Of a stretch of 38,975 nucleotides of DNA, positions 1 through 38,975 are shown one piece after another. Numbering within the stretch: position 1 is the stretch's first letter; every line of letters begins with the position of its first letter. The position numbers were made by a program, and so were the translations under genes. Below the pieces are notes generated by a model that did not search any database, was not told the origin of the DNA, and worked only from the letters and a program-made list of their open reading frames with translations. This stretch comes from a virus. The DNA lies in the IMG/VR virus record IMGVR_UViG_3300032213_002626, positions 1 to 38,975 of that record. One strand, 5' to 3'.

Positions 1-120
1 CCGCTCAACTAGATACTAATGTGTAAGACAGAAGAGTATCATCGGTTGGAAACTTACATTTCACGAACCGAGGTGTGGGGACTGACCCATCAGTTGGAAT
101 ACCGCAAAGTTCCAACATTT
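1..120. other. Leader of the tRNA array with hairpins
   Basis: No convincing gene. Hairpin GTTGGAA/TTCCAAC (93-99 with 110-116) lies just before tRNA-Thr, and CGGTT/AACCG (43-47 with 66-70) lies upstream. The stretch may be the end of a transcript that begins outside the window. Confidence 0.3.
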
Positions 121-194
121 GCTTCCTTAGCTCAGCAGGCCAGAGCAACTGATTTGTAATCAGTAGGTCGTCAGTTCGATTCTGACAGGAAGCT
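121..194 (+). tRNA. tRNA-Thr (UGU)
   Basis: Cloverleaf with acceptor pairs GCTTCCT/AGGAAGC, anticodon stem ACTGA/TCAGT around loop TTTGTAA, and a standard T-loop TTCGATT. CCA is not encoded, as for all tRNAs of this array. Confidence 0.93.
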
Positions 195-208
195 CAAAAT
201 TTTTATCT

Positions 209-442
209 ATGAGTATGTTTATTGGATATTACCTTGTATGTGTAATATATTGTTTTTATCAATTATTTAAAAACCTTAGTAAAAGGTATAGTGATGACCC
301 AACAGGTGGGTCTCCTGAATTAGATACTATTATGGTTATGGTTATGGCTTGGGTGTTAGCACCAATTGATGTATCCTTAACTTGGATTAGATGGTACAAA
401 GACGCTGAAATGGCAAGAAGAAGACAAGAGAAGATTCTATAA
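209..442 (+). CDS. Small two-helix membrane protein
   Basis: A 77-residue protein of unknown function. Two hydrophobic segments are visible, about residues 5-19 (GYYLVCVIYCFYQLF) and 41-60 (MVMVMAWVLAPIDVSLTWI), followed by a basic tail (ARRRQEK), which suggests a two-pass inner-membrane protein. It begins 15 bases after tRNA-Thr and its stop codon shares one base with the next start (TAATG), so it is likely translationally coupled to the sulfotransferase-like gene. A second ATG lies two codons in. Confidence 0.7.
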   Translation: MSMFIGYYLVCVIYCFYQLFKNLSKRYSDDPTGGSPELDTIMVMVMAWVLAPIDVSLTWIRWYKDAEMARRRQEKIL

Positions 443-1020
443 TGAATTATTCTGACAAATATAAGGTATTATGGGCAACACCTATTAGAACGGCAGCAAG
501 GTCATGTATGCCTATTCAAACATACTTTGAATTTGACGTTATTGGACTACATGGTTTGCAAATTCCAAAAGGTAAAGAAGAATATTTTTTTGTTTTAAAT
601 ACAAGAAATCCATATATCAGAATGATTTCAATATATCATCTTTCTTGTATACATTCTGAATCAAATCCTAATGACTTTAATAGTTGGATTAGACAAAAAT
701 TGCATGAAGAAATAAAATTTCCTGGTAAAACTTTGGATTATGAATTTTTTTTAAAAAAAAGGATTACCAAAACTCCTGATTTATTAATTAGAGTTGAGAA
801 TTTATATTCAGACATATTAAAACTTCCATTTTTTATGGATAATTCACATGAACTTTTTGATATTGTGTATGATAACATTTTAAAAAACGGTTATTCATCG
901 GGATATGATTATAAAGAATATTATGACCAAGATTTAGCTGATTATGTTTATTCTTATTTAGAAGAAGATTTCGTATATTTTAACTACAATAAAGACTCCT
1001 GGAAAAATGGCACACCCTAA
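442..1020 (+). CDS. Sulfotransferase-like protein
   Basis: 192 residues resembling the cytosolic/Golgi-type sulfotransferase fold. Residues 8-22 (KVLWATPIRTAARSC) sit where the PAPS 5'-phosphosulfate loop is expected. Residues 51-66 (VLNTRNPYIRMISIYH) match the 3'-phosphate-binding R-N-P-x-x-R-x-x-S-x-Y-H pattern. The tail YYDQDLADYVYSYLEEDFVYFNY matches the usual C-terminal end of the family. It would transfer sulfate from PAPS to an unknown acceptor such as a glycan. The 5'-loop lacks the classical lysine, so activity is uncertain. It overlaps the next gene by 14 bases. Confidence 0.65.
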   Translation: MNYSDKYKVLWATPIRTAARSCMPIQTYFEFDVIGLHGLQIPKGKEEYFFVLNTRNPYIRMISIYHLSCIHSESNPNDFNSWIRQKLHEEIKFPGKTLDYEFFLKKRITKTPDLLIRVENLYSDILKLPFFMDNSHELFDIVYDNILKNGYSSGYDYKEYYDQDLADYVYSYLEEDFVYFNYNKDSWKNGTP

Positions 1021-1360
1021 CTTACATGCAAAATCATCTGCCAAAAAATTTGGTGGAAAACCTGAGGACTACATTCATTTACACGAATGGTTAGATGAAA
1101 CCAAAGGATGGTTTGGGGATTCACTTCATAGGATGTTTAGACATCATAGTGAAGGTATTTTTGAAATGGAAGAAAGATTTGGAACCGAATTTAAAAATAG
1201 TGACGGAACTATAGTCTACACCAGATATGTTGGAGAACAACATGTTAAAGAAGATTGTAACAACTATATTCCATCTGCAAAAGAATGGATAAATAACGTG
1301 TCAACAAACCAACGTCCTCAATGGATGTTAAAAACAATTAAACTTGAATTCAACGACTGA
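1007..1360 (+). CDS. DUF6915-like conserved protein
   Basis: 117 residues. The opening MAHPNLHAKSSAKKFGGKPE followed by a D-Y-I-H-x-H-E-W block and then HRMFRHHSEGIFEMEERFG and YVGEQHVKEDCNNYIP matches a conserved His-rich family found in phages and bacteria (DUF6915 as I recall it). The repeated histidines (about residues 24-26, 41-47 and 79) suggest a metal site, but no activity is known to me. The start is inside the preceding gene. Confidence 0.75.
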   Translation: MAHPNLHAKSSAKKFGGKPEDYIHLHEWLDETKGWFGDSLHRMFRHHSEGIFEMEERFGTEFKNSDGTIVYTRYVGEQHVKEDCNNYIPSAKEWINNVSTNQRPQWMLKTIKLEFND

Positions 1361-1368
1361 TATTTATA
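1361..1368 (+). promoter_or_regulatory. TATTTATA late-type box
   Basis: TATTTATA three bases before the ATG of the next gene. It is one of a family of identical boxes preceding late genes in this window. Confidence 0.5.
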
Positions 1369-1371
1369 ACT

Positions 1372-2088
1372 ATGAAAGGAATTTTAACACCAGAAGAAAA
1401 ACAATATTTAAGAAGAATATCCAATTACTTAGGTTCAATGGGAATGCAAGACGGCAACATTGAAATTGATATGGATAATGGATGGGAATTTAATTATGAG
1501 GATGTTAATTGGGATTTTGTTACCCATTTCACTAATAACTACAATGCAGATATTCCATCAGGATTAATTCCAATACTTCAAAAAATTATGAAGTATTGTG
1601 ATGAAAATAATTTAATTAAAGAACATGATGAAGATATAAATTATCAAAGACTTGAATATGACATTGATGTAGATTCTAAAAAAATTAGTTTCAATCATTG
1701 GTGGTCTTTTTATAGTAGAGGAGAAGGTAGTTCAGTTACTTGGGAGGATGAACAAGGAAAAGAGCAATTTGAACATTGGGAAGAAAGCGGAGTCTTTGAA
1801 GACCTTACAATTCCTGACGATGGAATATTAACCATACAATATAATGGTTCTGGTGATTCAGGATATCTTGAAAATAGTTTTAATGAAACAGGTGATGGCG
1901 TTCCAGCATCAATAGAAGATTGGTGTTACAGAGAACTTAGTGATAACTATAGTGGATGGGAAATTAATGAAGGTTCTGATGGACAATTTATATTCAACTT
2001 TCATGATATGACAATTGAATTGATTCATACAGAAAATATTGAGGATAATGCAAGCGATACTTATTACGAGGAAAGTTTTAATGATTAA
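1372..2088 (+). CDS. Unknown acidic late protein
   Basis: 238 residues, strongly acidic and rich in Asp, Asn, Trp and Tyr, with no motif I recognise. A central block with repeated Gly-Ser-Gly-Asp turns (NGSGDSGYLENSFNETGDG) precedes a segment WCYRELSDNYSGWEINEGSDG. It is probably soluble: no signal peptide or membrane segment is seen. It is preceded by a TATTTATA box and followed by a clear terminator, so it may form its own transcription unit. Confidence 0.75.
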   Translation: MKGILTPEEKQYLRRISNYLGSMGMQDGNIEIDMDNGWEFNYEDVNWDFVTHFTNNYNADIPSGLIPILQKIMKYCDENNLIKEHDEDINYQRLEYDIDVDSKKISFNHWWSFYSRGEGSSVTWEDEQGKEQFEHWEESGVFEDLTIPDDGILTIQYNGSGDSGYLENSFNETGDGVPASIEDWCYRELSDNYSGWEINEGSDGQFIFNFHDMTIELIHTENIEDNASDTYYEESFND

Positions 2089-2110
2089 TAAATAATTATT
2101 ATAATTAAAA

Positions 2111-2139
2111 CCCCGACTAAAAAAGTTCGGGGTTTTTTT
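2111..2139 (+). terminator. Rho-independent terminator
   Basis: CCCCGACT, A-rich loop, AGTTCGGGG with one bulge, followed by seven T. It ends the unit starting at 1372. Confidence 0.85.
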
Positions 2140-2162
2140 ATGACTTTATTAAAGATATTCAC

Positions 2163-2170
2163 TATCTTTG
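2163..2170 (+). promoter_or_regulatory. TATCTTTG -7 element before tRNA-Leu
   Basis: An exact Bacteroidota -7 element (TAnnTTTG) ten bases before the tRNA-Leu 5' end. No good TTTG -33 element is seen at the usual distance. Confidence 0.5.
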
Positions 2171-2179
2171 TAAAATAAT

Positions 2180-2261
2180 GTCAGAGTGTTGGAATGGTAT
2201 ACAAGACAGACTTAAAATCTGTTGAGCTTTGCTCGTGTGGGTTCGAGTCCCATCTCTGATA
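2180..2261 (+). tRNA. tRNA-Leu (UAA)
   Basis: Type II tRNA. Acceptor GTCAGAG/CTCTGAT with a G-U first pair, anticodon loop CTTAAAA in stem CAGA/TCTG, long variable arm (TGAGCTTTGCTCG), T-loop TTCGAGT, discriminator A. Confidence 0.92.
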
Positions 2262-2469
2262 CAATGAGTAAGAAGTACTCAGTAAGTTTGGTAACGTTCT
2301 TTCAAGATGTTATGGTTGTCGCCTACCACGGCCTTAAGAGGGGGTCTCGGACAATGGTCGTAACAAAACCACCGAGTATGTTTGACGTTTTAAGCGGTAA
2401 GACGCGTTGGGTTTTTCAAGAAGAAAAACTGTGAATATCTACTCACTGGGATTTCAGGTGGGGAAATTT
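2262..2469 (+). other. Structured G+C-richer spacer between tRNAs
   Basis: GTTA and GTTGTC (2309-2312, 2315-2320) can pair with TAAC and GACAAT (2361-2364, 2350-2355). CTCGG (2346-2350) can pair with CCGAG (2372-2376), giving an interleaved pseudoknot-type pattern. A 56-codon frame opens at 2264, but its GGG, CGG and AGG codons are unlike the real genes here. Confidence 0.35.
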
Positions 2470-2543
2470 GGTTCGGTAGCTCAGCTGGATAGAGCACAAA
2501 CCTTCTAAGTTTGGGGTCAAAGGTTCGAACCCTTTCCGAATCA
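2470..2543 (+). tRNA. tRNA-Arg (UCU)
   Basis: Acceptor GGTTCGG/CCGAATC, anticodon stem CAAAC/GTTTG with loop CTTCTAA, T-loop TTCGAAC. It reads the AGA codon that dominates arginine usage in this A+T-rich phage. Confidence 0.93.
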
Positions 2544-2643
2544 CAATTATCATCGTAACTCAGTGAGATACGGCGCAATTCATACACTTAAACAACGCGG
2601 GGGAGGCGTGTTCCTCGATGTGGCTGAAGCGATGATAATCTTT
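2544..2643 (+). other. Spacer closed by a perfect 10-bp helix
   Basis: ATTATCATCG (2546-2555) pairs perfectly with CGATGATAAT (2630-2639), enclosing 74 bases with a smaller ACGC/GCGT hairpin. The stretch lies exactly between tRNA-Arg and tRNA-Leu. No cloverleaf and no believable reading frame is seen. Confidence 0.45.
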
Positions 2644-2724
2644 ACCCCGATGGTGGAATGGTAGACACTCAAGTTTTAGGAACTTGTGACGTAAGTCGTG
2701 TCGGTTCGAGTCCGACTTGGGGTA
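2644..2724 (+). tRNA. tRNA-Leu (UAG)
   Basis: Type II tRNA. Acceptor ACCCCGA/TTGGGGT, anticodon loop TTTAGGA in stem CAAGT/ACTTG, variable arm GACGTAAGTCG, T-loop TTCGAGT. Confidence 0.92.
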
Positions 2725-2763
2725 CAATATTTTGAAATATTTATAAAAAAAAATACAATAGAT

Positions 2764-2793
2764 TTTGTGAACCAAAATATTTTTGTATCTTTG
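2764..2793 (+). promoter_or_regulatory. Bacteroidota-type promoter
   Basis: TTTG (2764-2767), 18-base spacer, TATCTTTG (2786-2793). No gene follows before the terminator at 2843, so it probably drives a short RNA. Confidence 0.65.
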
Positions 2794-2799
2794 TATAGT

Positions 2800-2886
2800 G
2801 ATTGAGGAGCACAATTTAGATACACAAGCTCAGTTACAAACTGGGTAACACGGGAACGATTCAGATACTAGTGTTACCCTTTTTTA
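2800..2886 (+). ncRNA. Candidate small RNA of about 85 nt
   Basis: A short segment framed by the promoter at 2764-2793 and a terminator hairpin. It has no start codon followed by a useful frame. It contains AGCTCAGTTAC, which resembles a tRNA D-arm, but no complete cloverleaf can be drawn. It is either a phage regulatory RNA or a decayed tRNA. The 5' end is estimated from the promoter. Confidence 0.5.
2843..2886 (+). terminator. Rho-independent terminator
   Basis: GGGTAACAC (2843-2851) pairs perfectly with GTGTTACCC (2871-2879), followed by a run of six T. It ends the small-RNA candidate and separates it from the convergent gene. Confidence 0.75.
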
Positions 2887-3306
2887 TTAGATATCGGAAT
2901 AAATAACCAATTGGTTTTCGCCAACTCTAAAAGGATTATAATTGGATTCTCTAAATACTGTTTTGATGATTAGTTTCCAATAAGTTCCTCCCATATGAAC
3001 AGGAGTTATTGCCATTGCTAATTCCCACTTTAAAGATTTTACAACAAAATCTTCTTCAGGTACAATTTCTCTTGTTACTATTTTTTCGGATATTTGTTGT
3101 TTTACCGTACTGATAATCTCTCTAATTTCCTCGTTTACAATCGGTCTTACGTTATATCCTTCAATATCATCTCTAGTATCTCTATCGAACGCATGAGTGG
3201 TTCTATTCACATCAAATACAAATAAAACTTCTAAAGACGAGTTAACTTGAGTTATCCTTTTCTCAACTAATAAATTTTCTTTAATAATTTGTCTTAATGT
3301 TTTCAT
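2887..3306 (-). CDS. Unknown late protein with capsid-targeting-like N-terminus
   Basis: 139 residues from the preferred start MKTLRQIIKENLLVEKR. The longer frame (to 3339) would run through the TATTTATA box five bases upstream. The N-terminus ends in I-K-E at residue 10, and L-V-E follows at residues 13-15; both fit the (I/L)-x-E sites cut by T4-type prohead proteases. The rest is a soluble alpha/beta sequence (LEVLFVFDVNRTTHAFDRDT, WELAMAITPVHMGGTYWKLI) that I do not recognise. Confidence 0.75.
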   Translation of the reverse strand: MKTLRQIIKENLLVEKRITQVNSSLEVLFVFDVNRTTHAFDRDTRDDIEGYNVRPIVNEEIREIISTVKQQISEKIVTREIVPEEDFVVKSLKWELAMAITPVHMGGTYWKLIIKTVFRESNYNPFRVGENQLVIYSDI

Positions 3307-3311
3307 CTTTT

Positions 3312-3319
3312 TATAAATA
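3312..3319 (-). promoter_or_regulatory. TATTTATA late-type box
   Basis: Reads TATTTATA on the minus strand, five bases before the MKTLRQ start. It supports the shorter start of that gene. Confidence 0.55.
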
Positions 3320-3331
3320 CTTGGAAAAATA

Positions 3332-3362
3332 TTTGACACTCAAAGATTTTTTCATATCTTTG
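3332..3362 (+). promoter_or_regulatory. Bacteroidota-type promoter
   Basis: TTTG (3332-3335), 19-base spacer, TATCTTTG (3355-3362): an ideal host-type promoter 18 bases before a 36-codon frame. Confidence 0.75.
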
Positions 3363-3380
3363 AACTATATATTAGAAACA

Positions 3381-3491
3381 ATGAGAACTACAATAAAACA
3401 TACGGTCTTTAGTCAACAACAAGAAACTTGTTGGTATGAGCGTATGCAGTCATGTAGTTCGGATATAATTTTGAATAATTTTTTAAACTAA
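3381..3491 (+). CDS. 36-residue small protein in a promoter-terminator cassette
   Basis: Short frame beginning MRTTIKHTVFSQQQETCWYE and ending SDIILNNFLN. It holds two cysteines and no membrane segment. It has its own promoter (3332-3362) and terminator (3515-3554), which is the main argument that it is expressed; the transcript could instead act as a regulatory RNA. The strong host-type promoter would suit early expression. Confidence 0.5.
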   Translation: MRTTIKHTVFSQQQETCWYERMQSCSSDIILNNFLN

Positions 3492-3514
3492 AAATAAACC
3501 AAATTTTTTATATA

Positions 3515-3554
3515 CCCTGAACTACAGAAATGAAGTTCAGGGTTTTTTGTTTTT
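3515..3554 (+). terminator. Rho-independent terminator
   Basis: CCCTGAACT (3515-3523) pairs perfectly with AGTTCAGGG (3534-3542), followed by TTTTTTGTTTTT. Confidence 0.9.
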
Positions 3555-3583
3555 GGCTCTTTGAAATATTGGTTGTATCTTTG
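3552..3583 (+). promoter_or_regulatory. Bacteroidota-type promoter for the second tRNA block
   Basis: TTTG (3552-3555), 20-base spacer, TATCTTTG (3576-3583). tRNA-Glu starts ten bases downstream. Confidence 0.7.
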
Positions 3584-3593
3584 TAAAACAAAT

Positions 3594-3667
3594 GTCGCGT
3601 TGGACAAATTGGTTAAGTCGTCACCCTTTCACGGTGAAGATTACGGGTTCGAGCCCCGTACGCGATA
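3594..3667 (+). tRNA. tRNA-Glu (UUC)
   Basis: Acceptor GTCGCGT/ACGCGAT with a G-U first pair, anticodon stem TCACC/GGTGA with loop CTTTCAC, T-loop TTCGAGC. Confidence 0.93.
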
Positions 3668-3809
3668 CAAGATGATGGTCTGATGTTATTGTCGTTGTCG
3701 ACTAACTCAATAACTATTAAACGGACAGCACCCTCTGCCTGGGCCCAAAGAAAACTCTGATGAAGCAGTTAAGATTGGAGCGAGATGGGTACTCCAACAT
3801 CATCCAAAC
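3668..3809 (+). other. Structured spacer with H-type pseudoknot potential
   Basis: An outer helix GATGATG (3671-3677) with CATCATC (3798-3804) encloses interleaved helices: GTTATTG (3685-3691) with CAATAAC (3708-3714), and GTTGTC (3694-3699) with GACAGC (3724-3729). A 3' hairpin TTGGAG/CTCCAA (3775-3780 with 3792-3797) follows. No reading frame of interest is present. It is a candidate structured RNA excised together with the tRNAs. Confidence 0.45.
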
Positions 3810-3881
3810 AGTTCCTTAGCTCAGTGGAAGAGTCCTTGCCTTACATGCAAGTAGTCGTAGGTTCGAATCCTACAGGAACTA
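3810..3881 (+). tRNA. tRNA-Val (UAC)
   Basis: Perfect acceptor AGTTCCT/AGGAACT, anticodon stem CTTGC/GCAAG with loop CTTACAT, T-loop TTCGAAT. Confidence 0.94.
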
Positions 3882-3891
3882 CAAATCTCAA

Positions 3892-3963
3892 ATGTGAGCA
3901 GTAAATAGTCTTAAATTTGAGCAGTGACAAAGTCGGAAGTAAAAACGTGACAAAATCGGAAGT
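3892..3963 (+). repeat. Three degenerate tandem repeats before a small gene
   Basis: GTGACAAAGTCGGAAGT (3924-3940) and GTGACAAAATCGGAAGT (3947-3963) have a 23-base period and differ by one base. A weaker upstream copy carries TGAGCAGTAAATAGTC, paralleled by TGAGCAGTGACAAAGTC. The last unit ends one base before the ATG at 3965, so this could be an operator or a translational control site. Confidence 0.6.
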
Positions 3964-3964
3964 T

Positions 3965-4180
3965 ATGAAATATATTTTTAGAGGACATACTGTGTTTGAG
4001 TACAAACCAGATGATAAGTTTGATAAAGTGGTTCAAGGTAAGATTCATGATGCAATTCCTGCATTTGATTTTTGTCATATGATTCCTGAGGACTATAGAT
4101 TGTTAGGAGAGTTTTTTAATACAGTTTATAAACATACTCAGGGAGAAGATGTTGAGTTGAAAGACGTGGAGGTGTATTAA
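3965..4180 (+). CDS. Small unknown protein
   Basis: 71 residues from the ATG at 3965 (MKYIFRGHTVFEYKPDDKFDK). The frame stays open upstream to a TTG at 3917, but that part is made of direct repeats and reads as a regulatory region. It is acidic and soluble, with no motif recognised. It ends one base before tRNA-Phe, so gene and tRNA are likely cotranscribed. Confidence 0.65.
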   Translation: MKYIFRGHTVFEYKPDDKFDKVVQGKIHDAIPAFDFCHMIPEDYRLLGEFFNTVYKHTQGEDVELKDVEVY

Positions 4181-4181
4181 T

Positions 4182-4254
4182 GGTGACGTAGCTCAGTTGG
4201 TAGAGCACTTGCCTGAAGAGCAAGGTGTCGTCGGTTCGATTCCGACCGTTACCA
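4182..4254 (+). tRNA. tRNA-Phe (GAA)
   Basis: Acceptor GGTGACG/CGTTACC, anticodon stem CTTGC/GCAAG with loop CTGAAGA, T-loop TTCGATT. Confidence 0.94.
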
Positions 4255-4329
4255 CGGAGTCCCGAATTAACGGGAAACCCCCACTCCCATATGGCAGCCA
4301 GTCCGTTAACCTGGTGAAGTGGGGTATTT
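4255..4329 (+). other. Spacer with a clear H-type pseudoknot
   Basis: Helix 1 is TTAACGG (4267-4273) with CCGTTAA (4303-4309). Helix 2 is CCCCACT (4279-4285) with AGTGGGG (4318-4324). The strands alternate 1-2-1-2 with loops of 5, 17 and 8 bases, a sterically reasonable pseudoknot of two perfect 7-bp helices. The element fills the spacer between tRNA-Phe and tRNA-Lys. Confidence 0.55.
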
Positions 4330-4403
4330 GACTTCGTAGCTCAGTTGGCTAGAGCACTTCACTTTTAATGAAGGAGTCCCGAGTTCGAATCTCGGCGGGG
4401 TCA
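4330..4403 (+). tRNA. tRNA-Lys (UUU)
   Basis: Acceptor GACTTCG/CGGGGTC with G-U pairs, anticodon stem CTTCA/TGAAG with loop CTTTTAA, T-loop TTCGAAT. Confidence 0.94.
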
Positions 4404-4417
4404 CAAAAAAAAATGAT

Positions 4418-5041
4418 ATGATAAACAATATAGACATAATAAAACCATTATTGAACTTTGAGGAGAAGGGGGATTTCTATATGCTCTATGTTTTCAAACG
4501 TAAGAAAGACCAACCTGAAGGAGAAAGAGATAACCATCAGTCGGTTAGAACTATTAAAACATATTGTATTGAATCAGTTGACCATTTGGAAAGGAGATAT
4601 GATGAGGTGATACAATTATGTGAGATGTTCAAGGCGAGAGCTTATATTCATGTTCAGAAACAAAACCACAGAGATGTGTCTTTGGATATGTTGGCAAGTT
4701 TGGCTGAGAGAATTAAGAATGGAGTTCAGAACCAAAAGGGGTTATTTGACTCGGTTGTGGGACAGATAAAGACTCAAGAGAAAAGATGGATTATTGATAT
4801 TGATAATGTATCTATTGATGGATTTAACCATTCTCCAAGTCAAATTAAAATGAGAGAATATATAAACGAGTTACAGAAAGAGGCGGGAAAAGAACAAGGA
4901 ATGACTTTTATTAAAACAAGAAGTGGGTTCCATATTATAACTCAACCTTTTAATGTGATGAAATTTAAGGAAAGATATCCCGAGGTTGATATCCAAAAAA
5001 AGAACCCGACATTATTGTATTACCCAAATTCATTAAATTAA
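4418..5041 (+). CDS. Possible AEP primase-like protein
   Basis: 207 residues. A central RRYDEVIQLCEMFKARAYIHVQ block is followed by WIIDIDNVSIDG (D-I-D, about residues 124-135) and by TRSGFHIITQPFN (about 167-179). The D-x-D strand and the later S-G-x-H strand recall the catalytic motifs of archaeo-eukaryotic-type primases, and such minimal proteins occur in large phages, but the rest of the fold is not evident. Alternative: an unrelated nucleic-acid enzyme. It lies 14 bases after tRNA-Lys and is followed by two small genes in the same orientation. Confidence 0.4.
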   Translation: MINNIDIIKPLLNFEEKGDFYMLYVFKRKKDQPEGERDNHQSVRTIKTYCIESVDHLERRYDEVIQLCEMFKARAYIHVQKQNHRDVSLDMLASLAERIKNGVQNQKGLFDSVVGQIKTQEKRWIIDIDNVSIDGFNHSPSQIKMREYINELQKEAGKEQGMTFIKTRSGFHIITQPFNVMKFKERYPEVDIQKKNPTLLYYPNSLN

Positions 5042-5046
5042 AAAAT

Positions 5047-5265
5047 ATGGAAAAAAGAACATTTAACAGTAGTGATTTATCTTGGATTTCTGTATCTTTG
5101 AAAGGAAAATCAGATGTAACAATATACGAAGGAGATTTAAGTGATTGTGGTAATGAGATTGGACATACTGTCGGTAAGAGATATAACAATATGACCGAAG
5201 AAGAAATTGAAGATTTCATTACAGGAGTAAGGCATGGGATTTCATTAACAAACGGAACACATTAA
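5047..5265 (+). CDS. Small unknown protein
   Basis: 72 residues (MEKRTFNSSDLSWISVSLKG at the start), acidic and soluble. The segment KRYNNMTEEEIEDFITGVRHGI looks like a helix pair at the C-terminus. It is five bases downstream of the primase-like gene, in the same operon. Confidence 0.65.
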   Translation: MEKRTFNSSDLSWISVSLKGKSDVTIYEGDLSDCGNEIGHTVGKRYNNMTEEEIEDFITGVRHGISLTNGTH

Positions 5266-5277
5266 AAATAAATTAAA

Positions 5278-5493
5278 ATGAAAGTAGTTGTAAAAAAAGA
5301 TAGCGCGGATATTTTTCCTCATTTATATGAAGGAACCGTTTTACAAGAAGTTAGTGAACAAGGAGAAAACTATGTTGGACTTTTTATTTCTGTATTTGGT
5401 TCATATTATGTTGAGATACCTAAAAAAAGATGTAAAAAATATAAAATTAAAGAAACGTTAAATGGTCGATTGGCCGAGTGGCTTAGGCGGTAG
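5278..5493 (+). CDS. Small unknown protein whose 3' end lies inside a tRNA gene
   Basis: 71 residues beginning MKVVVKKDSADIFPHLYEGT. It is probably a small beta-barrel (VLQEVSEQGENYVGLFISVF, SYYVEIPKKRCKKYK) with a basic tail. The last ten codons (NGRLAEWLRR) and the TAG stop are read from the 5' half of tRNA-Cys (tRNA start 5464), a 30-base overlap. A tRNA processed from the same transcript would destroy the message end, so the two products may compete. Confidence 0.6.
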   Translation: MKVVVKKDSADIFPHLYEGTVLQEVSEQGENYVGLFISVFGSYYVEIPKKRCKKYKIKETLNGRLAEWLRR

Positions 5494-5535
5494 TCTGCAA
5501 AACTATTTACACAGGTTCGAATCCTGTATCGACCT
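5464..5535 (+). tRNA. tRNA-Cys (GCA)
   Basis: Perfect acceptor GGTCGAT/ATCGACC, anticodon loop CTGCAAA in stem GTAGT/ACTAT, T-loop TTCGAAT, discriminator U as usual for Cys. Confidence 0.93.
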
Positions 5536-5549
5536 CAAAAATATATATT

Positions 5550-5795
5550 ATGGCAAAAGGAATATTAGAATTTGATTTAAATGACCAAGATGAAGTAATT
5601 GCTCATAAAAGAGCGGTTAAGTCTTTTGATATGGCTATGGCATTATGGGAAATTACCCATAATACTAAAAAGTCTTTAGAGTGGTCTTTAGAAGGTAAAG
5701 ATATTGATAAGTACGAAACTTTAGAGTTAGTGTTTGGAAAGATATACGAAATATTAGATGAACATAACATAAATACAGAAGAATTTATTAATTAA
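5550..5795 (+). CDS. Conserved small phage protein
   Basis: 81 residues. The opening MAKGILEFDLNDQDE, the central MALWEITHNTKKSLEW and the end VFGKIYEILDEHNINTEEF fit a widespread phage family that starts xATLEFNLPxD and has an ALWEID helix. No function is known to me. It sits 14 bases after tRNA-Cys and directly before tRNA-Trp, within the tRNA transcript. Confidence 0.75.
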   Translation: MAKGILEFDLNDQDEVIAHKRAVKSFDMAMALWEITHNTKKSLEWSLEGKDIDKYETLELVFGKIYEILDEHNINTEEFIN

Positions 5796-5801
5796 ATAAA
5801 C

Positions 5802-5874
5802 ACGTGCGTAGCTCAGATGGTAGAGCAGTAGTCTCCAAAACTATGTGTCAGAGGTTCGACCCCTTTCGTGCGTG
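5802..5874 (+). tRNA. tRNA-Trp (CCA)
   Basis: Acceptor ACGTGCG/CGTGCGT with two wobble pairs, anticodon loop CTCCAAA in stem GTAGT/ACTAT, discriminator G as expected for Trp. Confidence 0.92.
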
Positions 5875-6016
5875 CTAAAGGTTGATTGGGGAATGGTTAT
5901 GTCTATAGTTCGAGAGTGAATGCTGACTGACATAATCGGAGTTTGGAGGTATTCACCTAAGTAATGCCAATCATAAAAGGAGTCGTCCACGGAACCATCT
6001 TCTCCTTTCCTTATTT
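5875..6016 (+). other. Structured spacer with H-type pseudoknot potential
   Basis: An outer helix TGATTGG (5883-5889) with CCAATCA (5967-5973) encloses TTATGTC (5897-5903) with GACATAA (5929-5935), interleaved with GTGAAT (5916-5921) and ATTCAC (5951-5956). The pattern (outer clamp plus pseudoknot) parallels the spacer at 3668-3809. No coding frame is credible. Confidence 0.45.
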
Positions 6017-6098
6017 GGGAGTATCGCATAGCGGCAATTGCAGAAGACTGTAAATCTTCCCTCTTTCGAGTTCGTTGGTTCGAGTCCAGCTACTCCCA
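6017..6098 (+). tRNA. tRNA-Tyr (GUA)
   Basis: Type II tRNA. Perfect acceptor GGGAGTA/TACTCCC, anticodon stem GAAGA/TCTTC with loop CTGTAAA, long variable arm, T-loop TTCGAGT. Confidence 0.93.
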
Positions 6099-6105
6099 CA
6101 ATTTT

Positions 6106-6179
6106 GGACTTGTAGCTCATTCGGTTAGAGCGGCACACTCATAATGTGAAGGTAATAGGTTCGATTCCTATCTGGTCCA
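6106..6179 (+). tRNA. tRNA with CAU anticodon (Ile2 or Met)
   Basis: Acceptor GGACTTG/CTGGTCC, anticodon loop CTCATAA. Features of the anticodon arm resemble tRNA-Ile2 whose C34 is changed to lysidine, but an elongator Met cannot be excluded by eye. Confidence 0.85.
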
Positions 6180-6316
6180 CACGGTTTGGTTAGTCACCAA
6201 ATAGTATATCCAATACGATGGGAAATGGTTTGACAACCATATGGAAACGTACATTGACGTATAGGTAGAACGTCAGGGAATGTCATCCCGACCTCGTGAG
6301 GACGAAACGACAATCT
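6180..6316 (+). other. Spacer with several small hairpins
   Basis: Hairpins TTTGGT/ACCAAA (6185-6190, 6196-6201), ATGGTT/AACCAT (6225-6230, 6235-6240) and TGACGT/ACGTCA (6255-6260, 6270-6275) fill the spacer between the CAU tRNA and tRNA-Gln. No gene is seen. Confidence 0.35.
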
Positions 6317-6387
6317 TGTCCGATGGTGTAACGGTAACACTACAGTTTTTGGTACTGTCATTTCTGGTTCGAATCCAGGTCGGATAA
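6317..6387 (+). tRNA. tRNA-Gln (UUG)
   Basis: Acceptor TGTCCGA/TCGGATA, anticodon stem ACAGT/ACTGT with loop TTTTGGT, T-loop TTCGAAT. Confidence 0.93.
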
Positions 6388-6391
6388 CAAA

Positions 6392-6469
6392 ATGGAAAAA
6401 AATATGTGGTTATTATTATTATGGGTTATTTTGATGATTGTTGTAAAATGGGACAACGACCGTGACTAA
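6392..6469 (+). CDS. 25-residue membrane microprotein
   Basis: A frame of 25 codons between tRNA-Gln and tRNA-Arg: MEKNMWLLLLWVILMIVVKW, then DNDRD. One hydrophobic helix (residues 5-18) with an acidic tail suggests a single-pass membrane peptide. It fills the spacer almost exactly, starting five bases after one tRNA and ending two bases before the next. Expression is unproven. Confidence 0.5.
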   Translation: MEKNMWLLLLWVILMIVVKWDNDRD

Positions 6470-6470
6470 G

Positions 6471-6542
6471 GGTTTTATGGTGTAACGGATAGCACACAAA
6501 ACTACGGATTTTGGAGTTTAGGTTCGAATCCTAATAGAACCT
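6471..6542 (+). tRNA. tRNA-Arg (ACG)
   Basis: Acceptor GGTTTTA/TAGAACC, anticodon stem CAAAA/TTTTG with loop CTACGGA, T-loop TTCGAAT. It would need A34-to-inosine editing by the host enzyme to read CGU/CGC/CGA. Confidence 0.9.
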
Positions 6543-6548
6543 CTAAAC

Positions 6549-6622
6549 TGCGAGGTAGCTCATTCGGTGAGAGCGCAGGATTCATAACCCTGAGGTGGGC
6601 AGTTCAAATCTGCCTCTCGCAA
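6549..6622 (+). tRNA. tRNA with CAU anticodon (Met-type)
   Basis: Acceptor TGCGAGG/TCTCGCA with a weak U1-A72 pair, anticodon loop TTCATAA flanked by AGGA and CCCT. The weak first pair and G/C-rich anticodon stem partly recall initiator tRNA, but the three-G-C hallmark is incomplete; it may be elongator Met. Confidence 0.85.
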
Positions 6623-6627
6623 CATAT

Positions 6628-6699
6628 GGTGTTTGAAGCATTAAGGTGATGCACTAGTTTGTGGAGCTAGGAAAGACGGGTCGGTACCGTCCTTACACC
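6628..6699 (+). tRNA. Atypical tRNA-His (GUG)
   Basis: G-1 (6628) faces C73, the His identity pair. Acceptor GTGTTTG/CTTACAC has two U-U mismatches, the anticodon loop is TTGTGGA in stem CTAGT/GCTAG, and the T-stem is GACGG/CCGTC. Position 8 is A rather than U and the T-loop is GTCGGTA rather than TTCRANY, so the gene is degenerate or unusually modified. Confidence 0.7.
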
Positions 6700-6734
6700 C
6701 AAATGTTTTTTGTATATGTTGACTATTTATTGTT

Positions 6735-7184
6735 ATGGAAAAAGTAACATTAACAAAAGAACAACTATTCAAAGTGATGCATTTGAGTGAGCAGGAAGAT
6801 AAGTCTGAAACTAAAGGTAACTCAGGGTTTAAAAATATGGTATCAACATTATTGCATTCGCAAACTCAAGTTCATATCTTTCATTTGCAAACCAAATCAT
6901 ATTCAGAACATATCGCATTACAAGGATACTATGAAGGAATTGACGGATTAGTCGATGGTATTATTGAAGGTTATCAAGGTAAATACGACCTTGTTAAAAA
7001 TTATGATTCAGTAAAAACTGAGGACTATAAAAGTTCTGAACAAGTAATTAATTATTTTAAATCATTAGACTCCATGATTGAAAAAGCAAGAAAAGGAGTT
7101 AAAGAATCGTTTATTCAAAACCAAATCGATACGGTTCAAGAATTAATTTATTCAACAATATACAAATTAAGATTTTTAAAGTAG
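6735..7184 (+). CDS. Ferritin-like helical bundle protein (DUF5856-like)
   Basis: 149 residues. The conserved block MVSTLLHSQTQVHIFHLQTK, then SYSEHIALQGYYEGIDGLVD and GIIEGYQGKYDLV (about residues 35-90) matches a phage family with a His/Glu pattern like a ferritin or Dps four-helix bundle. A metal or oxidoreductase role is possible but unproven. The gene ends in a strong terminator that closes this tRNA transcription block. Confidence 0.65.
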   Translation: MEKVTLTKEQLFKVMHLSEQEDKSETKGNSGFKNMVSTLLHSQTQVHIFHLQTKSYSEHIALQGYYEGIDGLVDGIIEGYQGKYDLVKNYDSVKTEDYKSSEQVINYFKSLDSMIEKARKGVKESFIQNQIDTVQELIYSTIYKLRFLK

Positions 7185-7207
7185 TATATTTTTTAAATTT
7201 AATATTG

Positions 7208-7243
7208 AATCCCTCTGATTAAAAGTCAGAGGGATTTTTTTTG
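7208..7243 (+). terminator. Rho-independent terminator
   Basis: ATCCCTCTGA (7209-7218) pairs perfectly with TCAGAGGGAT (7226-7235), followed by a run of T. Confidence 0.92.
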
Positions 7244-7257
7244 TAACATAAAATTAG

Positions 7258-7265
7258 TATCTTTG
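7258..7265 (+). promoter_or_regulatory. TATCTTTG -7 element before tRNA-Ile
   Basis: An exact -7 element 12 bases before tRNA-Ile and directly after a terminator. The -33 region is T-rich without a clearly spaced TTTG. Confidence 0.55.
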
Positions 7266-7277
7266 TACTAACAACAA

Positions 7278-7351
7278 TGGAATATAGCTCAGTTGGTTAG
7301 AGCGTCATCCTGATACGGTGAATGTCGATGGTTCGAGTCCATCTATTCCAA
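7278..7351 (+). tRNA. tRNA-Ile (GAU)
   Basis: Perfect acceptor TGGAATA/TATTCCA, anticodon stem TCATC/GGTGA with loop CTGATAC, T-loop TTCGAGT. Confidence 0.93.
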
Positions 7352-7353
7352 CA

Positions 7354-7689
7354 ATGGAAACTGAAATTAAAAAGAAAACTGGCAATAGAGCCAAGTTTAA
7401 GAAAATTGTAAAAGAGTATAAAGATGCCACTACTTCAGAAATTTGGGAAGGAGTTAGGGATAATTTTACTTTTGGGTTTATTGGTGCGACTATTGTTGTG
7501 TTTATTGCAACAAGAGCGGATATTGCGGTATTATTAGGTTATCTAACATATTACTTTTTTATGGGTAAGATAGTTAACCGTCCCAAATATGTAACAGATT
7601 TGGGACGAATGATTGTGTTTCCAATACCATCAGCCTTAGGGGCATTTGCGGGATATAAATTGTCTTATTATCTTTTACAATTATTGTAA
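7354..7689 (+). CDS. Small membrane protein
   Basis: 111 residues from METEIKKKTGNRAKFKK; the frame extends back into tRNA-Ile, so the ATG two bases after the tRNA is chosen. A basic N-terminal segment precedes hydrophobic stretches near residues 37-72 (GFIGATIVVFIATRADIAVL, GYLTYYFFM) and 86-108 (IVFPIPSALGAFAGYKLSYY), consistent with three membrane helices. The function is not recognised. It lies between tRNA-Ile and tRNA-Ser in one transcript. Confidence 0.7.
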   Translation: METEIKKKTGNRAKFKKIVKEYKDATTSEIWEGVRDNFTFGFIGATIVVFIATRADIAVLLGYLTYYFFMGKIVNRPKYVTDLGRMIVFPIPSALGAFAGYKLSYYLLQLL

Positions 7690-7695
7690 AATATT

Positions 7696-7780
7696 GGAAA
7701 GTTGGCAGAGTGGTAATGCAGCGGTTTGCTAAACCGTACATCAATAAAATGATGCGAGAGTTCGAGTCTCTCACTTTCCG
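7696..7780 (+). tRNA. tRNA-Ser (GCU)
   Basis: Type II tRNA. Perfect acceptor GGAAAGT/ACTTTCC, anticodon stem GCGGT/ACCGT with loop TTGCTAA, variable arm, T-loop TTCGAGT, discriminator G as expected for Ser. Confidence 0.94.
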
Positions 7781-7826
7781 CAGAAAAAAATATTTGAAAA
7801 GTTGACAAAATGGAATAGTTCTCATA

Positions 7827-7834
7827 TATTTATA
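7827..7834 (+). promoter_or_regulatory. TATTTATA late-type box
   Basis: TATTTATA 38 bases before the lipoprotein ATG, with an A-rich leader between. Confidence 0.45.
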
Positions 7835-7872
7835 GTCTATTAATTAATAAACAAAAACAAAAAAAAACAAGT

Positions 7873-8052
7873 ATGAAAAAAGTATTAGCAATTTTTGCAA
7901 TCGTAGCATTGGCCTCTTGTGGTAACGAAAAATCAACTGAAGTTAAATCTGACTCAACTGCGGTAGCGGTAGATTCAGTAAAAGTAGATTCAGCAGCGGT
8001 ATCTGTAGATTCTGCAAAGGCTGAAGCACCTAAGGCAGTAGAAGTAAAATAA
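7873..8052 (+). CDS. Small lipoprotein
   Basis: 59 residues. MKKVLAIFAIVALASCGNEK gives a signal peptide with lipobox L-A-S-C at Cys16. The mature part is low-complexity (VDSVKVDSAAVSVDSAKAEA, then Pro/Lys/Glu). The composition is typical of small Bacteroidota lipoproteins, so the gene probably came from a host. It should be exported and anchored in a membrane, where it could act in superinfection immunity or envelope modification; neither role is shown. It has its own box upstream and a strong terminator. Confidence 0.85.
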   Translation: MKKVLAIFAIVALASCGNEKSTEVKSDSTAVAVDSVKVDSAAVSVDSAKAEAPKAVEVK

Positions 8053-8071
8053 TTATATTTCTATTAAAAAA

Positions 8072-8101
8072 AGAAAACCCATCATATGATGGGTTTTTTT
8101 A
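8072..8101. terminator. Bidirectional terminator
   Basis: Perfect palindrome AAAACCCATCAT/ATGATGGGTTTT (8074-8097) with T runs on both strands. It separates the lipoprotein from the convergent M23 gene. Confidence 0.9.
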
Positions 8102-9406
8102 TTATAATAACTTTTTAATTCTTTCTATATTCTCGTTAACTTTTTTACTTTTAAATGGACTTTTAATTAAATCTAATAACCATGGGTCAACAGGTTTTTC
8201 GTCTGCGACTCCCCCCCATCTTTTTTGTGTCCTCTCTCCTGTTTTTTCATCATATTTGTCACCAAATATTTTATCTAAAATTTTTCCAGGAACACCTGCG
8301 GCTATAGCAGTTAATGGGTCAGTATAATATTTGTTTGTATCATCTTTTTTATTAACTTTTTCTTTATCATCTTTTTTCTTTTCAGTGTATTTGTCAACTC
8401 CTTCAGAACCGATAGGAATTCTTCCCCATGAACTGTCATACATAGTTACTTCAACATCAGAATCAGTATTACCTAATGTATCTCCAACCGAAATAGATTG
8501 TCCGTCTCTAACTTTAGGTGAACTTATTCCACAAAATTGCATGTAAATTTTTTGATTATCTGTGTTTAATATTGTAATTTGATTTACACAACTGGATGAA
8601 TATCTTTTATTATAGACAACACCTGATATTGGACTTTTAATTTTTGGGTTAGAATCTTTTGGAATTATAATTCTACCATATCTATTACTTATATCTTTAC
8701 CGAAATTTCTTTGTTCTTGTATGCTTTCCTTTTGACCTGTTAATCCTTTTGCTACGTTTGTTAAAAAATCGTCTTTTTCAACACCTGAGGCATTAAACGG
8801 ATTTAAACTTTTTGGTGTCGTTGAAGTTTTTGTTGCATCAGAATATGCCTTGTCACTACTACCACTTGTTACGGTCGTACCACTAATACTTTGACCATTA
8901 GCGCATTTTAATGTTCCATTATCATTTAAAAATTGCCTTACATTTCCTGTCTCAACTCCAATATGTAAATGGTCATAGTCGCTACCTGGGAAATCCATAA
9001 CGTACCCTAAAAATTGCCCGCACGTTATCTTATCTCCTTGTTTAACTGATACGTCTTTTAAATGGGTATAAAAAACATCTGGAAGATTGTCATCACTATC
9101 AACTGTAAACCCAACACCAAATAAAGTTTTCCCATCTTTAGATATTGGTGTTGGCCCATAATCTGAGTATGTTTTAAGAGTTCCTCCAATAACAGCATAT
9201 ACAGGAGTACCAATTGACGCTTTAATATCCCACGCATTAGCGCTTTGCCATCCTGATTGACCTGCATGGGCTCCATCCACAGGAATACTAACACTATCAC
9301 CACCAAATAATTCACTACTTGCCGTAGAAACCTCATTAATTGACTTGGTATTTAAAATAGATTCATATAATGATAAGATATCTAATATTTCTTTTTCTTT
9401 ACTCAT
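8102..9406 (-). CDS. M23-family peptidase with a degenerate second LytM-like domain
   Basis: 434 residues. Residues 40-155 form an M23 (lysostaphin/LytM) domain: HAGQSGWQSANAWDIKA (His47, Asp60), G-T-P-V-Y-A-V-I-G-G, V-F-Y-T-H-L (His115), a G-D-K-I-T-C-G-Q-x-L-G turn, and H-L-H at 146-148. It should cut peptidoglycan peptides, probably as a tail lysin. Around residues 240-335 a second beta domain (SPISGVVYN, VRDGQSISVGDTLGNTDSDV) has the LytM outline without the zinc ligands. The N-terminus (MSKEKEILDILSLYE) ends in L-Y-E. The ATG follows a TATTTATT box by three bases. Confidence 0.8.
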   Translation of the reverse strand: MSKEKEILDILSLYESILNTKSINEVSTASSELFGGDSVSIPVDGAHAGQSGWQSANAWDIKASIGTPVYAVIGGTLKTYSDYGPTPISKDGKTLFGVGFTVDSDDNLPDVFYTHLKDVSVKQGDKITCGQFLGYVMDFPGSDYDHLHIGVETGNVRQFLNDNGTLKCANGQSISGTTVTSGSSDKAYSDATKTSTTPKSLNPFNASGVEKDDFLTNVAKGLTGQKESIQEQRNFGKDISNRYGRIIIPKDSNPKIKSPISGVVYNKRYSSSCVNQITILNTDNQKIYMQFCGISSPKVRDGQSISVGDTLGNTDSDVEVTMYDSSWGRIPIGSEGVDKYTEKKKDDKEKVNKKDDTNKYYTDPLTAIAAGVPGKILDKIFGDKYDEKTGERTQKRWGGVADEKPVDPWLLDLIKSPFKSKKVNENIERIKKLL

Positions 9407-9409
9407 ATC

Positions 9410-9417
9410 AATAAATA
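9410..9417 (-). promoter_or_regulatory. TATTTATT late-type box
   Basis: Three bases before the ATG of the M23 gene, and directly downstream of the terminator of the preceding gene. Confidence 0.55.
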
Positions 9418-9429
9418 CTCAAATTAAAT

Positions 9430-9455
9430 AAAAAAAGACCAACTATTAGTTGGCC
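9430..9455 (-). terminator. Rho-independent terminator overlapping a stop codon
   Basis: On the minus strand CCAACTA/TAGTTGG is followed by seven T. The hairpin contains the stop codon of the DUF2061 gene (9446-9448). Confidence 0.8.
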
Positions 9456-9766
9456 TTCTTTGTATAGGTAAGTCTTTTGATTTTTGGTTTTTCAGTTTCT
9501 TCTATAATAGGCTCCGATTTAACCACTTTTGGTTTCTTGGTTGGTTTATCACCAACTAAACCATATTTCATATATTTATACCAAAATCTTTCATGTAGAT
9601 AATATAGTGATGGCTTAAGAATTAATTCAGCAACTCCAAAGGCCGCTCCAAATTTTATACTTCCTGTCGCCCACCACATAATTAGAAAACCAACTGCGGT
9701 ACTGATTATTCTGTAACTAACTGTTTTTGCCAAGTGTCTTTTGGCAGATACTTTAATTTGATTCAT
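9446..9766 (-). CDS. DUF2061-like membrane protein
   Basis: 106 residues from MNQIKVSAKRHLAKTVSYRI; an upstream ATG at 9793 would lengthen it by nine residues and overlap the previous gene more. K-R-x-L-A-K-T-x-S-Y-R-I, then GFLIMWWATGSIKFGAAFGV and KPSLYYLHERFWYK fit the DUF2061 family of two-helix membrane proteins. The tail is Lys/Pro-rich. It overlaps the HAD gene by 14 bases and ends in its own terminator. The role is unknown. Confidence 0.8.
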   Translation of the reverse strand: MNQIKVSAKRHLAKTVSYRIISTAVGFLIMWWATGSIKFGAAFGVAELILKPSLYYLHERFWYKYMKYGLVGDKPTKKPKVVKSEPIIEETEKPKIKRLTYTKKAN

Positions 9767-10148
9767 AAGGACTAATATAAGATGGGATTTCAATATCTTT
9801 TAATCCTCCATCTCTTTCTAAGTTTATACCAATTGCTCTTGGTAGTTCTGGATTTTCAGGGTCAACGTCATTTAAGATTACTCTTGTACCTCTTCCCATT
9901 TCCATAATTAATTGGCTATATCTAACACCAATGGTGTCAAGCTCTTGTTTAGTAAATAGTCTATAACTTTCAGGACGAGCCGTTGTAATCACAACAACTG
10001 ACCCAGCATCGTGATGACTATTCACGTAATCAATAACATCTTGAATTGGTATTATTGTTGATTCTTGAAGTTCACTAAACTTTCTATACTTAACTAAAGT
10101 ACCATCAATGTCCACAAATAACGTTGGGTTCTTAATTACTTTGTTCAT
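9753..10148 (-). CDS. HAD-superfamily phosphatase-like protein
   Basis: 131 residues. Motif I is F-V-D-I-D-G-T-L (Asp13, Asp15), motif II is V-I-T-T-A-R-P (Thr55/56), and the acidic motif IV is ILNDVDPENP (Asp94). This small cap-less HAD layout suits a phosphatase acting on nucleotides, sugars or polynucleotide 3' ends. The substrate cannot be read from the sequence. It is one base from the PspC-like gene upstream and overlaps the DUF2061 gene downstream. Confidence 0.8.
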   Translation of the reverse strand: MNKVIKNPTLFVDIDGTLVKYRKFSELQESTIIPIQDVIDYVNSHHDAGSVVVITTARPESYRLFTKQELDTIGVRYSQLIMEMGRGTRVILNDVDPENPELPRAIGINLERDGGLKDIEIPSYISPYESN

Positions 10149-10149
10149 A

Positions 10150-10338
10150 TTAATATCTTGATTCTTTTGGAATTACAATCCAAAGTAAAAGGTATGTGAA
10201 AATTGCAGGAAGAGGGGAAAAAATACCAACTAAAAAAAGAACACGAAATATAGTTTCGTCAATATCAAAATATTCTCCTAATCCTCCACAAACTCCGCCA
10301 AGTCTAGATTCTCTTTTTCTTAATAATTGTTTTTTCAT
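10150..10338 (-). CDS. PspC-domain membrane protein
   Basis: 62 residues. RLGGVCGGLGEYFDIDETIF, then RVLFLVG and TYLLLWIVIPKESRY match the PspC domain: a conserved G-G-V-C-x-G-L-A/G-x-Y-F-D-I-D start and one hydrophobic helix ending W-I-V-I-P. In bacteria PspC senses envelope stress and is linked to phage-shock responses. A phage copy could modulate host envelope stress or the proton motive force; that is inference. It is followed by the HAD gene with one base between. Confidence 0.88.
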   Translation of the reverse strand: MKKQLLRKRESRLGGVCGGLGEYFDIDETIFRVLFLVGIFSPLPAIFTYLLLWIVIPKESRY

Positions 10339-10344
10339 GATTTA

Positions 10345-10511
10345 AAAATAAAAAAGGTGGTCAGGGACTATTGGGGTACCCCCTGAGAGTGCACTTCCGT
10401 TCGTCGCTGCAGACAACTACAATAGTTTGACCACCATACGTTAAGGTCTTATGATTTACCTTGTCAAGTTCTACCTCGATTCAAATTCACATATACCTAA
10501 CGCCTTTAGTT
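10345..10511 (-). ncRNA. Candidate structured RNA of about 165 nt with own promoter
   Basis: On the minus strand a promoter (10518-10548) starts a transcript without a credible frame. The 5' half pairs CGTTAGG with CC(T)TAACG. The 3' half is a long helix: GGTGGTCA with TGACCACC and ACTATTG with CAATAGT, the two parts separated by a small asymmetric internal loop, capped by a GGGGTACCCC hairpin region. It ends in TTTTTTATTTTT, so the last helix also works as terminator. It could be a regulatory RNA. Confidence 0.6.
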
Positions 10512-10517
10512 CTGTTA

Positions 10518-10548
10518 CAAATGTAACAATTTTTTATTACTTATCAAA
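10518..10548 (-). promoter_or_regulatory. Bacteroidota-type promoter for the ncRNA
   Basis: On the minus strand TTTG (10545-10548), exactly 19 bases, TACATTTG (10518-10525). It overlaps the 3' end of the small gene upstream. Confidence 0.7.
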
Positions 10549-10725
10549 GTGTTTATTGTTTAACTCTTTGATAGAAATTTGATTGTGTTTCCACTCTTTC
10601 CAAACTTCAAAATCTTTTAGTTCTTCTAAAGCATCTTGATGAACTAAAACAAACCCTTCAGGAGCTACTCCATTAAATTTTCTAATAGGTCCTTCTTCTT
10701 TGATTATTTCTAAAATATCAATCAT
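10537..10725 (-). CDS. Small unknown protein
   Basis: 62 residues (MIDILEIIKEEGPIRKFNGV at the start), soluble and charged, with a hydrophilic helix near the end (ELKDFEVWKEWKHNQISIKE). Its ATG overlaps the 3' end of the membrane microprotein gene and its own 3' end contains the -33 element of the ncRNA promoter. No family recognised. Confidence 0.65.
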   Translation of the reverse strand: MIDILEIIKEEGPIRKFNGVAPEGFVLVHQDALEELKDFEVWKEWKHNQISIKELNNKHFDK

Positions 10726-10837
10726 TTCCGTTTAATTTTTTCGCTATCCAAAGGGCAGAACTAAAAATAACAATAATTATGAGTACTATTAACCCAAGTC
10801 CAATAATAAGATTAACTATTTGATTCAGTAGTGTCAT
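10718..10837 (-). CDS. 39-residue membrane microprotein
   Basis: A frame of 39 codons starting inside the end of the HAD/zinc gene (26-base overlap) and ending across the next start codon (8-base overlap). Residues 5-32 (NQIVNLIIGLGLIVLIIIVI, then FSSALWIA) form one long hydrophobic helix, followed by KKLNGND. The double overlap and the ideal transmembrane composition argue that it is a real small membrane protein. Confidence 0.6.
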   Translation of the reverse strand: MTLLNQIVNLIIGLGLIVLIIIVIFSSALWIAKKLNGND

Positions 10838-11543
10838 TAATTAAATATTTAACAATTTTTTCTTTTATTCCAGATTGTTTAATTCCTTCACTACTTTTTG
10901 GCGTTAATACAAAATTGGTTAATCCCCAATCCATCTCCATATCTCCCCAAGTTTCATGAGTCTGTGGGATACCCATATTCAAATCATCTACTGCAACCCA
11001 TTCTGTGACCTCTGGATGGTCTCTAAGGTATTGAAGTATCTCTAATGACCTTGTTTGTTCTGAGTCCCATTGGCGAGACCATATGAAGTTTTCAGGTACA
11101 TCACATTCTCCTAATTTTTTTGTAAACCCAATAGGTTTCTTTGAGATTCCTTGAAACAGGTAATATTCACCTAATTCTTCTAAGTTTGCATGAAATCTCC
11201 AATCTGAAGATACAACAATCTCAGCTCCTGTTTCTTCTAATATTTCATTTAAGACTTTAATTGCTTTTTGGTCAAAATCATCAAATCTAACCTCAACAGG
11301 ACCCTCACTCATTAATTTACTTGTCTCAGGATTTGCTGAGCGATATTTAGCCCATTTCTTAGAACGCCCACCCCAATTATTGAATAAACAAATTACTCCG
11401 TCATTATCTAAAAATATTACTTTCATTTCTTTTAGTTTTTTTATTGTTTGGAATGAATTAAATCTTTCTTTATCTGTTAATTCTTGGCATTGCCAACACC
11501 ATTCAAAACTATTACTATCGATATGTCTATCGCATTTCGCCAT
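10812..11543 (-). CDS. HAD-fold protein with N-terminal zinc motif
   Basis: 243 residues. Cys4, His7, Cys16 and Cys19 (CDRH, CWQC) look like a small zinc knuckle. The HAD core follows: VIFLDNDGVICL (Asp46, Asp48), IVVSSDWR (residues 109-116) and WVAVDDLNMG (Asp186/187). This resembles the HAD domain seen in some RNA-repair proteins ('Swiss Army knife' type), so a phosphatase acting on nucleic-acid ends is possible. Its promoter is probably the TATCTTTG element at 11573-11580. Confidence 0.7.
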   Translation of the reverse strand: MAKCDRHIDSNSFEWCWQCQELTDKERFNSFQTIKKLKEMKVIFLDNDGVICLFNNWGGRSKKWAKYRSANPETSKLMSEGPVEVRFDDFDQKAIKVLNEILEETGAEIVVSSDWRFHANLEELGEYYLFQGISKKPIGFTKKLGECDVPENFIWSRQWDSEQTRSLEILQYLRDHPEVTEWVAVDDLNMGIPQTHETWGDMEMDWGLTNFVLTPKSSEGIKQSGIKEKIVKYLINDTTESNS

Positions 11544-11572
11544 CTTTTATTTATTATTAAATTTTCGTAAAA

Positions 11573-11580
11573 CAAAGATA
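11573..11580 (-). promoter_or_regulatory. TATCTTTG -7 element
   Basis: TATCTTTG on the minus strand, 29 bases before the ATG of the HAD/zinc gene. The -33 match is weak. Confidence 0.45.
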
Positions 11581-11640
11581 CGATATTTATTTAGAAAAAC
11601 ACGTCTACGGGCATAAAAATTAAACACCCTACTATGGAAG

Positions 11641-11862
11641 ATGGCGATAAACAGAAAAACGTGGAGAAGAACGTTTCAAGACAATCTCTCCCAAATATTT
11701 TTAATGCTGGCGTTGTTTTTCAATCCATTTGGGTTCGATGCCATTCAATATTCTCTGATATTACTGACAGGAAGTTTATGGAAAGCGAACTTCGTCTTGT
11801 ATTGTATTGCGGGACTATTTTTTGGGTTCTATATCTACTTTCGCAGATTATCTAGACGTTAA
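11641..11862 (+). CDS. Small membrane protein
   Basis: 73 residues (MAINRKTWRRTFQDNLSQIF at the start). A basic N-terminus, two hydrophobic stretches (about residues 18-43 and 50-67: FVLYCIAGLFFGFYIYF) and the basic end RRLSRR fit a two-pass membrane protein. An overlapping frame from 11634 lacks this regular pattern and was not chosen. It runs convergent to the next gene, sharing four bases at the 3' ends. Confidence 0.55.
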   Translation: MAINRKTWRRTFQDNLSQIFLMLALFFNPFGFDAIQYSLILLTGSLWKANFVLYCIAGLFFGFYIYFRRLSRR

Positions 11863-13361
11863 AGTGCTTTGAGTTCTCCTGATTTGAATGCTTCAAAATT
11901 AGGACCTTTAACTAAGAAATAATCTTTACCAACTTTTCTATAATTTAAAATCCCTGCCATTTTTGCGGATGCAAAGAAAGATGAAAACTGACCTCTGAAT
12001 TGAGAAGATGGTACATAATTATCGCCTGAACGAGAGTATAGTTTTTTACCATCAACAACTTTTGTTTTAAGTTTACCAAGAGACTCTAAAAAATCTAATT
12101 TTGTTCCTATAGTACCAGCGTCTAAGTAATCAACCAATTTTTTAATAAACCCTTTGTTTTTTCCAAAAGTATAACCGTAGTTAAATCTATCTGGTCTCCA
12201 TACTTTTGATGTTCCTGCAATTTTTTGAGTTAGTTTTGGATTGTTTATAATATGGTCTAATACTCTAGATGCGATGTGTCTTCTAACACCTTCGGCAGTT
12301 TCCGCAGGGGTTTTACCAATATTATAGGTCACATCTATTCCCCATCCTTCAAGTCCAAGGTCTTCAAAGTCCTCTCCTGGCGTTTCATCATCCCCCATAA
12401 ATCCTATACTTGCGGTAAATGTTTTTTCATCTTTAGATTTGTACGTAATAAAAACTTTATATGAGTCAATGAATTTATCGTCCCCGCTGTCGTTTTTATA
12501 TAGCATTAATGATATTGATAAATGAGCTTCCGAATGGCCAAATCCTAAATCAGGAATATTTTGAAACCCTCTTATATAAGATGATAGGTTATAATCTGAG
12601 CTTAAATAATTTCTACTTTCTTTGGAGTTTTCACCCATGGAGTTAAATGTCTGAGTTAAAAACTTATCAGTCATTGACCCTGCATGTATCTTATAGTCTT
12701 TTTTAATCGCGTCAATAATTTCAGGGAATGCGTATTCAAATATATCGGATTCTCTTTGGCTTAGTGGAGAATCTTGAGCGTCCCAATATCTCATATATCC
12801 TTCATCATCAAAATGAATAGCGATTTTTGAGTAGTTTTTATTTGTGGATTTGGCTTTGTTGATTATAAAATATAATCCTTGTCGTCCTGCGGTATATCTA
12901 CCAAAATGACCTGACCCTTTTGACGTAACACACCATTTTGTATTTGAACCGTACTTACAAGAAGCTTCTTCGGTTTTTGGTTGAATAACCACAAAATCTC
13001 CTTTTTCGTAGATTTTTTTAGATTGGCCTTCTAATTCTTTTTCTTTCTCTTTTTCATGGAATGGTAATAAAGCATCTTCTAATTCAGAAAAAGTATTATA
13101 TTGATTAATATCTTTCTTATTTAATTGAGATTGGTATTTGTCAAAATCTTGTATTAACCCAACGGCAATATCAACATTCATATCAATATCTGAATTTGGG
13201 TCTAAAGCCTTTAAAATAAAGTCAGTGTATTTGTGATTGAAATCTTGTAAATTGGATATATTCAAAATCCAATTTAATGTTTCTTCATCAAACTTGTTGG
13301 CGTATTTTTTCTTTAAATCTTCTTTTCTACCTTCCTTTAATAAAATACTCATGAATTTCAT
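11859..13361 (-). CDS. Large late protein with YGxxTKWC motif
   Basis: 500 residues from MKFMSILLKEGRKEDLKKKY. The ATG two codons earlier lies inside the TATTTATG box, so the internal start is preferred. The N-terminus ends in L-L-K-E (residues 7-10), like other presumed packaged proteins here. Residues about 118-215 hold a block D-F-V-V-I-Q-P-K-T-E-E-A-S, Y-G-S-N-T-K-W-C-V-T, then GRQGLYFIINKA and KIAIHFDDEG. I have seen similar blocks in uncharacterised proteins of large marine phages, but I cannot assign a function. Confidence 0.7.
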   Translation of the reverse strand: MKFMSILLKEGRKEDLKKKYANKFDEETLNWILNISNLQDFNHKYTDFILKALDPNSDIDMNVDIAVGLIQDFDKYQSQLNKKDINQYNTFSELEDALLPFHEKEKEKELEGQSKKIYEKGDFVVIQPKTEEASCKYGSNTKWCVTSKGSGHFGRYTAGRQGLYFIINKAKSTNKNYSKIAIHFDDEGYMRYWDAQDSPLSQRESDIFEYAFPEIIDAIKKDYKIHAGSMTDKFLTQTFNSMGENSKESRNYLSSDYNLSSYIRGFQNIPDLGFGHSEAHLSISLMLYKNDSGDDKFIDSYKVFITYKSKDEKTFTASIGFMGDDETPGEDFEDLGLEGWGIDVTYNIGKTPAETAEGVRRHIASRVLDHIINNPKLTQKIAGTSKVWRPDRFNYGYTFGKNKGFIKKLVDYLDAGTIGTKLDFLESLGKLKTKVVDGKKLYSRSGDNYVPSSQFRGQFSSFFASAKMAGILNYRKVGKDYFLVKGPNFEAFKSGELKAL

Positions 13362-13364
13362 ATT

Positions 13365-13372
13365 CATAAATA
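13365..13372 (-). promoter_or_regulatory. TATTTATG late-type box
   Basis: Three bases before the preferred ATG at 13361 on the minus strand. Confidence 0.5.
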
Positions 13373-13376
13373 CCCA

Positions 13377-13727
13377 TTATTTCCAAAACAATTGGATTCC
13401 AAGAATAACAAAACTCAAGAAAAGACAAACCGATGTTTTAAGGGTTACAGGTTCTTTTAAAAGGAACCAAGACATGAGACTAAAAACAATAACTCCAAGA
13501 CAGAATCCTATAATCCTGTTTGGCCACGTTTGACCACCCCACAGTTCAACCATTTGTCTGCTGGCTAATATAACCACATAACCAATGGGTAGTCCAAGGA
13601 TGGTCATTAAAAGTGGGTTATCTTTAATCCACTTATTCCACAAGTGTCCTTGTAATTGATAAAATGTAAAAATCTGAGATATGGTATAGACTACAAAAAT
13701 GAATAATCCAATATAAAACTTGTTCAT
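13377..13727 (-). CDS. Four-helix membrane protein
   Basis: 116 residues from MNKFYIGLFIFVVYTISQIF; an upstream ATG would add 14 residues from the terminator region. Four hydrophobic helices are visible (about residues 4-20, 35-50, 62-84 and 94-114), with LLKEPVTLKT before the last. The layout resembles small drug/metabolite-transporter proteins, but no signature Glu in helix 1 is present. Function unknown. Confidence 0.65.
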   Translation of the reverse strand: MNKFYIGLFIFVVYTISQIFTFYQLQGHLWNKWIKDNPLLMTILGLPIGYVVILASRQMVELWGGQTWPNRIIGFCLGVIVFSLMSWFLLKEPVTLKTSVCLFLSFVILGIQLFWK

Positions 13728-13754
13728 TCTAATAATGATAGTAAATTTTTGGCA

Positions 13755-13782
13755 TAAAAAAACCCCCACCGAAGTGAGGGTT
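13755..13782 (-). terminator. Rho-independent terminator of the receptor operon
   Basis: On the minus strand AACCCTCAC, TTCG tetraloop, GTGGGGGTT, then T7. The hairpin is identical to the one at 23748-23769. Confidence 0.92.
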
Positions 13783-13786
13783 CATA

Positions 13787-14986
13787 TTAATTTCCTTTTG
13801 ATGGAAATCTTGTCCATCCGTTTACCCAAATAGGTGTGGTTAAATCAGATACCACAGTAACTATTTCTACGTTATTTTTTGATAACGATAATGTTTTTAA
13901 TTGTTCGTTTGTTAAAATTGTTGTTGCTTTACTGATAAAATTCAATGTAGGGTTAAATGTTCCTACTGAATTGTTTTCAAATATTGAAACTCCATCTTTT
14001 ACAAATTGTGCGGTTTCATTACTTTCTAAACTTAATCCACCTTTCATCCATCCCCATACAATACTGTTCTTCATAGTAAATTGAGTTGCTCTTCTAAATC
14101 TTAAACCTAAATTATGGTTTGCTAATGCTGTAGATACGTTTGGACCAACTAAAATCATATTGAATAGTTTTGGGTGAGTATATGGTTGAGCTAAAGACCC
14201 TGTTCCATCGTTATCGCACTCAACTCCATTTCCTGCGTCACCACTATCAACAAACTGAGGGTCTCTTTTTGCAACTCCGTTAGTAATTGTCCCTGTATAA
14301 CCAAAGTCAAAGTCAAAATCATCGTCAGCTGTTGCGTATGCATAAAGATTTTTACCATTTACAGTTCCTCCAAAAAACTCAAACGCATCATCATTAGCAT
14401 AAATTGTTTGAATATTTTCAAGTATAGTCCCACTACCAACACCTCCTAATGTCAATGCATTAATTTCTGAATTAGGCATTGCTGCGATTCCTGCGTATTC
14501 TATTCTTACATAACGAAGAACACCACTATTATCTAAATCATTTGTTCCACCGTAAGGTCTACCAATGCCTCCTTCAATAGTTGGTTCTGATGTTCTATTA
14601 GTTTTCGCTCTACCTAAAATTACAATACCACCCCAGTCACCAGGAGTTCTTTCACCTACAGGTTTACCTGACGTAAAGATAATTGGTTTTGATGATGTTC
14701 CTTCAGCTAAGATTTGAGCGCCTCTTTCGATACATAAAGCACCTTTTTCACTGATATCAGAAATGATTGTTGTGCCTGGTTGGATAATAAGTTTTGCTCC
14801 ATCGGTCACATACACATACCCTTTTAATGTCCAAACTTTGTCCGAAGTTAAAGTTGTAGTTGTATTAATGTTTCCTGAAAGAGTGGTTGATGTTGGTATG
14901 TTAATTGGTCCGTCTTCGCCACCTCCTAAATTTTTTTCGCATCCAAATAATGATAATGCTAAAATAAGTCCTAATAATTTTTTCAT
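13787..14986 (-). CDS. Surface lipoprotein with beta-helix-like repeats, partner of the TonB receptor
   Basis: 399 residues. MKKLLGLILALSLFGCEKNL carries a lipobox (L-F-G-C, Cys16). The body has right-handed beta-helix-type strands and turns: LKGYVYVTDGAKLIIQPGTT, GALCIERGAQILAEGTSSKP, WGGIVILGRA, VLRYVRIEYAGIA, and a D-D-x-F-E-F-F-G-G-T-V segment. Lipoproteins of this type follow TonB-dependent receptors in Bacteroidota. Its ATG overlaps the receptor stop by four bases (ATGA), so the two are coupled. It is probably surface-exposed and could capture a ligand or mask the phage receptor. Confidence 0.8.
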   Translation of the reverse strand: MKKLLGLILALSLFGCEKNLGGGEDGPINIPTSTTLSGNINTTTTLTSDKVWTLKGYVYVTDGAKLIIQPGTTIISDISEKGALCIERGAQILAEGTSSKPIIFTSGKPVGERTPGDWGGIVILGRAKTNRTSEPTIEGGIGRPYGGTNDLDNSGVLRYVRIEYAGIAAMPNSEINALTLGGVGSGTILENIQTIYANDDAFEFFGGTVNGKNLYAYATADDDFDFDFGYTGTITNGVAKRDPQFVDSGDAGNGVECDNDGTGSLAQPYTHPKLFNMILVGPNVSTALANHNLGLRFRRATQFTMKNSIVWGWMKGGLSLESNETAQFVKDGVSIFENNSVGTFNPTLNFISKATTILTNEQLKTLSLSKNNVEIVTVVSDLTTPIWVNGWTRFPSKGN

Positions 14987-17460
14987 AAATTTAAATTTAA
15001 TGTTAATGAAATTGTTTGCTCGTTATTTGTTTTTATTAGATTTCTGTTTTGTACTTTTTGGTAAAAGATGGATGACTGAGCAAAGACATCACCTATTGCC
15101 AATTTTAATTCTCCTTTCGGAAGTTTATGTAAAAAAGTTACATCTAACACATCTCTACTATTTTCGAATATGTCAGGATAACCTTGAAATCCCACTGCGG
15201 ATATTCTATCTCCAACTCTGTTATATGTTATATTGAGTGTTTCATTCTTTTTATGAATATTCACACCACTATTTAACACGTAGTTTGATTGTCCTTGTAA
15301 TTGTCTTTTCATACCGTTCACATTTACCTCAGAGTTCATAAGAGAAACGTTTGTGTAAATGTCAAACCAATTGGTTATTTTTTTACGAATCTCCATTTCA
15401 ATACCATATAAAATTGCAGAATTTGGGTTAGTGTATGTTAACAGTAAGTTTGATGGTACTGAACCATCGGCAACAATTTGTTCTATTGGTTTAATAAAGT
15501 TTTTCCCAAATAAGGAAACCGATATGTTTTCACCTGACTCTGGATACCATTCGTATTTTAAATCCAAATTATATATGTCAGTTTTTTCTAATTTTGAATT
15601 ACCTAAAATTTGTGCGTTTCTAACAAAATCGTAATACGCAAAATTTGCAACTTCTCTAAATTCAGGTCTTGATAATGTCTTACTTATTGAAAATCTATAT
15701 TTTGTTTTATCCTCATTATATGAAAGATTAAGTGACGGCAAGAAATCCAAATACTGTCTGTTTACATTCACTTTTTGACCACTAAAATCTGCGGTTTGAA
15801 CTTCAAAAATATTATATTCGCCCCTAATACCTGTGTTAATTTTCCATTTACCAAATTCATTTTCGTACATTGAATATAAAGACCCTAAATCAAAATCGGC
15901 GGTATATCTATCGGTATTGTTTGTAATCTCATCTAACATATCTGTTGATTGGTAACGAAATATTCTGGCATTAAACCCTCTAAATCGTTTTAAATAACCA
16001 CCACCAACTTTTATATTACCAATCTCTTTATTGACGTTACCGTTAAAAGAGTTTTCGTCCATTACACTCCAAAAACGATATGTGTCTCTCCAAGCAGTTT
16101 GATAGGGTTCGTTAACTCCTAATGATTTTGTAATCGGATTTATTCTATAATCAGGTTGTTCCCTGAACATATAATTGTATCCAACATTGAAATTAAATGT
16201 TTCTATTTTACCGTCTAATTGAGAATTAACAACAATATTATTAATATTATTTGATGCGGTACTACGAACATTTTGTACGTTATCAAAGTTGTCACCGTTA
16301 CGAGTTAAATATGAATTTTCTGATTGGTAATTAACCAAGGTTTTCCAACTATATCGGTTTTTCCCCAAATATGTTAAATTAAGTAATCCATTGGTGGATA
16401 CTCTTTTTGTGAATAATGTATCTCTGTATGAGTAAGCTAATTCTGTTGATGACTGATAATCTTTTCTGTCAATATAATTTAGAGTATATGTATTTCGTAC
16501 AGTAGAACTAAATAAAGAATTAAATTTACCTTTAGTATACCCAAATGAAAGACCCCCATTTAAATTTGGAATTGATTGAAATGAAGATTCTGATGGTGTA
16601 TTAATTAATTTAGTAAACGCTCTTTTATCACCATTACTACTAATTCGGTATCGATATGTTGAAGGGAAAGAGGAAGGGAATTTAGTAGGTTGAACTAACT
16701 TAAATTTTTCAAAAGTTGATACTAAACCCCAACCACTCCCCAATGAGATATTAAAAAAATTATCAGATACTTCTTTTGTTGTTACTTGAATTAATCCTCC
16801 ACTCCAATCTCCAGGTAAATTCGCAGATGACGATTTTGATACAATAATATTGTCAATTAAAGATGTTGGAATTATGTCAAAAGAAAATGCTCTTCTGTCT
16901 GGTTCAGTTGATGGTAAGGGGGTTTTATTTAAAAATGCCAAATTATACCTATCAGATAAACCTCTAACCAAAACAAATCTATCATTTTGAATTGTTACAC
17001 CACTAACTCTTTTGAGAGCATCTCCTAAATTTCTATCAGGAGTTTTTTTAATAAATTCGATTGAAATACCATCAGATACTACATTACTGTTTCGTATTGA
17101 CCTAACAATTGCAATTTCAGTTATTTTTTGTGCTGTCGACCTTACAATGACTTCAGATAATTGAGTATCACTCTCTTCAAGTATAATGTCTAAAGTTAAA
17201 TCCGATGTTATGTTAATTTCTTTTAAAAAATTAGAATAACCCATGTACGATGCGGTTATCTTATATATCCCAGGTTTAACAGTTACTTTATATTCGGATT
17301 TTTCGTTTGAAATAGAGGAGTATGATGTCCCGTCTATGTGTTTGAATATTATGTGGGAAAAATATATGTTTTCGGTTTTAGATTTTGTAAGACCACTTAC
17401 ATTTATTTGTCCAACGGCTAAGATTGGGATTAGTAGTAAAAATAGAAAAAATGATTTCAT
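14983..17460 (-). CDS. TonB-dependent outer-membrane receptor
   Basis: 825 residues. A signal peptide (MKSFFLFLLLIPILAVGQ) is followed by a carboxypeptidase-D-regulatory-like domain (about 19-95; YKVTVKPGIYKITASYMGYS), a plug domain (about 105-235; V-L-V-R-G-L-S-D-R-Y-N, PGDWSGGLIQVTTKE) and a 22-strand-type barrel. The full length and intact plug suggest a working receptor that imports a nutrient with TonB energy. The ligand is unknown. It is very unusual in a lytic phage region. Possible roles are feeding the infected cell, exchanging surface receptors, or a recently acquired host operon. The leader (17461-17556) has a TATTTATG box and a hairpin AGTTATT/AATAACT. Confidence 0.9.
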   Translation of the reverse strand: MKSFFLFLLLIPILAVGQINVSGLTKSKTENIYFSHIIFKHIDGTSYSSISNEKSEYKVTVKPGIYKITASYMGYSNFLKEINITSDLTLDIILEESDTQLSEVIVRSTAQKITEIAIVRSIRNSNVVSDGISIEFIKKTPDRNLGDALKRVSGVTIQNDRFVLVRGLSDRYNLAFLNKTPLPSTEPDRRAFSFDIIPTSLIDNIIVSKSSSANLPGDWSGGLIQVTTKEVSDNFFNISLGSGWGLVSTFEKFKLVQPTKFPSSFPSTYRYRISSNGDKRAFTKLINTPSESSFQSIPNLNGGLSFGYTKGKFNSLFSSTVRNTYTLNYIDRKDYQSSTELAYSYRDTLFTKRVSTNGLLNLTYLGKNRYSWKTLVNYQSENSYLTRNGDNFDNVQNVRSTASNNINNIVVNSQLDGKIETFNFNVGYNYMFREQPDYRINPITKSLGVNEPYQTAWRDTYRFWSVMDENSFNGNVNKEIGNIKVGGGYLKRFRGFNARIFRYQSTDMLDEITNNTDRYTADFDLGSLYSMYENEFGKWKINTGIRGEYNIFEVQTADFSGQKVNVNRQYLDFLPSLNLSYNEDKTKYRFSISKTLSRPEFREVANFAYYDFVRNAQILGNSKLEKTDIYNLDLKYEWYPESGENISVSLFGKNFIKPIEQIVADGSVPSNLLLTYTNPNSAILYGIEMEIRKKITNWFDIYTNVSLMNSEVNVNGMKRQLQGQSNYVLNSGVNIHKKNETLNITYNRVGDRISAVGFQGYPDIFENSRDVLDVTFLHKLPKGELKLAIGDVFAQSSIFYQKVQNRNLIKTNNEQTISLTLNLNL

Positions 17461-17548
17461 GAAGTTATTTAAATTAGTTCCCTAATAACTATGGCATCGT
17501 TTCTATAAGTGGATTAACATTATATTATGAAATCATTAAATTAATAAC

Positions 17549-17556
17549 CATAAATA
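17549..17556 (-). promoter_or_regulatory. TATTTATG box upstream of the receptor operon
   Basis: A late-type box on the minus strand 88 bases before the receptor ATG. A hairpin AGTTATT/AATAACT lies in the leader (about 17463-17488). Confidence 0.35.
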
Positions 17557-17565
17557 AATCTTCAT

Positions 17566-17952
17566 TTATTTGGTCTCACTTGAGAGGTATTCGCATTCAT
17601 ATTCTTGACAAGTTTTTGGTCTAATGTCATACATAGAACACGCTCTTACTTTTGTATTGTAGAAAATACATGGGAGTCTTGGATTATAAAAATCTACTCT
17701 AAACGCGGGGTATGACTCAGGTTTTTGCCATGCAGACCTGTTTGGAAATAAAGTTTTTCCTTCTTCATAGTCCACAAAAACTTCTCGATAATTAACATCC
17801 CTACCTAATTTTTTAGATAAAGACTCAATAAATTCTTCAGCATCAGGGTGAGGCCCAATGATGAAATCTCTGTCATCTAAAGTGCAACAACCCCCGTGTT
17901 GTCCTGGCACACCATAGCATTTGTTGCTACATATATTACAATCTGTTCCCAT
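17566..17952 (-). CDS. YkgJ-like cysteine-cluster protein
   Basis: 128 residues from MGTDCNICSNKCYGVPGQHG; the longer frame would start inside the tmRNA terminator. Cysteines at C5, C8, C12 and C21-C22 and the second cluster PCIFYNTKVRACSMYDIRPKTC with E-C-E-Y-L fit the CxxCx(n)CC family of zinc- or iron-binding proteins, with the typical C-x(7)-C-x(3)-Y-x-x-R-P-x-x-C ending. Function unknown. It follows the tmRNA on the same strand, after a terminator. Confidence 0.8.
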   Translation of the reverse strand: MGTDCNICSNKCYGVPGQHGGCCTLDDRDFIIGPHPDAEEFIESLSKKLGRDVNYREVFVDYEEGKTLFPNRSAWQKPESYPAFRVDFYNPRLPCIFYNTKVRACSMYDIRPKTCQEYECEYLSSETK

Positions 17953-17990
17953 AATAAAAATAAAAATAAGGTTCACATCTCTGTGAACCT
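17951..17990 (-). terminator. Rho-independent terminator of the tmRNA
   Basis: AGGTTCACA (loop GAGA) TGTGAACCT at 17969-17990 on the minus strand, then a T-rich tract, starting one base after the tmRNA CCA end. Confidence 0.9.
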
Positions 17991-17991
17991 A

Positions 17992-18405
17992 TGGTGGAGG
18001 TGGCGGGAATCGAACCCGCGTCTTACAATATTAACATAAACAGACTACACGTTTATTCAGTTAGTTCTCAACTGACAAATAAATGGTTCCTATTTTGACA
18101 TCGTAACCAATAACTGTGTCGGGTTCACTTGTGTTGGAGTAGACCCCTGAACGAGACTCCTAATACATCTTCTGGTGGTATTACACCTTGAGTACTTCTG
18201 TTCCTAGGTTATATGTACATCGACCCGAACGTTGTTCTGTACTAATTAAGCACCAACAACAACAGCTTCTTTAGTTAAACCTAAAGCAGCCATTTTAGCA
18301 AAAGTATTGCCGTTTGAATTTTTTCACCGTAGATTTAAGTCATAGATGAATTCTGACTACGTGCCTGCTTACCCTAAGTACTGGAATCAATACCTGGACA
18401 CCCCC
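17992..18405 (-). ncRNA. ssrA: Transfer-messenger RNA (tmRNA)
   Basis: A 414-nt phage tmRNA. The ends pair as GGGGGTG with CACCTCC, including a G3-U70-type wobble, the alanine identity element; the T-arm is GCGGG-TTCGATT-CCCGC; ACCA is encoded. The tag frame ends in TAA at 18246-18248 and reads, from the likely resume codon (GGC near 18309), GNTFAKMAALG followed by LTKEAVVVGA. It therefore ends in V-V-V-G-A and not in the usual A-L-A-A. It has its own promoter (18426-18456) and terminator. It should rescue stalled ribosomes and mark the released peptides. Confidence 0.93.
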
Positions 18406-18425
18406 ATAATTTCAATGAACTGATA

Positions 18426-18456
18426 CAAAGATAAGAATAAATATCGTAAAACCAAA
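18426..18456 (-). promoter_or_regulatory. Bacteroidota-type promoter of the tmRNA
   Basis: On the minus strand TTTG (18453-18456), 19-base spacer, TATCTTTG (18426-18433), 20 bases before the mature 5' end. Confidence 0.8.
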
Positions 18457-18465
18457 CTGAAAGTG

Positions 18466-18473
18466 TATTTATT
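18466..18473 (+). promoter_or_regulatory. TATTTATT late-type box
   Basis: Six bases before the ATG at 18480, divergent from the tmRNA promoter. Confidence 0.5.
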
Positions 18474-18479
18474 AACAAT

Positions 18480-19520
18480 ATGGCATCATTTGAGACATTT
18501 ATGGCTTTGAGGGATTATGTTAAAGGTAAGATTTCTAGATATGAATTAGAAGATTCTGACCCAGACATTTATCATGTTGGAGAAGATAGGTCTAACCGTG
18601 GACAAAGCACTATTAAATTAGGGTTTAATGACGATAAATTTTGGATAAATGCGGGTTTAGGAGAAGATGATATTTGGTTTATGAAAATGATTAACTCTCC
18701 TTATTCAGATTATGAGTTTATGGATTCGTATAGTGTTACTGATGATTTTAGAAATGGGTATACCATTTTTGGGGAATTAAACGAGGATAACATTGAAAAG
18801 TTAAAACAAATATCAAGATACATTTTCCCTAAAAAATTTGATTTGGAAAATGAAGAGTTCAGGTCAGACTTTGCTGATAAATTATTAACTTCATTCAAAA
18901 GTGACACCCAAGATATTATTGACGACTACCAAAACGAAAAAAATAGGGAAATGACGCAAACCGCACAAGAAAGGATTAATAAAGAACTGGTTGAATATTT
19001 TGATGAGTATGGGTTTAACTACATAGCCGATGACGAATTTACAACAACTGTTGCAAATCTTATAATGTTGTATATTAAAGAAAATGCAATACATGAACCA
19101 CTTGCAAAATTTCTACCTAAAATTTTCAGTTCAAATAATAATTCAATAGGTGGATGGCAAGAGAATAGTTATGAATATCAAGATTCTAAAAATTTTGATA
19201 GTGATTCATTCAACAATTATGCTGAACGTAAATTAGATGGAATAATTGAAAAGATTGAAGAGGGGTATGACGGAGACTTTAACATTCAAGATTATGTCGA
19301 TATGGTAGATAGAATTAGTAAAAAGTTTGAGGTTGGCAGATGGCATAACTTACCAAAAAAGAAAGACGTTAGATTTTATATTGAAAATTTTGAAATGAAT
19401 CCAAATAAGGTTATTGTTAAACTTTCCAGAGCATTACAACAAAGAGAGTTAAAATTAACTGAAGAGAATTTTTATCATCTACTTTATCAGCCAACATTAT
19501 TTAATTTGGAAGAAATCTAA
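18480..19520 (+). CDS. Unknown acidic late protein
   Basis: 346 residues (MASFETFMALRDYVKGKISR at the start), acidic, with no signal peptide or membrane segment. The N-terminal third is beta-rich (STIKLGFNDDKFWINAGLGE, DDIWFMKMIN). The middle is helical (RINKELVEYFDEYGF), and a C-terminal part follows with GRWHNLPKKKDVRFYIENFE. No family recognised. A late-type box precedes it, and a host-type promoter for the next gene overlaps its 3' end. Confidence 0.75.
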   Translation: MASFETFMALRDYVKGKISRYELEDSDPDIYHVGEDRSNRGQSTIKLGFNDDKFWINAGLGEDDIWFMKMINSPYSDYEFMDSYSVTDDFRNGYTIFGELNEDNIEKLKQISRYIFPKKFDLENEEFRSDFADKLLTSFKSDTQDIIDDYQNEKNREMTQTAQERINKELVEYFDEYGFNYIADDEFTTTVANLIMLYIKENAIHEPLAKFLPKIFSSNNNSIGGWQENSYEYQDSKNFDSDSFNNYAERKLDGIIEKIEEGYDGDFNIQDYVDMVDRISKKFEVGRWHNLPKKKDVRFYIENFEMNPNKVIVKLSRALQQRELKLTEENFYHLLYQPTLFNLEEI

Positions 19521-19536
19521 TTTTTTCTTATCTTTG
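19505..19536 (+). promoter_or_regulatory. Bacteroidota-type promoter of the M20 peptidase
   Basis: TTTG (19505-19508), 20-base spacer, TATCTTTG (19529-19536). The ATG is only four bases downstream, so the transcript would be leaderless. Confidence 0.65.
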
Positions 19537-19540
19537 TGGT

Positions 19541-20383
19541 ATGACACAAAATATAGACTTACTAAAAGAAGTTCTTAGCGTTCCTAGTAAAACATACAAA
19601 GAAGACCTTATGGTCGAATTCTTGGTTAATTGGTTGACTGAGAATAACATTGAACACTACGTAGATAAACATAAAAATGTTTATGCAACAAAAAAAGAAA
19701 ATTCTGAATTACCTGAAGATTTCCATTTTCCATGTGTAATTGCTCATACAGATACAGTTCATGAGCTAGATACCATTCTTATTCGTGAAGAACAATTACC
19801 AAATGCTCAAGGGAATATTAAAGATGCTTTAAAGGCATATAATCATCACGGATTACCAACAGGTATCGGTGGAGATGACAAATGTGGTGTTTTCGCTTGT
19901 TTAACCTTACTTAAAGAATTACCGTACTTAAAGGCATCATTTTTTGTTTCTGAAGAAACAGGATGTCACGGTTCAAAAAAGGCAGATGAATCATTCTTTG
20001 AGAATGTTGGATATGGAATCCAATTTGACGCACCAGAAAACTGGATGATTACAGAAAAATGTTTTGGGCAAGTATTATTTGATAGAGATAGCGAATTCTT
20101 TGAAAAGATTGATAAAGTTTTAACTGAAGGTATGGTTAATGAAGACATGCAATACATGGTTCACCCATATACCGATGTGTATGCTTTGAGAAACAAATTT
20201 AGTTTCTCATGTATTAATTTTTCAATTGGATATTACGATTATCATACTAAAAATGAATATGTTGTAATTGAAGATGTTTTTAATGGAATTGAAATGGGTA
20301 GAAAAATGATTTCTGAATTAGGATATAAATTACACTACAAAGAATTAGTACAATATGACCCAATGAAAAGGTATGTTATATAA
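19541..20383 (+). CDS. M20-family metallopeptidase (peptidase T-like)
   Basis: 280 residues. Metal and catalytic motifs are in order: VIAHTDTVHE (His69, Asp71), GIGGDDKCGV (Asp112/113), F-V-S-E-E-T-G-C-H-G-S (Glu138/139), QFDAPE (Asp163) and YYDYHTKNEY (His235). This is the two-zinc aminopeptidase core; it is shorter than bacterial peptidase T because the dimerisation domain is missing or reduced. It probably trims short peptides in the cytoplasm, possibly products of tagged-protein breakdown. It has its own host-type promoter. Confidence 0.88.
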   Translation: MTQNIDLLKEVLSVPSKTYKEDLMVEFLVNWLTENNIEHYVDKHKNVYATKKENSELPEDFHFPCVIAHTDTVHELDTILIREEQLPNAQGNIKDALKAYNHHGLPTGIGGDDKCGVFACLTLLKELPYLKASFFVSEETGCHGSKKADESFFENVGYGIQFDAPENWMITEKCFGQVLFDRDSEFFEKIDKVLTEGMVNEDMQYMVHPYTDVYALRNKFSFSCINFSIGYYDYHTKNEYVVIEDVFNGIEMGRKMISELGYKLHYKELVQYDPMKRYVI

Positions 20384-21134
20384 AATTTTCTAACTTATCA
20401 ATGTGACGTTTAACCATCGGGTGGTCTTGGATATCCTCATATTCGGCCCCCGATTTTTTTATTTCTTTAATACCGTTAACAATTTGGGCTAAATGTCCTC
20501 TAACCATTCTTGAGGCAGATGGATAATTCTGAATGTAATGGGATAGTGAAAATAATCTTGACGCCACATCAATCGGTATCCCTAATTTAATTACAATTTT
20601 GGCAACCATATTTTTGGCAAATTGGTCGGCATCTAACTCCATTTCCCAGTATTGGTCCGCAAGAGTCTCAAAATCTTCCAAGTCAAATTCTGTTAATGGG
20701 TTTGGCATTTTCATATCACGAATTTGATGCTCGTGTCTAATTTCATGAAATACGGTGTAAAGGAAATCACCTATAGTTGACATTTGTGTTGGAGCACAAA
20801 TTATTACTTGGTCTTTAGTTCTAACTCCTGAAAATCCTGCAAAACAAGAGTTAAGGAATTTAATATTGATGTTGTTTTTTTTTATGTAGTCAGAAACAAA
20901 TTTACCAATTACTTGTACTTTTTCCATTAATTCTTTTGGAAATTGATATTTGAATTGGTCCATTAATCTATCAAGATTTGATTGAGATTTTGGAGTATTA
21001 TCATGGCCGCACTTATGACATATGTACATATCGTCTCCACCTTCAGACATATCCCAAGACCATCCGCAATCATCACAAATTACTTCACCATTCTCTACTG
21101 TCTCTTTAATTATTTTTCTAATCAAATCTTTCAT
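20376..21134 (-). CDS. Zinc-ribbon metallopeptidase with capsid-targeting-like N-terminus
   Basis: 252 residues in three parts. MKDLIRKIIKE (1-11) ends in I-K-E, like a T4 capsid-targeting peptide. Residues 18-46 form a zinc ribbon (C20-D-D-C23-G-W, C39-H-K-C42-G-H-D-N). Residues 55-245 hold a metallopeptidase: FHEIRHEHQ (HExxH at 130-134) and MELDADQFA (Glu166), the gluzincin pattern of ImmA/IrrE-like enzymes. An injected protease acting on a host regulator is a reasonable guess. It overlaps the 3' end of the M20 gene by eight bases. Confidence 0.78.
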   Translation of the reverse strand: MKDLIRKIIKETVENGEVICDDCGWSWDMSEGGDDMYICHKCGHDNTPKSQSNLDRLMDQFKYQFPKELMEKVQVIGKFVSDYIKKNNINIKFLNSCFAGFSGVRTKDQVIICAPTQMSTIGDFLYTVFHEIRHEHQIRDMKMPNPLTEFDLEDFETLADQYWEMELDADQFAKNMVAKIVIKLGIPIDVASRLFSLSHYIQNYPSASRMVRGHLAQIVNGIKEIKKSGAEYEDIQDHPMVKRHIDKLENFI

Positions 21135-21138
21135 TAGT

Positions 21139-21146
21139 TATAAATA
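21139..21146 (-). promoter_or_regulatory. TATTTATA late-type box
   Basis: Four bases before the ATG of the metallopeptidase, directly after the ClpC-like gene's terminator. Confidence 0.6.
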
Positions 21147-21171
21147 CAAAAAAAGGGAGAATAAATCTCCC
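21147..21171 (-). terminator. Rho-independent terminator of the ClpC-like gene
   Basis: On the minus strand GGGAGA, loop TTTAT, TCTCCC, then T7 (hairpin 21155-21171). Confidence 0.88.
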
Positions 21172-21176
21172 TTTTC

Positions 21177-23189
21177 TTATCGTCCTTTTTTCTGAACTTT
21201 AACCTCGTCGTTCTCAACCTTGATAGTGTAGGTTTTACCTTCAACCATCTTACCTGTTAGAACTTCTTCAGATAACAAATCCTCAACTTTGTCTTGGATA
21301 GCTCTCTTGAGTGGTCTCGCTCCGTACATCTCGTCAAATCCAATCTTAGCCAAATAATCAACTAAAGTGTCATCAAAGTTTAAAGTGTACTTCATGTCCT
21401 TAAGACGTTTACCTAATTTCGACAATTCAATCACAGTAATTTTCTTGATGTCCTCAGGAGTTAATGAGTTGAACACAATTGTATCATCGATACGATTGAT
21501 GAATTCAGGAGAAAAGAATTTCTTCATTTCTTTCATTAACACTTCTTTTTTTGCTTCCTCATTAGCGTAAGGACTATTTGAGAAACCAATACCTGTACCA
21601 AAGTCTTGTAACTTCTTCACACCTAAGTTTGAAGTTAAGATGATTAAAGTATTCTTGAAGTTAATCTTTCTACCTAAACTATCTGTAACGTGACCGTCAT
21701 CCAAGATTTGAAGTAAGATAGTAAACACATCTTTGTGAGCTTTTTCCACCTCATCAAACAAGATAACTGAATATGGTTTGTTCTTAACTTTTTCAGTCAA
21801 TAAACCACCTTCTTCGTATCCAACATAACCTGGAGGGGCTCCAACCAATTTAGAGATACTGTGTTTCTCTTGGTACTCAGACATATCCACACGGATAAGT
21901 GAATCTTCAGAACCAAACATCTCTTTTGCCAATTGTTTGGCTAAGTGAGTTTTACCAACACCTGTTGAGCCTAAGAACACAAATGAACCAATCGGACGGT
22001 TTGGGTCCTTAATACCTAAACGGTTTCTCTTGATAGATTTTGCAATCTTAACGACCGCAGCGTCCTGACCGATTACTTTACCAATCAATTCTTTATCCAA
22101 GTTCAACAACGCCTTAGTGTCATCAACACTCATCTTACTTACAGGAATCTTAACCATGTTTGAAACAACTTCATAAACATTATCTAATGAGATGATTTGT
22201 TTGTTTTCTAACATAGAATCTTCAAACTTACGTTTTTCAACTTCTAATTTGTCTAATACTTTTTTCTCCTTATCTCTTAACTGAGCAGCTTGTTCGTAGT
22301 TTTGTTTTTTAACTACGTCAATCTTTTGTTGTCTAATTTCAGCAGCGGCTTTCTTCAAAAGTTCAATAGATTCAGGAACTTTAAGTTCGGTTTGCATACG
22401 AGCACCAACCTCATCCAAGATATCAAATGCCTTATCAGGGAACTCACGGTCTGTGATGTAACGGTCAGCCAATTTAACACAAGCTTCAATTACTTCATCA
22501 CTATAAGTCACCTTGTGATAAGACTCATACTTATCACGTATATTTTTAAGGATTTGGATTGTCTCATCAACGGTAGACGCATCCACAATTACTTTTTGGA
22601 ATCTACGTTCCAATGCTCCGTCTTTCTCGATGTTCTTACGAAACTCATCAAGAGTTGTTGCTCCAATGATTTGAATCTCACCACGAGACAACGCTGGTTT
22701 GAAGATATTAGAACCATCCATTGAACCTGAAGAGTTACCAGAACCAACCAAGGTATGTACCTCATCAATAAACACAATGATTTGTGGGTTGGCAGTAAGT
22801 TCTTCAATAATAACTTTCATTCTTTCTTCAAATTGTCCACGGTATTTTGTACCTGCGACAACTGAAGTTAAGTCAAGATTGACTAATCTTTTGTCCACTA
22901 AATTACGGGGACATTCACCACTTACAATCTTCATAGCTAAACCTTCAACAATTGCGGTTTTACCACAACCAGGTTCACCAATGATAATTGGATTGTTTTT
23001 CTTTCTACGAGATAAAATCTGAGCGATTCTTAAAATCTCTTTGTCACGACCAATAACAGGGTCTAACTTACCTTCTTCTGCAAGTTTATTTAAGTCTCGA
23101 CTAAAGTTGTCTAAAACAGGAGTACTGCTATCAGACTGCTTTTGTTTTTTACTCATCATTTTGTCGTCGTCGTCCATTAAGTCATTCAT
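21177..23189 (-). CDS. ClpC-like AAA+ unfoldase without N-domain
   Basis: 670 residues. NBD1 has Walker A GEPGCGKT (71-78) and Walker B I-V-F-I-D-E-V-H-T-L (about 138-147). The short middle domain carries a UVR-like helix pair (KKQNYEQAAQLRDKEKKVLD, about 294-313), the ClpC mark. NBD2 has G-S-T-G-V-G-K-T (407-414) and I-L-F-D-E-V-E-K-A-H. G-I-G-F at 533-536 sits where ClpC proteins carry the ClpP-docking loop, so it may deliver substrates to host ClpP. The usual N-terminal repeat domain is replaced by an Asp/Lys/Ser-rich stretch. Known relatives unfold proteins in the cytoplasm. Confidence 0.92.
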   Translation of the reverse strand: MNDLMDDDDKMMSKKQKQSDSSTPVLDNFSRDLNKLAEEGKLDPVIGRDKEILRIAQILSRRKKNNPIIIGEPGCGKTAIVEGLAMKIVSGECPRNLVDKRLVNLDLTSVVAGTKYRGQFEERMKVIIEELTANPQIIVFIDEVHTLVGSGNSSGSMDGSNIFKPALSRGEIQIIGATTLDEFRKNIEKDGALERRFQKVIVDASTVDETIQILKNIRDKYESYHKVTYSDEVIEACVKLADRYITDREFPDKAFDILDEVGARMQTELKVPESIELLKKAAAEIRQQKIDVVKKQNYEQAAQLRDKEKKVLDKLEVEKRKFEDSMLENKQIISLDNVYEVVSNMVKIPVSKMSVDDTKALLNLDKELIGKVIGQDAAVVKIAKSIKRNRLGIKDPNRPIGSFVFLGSTGVGKTHLAKQLAKEMFGSEDSLIRVDMSEYQEKHSISKLVGAPPGYVGYEEGGLLTEKVKNKPYSVILFDEVEKAHKDVFTILLQILDDGHVTDSLGRKINFKNTLIILTSNLGVKKLQDFGTGIGFSNSPYANEEAKKEVLMKEMKKFFSPEFINRIDDTIVFNSLTPEDIKKITVIELSKLGKRLKDMKYTLNFDDTLVDYLAKIGFDEMYGARPLKRAIQDKVEDLLSEEVLTGKMVEGKTYTIKVENDEVKVQKKGR

Positions 23190-23362
23190 GTGTTTCTATA
23201 TTTAGTTTACAAAGTAATATCAAATATTGGACTTCTCCAAATGTTTTGACAAATTGTCAGGTTATAATTATTTCACCTGACATCTTGACATTAAGATTCA
23301 GTTGGTATATTATTTGAATACAACAAAGATAACAAATAAATCTTAATAAAAAAATAAAAATT

Positions 23363-23743
23363 ATGTTTGGAAACAGAAGAAACTACAATGACATCTTTAG
23401 AGCATTCGATGAAATGTTCTCTCATTTCGATTTACCACAAGGGGAATGGAAATCACAAAGTAGAGTATCTGATGATGGTACGATAAAAGTAACAACTTAT
23501 TATAGAGGAGAAGACTCATCTAAAGAAACAGGAGGATTAGAATCTTTAAAATCTCAACTTGAAAAAGCTATTGAGAATGAAGATTTTGAATCTGCGGTTA
23601 AACTTAGAGACCAAATCAAAAACTTTGAAAAAAATCAAAAATCTATTGAGAAACTTGAATCGGAATTAAAGAAGTCAATTGAAAACCAAGAGTTTGAAAA
23701 ATCAATTCAACTTAGAGACCAAATCAAAAACTTGAAAAAGTAA
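23363..23743 (+). CDS. Two-UVR-motif protein, possible ClpC partner
   Basis: 126 residues. After an N-terminal part (NYNDIFRAFDEMFSHFDLPQ, then a beta segment TIKVTTYYRGED) come two tandem UVR motifs: KSQLEKAIENEDFESAVKLR and SELKKSIENQEFEKSIQLRD, each with the A/S-x-x-L-R-D-Q-I ending. UVR motifs occur in UvrB/UvrC, ClpC and McsA, where they mediate pairing with another UVR protein. The gene is divergent from the ClpC-like gene, so an adaptor or regulator of that unfoldase is the natural guess. McsA's zinc fingers are absent. Confidence 0.7.
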   Translation: MFGNRRNYNDIFRAFDEMFSHFDLPQGEWKSQSRVSDDGTIKVTTYYRGEDSSKETGGLESLKSQLEKAIENEDFESAVKLRDQIKNFEKNQKSIEKLESELKKSIENQEFEKSIQLRDQIKNLKK

Positions 23744-23747
23744 AACT

Positions 23748-23774
23748 AACCCTCACTTCGGTGGGGGTTTTGTA
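23748..23774 (+). terminator. Rho-independent terminator
   Basis: AACCCTCAC, TTCG, GTGGGGGTT, TTT. The hairpin is identical to the one at 13761-13782 on the other strand. Confidence 0.88.
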
Positions 23775-23780
23775 TTTATA
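23773..23780 (+). promoter_or_regulatory. TATTTATA late-type box
   Basis: Starts at the end of the preceding terminator and lies two bases before the ATG of the oxygenase gene. Confidence 0.6.
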
Positions 23781-23782
23781 GT

Positions 23783-24289
23783 ATGATTGAAAAAATAGAA
23801 TTAAAGGGAACTTACGGATATAAAAATTTTATAACTGATAATGAAAAAAATCAATTAGTAGAATGGTCTCTTAATAACGAAAAAAAGTTTATTTCAAATA
23901 GAGATAATAGAGCTTATTATACATTTAGTAATCCAACTTCAGTTACAGATTTAATTTTAAATTTAAAAGAAAGAATAATTCAATTAGAATCTATTGTCGA
24001 TTGGAAAGAAGAACCTGACTATCTTGATTATATTGGTATTAATTCAAAAGGTGGATTTATTCATCAACATCTTGACTTAAATGACGGTGAATATATTCAT
24101 ACAAGATATAACGTGATTTTAAGTTATCCTGATGAAGGAGGAGAATCAATGTATGGTAATGATATTAACATATTAGAAGAAAATATGTTATGGAAATGTG
24201 TTGCGGGAAAAGTAATGCATGGTAGTACTGTTGTAAAAGGGGATAAAAAAAGAATTACTTTATCATTAGGGTTTTTAATAAAAGAGTAA
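23783..24289 (+). CDS. 2-oxoglutarate/Fe(II)-dependent oxygenase-like protein
   Basis: 168 residues. The double-stranded beta-helix motifs are visible: F-I-H-Q-H-L-D-L (His96, Asp98), H-T-R-Y-N-V-I-L-S-Y-P, a G-G-E-S-x-Y loop, A-G-K-V-M-H-G-S (His146) and K-K-R-I-T-L-S-L-G-F (Arg157 for 2-oxoglutarate). This is the prolyl-hydroxylase-like family often found in large phages. The substrate is unknown; hydroxylation of a protein side chain is the commonest role. It is probably a late gene. Confidence 0.75.
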   Translation: MIEKIELKGTYGYKNFITDNEKNQLVEWSLNNEKKFISNRDNRAYYTFSNPTSVTDLILNLKERIIQLESIVDWKEEPDYLDYIGINSKGGFIHQHLDLNDGEYIHTRYNVILSYPDEGGESMYGNDINILEENMLWKCVAGKVMHGSTVVKGDKKRITLSLGFLIKE

Positions 24290-24293
24290 GAAG

Positions 24294-24301
24294 TATTTAT
24301 T
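24294..24301 (+). promoter_or_regulatory. TATTTATT late-type box
   Basis: Three bases before the ATG at 24305. Confidence 0.5.
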
Positions 24302-24304
24302 AAT

Positions 24305-24640
24305 ATGAAACCATATGAAAATTTTTTAAATGAAAGTTTAGGACTGAAAGAGTTAATAGAAATTTATTTACAACTTAGACAACATTTCCAAGAGTTAGGG
24401 TTTAGTGAAAGTGATTTAGAAAGCCCTCCGACGTATACACCATTGATGATGACGTTACATCAAAGGTTTGGTCTAAGACAAAAAGCTTTATTTCAGCAAG
24501 TAAAAGATTATGGTTTTAATATTGATTGGAATGAATTTACAGATTACATGAAACCAATATTAACTAAAATAGATGAATTAACACCATTAAGCCATGGCAA
24601 TTACAAAAGAGGAAATCAAGGGGACGAAGATTTTGAATGA
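24305..24640 (+). CDS. Small late protein with T4-like capsid-targeting N-terminus
   Basis: 111 residues. MKPYENFLNESLGL closely follows the T4 capsid-targeting pattern (Met-Lys-x-Tyr-x-x-Phe-hydrophobic-x-Glu), with L-N-E at 8-10 as predicted cleavage site. The rest is helical (LKELIEIYLQLRQHFQELGF) with no known motif. If packaged, it would be an internal head protein delivered with the DNA. Its last 47 bases overlap the KTSC gene. Confidence 0.7.
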   Translation: MKPYENFLNESLGLKELIEIYLQLRQHFQELGFSESDLESPPTYTPLMMTLHQRFGLRQKALFQQVKDYGFNIDWNEFTDYMKPILTKIDELTPLSHGNYKRGNQGDEDFE

Positions 24641-24836
24641 AATTAAATCTTCAAACATTAAGAAAACTGAATACGATACTGAAACAAGTAAATTAATCGT
24701 TGAGTTTAATAACGGTTTAAAATATGAATACGAGGGAGTACCTCATCAGTCGTACACTGCCTTCAGAAAATCCGAATCACAGGGAAAGTATTTTACCACA
24801 GATATTTCAAAAAAGTATAAGTATAAAAAACTATAG
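24594..24836 (+). CDS. KTSC-domain protein
   Basis: 80 residues. KSSNIKKTEYDTETSKLIVE, then FNNGLKYEYEGVPHQSYTAF and ESQGKYFTTDISKKYKYKKL match the KTSC domain, named after the KTSC signature in lysyl-tRNA-synthetase-like and phage proteins: S-S-x-I, Y-D, L-x-V-x-F-x-x-G-x-x-Y-x-Y, S-x-G-x-Y-F. It is a small beta domain of unclear role. It starts within the previous gene and should be cotranslated with it. Confidence 0.85.
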   Translation: MAITKEEIKGTKILNEIKSSNIKKTEYDTETSKLIVEFNNGLKYEYEGVPHQSYTAFRKSESQGKYFTTDISKKYKYKKL

Positions 24837-24845
24837 TTATCCTAC

Positions 24846-24853
24846 TATTTATT
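24846..24853 (+). promoter_or_regulatory. TATTTATT late-type box
   Basis: Four bases before the ATG at 24858. Confidence 0.5.
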
Positions 24854-24857
24854 TAGG

Positions 24858-25610
24858 ATGAGCAACTTCGAAAAAATTTTACATAGTTTTTCAATTAAAG
24901 AAACTTTAAATCCAAAAGTTTGGGAAAATCCTGAAGACCCTAAAAAGGCTACGATGATTCCTAAAGTTAGGAAAGCTCTTGAACGCATCGCAGTTGAATT
25001 TGTTGATGACTTAGGAGAAGATGTTTTTGTTGAAGACGTTTATCTAATGGGTTCATTGGCTAATTTTAATTGGTCTGAATATTCAGACTTTGATTTACAT
25101 GTTATTGTTGATTTTGAAAAATATGAAAATCAAGAAGATTTATATAAAGAACTTTTTGATTTAAAAAAGAAACTTTTTAATGACAAACATAATATTAAAA
25201 TTTTTGGATATGATGTAGAAGTTTATGCTCAAGGTATTACAGATGAATCTCATAGTGATGGTGTTTATTCTGTAATGAATAATGAATGGATTCACAAACC
25301 TAAAAGAACAAGTAAAGATTTGGACATGTCAGTTTTAAAAACCAAAATTAAAAGTTGGACAGATAAGATTGATGACGCAATTGAAGATGCTAAATCTGAA
25401 GGAAATGTTGAGACATTAAAAAAATTAAAAGACAAACTAAAAGACTATAGACAGTCGGGGTTAGACAAAGATGGAGAATTTTCTTATGAGAACTTGGTTT
25501 TCAAATATTTAAGAAGGTCTGGACATATTGGTAAACTTTTTGACGAAAAGACTAAAATCAAGGATAAAGAGTTGTCCATAGAAGGACAAATTCAAGAAAT
25601 CCGTAAATAA
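24858..25610 (+). CDS. Nucleotidyltransferase-fold protein
   Basis: 250 residues. YLMGSLANFNWSEYSDFDLH (about 62-81) gives the Pol-beta-type G-S-x(10)-D-x-D site (Ser66, Asp77, Asp79). The third acidic strand is probably DVEVYAQ near residue 120. MSNFEKILHSFSIKE ends in I-K-E, again like a capsid-targeting peptide, followed by TLNPKVWENPED. The C-terminal third is a charged coiled region. Such enzymes add nucleotides to proteins, RNA or small molecules; the target is unknown. It may be injected into the host. Confidence 0.72.
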   Translation: MSNFEKILHSFSIKETLNPKVWENPEDPKKATMIPKVRKALERIAVEFVDDLGEDVFVEDVYLMGSLANFNWSEYSDFDLHVIVDFEKYENQEDLYKELFDLKKKLFNDKHNIKIFGYDVEVYAQGITDESHSDGVYSVMNNEWIHKPKRTSKDLDMSVLKTKIKSWTDKIDDAIEDAKSEGNVETLKKLKDKLKDYRQSGLDKDGEFSYENLVFKYLRRSGHIGKLFDEKTKIKDKELSIEGQIQEIRK

Positions 25611-25625
25611 TTAGTATTAGTCATA

Positions 25626-25633
25626 TATTTATA
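25626..25633 (+). promoter_or_regulatory. TATTTATA late-type box
   Basis: Thirteen bases before the ATG at 25647. Confidence 0.5.
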
Positions 25634-25646
25634 AAGAAAAAATTAG

Positions 25647-26462
25647 ATGGCATTAGTTACATATCTTATAGGTCCTTGTGCTGGCGGAGCTTCAATATTA
25701 GTTGATTTTGATAGTTCATCACTGCCTGCGGTTAATGGAAATTATTATTTAACATTTACTGGTGGGACAACTCAGGGATGTTATGACATTATTGATAATG
25801 CAGAACCATCAACTGGAATTGACAAAGTGTTAACTATGTCAATAGATTATACTGATTGTGCAACTTGCCAAGCTATTGTAACTCCAACACCAACAGTAAC
25901 AACAACTCCAACCAAAACACCAACACCAACAGGAACCTCAGCCGTTACACCAACGCCAACACCAACAGGAACCTCAGCCGTTACACCAACGCCAACACCA
26001 ACAAAAACGGCAAGTGTAACATCTACACCAACACCAACTAATACCGCAACAAAGACACCAACACCAACAGTAACAACAACACAAACTCAAACGCCAACTA
26101 ACACAGCAACAAATACATCAACGCCAACTAACACAGCAACAAAGACACCAACTCCAACACCTACAGGGACAGCAGGAGTAACCCCGACACCAACTGGAAC
26201 TGCGGGAGCGACTCCAACACCAACTCAAACTCAAACAGGAACACCAGCGGTAACACCAACTCCGTCACACACACCTAATTATGTAATTTCTGCTGACCAA
26301 CAATACGCTTACACTCTTGAAATTTTAGGAAGTTTTAGTGGTGGAAGTGCAGATTTTAGTGGAGCATACGCACCACACCCTGTATTCACAAATGAATTAG
26401 GTGAAGCTGTACAACAATTAAACGGAATCGCAATAGGTGGATTTAACGGATTAAATAATTAA
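25647..26462 (+). CDS. Thr/Pro-repeat virion protein
   Basis: 271 residues. A globular head with several cysteines (residues 1-72) is followed by about 130 residues of Thr/Pro repeats (units such as [12 protein letters not shown] and [12 protein letters not shown]) and a C-terminal globular part (residues 207-271; [20 protein letters not shown]). It resembles a stalk joining two domains, as in fibre, whisker or head-decoration proteins; the Thr-rich stalk could be glycosylated. The DNA repeat is nearly periodic, with an in-frame duplication at about 25926-26000. Function unproven. Confidence 0.7.
25869..26270 (+). repeat. Degenerate ACNCCAACN repeat tract in the Thr/Pro stalk
   Basis: Repeated ACACCAACN units. 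A 36-base unit around CAACAGGAACCTCAGCCGTT occurs twice in a row (about 25926-25997). Such tracts expand and contract easily. Confidence 0.75.
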
Positions 26463-26480
26463 AAATAAATAAATCATAAT

Positions 26481-27719
26481 ATGGGAGATTTAAAACCAAT
26501 TGGCAGTGAAAAACTTCAAGGTCAAGATAAAATAAAAAGAATAATGGAAATCGCTCGTTTTAACGAGACGACTCCATCGAGTATAAATGAAACTTCAAAA
26601 TCAGAGTATTCAAGAACTTTGTCTGATGGAAGTAACTACGAAATCGTTAAAGAAAGACAAGGTTACATCATTAAGAAAACTATTTCTGAATCTGAAACTG
26701 ATTATATTGAGCCAATGAAAAATAGAAAATACTATTCTTCATATTCTCAGGCATTAAAAAGATTAAATTTAGTTGCAGGTGAGTTGAATAGACTTAACGA
26801 AAATGAAGAAGGTACTTCAATGTTTGGAGAACAAAAAAGATATACTTTAAAAACTCCTACTCCAGCACCTGTACCAGCACCAATGGAAGCTGCGGTTCCA
26901 CCTATGGCACCTCCAGCAGTACCTTCACCTGAATTACCACCATCACCAATGGGAGATGAGGGTATGGGTGTAGACTCATTAGACATTGACGCAGAAATGG
27001 GACCTGAAGGAGAAGATATTGATATCAACGCAGATATGGATATGGAATCACCTGAAGGAGAAGATGAAAAAGTTACTTTTAAAACAATTCAAAAACTTAC
27101 AGGTAAATTAACTCAAAAAATTAGAACATTAGACAATGAAGAAGGAATGACTTCTGAAAATATCAAATATGTTATTAATATGGTATTATCCTCTTTAGAT
27201 TTAAAATCATTAAGTGAAGAAGATAAAGATGATATTATGACTAAGTTTGACGAGGCTGAGGAAAGAGAAGAAGGCGGTGATATGAGTGGAGATGATATGG
27301 GAGGTGAAGATTTCACTGACGATACTGAGGTTGAAGATATCCAAGCTGATATGGACATGCCTGTTGAAAGTGAAATGGAAGAAGAAGAGGATTTTGGAAA
27401 TGGTGCAATTTTAGACCATATTTTCGGTGAATCAAAAATCGATAAAGTAATCTCAAAATATTTTGAAGTTACTAAAAAAGAAATCATGGAAAGTAGAGAA
27501 AAAGTTGCTAAGAAAAAAATAGCTAAAATTTCTGAAGTTAGAAAACAAATGGGAGCGGTTGTTAAATTAACCGAAACAATTGAACAAGAATTAGCTTCTC
27601 AACAATTTTTAACTAAAAATTCTTCAGCTAAGATTATTGGTAAAACTAATAAGAAAAATTTAGTGTTTGAAAACAAAGGTAAACAAGTTAGAATAACACC
27701 TGAAGGACAAATTTTGTAA
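26481..27719 (+). CDS. Probable virion structural protein
   Basis: 412 residues. An N-terminal alpha/beta part (1-112; SEYSRTLSDGSNYEIVKERQ) precedes a Pro/Ala linker (113-160), a strongly acidic Met/Asp/Glu-rich middle with two helical blocks, and a basic C-terminus (IGKTNKKNLVFENKGKQVRI). I-x-E sites occur (I-M-E near residue 23, I-M-E in KKEIMESRE), compatible with prohead processing. The place before the terminase suggests a head or neck component. No homologue is recognised by eye. Confidence 0.7.
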   Translation: MGDLKPIGSEKLQGQDKIKRIMEIARFNETTPSSINETSKSEYSRTLSDGSNYEIVKERQGYIIKKTISESETDYIEPMKNRKYYSSYSQALKRLNLVAGELNRLNENEEGTSMFGEQKRYTLKTPTPAPVPAPMEAAVPPMAPPAVPSPELPPSPMGDEGMGVDSLDIDAEMGPEGEDIDINADMDMESPEGEDEKVTFKTIQKLTGKLTQKIRTLDNEEGMTSENIKYVINMVLSSLDLKSLSEEDKDDIMTKFDEAEEREEGGDMSGDDMGGEDFTDDTEVEDIQADMDMPVESEMEEEEDFGNGAILDHIFGESKIDKVISKYFEVTKKEIMESREKVAKKKIAKISEVRKQMGAVVKLTETIEQELASQQFLTKNSSAKIIGKTNKKNLVFENKGKQVRITPEGQIL

Positions 27720-27720
27720 T

Positions 27721-28116
27721 ATGAGTAATTTGATATACGTAAATGGTTTAGGACCCAACTATAAGGGAGACAATCTTTACGAATTCATATTCTCTGAAAG
27801 TCTGGATGTGTGGGGGGAATCTTGGGAAAGTAAACCATCAAATGGTTATCCTGGTCCTCCTGAGTTACAATATATTAAAAAAGTGGGAGTTCTGAGAAAT
27901 ACTGATATAAAATTGGAATTGATTCAGAACTCCGATTTTTTTTGTATGATAGATGCGATTGACGATGTTGTCGCATTAGCCTGGGAACCTGATGAAGAAA
28001 ATGGACAAAATCGTATGGTTTTTAGATTCGGAATGACCGAACAACAAATAAAAGACAAACTCTATGAACGAGATTTGATTTTAGAATTTGAAAAGAAAGT
28101 AGTATATGAAAATTAA
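27721..28116 (+). CDS. Unknown protein of the head operon
   Basis: 131 residues (MSNLIYVNGLGPNYKGDNLY at the start), soluble, with Trp-rich W-G-E-S-W-E-S near residue 31 and a C-terminal helix. It starts one base after the preceding stop and overlaps the next gene by 11 bases, so it is translated with the structural cluster. No family recognised. Confidence 0.72.
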   Translation: MSNLIYVNGLGPNYKGDNLYEFIFSESLDVWGESWESKPSNGYPGPPELQYIKKVGVLRNTDIKLELIQNSDFFCMIDAIDDVVALAWEPDEENGQNRMVFRFGMTEQQIKDKLYERDLILEFEKKVVYEN

Positions 28117-29128
28117 TAAAAAAGCATTAGAACTTATAGAAAAAGGGTTATCATCTACAACAGTTAGTAAGTTAGATGAATCTCAAATTAATGTTCTACA
28201 TAATAGATTATTTTTAGGGGAACAAGTTGAAGAAATGCCGACTAAAAAAAGTTATAAAGTTGGACAAGACGGTGGAAATTTACCACCATCACCAAAAGGG
28301 TATAATGTAAAGAAAACACCAACAGGAGATGTTGTTGCAACTCCAAACGAATCTGAATTAGAGGAAGATGCTGATTTAGATGATTCTGCCGAAAAAGATA
28401 GTGGTTTTGACCCTTATGCAGGTAATAGTGTTGGAAATGACGACGGTCCATCTAGTGATGATGGATTTGGTGGTGGAGATGACGGTATGGGTATGTTTGA
28501 AAGTGAAGCTGACCTTAAGCCAGGACAACCAAATCCATGGGCAATATGCCATGCACAAGTTGGCCCTAAAAAAACAAGAAAATTTGAAAGATGTGTACAA
28601 TCTGTAAAAGACCAGTTGAAAGAAGGAAAAAATCCTGTATCTTTGTTCATCGAAAATCAAATTATGAAAATAGTAGAAAAGAATTTACCACCGAGAATCA
28701 CTAAGGGTGATTTAATTAGACATCTGTCCGAAGGTGAAAATTTTGCAACAAAACACTTGCAATCATTTGGTAAAAGTTCTAATACTGAAACTGCACCAGC
28801 AAAACCAAAAACATCACCAACAACAAAACCAGGAGCACCTGATAAAAAACCAAGACCCGCACATCCTGGTAAAAATCCAAACCCTGGTGAAAAAGAAGCT
28901 CCAAAGGCAAAAGTAAAAAAAGAAGTTGGGGAACAAAATCCAGCAGTTGCACCAACAAAACCAAAAACAAGTCCGACAACAAAACCTGGCACAAAACCTC
29001 AAAGACCTGCACATCCTGGTAAAAACCCAAACCCTGGTGAGAAAGAAGCTCCAAAGGCAAAAAAACCTTCTCCTGAAGAAACAAAAGATAAAGTAATTGA
29101 CGTAATATTAAACCTCCTACAAAAGTAA
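28106..29128 (+). CDS. Probable virion protein with Lys/Pro repeats
   Basis: 340 residues. The N-terminus MKINKKALELIEKGL has L-I-E at 10-12. The middle is acidic and Gly-rich; it holds a motif PWAICHAQVGPKKTRKFERC, typical of phage proteins with a C-x-x-x-V-K tail. The C-terminal third contains two near-identical units (KPKTSPTTKPGAP and PAHPGKNPNPGEKEAPKAK) at about residues 234-272 and 287-323. The repeat is at DNA level too. It probably contributes to the head. Confidence 0.68.
   Translation: MKINKKALELIEKGLSSTTVSKLDESQINVLHNRLFLGEQVEEMPTKKSYKVGQDGGNLPPSPKGYNVKKTPTGDVVATPNESELEEDADLDDSAEKDSGFDPYAGNSVGNDDGPSSDDGFGGGDDGMGMFESEADLKPGQPNPWAICHAQVGPKKTRKFERCVQSVKDQLKEGKNPVSLFIENQIMKIVEKNLPPRITKGDLIRHLSEGENFATKHLQSFGKSSNTETAPAKPKTSPTTKPGAPDKKPRPAHPGKNPNPGEKEAPKAKVKKEVGEQNPAVAPTKPKTSPTTKPGTKPQRPAHPGKNPNPGEKEAPKAKKPSPEETKDKVIDVILNLLQK
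28800..29062 (+). repeat. Two long direct repeats inside a structural gene
   Basis: Blocks ACATCCTGGTAAAAA, then CCAAACCCTGGTGA and AAGAAGCTCCAAAGGCAAAA occur near 28861-28912 and 29013-29062. ACAAAACCAAGAAC-type units recur before each. This gives the Lys/Pro-rich protein repeats. Confidence 0.7.
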
Positions 29129-29129
29129 A

Positions 29130-30569
29130 ATGGCAAATAAGATTAAAGAACAAATAGATTACGGAAATACTCCCGAAAGAATGGACCCAAGTTTAGTAAA
29201 AAAATTAGGTAGTCCTGAAAGTTTGTACGCACAAAATCCTGCAATGAAAAAGGGACCTGCTGATGTTCAAAGATTAGTCAGTCAAAGATTTCAAAAAGTA
29301 GCTGACAAATTAAGACAAGTAACGGGAATAGCAGATTTAAGTTCAAAACAAGTTCAAGGGATGGTTTACAATGAAATGATGAGGAAAATTCCTAATATCA
29401 TGAGAATTGAGGCTGCTCATAAAGATGAACTTATACAATTGGCGATTGACGCTTGTTTAGATGAAGGTGAAGTACCTGAAGGATGGTATCAAATTGATGC
29501 TCATTTAGGAGAACAACCAGATACATCAGATTTTAGATATCAGCCAGAAGAGCCTAAAGATGATGATGAAGAAGAAGAAGAAGAAAAATTAGAAATTCCA
29601 TCTTTTGATATTGAAGATTTAACAGATGAAGAAGAATTAGAATTAGAAAAACATAAAAGAAATATTATAAATGCCATCATTCAAGGGTCGGCAAAAAGAG
29701 GACATTACCTTTTTCAAAAACCAGCGGTTAAAGCAAGATTAGATGCAATTGACCCATCTTTATATAGAGATTATTTAGGTATCATGGCGATTAATGATTT
29801 CATGTATTTTACTATGGAACAAATGATTGAGATGATGAGTCAAACAGGTCAAGGTGTTGCAGGTAAAGTATCATTAGACGACGCAGATGATGAAGGAGAA
29901 GAAGGTGGTGGAGAAGAAGGGGAAGGAGAAGAACAACCTGACACAAAAATTGTTGCTGTAGGTTTGATTTTTCCAATTTTATGTCATGAAATTATTAAAG
30001 GGTTAGAAGAAGCCAAAGGTAGATATGGTCATTCTAAAAATCCTGAAATTCGTCAAAAAGTTAGAGGTGCTGTTGATGTATTATCTAACGAACCAATGCA
30101 ATTGAGAATAGGTCCTGAAATTGTAGAAAAACTTAGATACGCATTACCTGACGAAATGTATGATGAATCAAATAAAGGTTTAACTCCTTGGTTCCACATA
30201 TTATTATATCAAATACCTGCACAAGAATTTTTAAAAATTATCGGAAATGCAATATCTGAAGACCAATCAAAAGTTAAAATTGCAACTTCAAAATTTAAAG
30301 AAATTATGAAAGAGGCTCAAAAAATGAAGTCTGACTTTGATAATTTTAGAGAAGATGGTGAATCTGACGATAGTAATTTAAATCCTAGTGGTAAGTTTAG
30401 TTCTTACGACGATGATGAAGATTCTGATGTTGATTATGCCCCTGAAGAAGAGGACGATGATGAGGATTATCTTACAGACATGGATGATTACTTAGATAGT
30501 TTGGGGATAAAAAAACCCGACAATCTTGACGACTTATTAGGTGGTTTGGGTATATCGTTATCCAAATAA
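29130..30569 (+). CDS. Probable virion structural protein
   Basis: 479 residues. Acidic linkers (DDDEEEEEEKLE at about 149-160, DDADDEGEEGGGEEGEGEEQ at about 251-270 and a C-terminal EEEDDDEDYLTD region) separate helical blocks such as VQRLVSQRFQKVADKLRQVT and IPNIMRIEAAHKDELIQLAI. It begins one base after the previous stop and lies nine bases before terminase. The position and composition suggest a head or connector protein, but no homology is recognised. Confidence 0.7.
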   Translation: MANKIKEQIDYGNTPERMDPSLVKKLGSPESLYAQNPAMKKGPADVQRLVSQRFQKVADKLRQVTGIADLSSKQVQGMVYNEMMRKIPNIMRIEAAHKDELIQLAIDACLDEGEVPEGWYQIDAHLGEQPDTSDFRYQPEEPKDDDEEEEEEKLEIPSFDIEDLTDEEELELEKHKRNIINAIIQGSAKRGHYLFQKPAVKARLDAIDPSLYRDYLGIMAINDFMYFTMEQMIEMMSQTGQGVAGKVSLDDADDEGEEGGGEEGEGEEQPDTKIVAVGLIFPILCHEIIKGLEEAKGRYGHSKNPEIRQKVRGAVDVLSNEPMQLRIGPEIVEKLRYALPDEMYDESNKGLTPWFHILLYQIPAQEFLKIIGNAISEDQSKVKIATSKFKEIMKEAQKMKSDFDNFREDGESDDSNLNPSGKFSSYDDDEDSDVDYAPEEEDDDEDYLTDMDDYLDSLGIKKPDNLDDLLGGLGISLSK

Positions 30570-30578
30570 CCAAAATTT

Positions 30579-32333
30579 GTGAATAGAGAACAATTAATTA
30601 TTGAAGTAACGAAGTGTATGAGGAATACTCCTTATGCACTTCGTACTTATTTACAAACTTACGATAACACCGTATCCAAATACGTTCCGTTAGATTTATT
30701 TCCAGACCAAATAAAATTAATCGAAGATTACGATAACTACAATGAAAACGTTGCCCTGAAATACAGACAGGCAGGGGTTTCAACAGTTACCGCTGCGTGG
30801 GCATCAAAAAGATTAGTTTTTGCCAAAAAGAATAAACCTGAAAAAATCCTAATCATTGCCAACAAATTAGATACGGCAGTGGAGATGGCAAATAAGGTTA
30901 GAGGGTTCACAGAACAGTGGCCTTCATGGGTTGGAGTAACTTTCTCCAATGAAAAAAATGCACAAAGACATTTTAAATTAACTAATGGTTGTGAGATTAA
31001 AGCCGTTGCGACATCACGAGATGCTCTTAGAGGTTATACCCCTACCATATTGATATTTGATGAGGCAGCCTACATTGAAGCCGACGGAGATTTTTGGGCA
31101 GCCTGTATGGCCTCACTATCTACGGGTGGTAAGGTTATTGTTGTATCTACTCCAAACGGATATGACCCAATCTATTATGAAATCTACGACCAATCTTTGA
31201 GAGGTATGAACGATTTCAAAATAACTGAAATGTTTTGGTATCGTGACCCACGATATACAAAAGACTTGTATATGGTTAAAACCAACGATTTAGTTCATTT
31301 TCTTTTGAATAGAGAAGAATACAATCTTGATGAAGTTATCATTAACTTGTCTATGGACAATCCATATGATAGAGACCACTCCATAGTTACAGACTATATT
31401 GAACAAGGATATAAACCATGTTCTTCTTGGTTTGAAGGTATGGTTAAGAAATTAAAATACGATAGACGTAAAGTAGCTCAGGAATTGGAATGTAATTTCT
31501 TAGGTTCAGGTGATAACGTATTTGATTCTGATATGATGACAGACATTTCTCAAAACCAAGTCAAAGAACCTCAGGCAAAAATGATGGGAGGAGGACTTTG
31601 GATTTTTAAAGAACCTGTTAATGGACATAAGTATGTTATGGGTGTCGACGTATCAAGAGGAGATTCTGAAGACTTTAGTTGTATTCAAATAATTGACTTT
31701 GATACAAGAGAACAAGTCCTTGAATATGTCGGTAAAGTTCCACCAGACATCACTGCAGAGATTGCATATAAGTGGGGAACAATGTATAACGCTTATTGTG
31801 TGATTGACTTAACAGGGGGTATGGGAGTTGCAACTGCAAGAAAAATGCAAGAGATGGGTTATCAATCAGGAATGTATGTTGATAATGTTGATACAACAAA
31901 CAAATGGAAGTTTGACCCTAAATTGAATGAAAAAATACCTGGTATTAATTTTAATAATAAAAGGGTTCAAATTATTGCTTCATTTGAAGAGTCTATGAGG
32001 CATAAGTTTAGAATTTATTCAAGTAGGTTATACAATGAAATGAATACGTTTATTTATGTTAATGGTAGACCTGACCATCAAAAAGGACATCATGATGATT
32101 GTATCATGAGTATCGCTATGGCGATTTACGTTGCAGAAAAATCATTCCAATCTTTAGAAAAAGTTGTAAACCATACTAAAGCTATGTTAAACTCTTGGTC
32201 CACAGCTATCAGTGAGAACAAAAATACGTCAGAGTATTTTAATCCTATGGTTCCTCAAATGGGAAGACAATTCCCAATAAACCAAGGTCCATCTCGTGGT
32301 GACTATGAAAAATACTCTTGGTTATTTCGTTAA
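30579..32333 (+). CDS. Terminase large subunit (gp17-like)
   Basis: 584 residues with a GTG start. ATPase part: YRQAGVSTVTAAW (Walker A, about 62-74) and ILIFDEAAY (Walker B, about 157-165), then VVSTPNG (coupling motif). Nuclease part (RNase H fold): GVDVSRGDSEDF (Asp357), CVIDLTGG (Asp410) and HHDDCIMS (Asp506/507). It packages concatemeric DNA into the prohead through the portal and cuts it at head filling, as in T4. The length and motif order are close to T4 gp17. The portal gene follows, as in that family. Confidence 0.95.
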   Translation: MNREQLIIEVTKCMRNTPYALRTYLQTYDNTVSKYVPLDLFPDQIKLIEDYDNYNENVALKYRQAGVSTVTAAWASKRLVFAKKNKPEKILIIANKLDTAVEMANKVRGFTEQWPSWVGVTFSNEKNAQRHFKLTNGCEIKAVATSRDALRGYTPTILIFDEAAYIEADGDFWAACMASLSTGGKVIVVSTPNGYDPIYYEIYDQSLRGMNDFKITEMFWYRDPRYTKDLYMVKTNDLVHFLLNREEYNLDEVIINLSMDNPYDRDHSIVTDYIEQGYKPCSSWFEGMVKKLKYDRRKVAQELECNFLGSGDNVFDSDMMTDISQNQVKEPQAKMMGGGLWIFKEPVNGHKYVMGVDVSRGDSEDFSCIQIIDFDTREQVLEYVGKVPPDITAEIAYKWGTMYNAYCVIDLTGGMGVATARKMQEMGYQSGMYVDNVDTTNKWKFDPKLNEKIPGINFNNKRVQIIASFEESMRHKFRIYSSRLYNEMNTFIYVNGRPDHQKGHHDDCIMSIAMAIYVAEKSFQSLEKVVNHTKAMLNSWSTAISENKNTSEYFNPMVPQMGRQFPINQGPSRGDYEKYSWLFR

Positions 32334-32340
32334 CGATAAG

Positions 32341-32348
32341 TATTTATA
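32341..32348 (+). promoter_or_regulatory. TATTTATA late-type box
   Basis: 28 bases before the portal ATG. Confidence 0.5.
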
Positions 32349-32376
32349 TTATCAAGGTAACAAGTAAATTTACATT

Positions 32377-34227
32377 ATGGCAGAACAAAATATGACGGTT
32401 TGGCAACGACTGTCGCAAACATTTGGTCCGAACTCACTTCTTCAACAAGATTATCCAACTTTTAAGTTTGATAAGAAGGAATTATTACGTACCAAAAGTA
32501 GAGAAGAATACGAAAGAGAAAAGTTACAAGCACAACAAACTTTTTACCTAACAAATCAATGGGCTAAGGTTGAGAACAATCTTTACTCACAAGCAATTTA
32601 TTACGAACCATCCAGATTATCGGCACAATACGATTATGAATCGATGGAATATACTCCAGAAATTTCAGCAGCACTTGATATCTACGCTGAAGAATCCACA
32701 ACAACAAATGAAGATGGATTTATTCTTCAGATTTATTCTGAGTCAAAAAGAATAAAAGGTGTATTAGCCGACTTGTTTAATAACAATTTAGATATTAATA
32801 CCAACTTACCTATGTGGACAAGAAACACTTGTAAGTATGGTGACAACTTTGTTTACTTAAAGTTAGACCCTGAGAAAGGTGTTGTTGGAGTACAACAGTT
32901 ACCAACTATTGAAATTGAACGACATGAGGTTGGAGTTACAGCAAAAATATCTGTAGATATTACACAAGAGTTGGACAAAGACAAAAAAGCACTTCACTTT
33001 ACTTGGAAGAATAAAAACATGGAATTCCAATCATGGGAAATCGCTCACTTTAGATTATTAGGTGATGATAGAAAACTTCCTTATGGTACTTCTATGTTAG
33101 AAAAAGCCAGAAGAATTTGGAAACAATTATTATTATCAGAAGATGCGATGTTGATTTATCGTACATCAAGAGCACCTGAAAGAAGAATGTTCAAAGTATT
33201 TGTGGGTAATATGAACGATGATGATGTTGAAGCATACGTAAACCGTGTTGCCAACAAATTCAAAAGAGAACAAATTGTTGACAAGAATACAGGTAATGTG
33301 GATATGAGATTCAACCAAATGGCGGTTGACCAAGATTATTTTATTCCTGTAAGAGACCCAGCGGCACCAGACCCAATTACAACATTACCTGGAGCAACTA
33401 ACTTATCAGAGATTGCGGATATTGAATATATTCAAAAAAAATTATTAACGGCACTTCGTGTACCTAAGGCTTTCTTAGGGTTTGAAGAAGTTGTTGGTGA
33501 CGGTAAGAACTTGGCATTACAAGACATTAGATTTGCTCGTACAATCAACAGAATCCAAAAGAGTATGTTGGCCGAGTTAAACAAAATTGCGATTGTTCAC
33601 TTATTCTTATTAGGATTTGAAGATGAACTTTCAAACTTTACTATAGGTCTCACAAATCCATCAACTCAGGCAGATTTATTGAAGATTGATGTTTGGAAAG
33701 AAAAAGTATTATTGTATAAAGACTTAGTATCTGACCCAGGAAATGGTATTCAAGCGACATCATCTACATGGGCTAAGAAACATATCTTTGGTTGGTCTGA
33801 CGAAGAAGTTCGTTTGGACTTACAACAACAAAGAGTTGAAAGAGCTGTCGGTGAAGAACTTAAAGCAACTCCTACAGTTATTACTAAAACAGGATTATTT
33901 GATAATATAGACAAATTATACGGAAGTGCGACAGGTGCGACACCTGCGGCAGGAGCGGCAACTACACCAGGAGGTACTGAAGAATTAGGTGCACCACCAT
34001 CATTTAGTTCTCCATCTGAACCACCACCTGCAGAGGCTCCTCCAGCAGAAGGAGAAGTTCCACCACCATCAGGTGAACCAGAATTAGCTCCAGAGTCTAA
34101 GAAAAAAGACATGAACATTTTAATTGAAAGTAACTTAATTGAAGGGTCTCGAATGATTGATTTAGGACAAGCTCAAGATTCTTTAGGAGAAATTTCAAAA
34201 GAATTGGATAAGTTACTAAATTCATAG
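32377..34227 (+). CDS. Portal vertex protein (gp20-like)
   Basis: 616 residues. Blocks typical of T4-type portals: YEPSRLSAQYDYESMEYTPE, ISAALDIYAEESTT, S-R-A-P-E-R-R-M-F-K-V-F-V-G-N, T-G-N-V-D-M-R-F-N-Q-M, DPITTLPGATNLSEIADIEY, and I-Q-K-K-L-L-T-A-L-R-V-P-K-A. Twelve copies should form the ring that terminase docks on. Compared with T4 gp20 the C-terminus has an extra low-complexity Gly/Pro/Ala linker (about 520-575) and a short helical end (EISKELDKLLNS). It has its own box 28 bases upstream. Confidence 0.94.
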   Translation: MAEQNMTVWQRLSQTFGPNSLLQQDYPTFKFDKKELLRTKSREEYEREKLQAQQTFYLTNQWAKVENNLYSQAIYYEPSRLSAQYDYESMEYTPEISAALDIYAEESTTTNEDGFILQIYSESKRIKGVLADLFNNNLDINTNLPMWTRNTCKYGDNFVYLKLDPEKGVVGVQQLPTIEIERHEVGVTAKISVDITQELDKDKKALHFTWKNKNMEFQSWEIAHFRLLGDDRKLPYGTSMLEKARRIWKQLLLSEDAMLIYRTSRAPERRMFKVFVGNMNDDDVEAYVNRVANKFKREQIVDKNTGNVDMRFNQMAVDQDYFIPVRDPAAPDPITTLPGATNLSEIADIEYIQKKLLTALRVPKAFLGFEEVVGDGKNLALQDIRFARTINRIQKSMLAELNKIAIVHLFLLGFEDELSNFTIGLTNPSTQADLLKIDVWKEKVLLYKDLVSDPGNGIQATSSTWAKKHIFGWSDEEVRLDLQQQRVERAVGEELKATPTVITKTGLFDNIDKLYGSATGATPAAGAATTPGGTEELGAPPSFSSPSEPPPAEAPPAEGEVPPPSGEPELAPESKKKDMNILIESNLIEGSRMIDLGQAQDSLGEISKELDKLLNS

Positions 34228-34235
34228 TATTTATT
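34228..34235 (+). promoter_or_regulatory. TATTTATT late-type box
   Basis: Five bases before the ATG at 34241. Confidence 0.5.
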
Positions 34236-34240
34236 TGAAA

Positions 34241-34948
34241 ATGAGCAAAATGACCTTCGGAACCATAAAATCCATAATTGAGAATAATCTACTAGAATCC
34301 TACAAGAATGAAAAGGAATTCAAGAAGACATTGAGAGAGTTCAAACACAATGTATTGAACAATAAATCTATGTCAAAGGCGTATACTTTATATGACCAAT
34401 TGAGTACTCCTCAAGGGTTAAATGATGATGACGCTAAAGAATTCTTAGAAGAAGGTATATCGTTGTTACAAAGAGTTTTACCAAGTATAAAATTACCAAG
34501 AACAGTATCTGAATCAGTTAAAAATGGTTATACCGATATTGATACGTTAGTTTACACTCAAAAAATGAGTTTATCAGAAAGAATTAAATCTAAGAAAAAT
34601 ATTGTTTCAATTCTTACATCAAAGCCTCAAAACGTTAAAGAATCTATAAATATTCCTGTCAAATCAATGGTGAATATTGCAAACCAAACATTGAGAAATT
34701 ATCTTGATACTTTAGATGAGAATTCTAAAAAAGAATTTATTCAAATTGTCTCTGAGGACACAAAAATTCTTGAGGAGAAATTTGAAGTTATTCGTGAAAG
34801 TGCAATTAATAAATTGGAAACTATTATGAATAATGAAAATGAATCAGAAATTAAATCAAGAATCTCCGAAACTATTACTAAATTAAAAGACGAAAAATTT
34901 GACCAAATGAATTTTTTAAGATTAAAAAATCTTGAGGAATCAATTTAA
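34241..34948 (+). CDS. Helical prohead protein candidate
   Basis: 235 residues from MSKMTFGTIKSIIENNLLES; a TTG two codons earlier overlaps the box and was not chosen. It is almost wholly helical and rich in Lys and Glu, with repeated (I/L)-x-E sites (I-I-E, L-L-E near the N-terminus, I-L-E, L-E-E later). This pattern fits T4 head core proteins that are cut to peptides. It lies between portal and protease. Function is inferred from position only. It runs convergent to bS21 with a four-base overlap at the stops. Confidence 0.68.
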   Translation: MSKMTFGTIKSIIENNLLESYKNEKEFKKTLREFKHNVLNNKSMSKAYTLYDQLSTPQGLNDDDAKEFLEEGISLLQRVLPSIKLPRTVSESVKNGYTDIDTLVYTQKMSLSERIKSKKNIVSILTSKPQNVKESINIPVKSMVNIANQTLRNYLDTLDENSKKEFIQIVSEDTKILEEKFEVIRESAINKLETIMNNENESEIKSRISETITKLKDEKFDQMNFLRLKNLEESI

Positions 34949-35130
34949 TTATTATTTTTACTTTGAATATATTTTGCCTTTAAAATCTGTGCTCTTCTGA
35001 CCACAGATTTTTTTGTATACTCTTTTCTCTCGTTTAATTTTTGGTTTTGTTTAGTCTTTATTACCTTAGACTTTAATGTTTTTAGAGCTCTCTCTAAATT
35101 GTCCCCATTTTTAATGTTTATGATTATCAT
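34945..35130 (-). CDS. rpsU: Ribosomal protein bS21
   Basis: 61 residues, the normal bS21 length. IIINIKNGDNLERALKTLKS and K-K-S-V-V-R-R-A-Q-I-L-K-A-K-Y-I-Q match the Bacteroidota form of this small-subunit protein, which binds near the anti-Shine-Dalgarno end of 16S rRNA. In Flavobacterium bS21 helps hide that sequence, so a phage copy could retune which mRNAs are initiated. It is alone on the minus strand inside the late head operon, so it is probably transcribed at another time. Confidence 0.85.
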   Translation of the reverse strand: MIIINIKNGDNLERALKTLKSKVIKTKQNQKLNERKEYTKKSVVRRAQILKAKYIQSKNNN

Positions 35131-35229
35131 ATATTATAAAATATCTTGTAGTTTGAGAAAATTTTTGACTATTGGTTTTATATGACTTATTCTTTTACAG
35201 AACATAAACATATATAATCATGAAAATTA
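35131..35229. other. Divergent intergenic region
   Basis: About 100 bases of A+T-rich DNA between bS21 and the gene at 35230. No good TATTTATA box or TTTG/TAnnTTTG pair is seen for either gene. Confidence 0.4.
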
Positions 35230-35670
35230 ATGAAAAAAGGAAAGAGTGTAAAGTTAAATTTATACAATCCAATTAAATCCGTGTATGGTACTGTAGATTC
35301 AAAAAATTTAAAATCAGTATACATCAACATCCAATCATGGGTGACTCCAAAAAAAGAATATGATAACTGGAACAGAATAGTTTCTAACTTAGGTAGAGAA
35401 ATAAAACATTCTGTTTTTGAATCAATAAACACTAAACTTTTTCAAGAAAAAAGTATTGTTGATTTAGACCTTAGAACAAGTGGAATCTCACACGGAAAAA
35501 AATCATTTTTTAACTTAGAGATTAACCTATACACCAATTCTGAATTAGATTTTAAATCATTAGAAATTAAAGATTCAGTTAAAGGTATCGTTAAATCAAT
35601 ATTTAGAAATAACATTCAACCAAACAAATACTTTGAATTTTCAACTTCAAAAAAGACTGACGACCAATAA
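35230..35670 (+). CDS. Unknown protein of the head operon
   Basis: 146 residues (MKKGKSVKLNLYNPIKSVYG at the start), basic, with alternating beta strands (SVYINIQSW, SIVDLDLRTSG, FFNLEINLYTNSEL) and a C-terminal basic-aromatic end. It is soluble with no recognised motif. Conserved placement next to the protease suggests a head role. Confidence 0.68.
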   Translation: MKKGKSVKLNLYNPIKSVYGTVDSKNLKSVYINIQSWVTPKKEYDNWNRIVSNLGREIKHSVFESINTKLFQEKSIVDLDLRTSGISHGKKSFFNLEINLYTNSELDFKSLEIKDSVKGIVKSIFRNNIQPNKYFEFSTSKKTDDQ

Positions 35671-35686
35671 ACTATTAATAACGGTA

Positions 35687-35694
35687 TATTTATC
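35687..35694 (+). promoter_or_regulatory. TATTTATC late-type box
   Basis: Twelve bases before the protease ATG. Confidence 0.45.
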
Positions 35695-35706
35695 ATAAAA
35701 GATTAG

Positions 35707-36423
35707 ATGAAAAATTTAAGAATATTAGAAGCTAGCGAATTTGGTCACGGTATTTTAGTCGAGGCTGACGCAGGTTTTGTATCACCTAAAGATGCTCGTA
35801 ATGAAAAGGTTCTAAGAGAGGCTAAAGAAATGGATTATAGAAATCCATTTGAATTTTATGCTGTCTTACAAAAATACGATACACCAAATAGAAACGGTAG
35901 AACATATCCTGAAAGAATTCTTAAAAGAGAAGCCGAGAATTATAAAAAAGCAATTGAAAAAGGATTATCAACTTCAGAGTTAAATCACCCTGAATCTTCT
36001 TTAATTGACTTAGATAGAGTCGCTCATTTAATTACAGAAATTTGGTGGGAGGGAAATATTTTAATGGGTAAACTTAAATTATTAACTTCGCCAGGATTCC
36101 ATGAAAGAGGAATTGTATCAACTAAAGGTGACCAAGCAGCAAACTTAATGAGACAAGGGGTTACTATGGGAGTATCTTCAAGAGGTGTTGGGTCACTTAA
36201 AAAAGTTGGAGAAAGAAATGAAGTACAAGATGACTTTGAATTAATTTGTTTTGACTTAGTTTCTTCACCATCAACACCTGGAGCTTATTTATTTTCAAAC
36301 CCTGAAGATAGAACAAAGTATGAAGAAAATTTAGATGAAGAAAAAAAACATAACCAAACTAATGGATATGTTGAAAAGTCAGTTGACTTAATGAAGAAAT
36401 TAAACGATTTTTTAGGAAAATAA
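35707..36423 (+). CDS. Prohead maturation protease (gp21-like)
   Basis: 238 residues. The catalytic residues of the herpes-assemblin-like fold are visible: S-E-L-N-H-P-E (His94), T-M-G-V-S-S-R-G (Ser157/158) and C-F-D-L-V-S-S-P-S (Asp183). A P-N-R-N-G-R-T-Y-P motif near residues 60-68 is typical of the T4-type enzyme. It should cut scaffold and capsid proteins after (L/I)-x-E. Its own N-terminus contains I-L-E at 6-8, a possible self-cleavage site. It lies before the scaffold and capsid genes, the order in T4. Confidence 0.93.
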   Translation: MKNLRILEASEFGHGILVEADAGFVSPKDARNEKVLREAKEMDYRNPFEFYAVLQKYDTPNRNGRTYPERILKREAENYKKAIEKGLSTSELNHPESSLIDLDRVAHLITEIWWEGNILMGKLKLLTSPGFHERGIVSTKGDQAANLMRQGVTMGVSSRGVGSLKKVGERNEVQDDFELICFDLVSSPSTPGAYLFSNPEDRTKYEENLDEEKKHNQTNGYVEKSVDLMKKLNDFLGK

Positions 36424-36429
36424 TAAAAC

Positions 36430-36642
36430 ATGGAAGAAAAATATTTTGTAGCAAAAATTCAGTACGATTTACCTGATGAGAATTCAGGAAAGATTAAAAA
36501 AATTAGAGAAGAAAAATTAGTTAAAGGTTACTCGGTAACGGACGTTGAGGCGAAAGTTACAAAGAAATATGAAGGATTTACCCATGATTGGAGAATCACA
36601 TCAGTTTCTGAAAGTAAGATTGATGAAGTTATTGAAAACTAA
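36430..36642 (+). CDS. DUF4494-like small protein
   Basis: 70 residues. YFVAKIQYDLPDENSGKIKK and I-R-E-E-K-L-V-K-G-Y-S-V-T-D-V-E-A match DUF4494, a small Bacteroidota-associated family (pattern G-K-x-K-K-x-x-E-x-x-L-V-x-x-x-S-x-T-E-A-E-A). Function unknown. It follows the protease by six bases and ends in a terminator. Confidence 0.7.
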   Translation: MEEKYFVAKIQYDLPDENSGKIKKIREEKLVKGYSVTDVEAKVTKKYEGFTHDWRITSVSESKIDEVIEN

Positions 36643-36661
36643 TTTATTTATTTAAAATTAT

Positions 36662-36691
36662 AAAAGTGGTCCATAAGACCACTTTTTTTAT
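36662..36691 (+). terminator. Rho-independent terminator
   Basis: AAAGTGGTC (36663-36671) pairs with GACCACTTT (36677-36685), followed by T. Confidence 0.9.
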
Positions 36692-36699
36692 TTGGTAGA

Positions 36700-36707
36700 T
36701 ATTTATA
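36700..36707 (+). promoter_or_regulatory. TATTTATA late-type box
   Basis: Eleven bases before the ATG at 36719 and directly after a terminator. Confidence 0.6.
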
Positions 36708-36718
36708 AATAAAAAATT

Positions 36719-37042
36719 ATGAATTTTCAAGTATCATTAGGTGTCGCACCTTCACAGGAATTAAGAGTCGTAGTTGCTAACTCTTGGTCAACATGTTTAG
36801 CATATTGCGAAGGAGTAGGCTCTTCAATAAATTCAATTAATGAAATAGACTCTATAAATATGGTAATTATTGACAGTGGGGCCACTGGTTGTTATCAAGT
36901 AACGTTAAAAAACGGTAGTGTTACTTCAACCAGTATGGTTTGGGCTTCAACCTACTCATCATTCAATGCTTGGCTTGATAATCAAGTAGATGTTGAACTT
37001 ACTACCCTTCAATTTTCAAATAAACTTTACGTAACAGTATAG
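36719..37042 (+). CDS. Unknown beta-rich late protein
   Basis: 107 residues (MNFQVSLGVAPSQELRVVVA at the start), Ser/Thr/Val-rich and mostly beta strands, with three cysteines near residues 26, 30 and 58. It resembles a decoration or fibre domain in composition only. It is followed by a hairpin CAAAATGAA/TTCATTTTG (37044-37066) with a weak T run. Confidence 0.7.
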   Translation: MNFQVSLGVAPSQELRVVVANSWSTCLAYCEGVGSSINSINEIDSINMVIIDSGATGCYQVTLKNGSVTSTSMVWASTYSSFNAWLDNQVDVELTTLQFSNKLYVTV

Positions 37043-37070
37043 CCAAAATGAATTTTTTTCATTTTGATAC

Positions 37071-37078
37071 TATTTATT
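37071..37078 (+). promoter_or_regulatory. TATTTATT late-type box
   Basis: 22 bases before the scaffold ATG. Confidence 0.5.
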
Positions 37079-37100
37079 AGTTAAAATAACCAATTTTTTC

Positions 37101-38723
37101 ATGCAAGAAAATAAAAATTTAGTACAAGAGGCACTCATTCAAATGAAAAACGTTGAAGAGGCTATTGCCGAAAATGCAAAGGGAATACTTGCTTCAACTA
37201 TGAAGGAAGAAATCAATCAATTAGTAAAAGAATCTCTATCAGAACAAGATGATGAAGAAGAGGTTGACGTAGATGTAGACATGGATGACGACACAGAAGA
37301 TGTGGACGTTGATATGGATGCTGATAATGCGGATGATATGGACATGGACTTAGATTTAGACATGGACATGGATTCTGAAGAAAGTCCAATAGATTTAACT
37401 GACGCTTCTGACGAAGAAATTCTTAAGGTGTTTAAAGCAATGGGTGAAGAAGACGGAATCATCGTTAAAAAAGATGGTGACGATATTCACTTAACTGACA
37501 GTAACGCTGACCAAGAATATCTTGTTAAGCTTGGTGAATCTGAAGAAGACACAAATTATGATGACACTATGAATTTAGATGAAATCGATGAAATGGACGT
37601 TGACACAGAAGATGTGATTAACGCAATTTTTTCAAAAGACGGTGACGCTTCAGATATCGAAGTAGACCAAGATGATGAAGACGAAGTTATGTACGAAATC
37701 GAATTCGAAGAACAAGACGACGAAGATGATGATGATATGATGGAATCAGATGATGATGACATGATGGAATCAGATGATGAAGACATGATGGAATCAGATG
37801 ATGACATGATGGAATCAGATGATGACGAAGAACTTGATGAACAAGAAGACGATGACGAAGATTTGGACGAATCTTACAACCAAAGAAGAACTGTTAGAGA
37901 AGGAAAGTCTACAGTAAAACCTAAAGGTGTTGGAATTGGCTCAGGCCCTAAATTTACTTACAAGACAAAATCTGTAGGTGGATTTAAAGAGGACAAAAAA
38001 GAAGGTCCTAAATCAGTGGGTACTGGTAAAGCAAAATTCGAATACAAGAAAGGCGGAAATATGGAAGGAAAATCCAAAGTTGTTAAGGCAGAAACAAAAG
38101 AAGGTGATTACGGAATGAACAAGGGTGATAAATCTAAAACTTTTAAAGGTGATAAAGATTACACTACTAAAAAAGGTGACACGTTAAAAAGAAAAGCTTT
38201 CGAAAAGGAAGAAACTAAAGAAGCTGCTAGAACTTATGGAATGGGTTCCAAAGAAGGTAGAGGTCTAAGAAAAGGCATCACAAACAACAGAAACTATGTT
38301 TATGGTAAAGGTGGTGTTAAAGTAGAATCTACTCAAGAAGAAGTTAATATGTTGAGAGAAAAGAATGAAGAATATAGAAAAGCGTTAAATGTTTTCAGAG
38401 AAAAACTTAACGAAGTTGCTATCTTCAACTCAAACTTGGCATATGCTACAAGATTGTTCACTGAACATTCGACTACTAAGAAAGAGAAAATTAATATCTT
38501 AAGAAGATTTGACGATGTTGAAACTTTAAAAGAATCTAAAAATCTTTATCAGTCAATTAAAGGTGAATTGTCTAAAGGTGAAACTAAATCAATGAATGAA
38601 TCAGTTGAAACAAAATTAACAAAACAAGTTACTTCAGGTTCATCAACTACCTTAATTGAATCAAAAACTTATGAGAATCCTCAATTCATGAGAATGAAGG
38701 ATTTGATGAGTAAGTTAGGGTAA
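37101..38723 (+). CDS. Prohead scaffold-like protein with acidic repeat
   Basis: 540 residues between protease and capsid, the place of the T4 core scaffold gp22. An N-terminal helix is followed by acidic runs (about 46-95) and a tandem D-D-D-M-M-E-S repeat (about 211-245). A basic middle (KGDKSKTFKGDKDYTTKKGD) and a C-terminal coiled helix (NMLREKNEEYRKALNVFREK, then LNEVAIFNSNLAYATRLFTE) follow. The latter block is a mark of related phage scaffolds. It should be removed by the protease during maturation. The acidic repeat is reflected in a repeated DNA tract. Confidence 0.78.
   Translation: MQENKNLVQEALIQMKNVEEAIAENAKGILASTMKEEINQLVKESLSEQDDEEEVDVDVDMDDDTEDVDVDMDADNADDMDMDLDLDMDMDSEESPIDLTDASDEEILKVFKAMGEEDGIIVKKDGDDIHLTDSNADQEYLVKLGESEEDTNYDDTMNLDEIDEMDVDTEDVINAIFSKDGDASDIEVDQDDEDEVMYEIEFEEQDDEDDDDMMESDDDDMMESDDEDMMESDDDMMESDDDEELDEQEDDDEDLDESYNQRRTVREGKSTVKPKGVGIGSGPKFTYKTKSVGGFKEDKKEGPKSVGTGKAKFEYKKGGNMEGKSKVVKAETKEGDYGMNKGDKSKTFKGDKDYTTKKGDTLKRKAFEKEETKEAARTYGMGSKEGRGLRKGITNNRNYVYGKGGVKVESTQEEVNMLREKNEEYRKALNVFREKLNEVAIFNSNLAYATRLFTEHSTTKKEKINILRRFDDVETLKESKNLYQSIKGELSKGETKSMNESVETKLTKQVTSGSSTTLIESKTYENPQFMRMKDLMSKLG
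37725..37840 (+). repeat. Tandem GATGATGACATGATGGAATCA repeat
   Basis: Four near-identical units of GAT(GAT)GA(C/T)ATGATGGAATCA in the scaffold gene, coding for D-D-D-M-M-E-S. Confidence 0.85.
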
Positions 38724-38763
38724 AAAATAAATAAATAAATAAAACAAAAACAAATATTTTAAA

Positions 38764-38975
38764 ATGGGAGCATTATTAGAATCAGGTCTTGTTGGTAACA
38801 TCGGTCTTAAGCACCTTAAAGTTATCAAAGAAGATACAATCAACAAATGGGACAAATTAGGCTTTTTAGAAGGTCTTAAAGGTCACATGAGAGAAAACGT
38901 AGCACAATTATACGAAAACCAAGCATCATTCTTAATCAATGAATCATCATCTACATCTGATACAGGTGCATTTGA
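38764..38975 (+). CDS. Major capsid protein (gp23-like), N-terminal part, cut by window end
   Basis: The first 70 residues are present and the frame is open at the edge. MGALLESGLVGNIGLKHLKV, then KWDKLGFLEGL and V-A-Q-L-Y-E-N-Q-A-S-F-L-I-N-E-S follow the T4 gp23 N-terminus, where the K-W-x-x-x-G-x-L and L-x-E-N-Q-A motifs precede the cleavage site. Predicted prohead cleavage is after I-N-E (residue 60), leaving SSSTSD as the mature end. Start is the ATG after an A-rich leader. Confidence 0.88.
   Translation, partial: MGALLESGLVGNIGLKHLKVIKEDTINKWDKLGFLEGLKGHMRENVAQLYENQASFLINESSSTSDTGAF

Follow-up and report, generated by a model that had tools for sequence, protein, structure and literature searches.

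A viral DNA stretch of 38,975 nucleotides (the window, positions 1 to 38,975 of IMG/VR record IMGVR_UViG_3300032213_002626) was found to carry a complete tmRNA gene whose tag belongs to a family conserved across dozens of related large phages. Comparison of the related sequences indicates that selection acts on the tag peptide itself, over the whole of its 21–22 residues. The gene lies downstream of one for a ClpC-type unfoldase that has no N-terminal domain, and the sequence facts on the tmRNA, the tag and the ClpC linkage are solid. A conserved tag always encoded beside an unfoldase suggests that these phages may possess a private tag-and-destroy system.

The tmRNA gene and its surroundings

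The tmRNA gene (ssrA) occupies positions 17992–18405 on the minus strand and specifies a 414 nt RNA of the one-piece standard form with an encoded CCA. The original prediction had placed a complete phage tmRNA at these coordinates and named a covariance model as the check; the coordinates hold, the strand is added here, and the Rfam model RF00023 was matched over its full length (model positions 1–374) with a score of 91.1 bits (gathering score 47, E 2.5e-34). In the acceptor stem, read directly, the 5' strand GGGGGUG (18405–18399, minus strand) pairs with CACCUCC (18002–17996) and includes G3-U70, and the T-arm and CCA were recognised from the Rfam alignment and direct reading. An intact 7-bp acceptor with G3-U70 was present in 141 of 150 distinct aligned relatives, among which the stem covaries with G3-U70 kept (GGGGAUG/CAUCUCC, GGGGGUA/UACCUCC, GGGCUCG/CGGGUCC and others). 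The window RNA aligns with the model from end to end, yet many pairs of the variable domain, where PK1 to PK4 would lie, are non-standard or inserted. Among the relatives the PK2–PK4 regions differ in length, and the middle of the tmRNA is variable and partly mosaic. By its intact and covarying acceptor the RNA looks functional as a tmRNA.

Four related tmRNAs escaped Rfam because they contain a group I intron or have a changed T-loop. Group I introns (RF00028) interrupt the T-loop of two tmRNAs of the window's clade, L066 (12871–13087, 72.5 bits) and L075 (15130–15346, 75.1 bits), so that RF00023 overlooks these two; in bacterial tmRNAs, introns of the T-loop have been described before (PMC11915505). 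Five standard-form tmRNAs (L045, L052, L053, L079 and L110) have, as read by eye, GGCRGNR in the T-loop instead of TTCGANT and AG in the D-loop instead of GG, which suggests an exchanged elbow pair. The GGCRGNR pattern mostly matches two-piece (permuted) tmRNAs (38 of 38 recognised by ARAGORN).

As predicted from the window sequence, the tmRNA gene has a promoter and terminator of its own. No sigma-70 promoter was found on the correct strand. Instead, a -7 element TATCTTTG of the form TAnnTTTG is located at 18433–18426 (minus strand), with TTTG 19 bases further upstream at 18456–18453, and the resulting TTTG-N19-TAnnTTTG arrangement (18456–18426) is the one known from Bacteroidota promoters. 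TAnnTTTG was present upstream of the tmRNA in 59 of 71 relatives, mostly 25–28 bases from its 5' end, as compared with a mean of 5.8 and a maximum of 15 in shuffled sequences. Transcription would end at an intrinsic terminator at 17990–17969 (minus strand), composed of the hairpin AGGTTCACAGAGATGTGAACCT followed by TATTTTTATT.

Adjoining the tmRNA is a gene for a TonB-dependent outer-membrane receptor with a plug and a carboxypeptidase-regulatory-like domain (14983–17460, minus strand), of which a scan of 84,980 bacterial and archaeal genomes confirmed no relative; next to it, a 399-aa protein without a Pfam match is encoded at 13787–14986 (minus strand). The host of the phage probably belongs to the Bacteroidota, judging by the form of its promoter and by the SusC/TonB-type receptor. 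An array of 17 tRNA genes is located at 121–7781 (plus strand), and, taken with the tmRNA, points to a phage supplying much of its own translation RNA.

The tag peptide and its conservation

The tag frame, GNTFAKMAALGLTKEAVVVGA, begins at position 95 of the tmRNA and comprises 21 codons (18311–18249, minus strand), followed by the TAA stop at 18248–18246, which was read directly. Counting the alanine of the charged tmRNA, the added peptide has 22 residues. A tag of about 21 residues with an end other than ALAA had been predicted, and this was borne out, since the window tag ends in VGA and not in the Ala-Ala of canonical ssrA tags (ALAA, AVAA). Another frame with a normal ALAA end, the possibility raised against that prediction, was rejected because 86 distinct homologous tags all keep to this frame; both alternative frames carry stops in 39 of 39 sequences. 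Among 44 relatives the tag stop codon was TAA in 37, TAG in five and TGA in two.

By homology searches 73 distinct related tmRNAs were collected, which encode 58 distinct tags. Scans of IMG/VR with the tag pattern only, performed to avoid selection for ClpC, gave 183 new loci, every one of them inside a tmRNA of the same family as that of the window. Eleven loci dropped by the first filter proved to be complete tags as well, some with GF instead of GL. The 86 distinct tags with GL have 21 residues (72 tags) or 22 residues (14 tags) in the same frame. GL at positions 11–12 is invariant in them, partly since the filter demanded it, and the GF variants were the sole exceptions seen. Lys-6 is present in 83 of the 86.

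Most bacterial tags end in Ala-Ala. Alanine is the last residue in 81 of the 86 phage tags, and the endings are VA in 48, AA in 14 and GA in nine; the penultimate residue is Val in 49, Ala in 15, Gly in nine and Thr in seven. The changed tag end of the original prediction thus stands as a difference from ALAA; VGA is only one of its forms, the relatives having mostly xVA, and the difference is a property of the whole clade. As a rough yardstick only, AA ended 44 of 45 tags read by ARAGORN from unrelated phage or bacterial contigs, these outgroup tags being mostly two-piece alphaproteobacterial forms not matched for phylogeny.

Substitutions were counted in pairs of tags with 2–16 differences. 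Amino-acid changes amounted to 1230 observed against 1933 expected, i.e. 0.64 of the neutral expectation, and were below expectation in 273 of 285 pairs, which share sequences and so are not independent. Differences at codon positions 1, 2 and 3 numbered 930, 664 and 1408, and changes in tag length were of whole codons. The conserved frame, the reduced number of amino-acid changes, the third-position bias and the stops in the other frames together argue for selection on the tag peptide.

One strict pattern for the tag core matched none of 84,980 bacterial and archaeal genomes, which is weak evidence of absence, and DNA and protein searches of 50,697 named phage records gave nothing convincing. 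No convincing Pfam or PDB match was obtained for the peptide, and none of the window proteins ends in a mimic of the tag by the motifs tried.

ARAGORN did not report the window tmRNA, and it shortened the tag to its last eight residues (e.g. AEEATVVA) in L041, L044, L065 and L124. Existing annotations may therefore misreport phage tags, and since the standard annotator misses or shortens such tags, other private ones may hide in known phage genomes.

The neighbouring ClpC and the possible fate of tagged chains

The original prediction had pointed to a ClpC-like protein 2.8 kb away, and the distance from the tmRNA to the ClpC gene was indeed 2,775 bases. This gene (21177–23189, minus strand) encodes a ClpC-type two-ring AAA+ unfoldase of 670 aa (Pfam AAA, AAA_lid_9, AAA_2 and ClpB_D2-small), which has a UVR motif and an IGF loop for docking to ClpP. 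In the PDB it was closest to S. aureus ClpC (6em8, E 7.7e-220), the match starting at residue 147 of that chain, and Pfam gave no Clp_N match in the window protein. The N-domain is absent in all 54 ClpC relatives, with only 17–47 residues ahead of the D1 ring motif, while the pore loops are kept in 53–54 of the 54 and an IGF/VGF-type loop is present in 54, with the expected context in 49.

In 44 of 44 records the tmRNA lies on the same strand as ClpC, 1.2–5.3 kb downstream of it (median 2.8 kb). All 51 records of the first set contain ClpC, most of them by construction. The tmRNA was detected in 44 by Rfam and in four by sequence, that is, wherever 3 kb or more follow ClpC on the contig; in the remaining three the contig stops within 3 kb of it. 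Among the long contigs found by the tag scan, 44 of 45 carry ClpC. The 45th (G079) was rejected as a ClpC-less exception, for its ClpC gene is cut by the contig start and the C-terminal 35 residues are present. Both genes, tmRNA and ClpC, seem to belong to the core set of one clade with conserved gene order, and finding them together is therefore no independent sign that they are functionally linked. Tag distances correlate with ClpC distances once the remainder of the tmRNA is taken into account (partial r 0.33, permutation p 0.0015, 33 loci), a weak signal that shared ancestry can also produce.

Divergent from ClpC, a small protein with two UVR motifs is encoded at 23363–23743 on the plus strand (Pfam UVR, 8.6e-17), and UVR matches were counted by eye beside ClpC in roughly 29 of 51 records; the protein is possibly a ClpC partner or adaptor.

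ClpP, located outside the window, was seen in 42 of 96 related records (24 of the 51 in the first set and 18 of the 45 found by tag), usually 12–30 kb downstream. Six of the seven contigs above 290 kb have it, and it is missing from some large contigs, e.g. G083 of 322 kb. In the 12 ClpP sequences read, the Ser-His-Asp triad is visible as GMAASMG (some GLAASMG or GMCASMG), MLHQ (MTHM in L190) and the expected Asp. An SmpB gene was found in only five of the 96 records, in two of these directly beside the tmRNA, and in none of the other 91. Since tmRNA and ClpC are paired in every long-enough contig and many relatives also have ClpP, the putative role of the neighbouring ClpC as tag reader gains weight.

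We regard the chances as evenly balanced that the tag is a lineage-specific degron, read by the N-domain-less phage ClpC, from which the chain is passed to phage or host ClpP. A jumbo-type phage, probably of Bacteroidota, would then bring its own tmRNA, which host AlaRS would charge through G3-U70 and which SmpB, that of the host in most of these phages, would load on stalled ribosomes, expected to be plentiful during the destruction of host mRNA and tRNA. The nascent chain would gain Ala-GNTFAKMAALGLTKEAVVVGA and the ribosome would be freed. The tag would serve as a degron tuned to phage ClpC, which, as the adaptor domain is absent, would probably read it directly at the pore, and the chain would be cut by ClpP, phage-encoded in many relatives and the host's in others. 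The fuller proposal of an orthogonal trans-translation in this clade of large phages, in which the private 21–22 residue degron is recognised by phage ClpC with phage or host ClpP and inefficiently by host ClpXP, leaving the rescued chains to the virus and not to the host, is put forward tentatively, and we would sooner doubt it than rely on it. Protection of tagged chains from host ClpXP, also suggested in the original prediction, gained no support here. The final Ala-Ala matters most for ClpXP (PMC7652416), and the altered penultimate residue may weaken ClpXP recognition, the terminal Ala and its hydrophobic neighbours being kept. In the open-access literature no measurement for a tag ending in VGA or VVA came up.

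A serious competitor, though on the unlikely side, is an ordinary degron that host ClpXP, ClpAP or others degrade like the host's tags, so that only the amount of tmRNA matters, in rescuing ribosomes after mRNA cleavage. The frequent terminal alanine, following a small residue, would suit such a role; host-like roles have been described for phage tmRNAs (PMC9004378), and in phage Wildcat the tmRNA is the top-expressed lytic gene (PMC7474061). This reading leaves unexplained, however, both the conservation over 21–22 residues with its central GL and the predominant avoidance of -AA.

That the tag is instead stabilising or a decoy, freeing ribosomes while the product escapes host ClpXP and thereby preserving truncated proteins of the phage or overloading the host's quality control, seems improbable. 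The penultimate residue, part of the Ala-Ala most important for ClpXP (PMC7652416), is changed in most tags as this would require, but the end stays hydrophobic and alanine-terminated rather than charged, and phages avoiding proteolysis would be unlikely to keep ClpC, often with ClpP, as core genes.

Conservation is strongest in the centre of the tag (Lys-6, GL at 11–12) and not just at the C terminus, which would accord with a non-degradative peptide, e.g. a helix-turn-helix docking peptide (xxFxKhxxhGLTREExVVxA) sending chains to a partner, its end residues being incidental; with no Pfam or PDB match for the peptide and no partner identified, we hold this to be very improbable. Conservation of the RNA alone (resume-codon context or helix 5), with the peptide irrelevant, is scarcely credible given the third-position excess, the deficit of amino-acid changes and the whole-codon length changes, even though much of the tag region is predicted to be paired in the fold of the window tmRNA alone.

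Relation to known tmRNAs and proteases

Catalogues of phage tmRNAs have not made clear what a phage gains from having such a gene, and a lineage-specific degron read by phage ClpC would bear on this. The present comparisons indicate that the tag itself, and not the RNA alone, is under selection across a clade, with its likely reader encoded next door; if true, tag and reader would form a natural pair of degron and protease, orthogonal to ClpXP.

The window RNA shares with the bacterial one-piece tmRNA (ssrA-SmpB, RF00023) the tRNA-like domain with G3-U70, the full Rfam model, the resume codon, the in-frame tag and the stop. It differs in that the tags of the phage clade are 21–22 residues long, conserved throughout and end mostly in VA, GA or TA instead of AA, and in that most of the related phage records, as counted above, are without an SmpB gene. 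The most frequent bacterial tag length is 10 (PMC11915505). Like AANDENYALAA, the ssrA tag of E. coli that ClpXP and SspB recognise, the phage tag is C-terminal, hydrophobic and alanine-terminated; unlike it, the phage tag is twice as long, contains no AANDENY-like stretch and has mostly Val and not Ala in the penultimate position. The phage unfoldase has the two AAA+ rings, UVR motif, pore loops and ClpP-docking loop of the ClpC/ClpP protease (S. aureus ClpC, 6em8; B. subtilis ClpC, 3j3t), whereas the N-terminal adaptor-binding domain of the latter is lacking.

A phage-encoded tmRNA is in itself known: 402 of 18,146 phage genomes contain one (PMC9004378), and examples include mycobacteriophages such as Bxz1 and Wildcat, Bacillus phage G (PMC4131195), methylophage Melnitz and huge phages, some of which have tmRNA together with SmpB (PMC7162821). 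From these the present clade is set apart by a tag core not found in the 50,697 named phage records and by the linkage of the gene to phage ClpC, often with ClpP. Within the open-access literature no report was found of a clade-wide conserved non-AA tag coupled to phage ClpC and ClpP, which to that extent is new. The window terminase is less than 30% identical to those of the best named phages among the matches listed.

Last, a 484-kb phage (LR756508.1) has a ClpC about 50% identical. Its tmRNA (L317, 92434–92880) has a frame that apparently specifies a long tag with the end AAV. A second, tmRNA-like RNA of 112 bases (L320, 414804–414915) leaves no space for a tag, as does the DS6A form.
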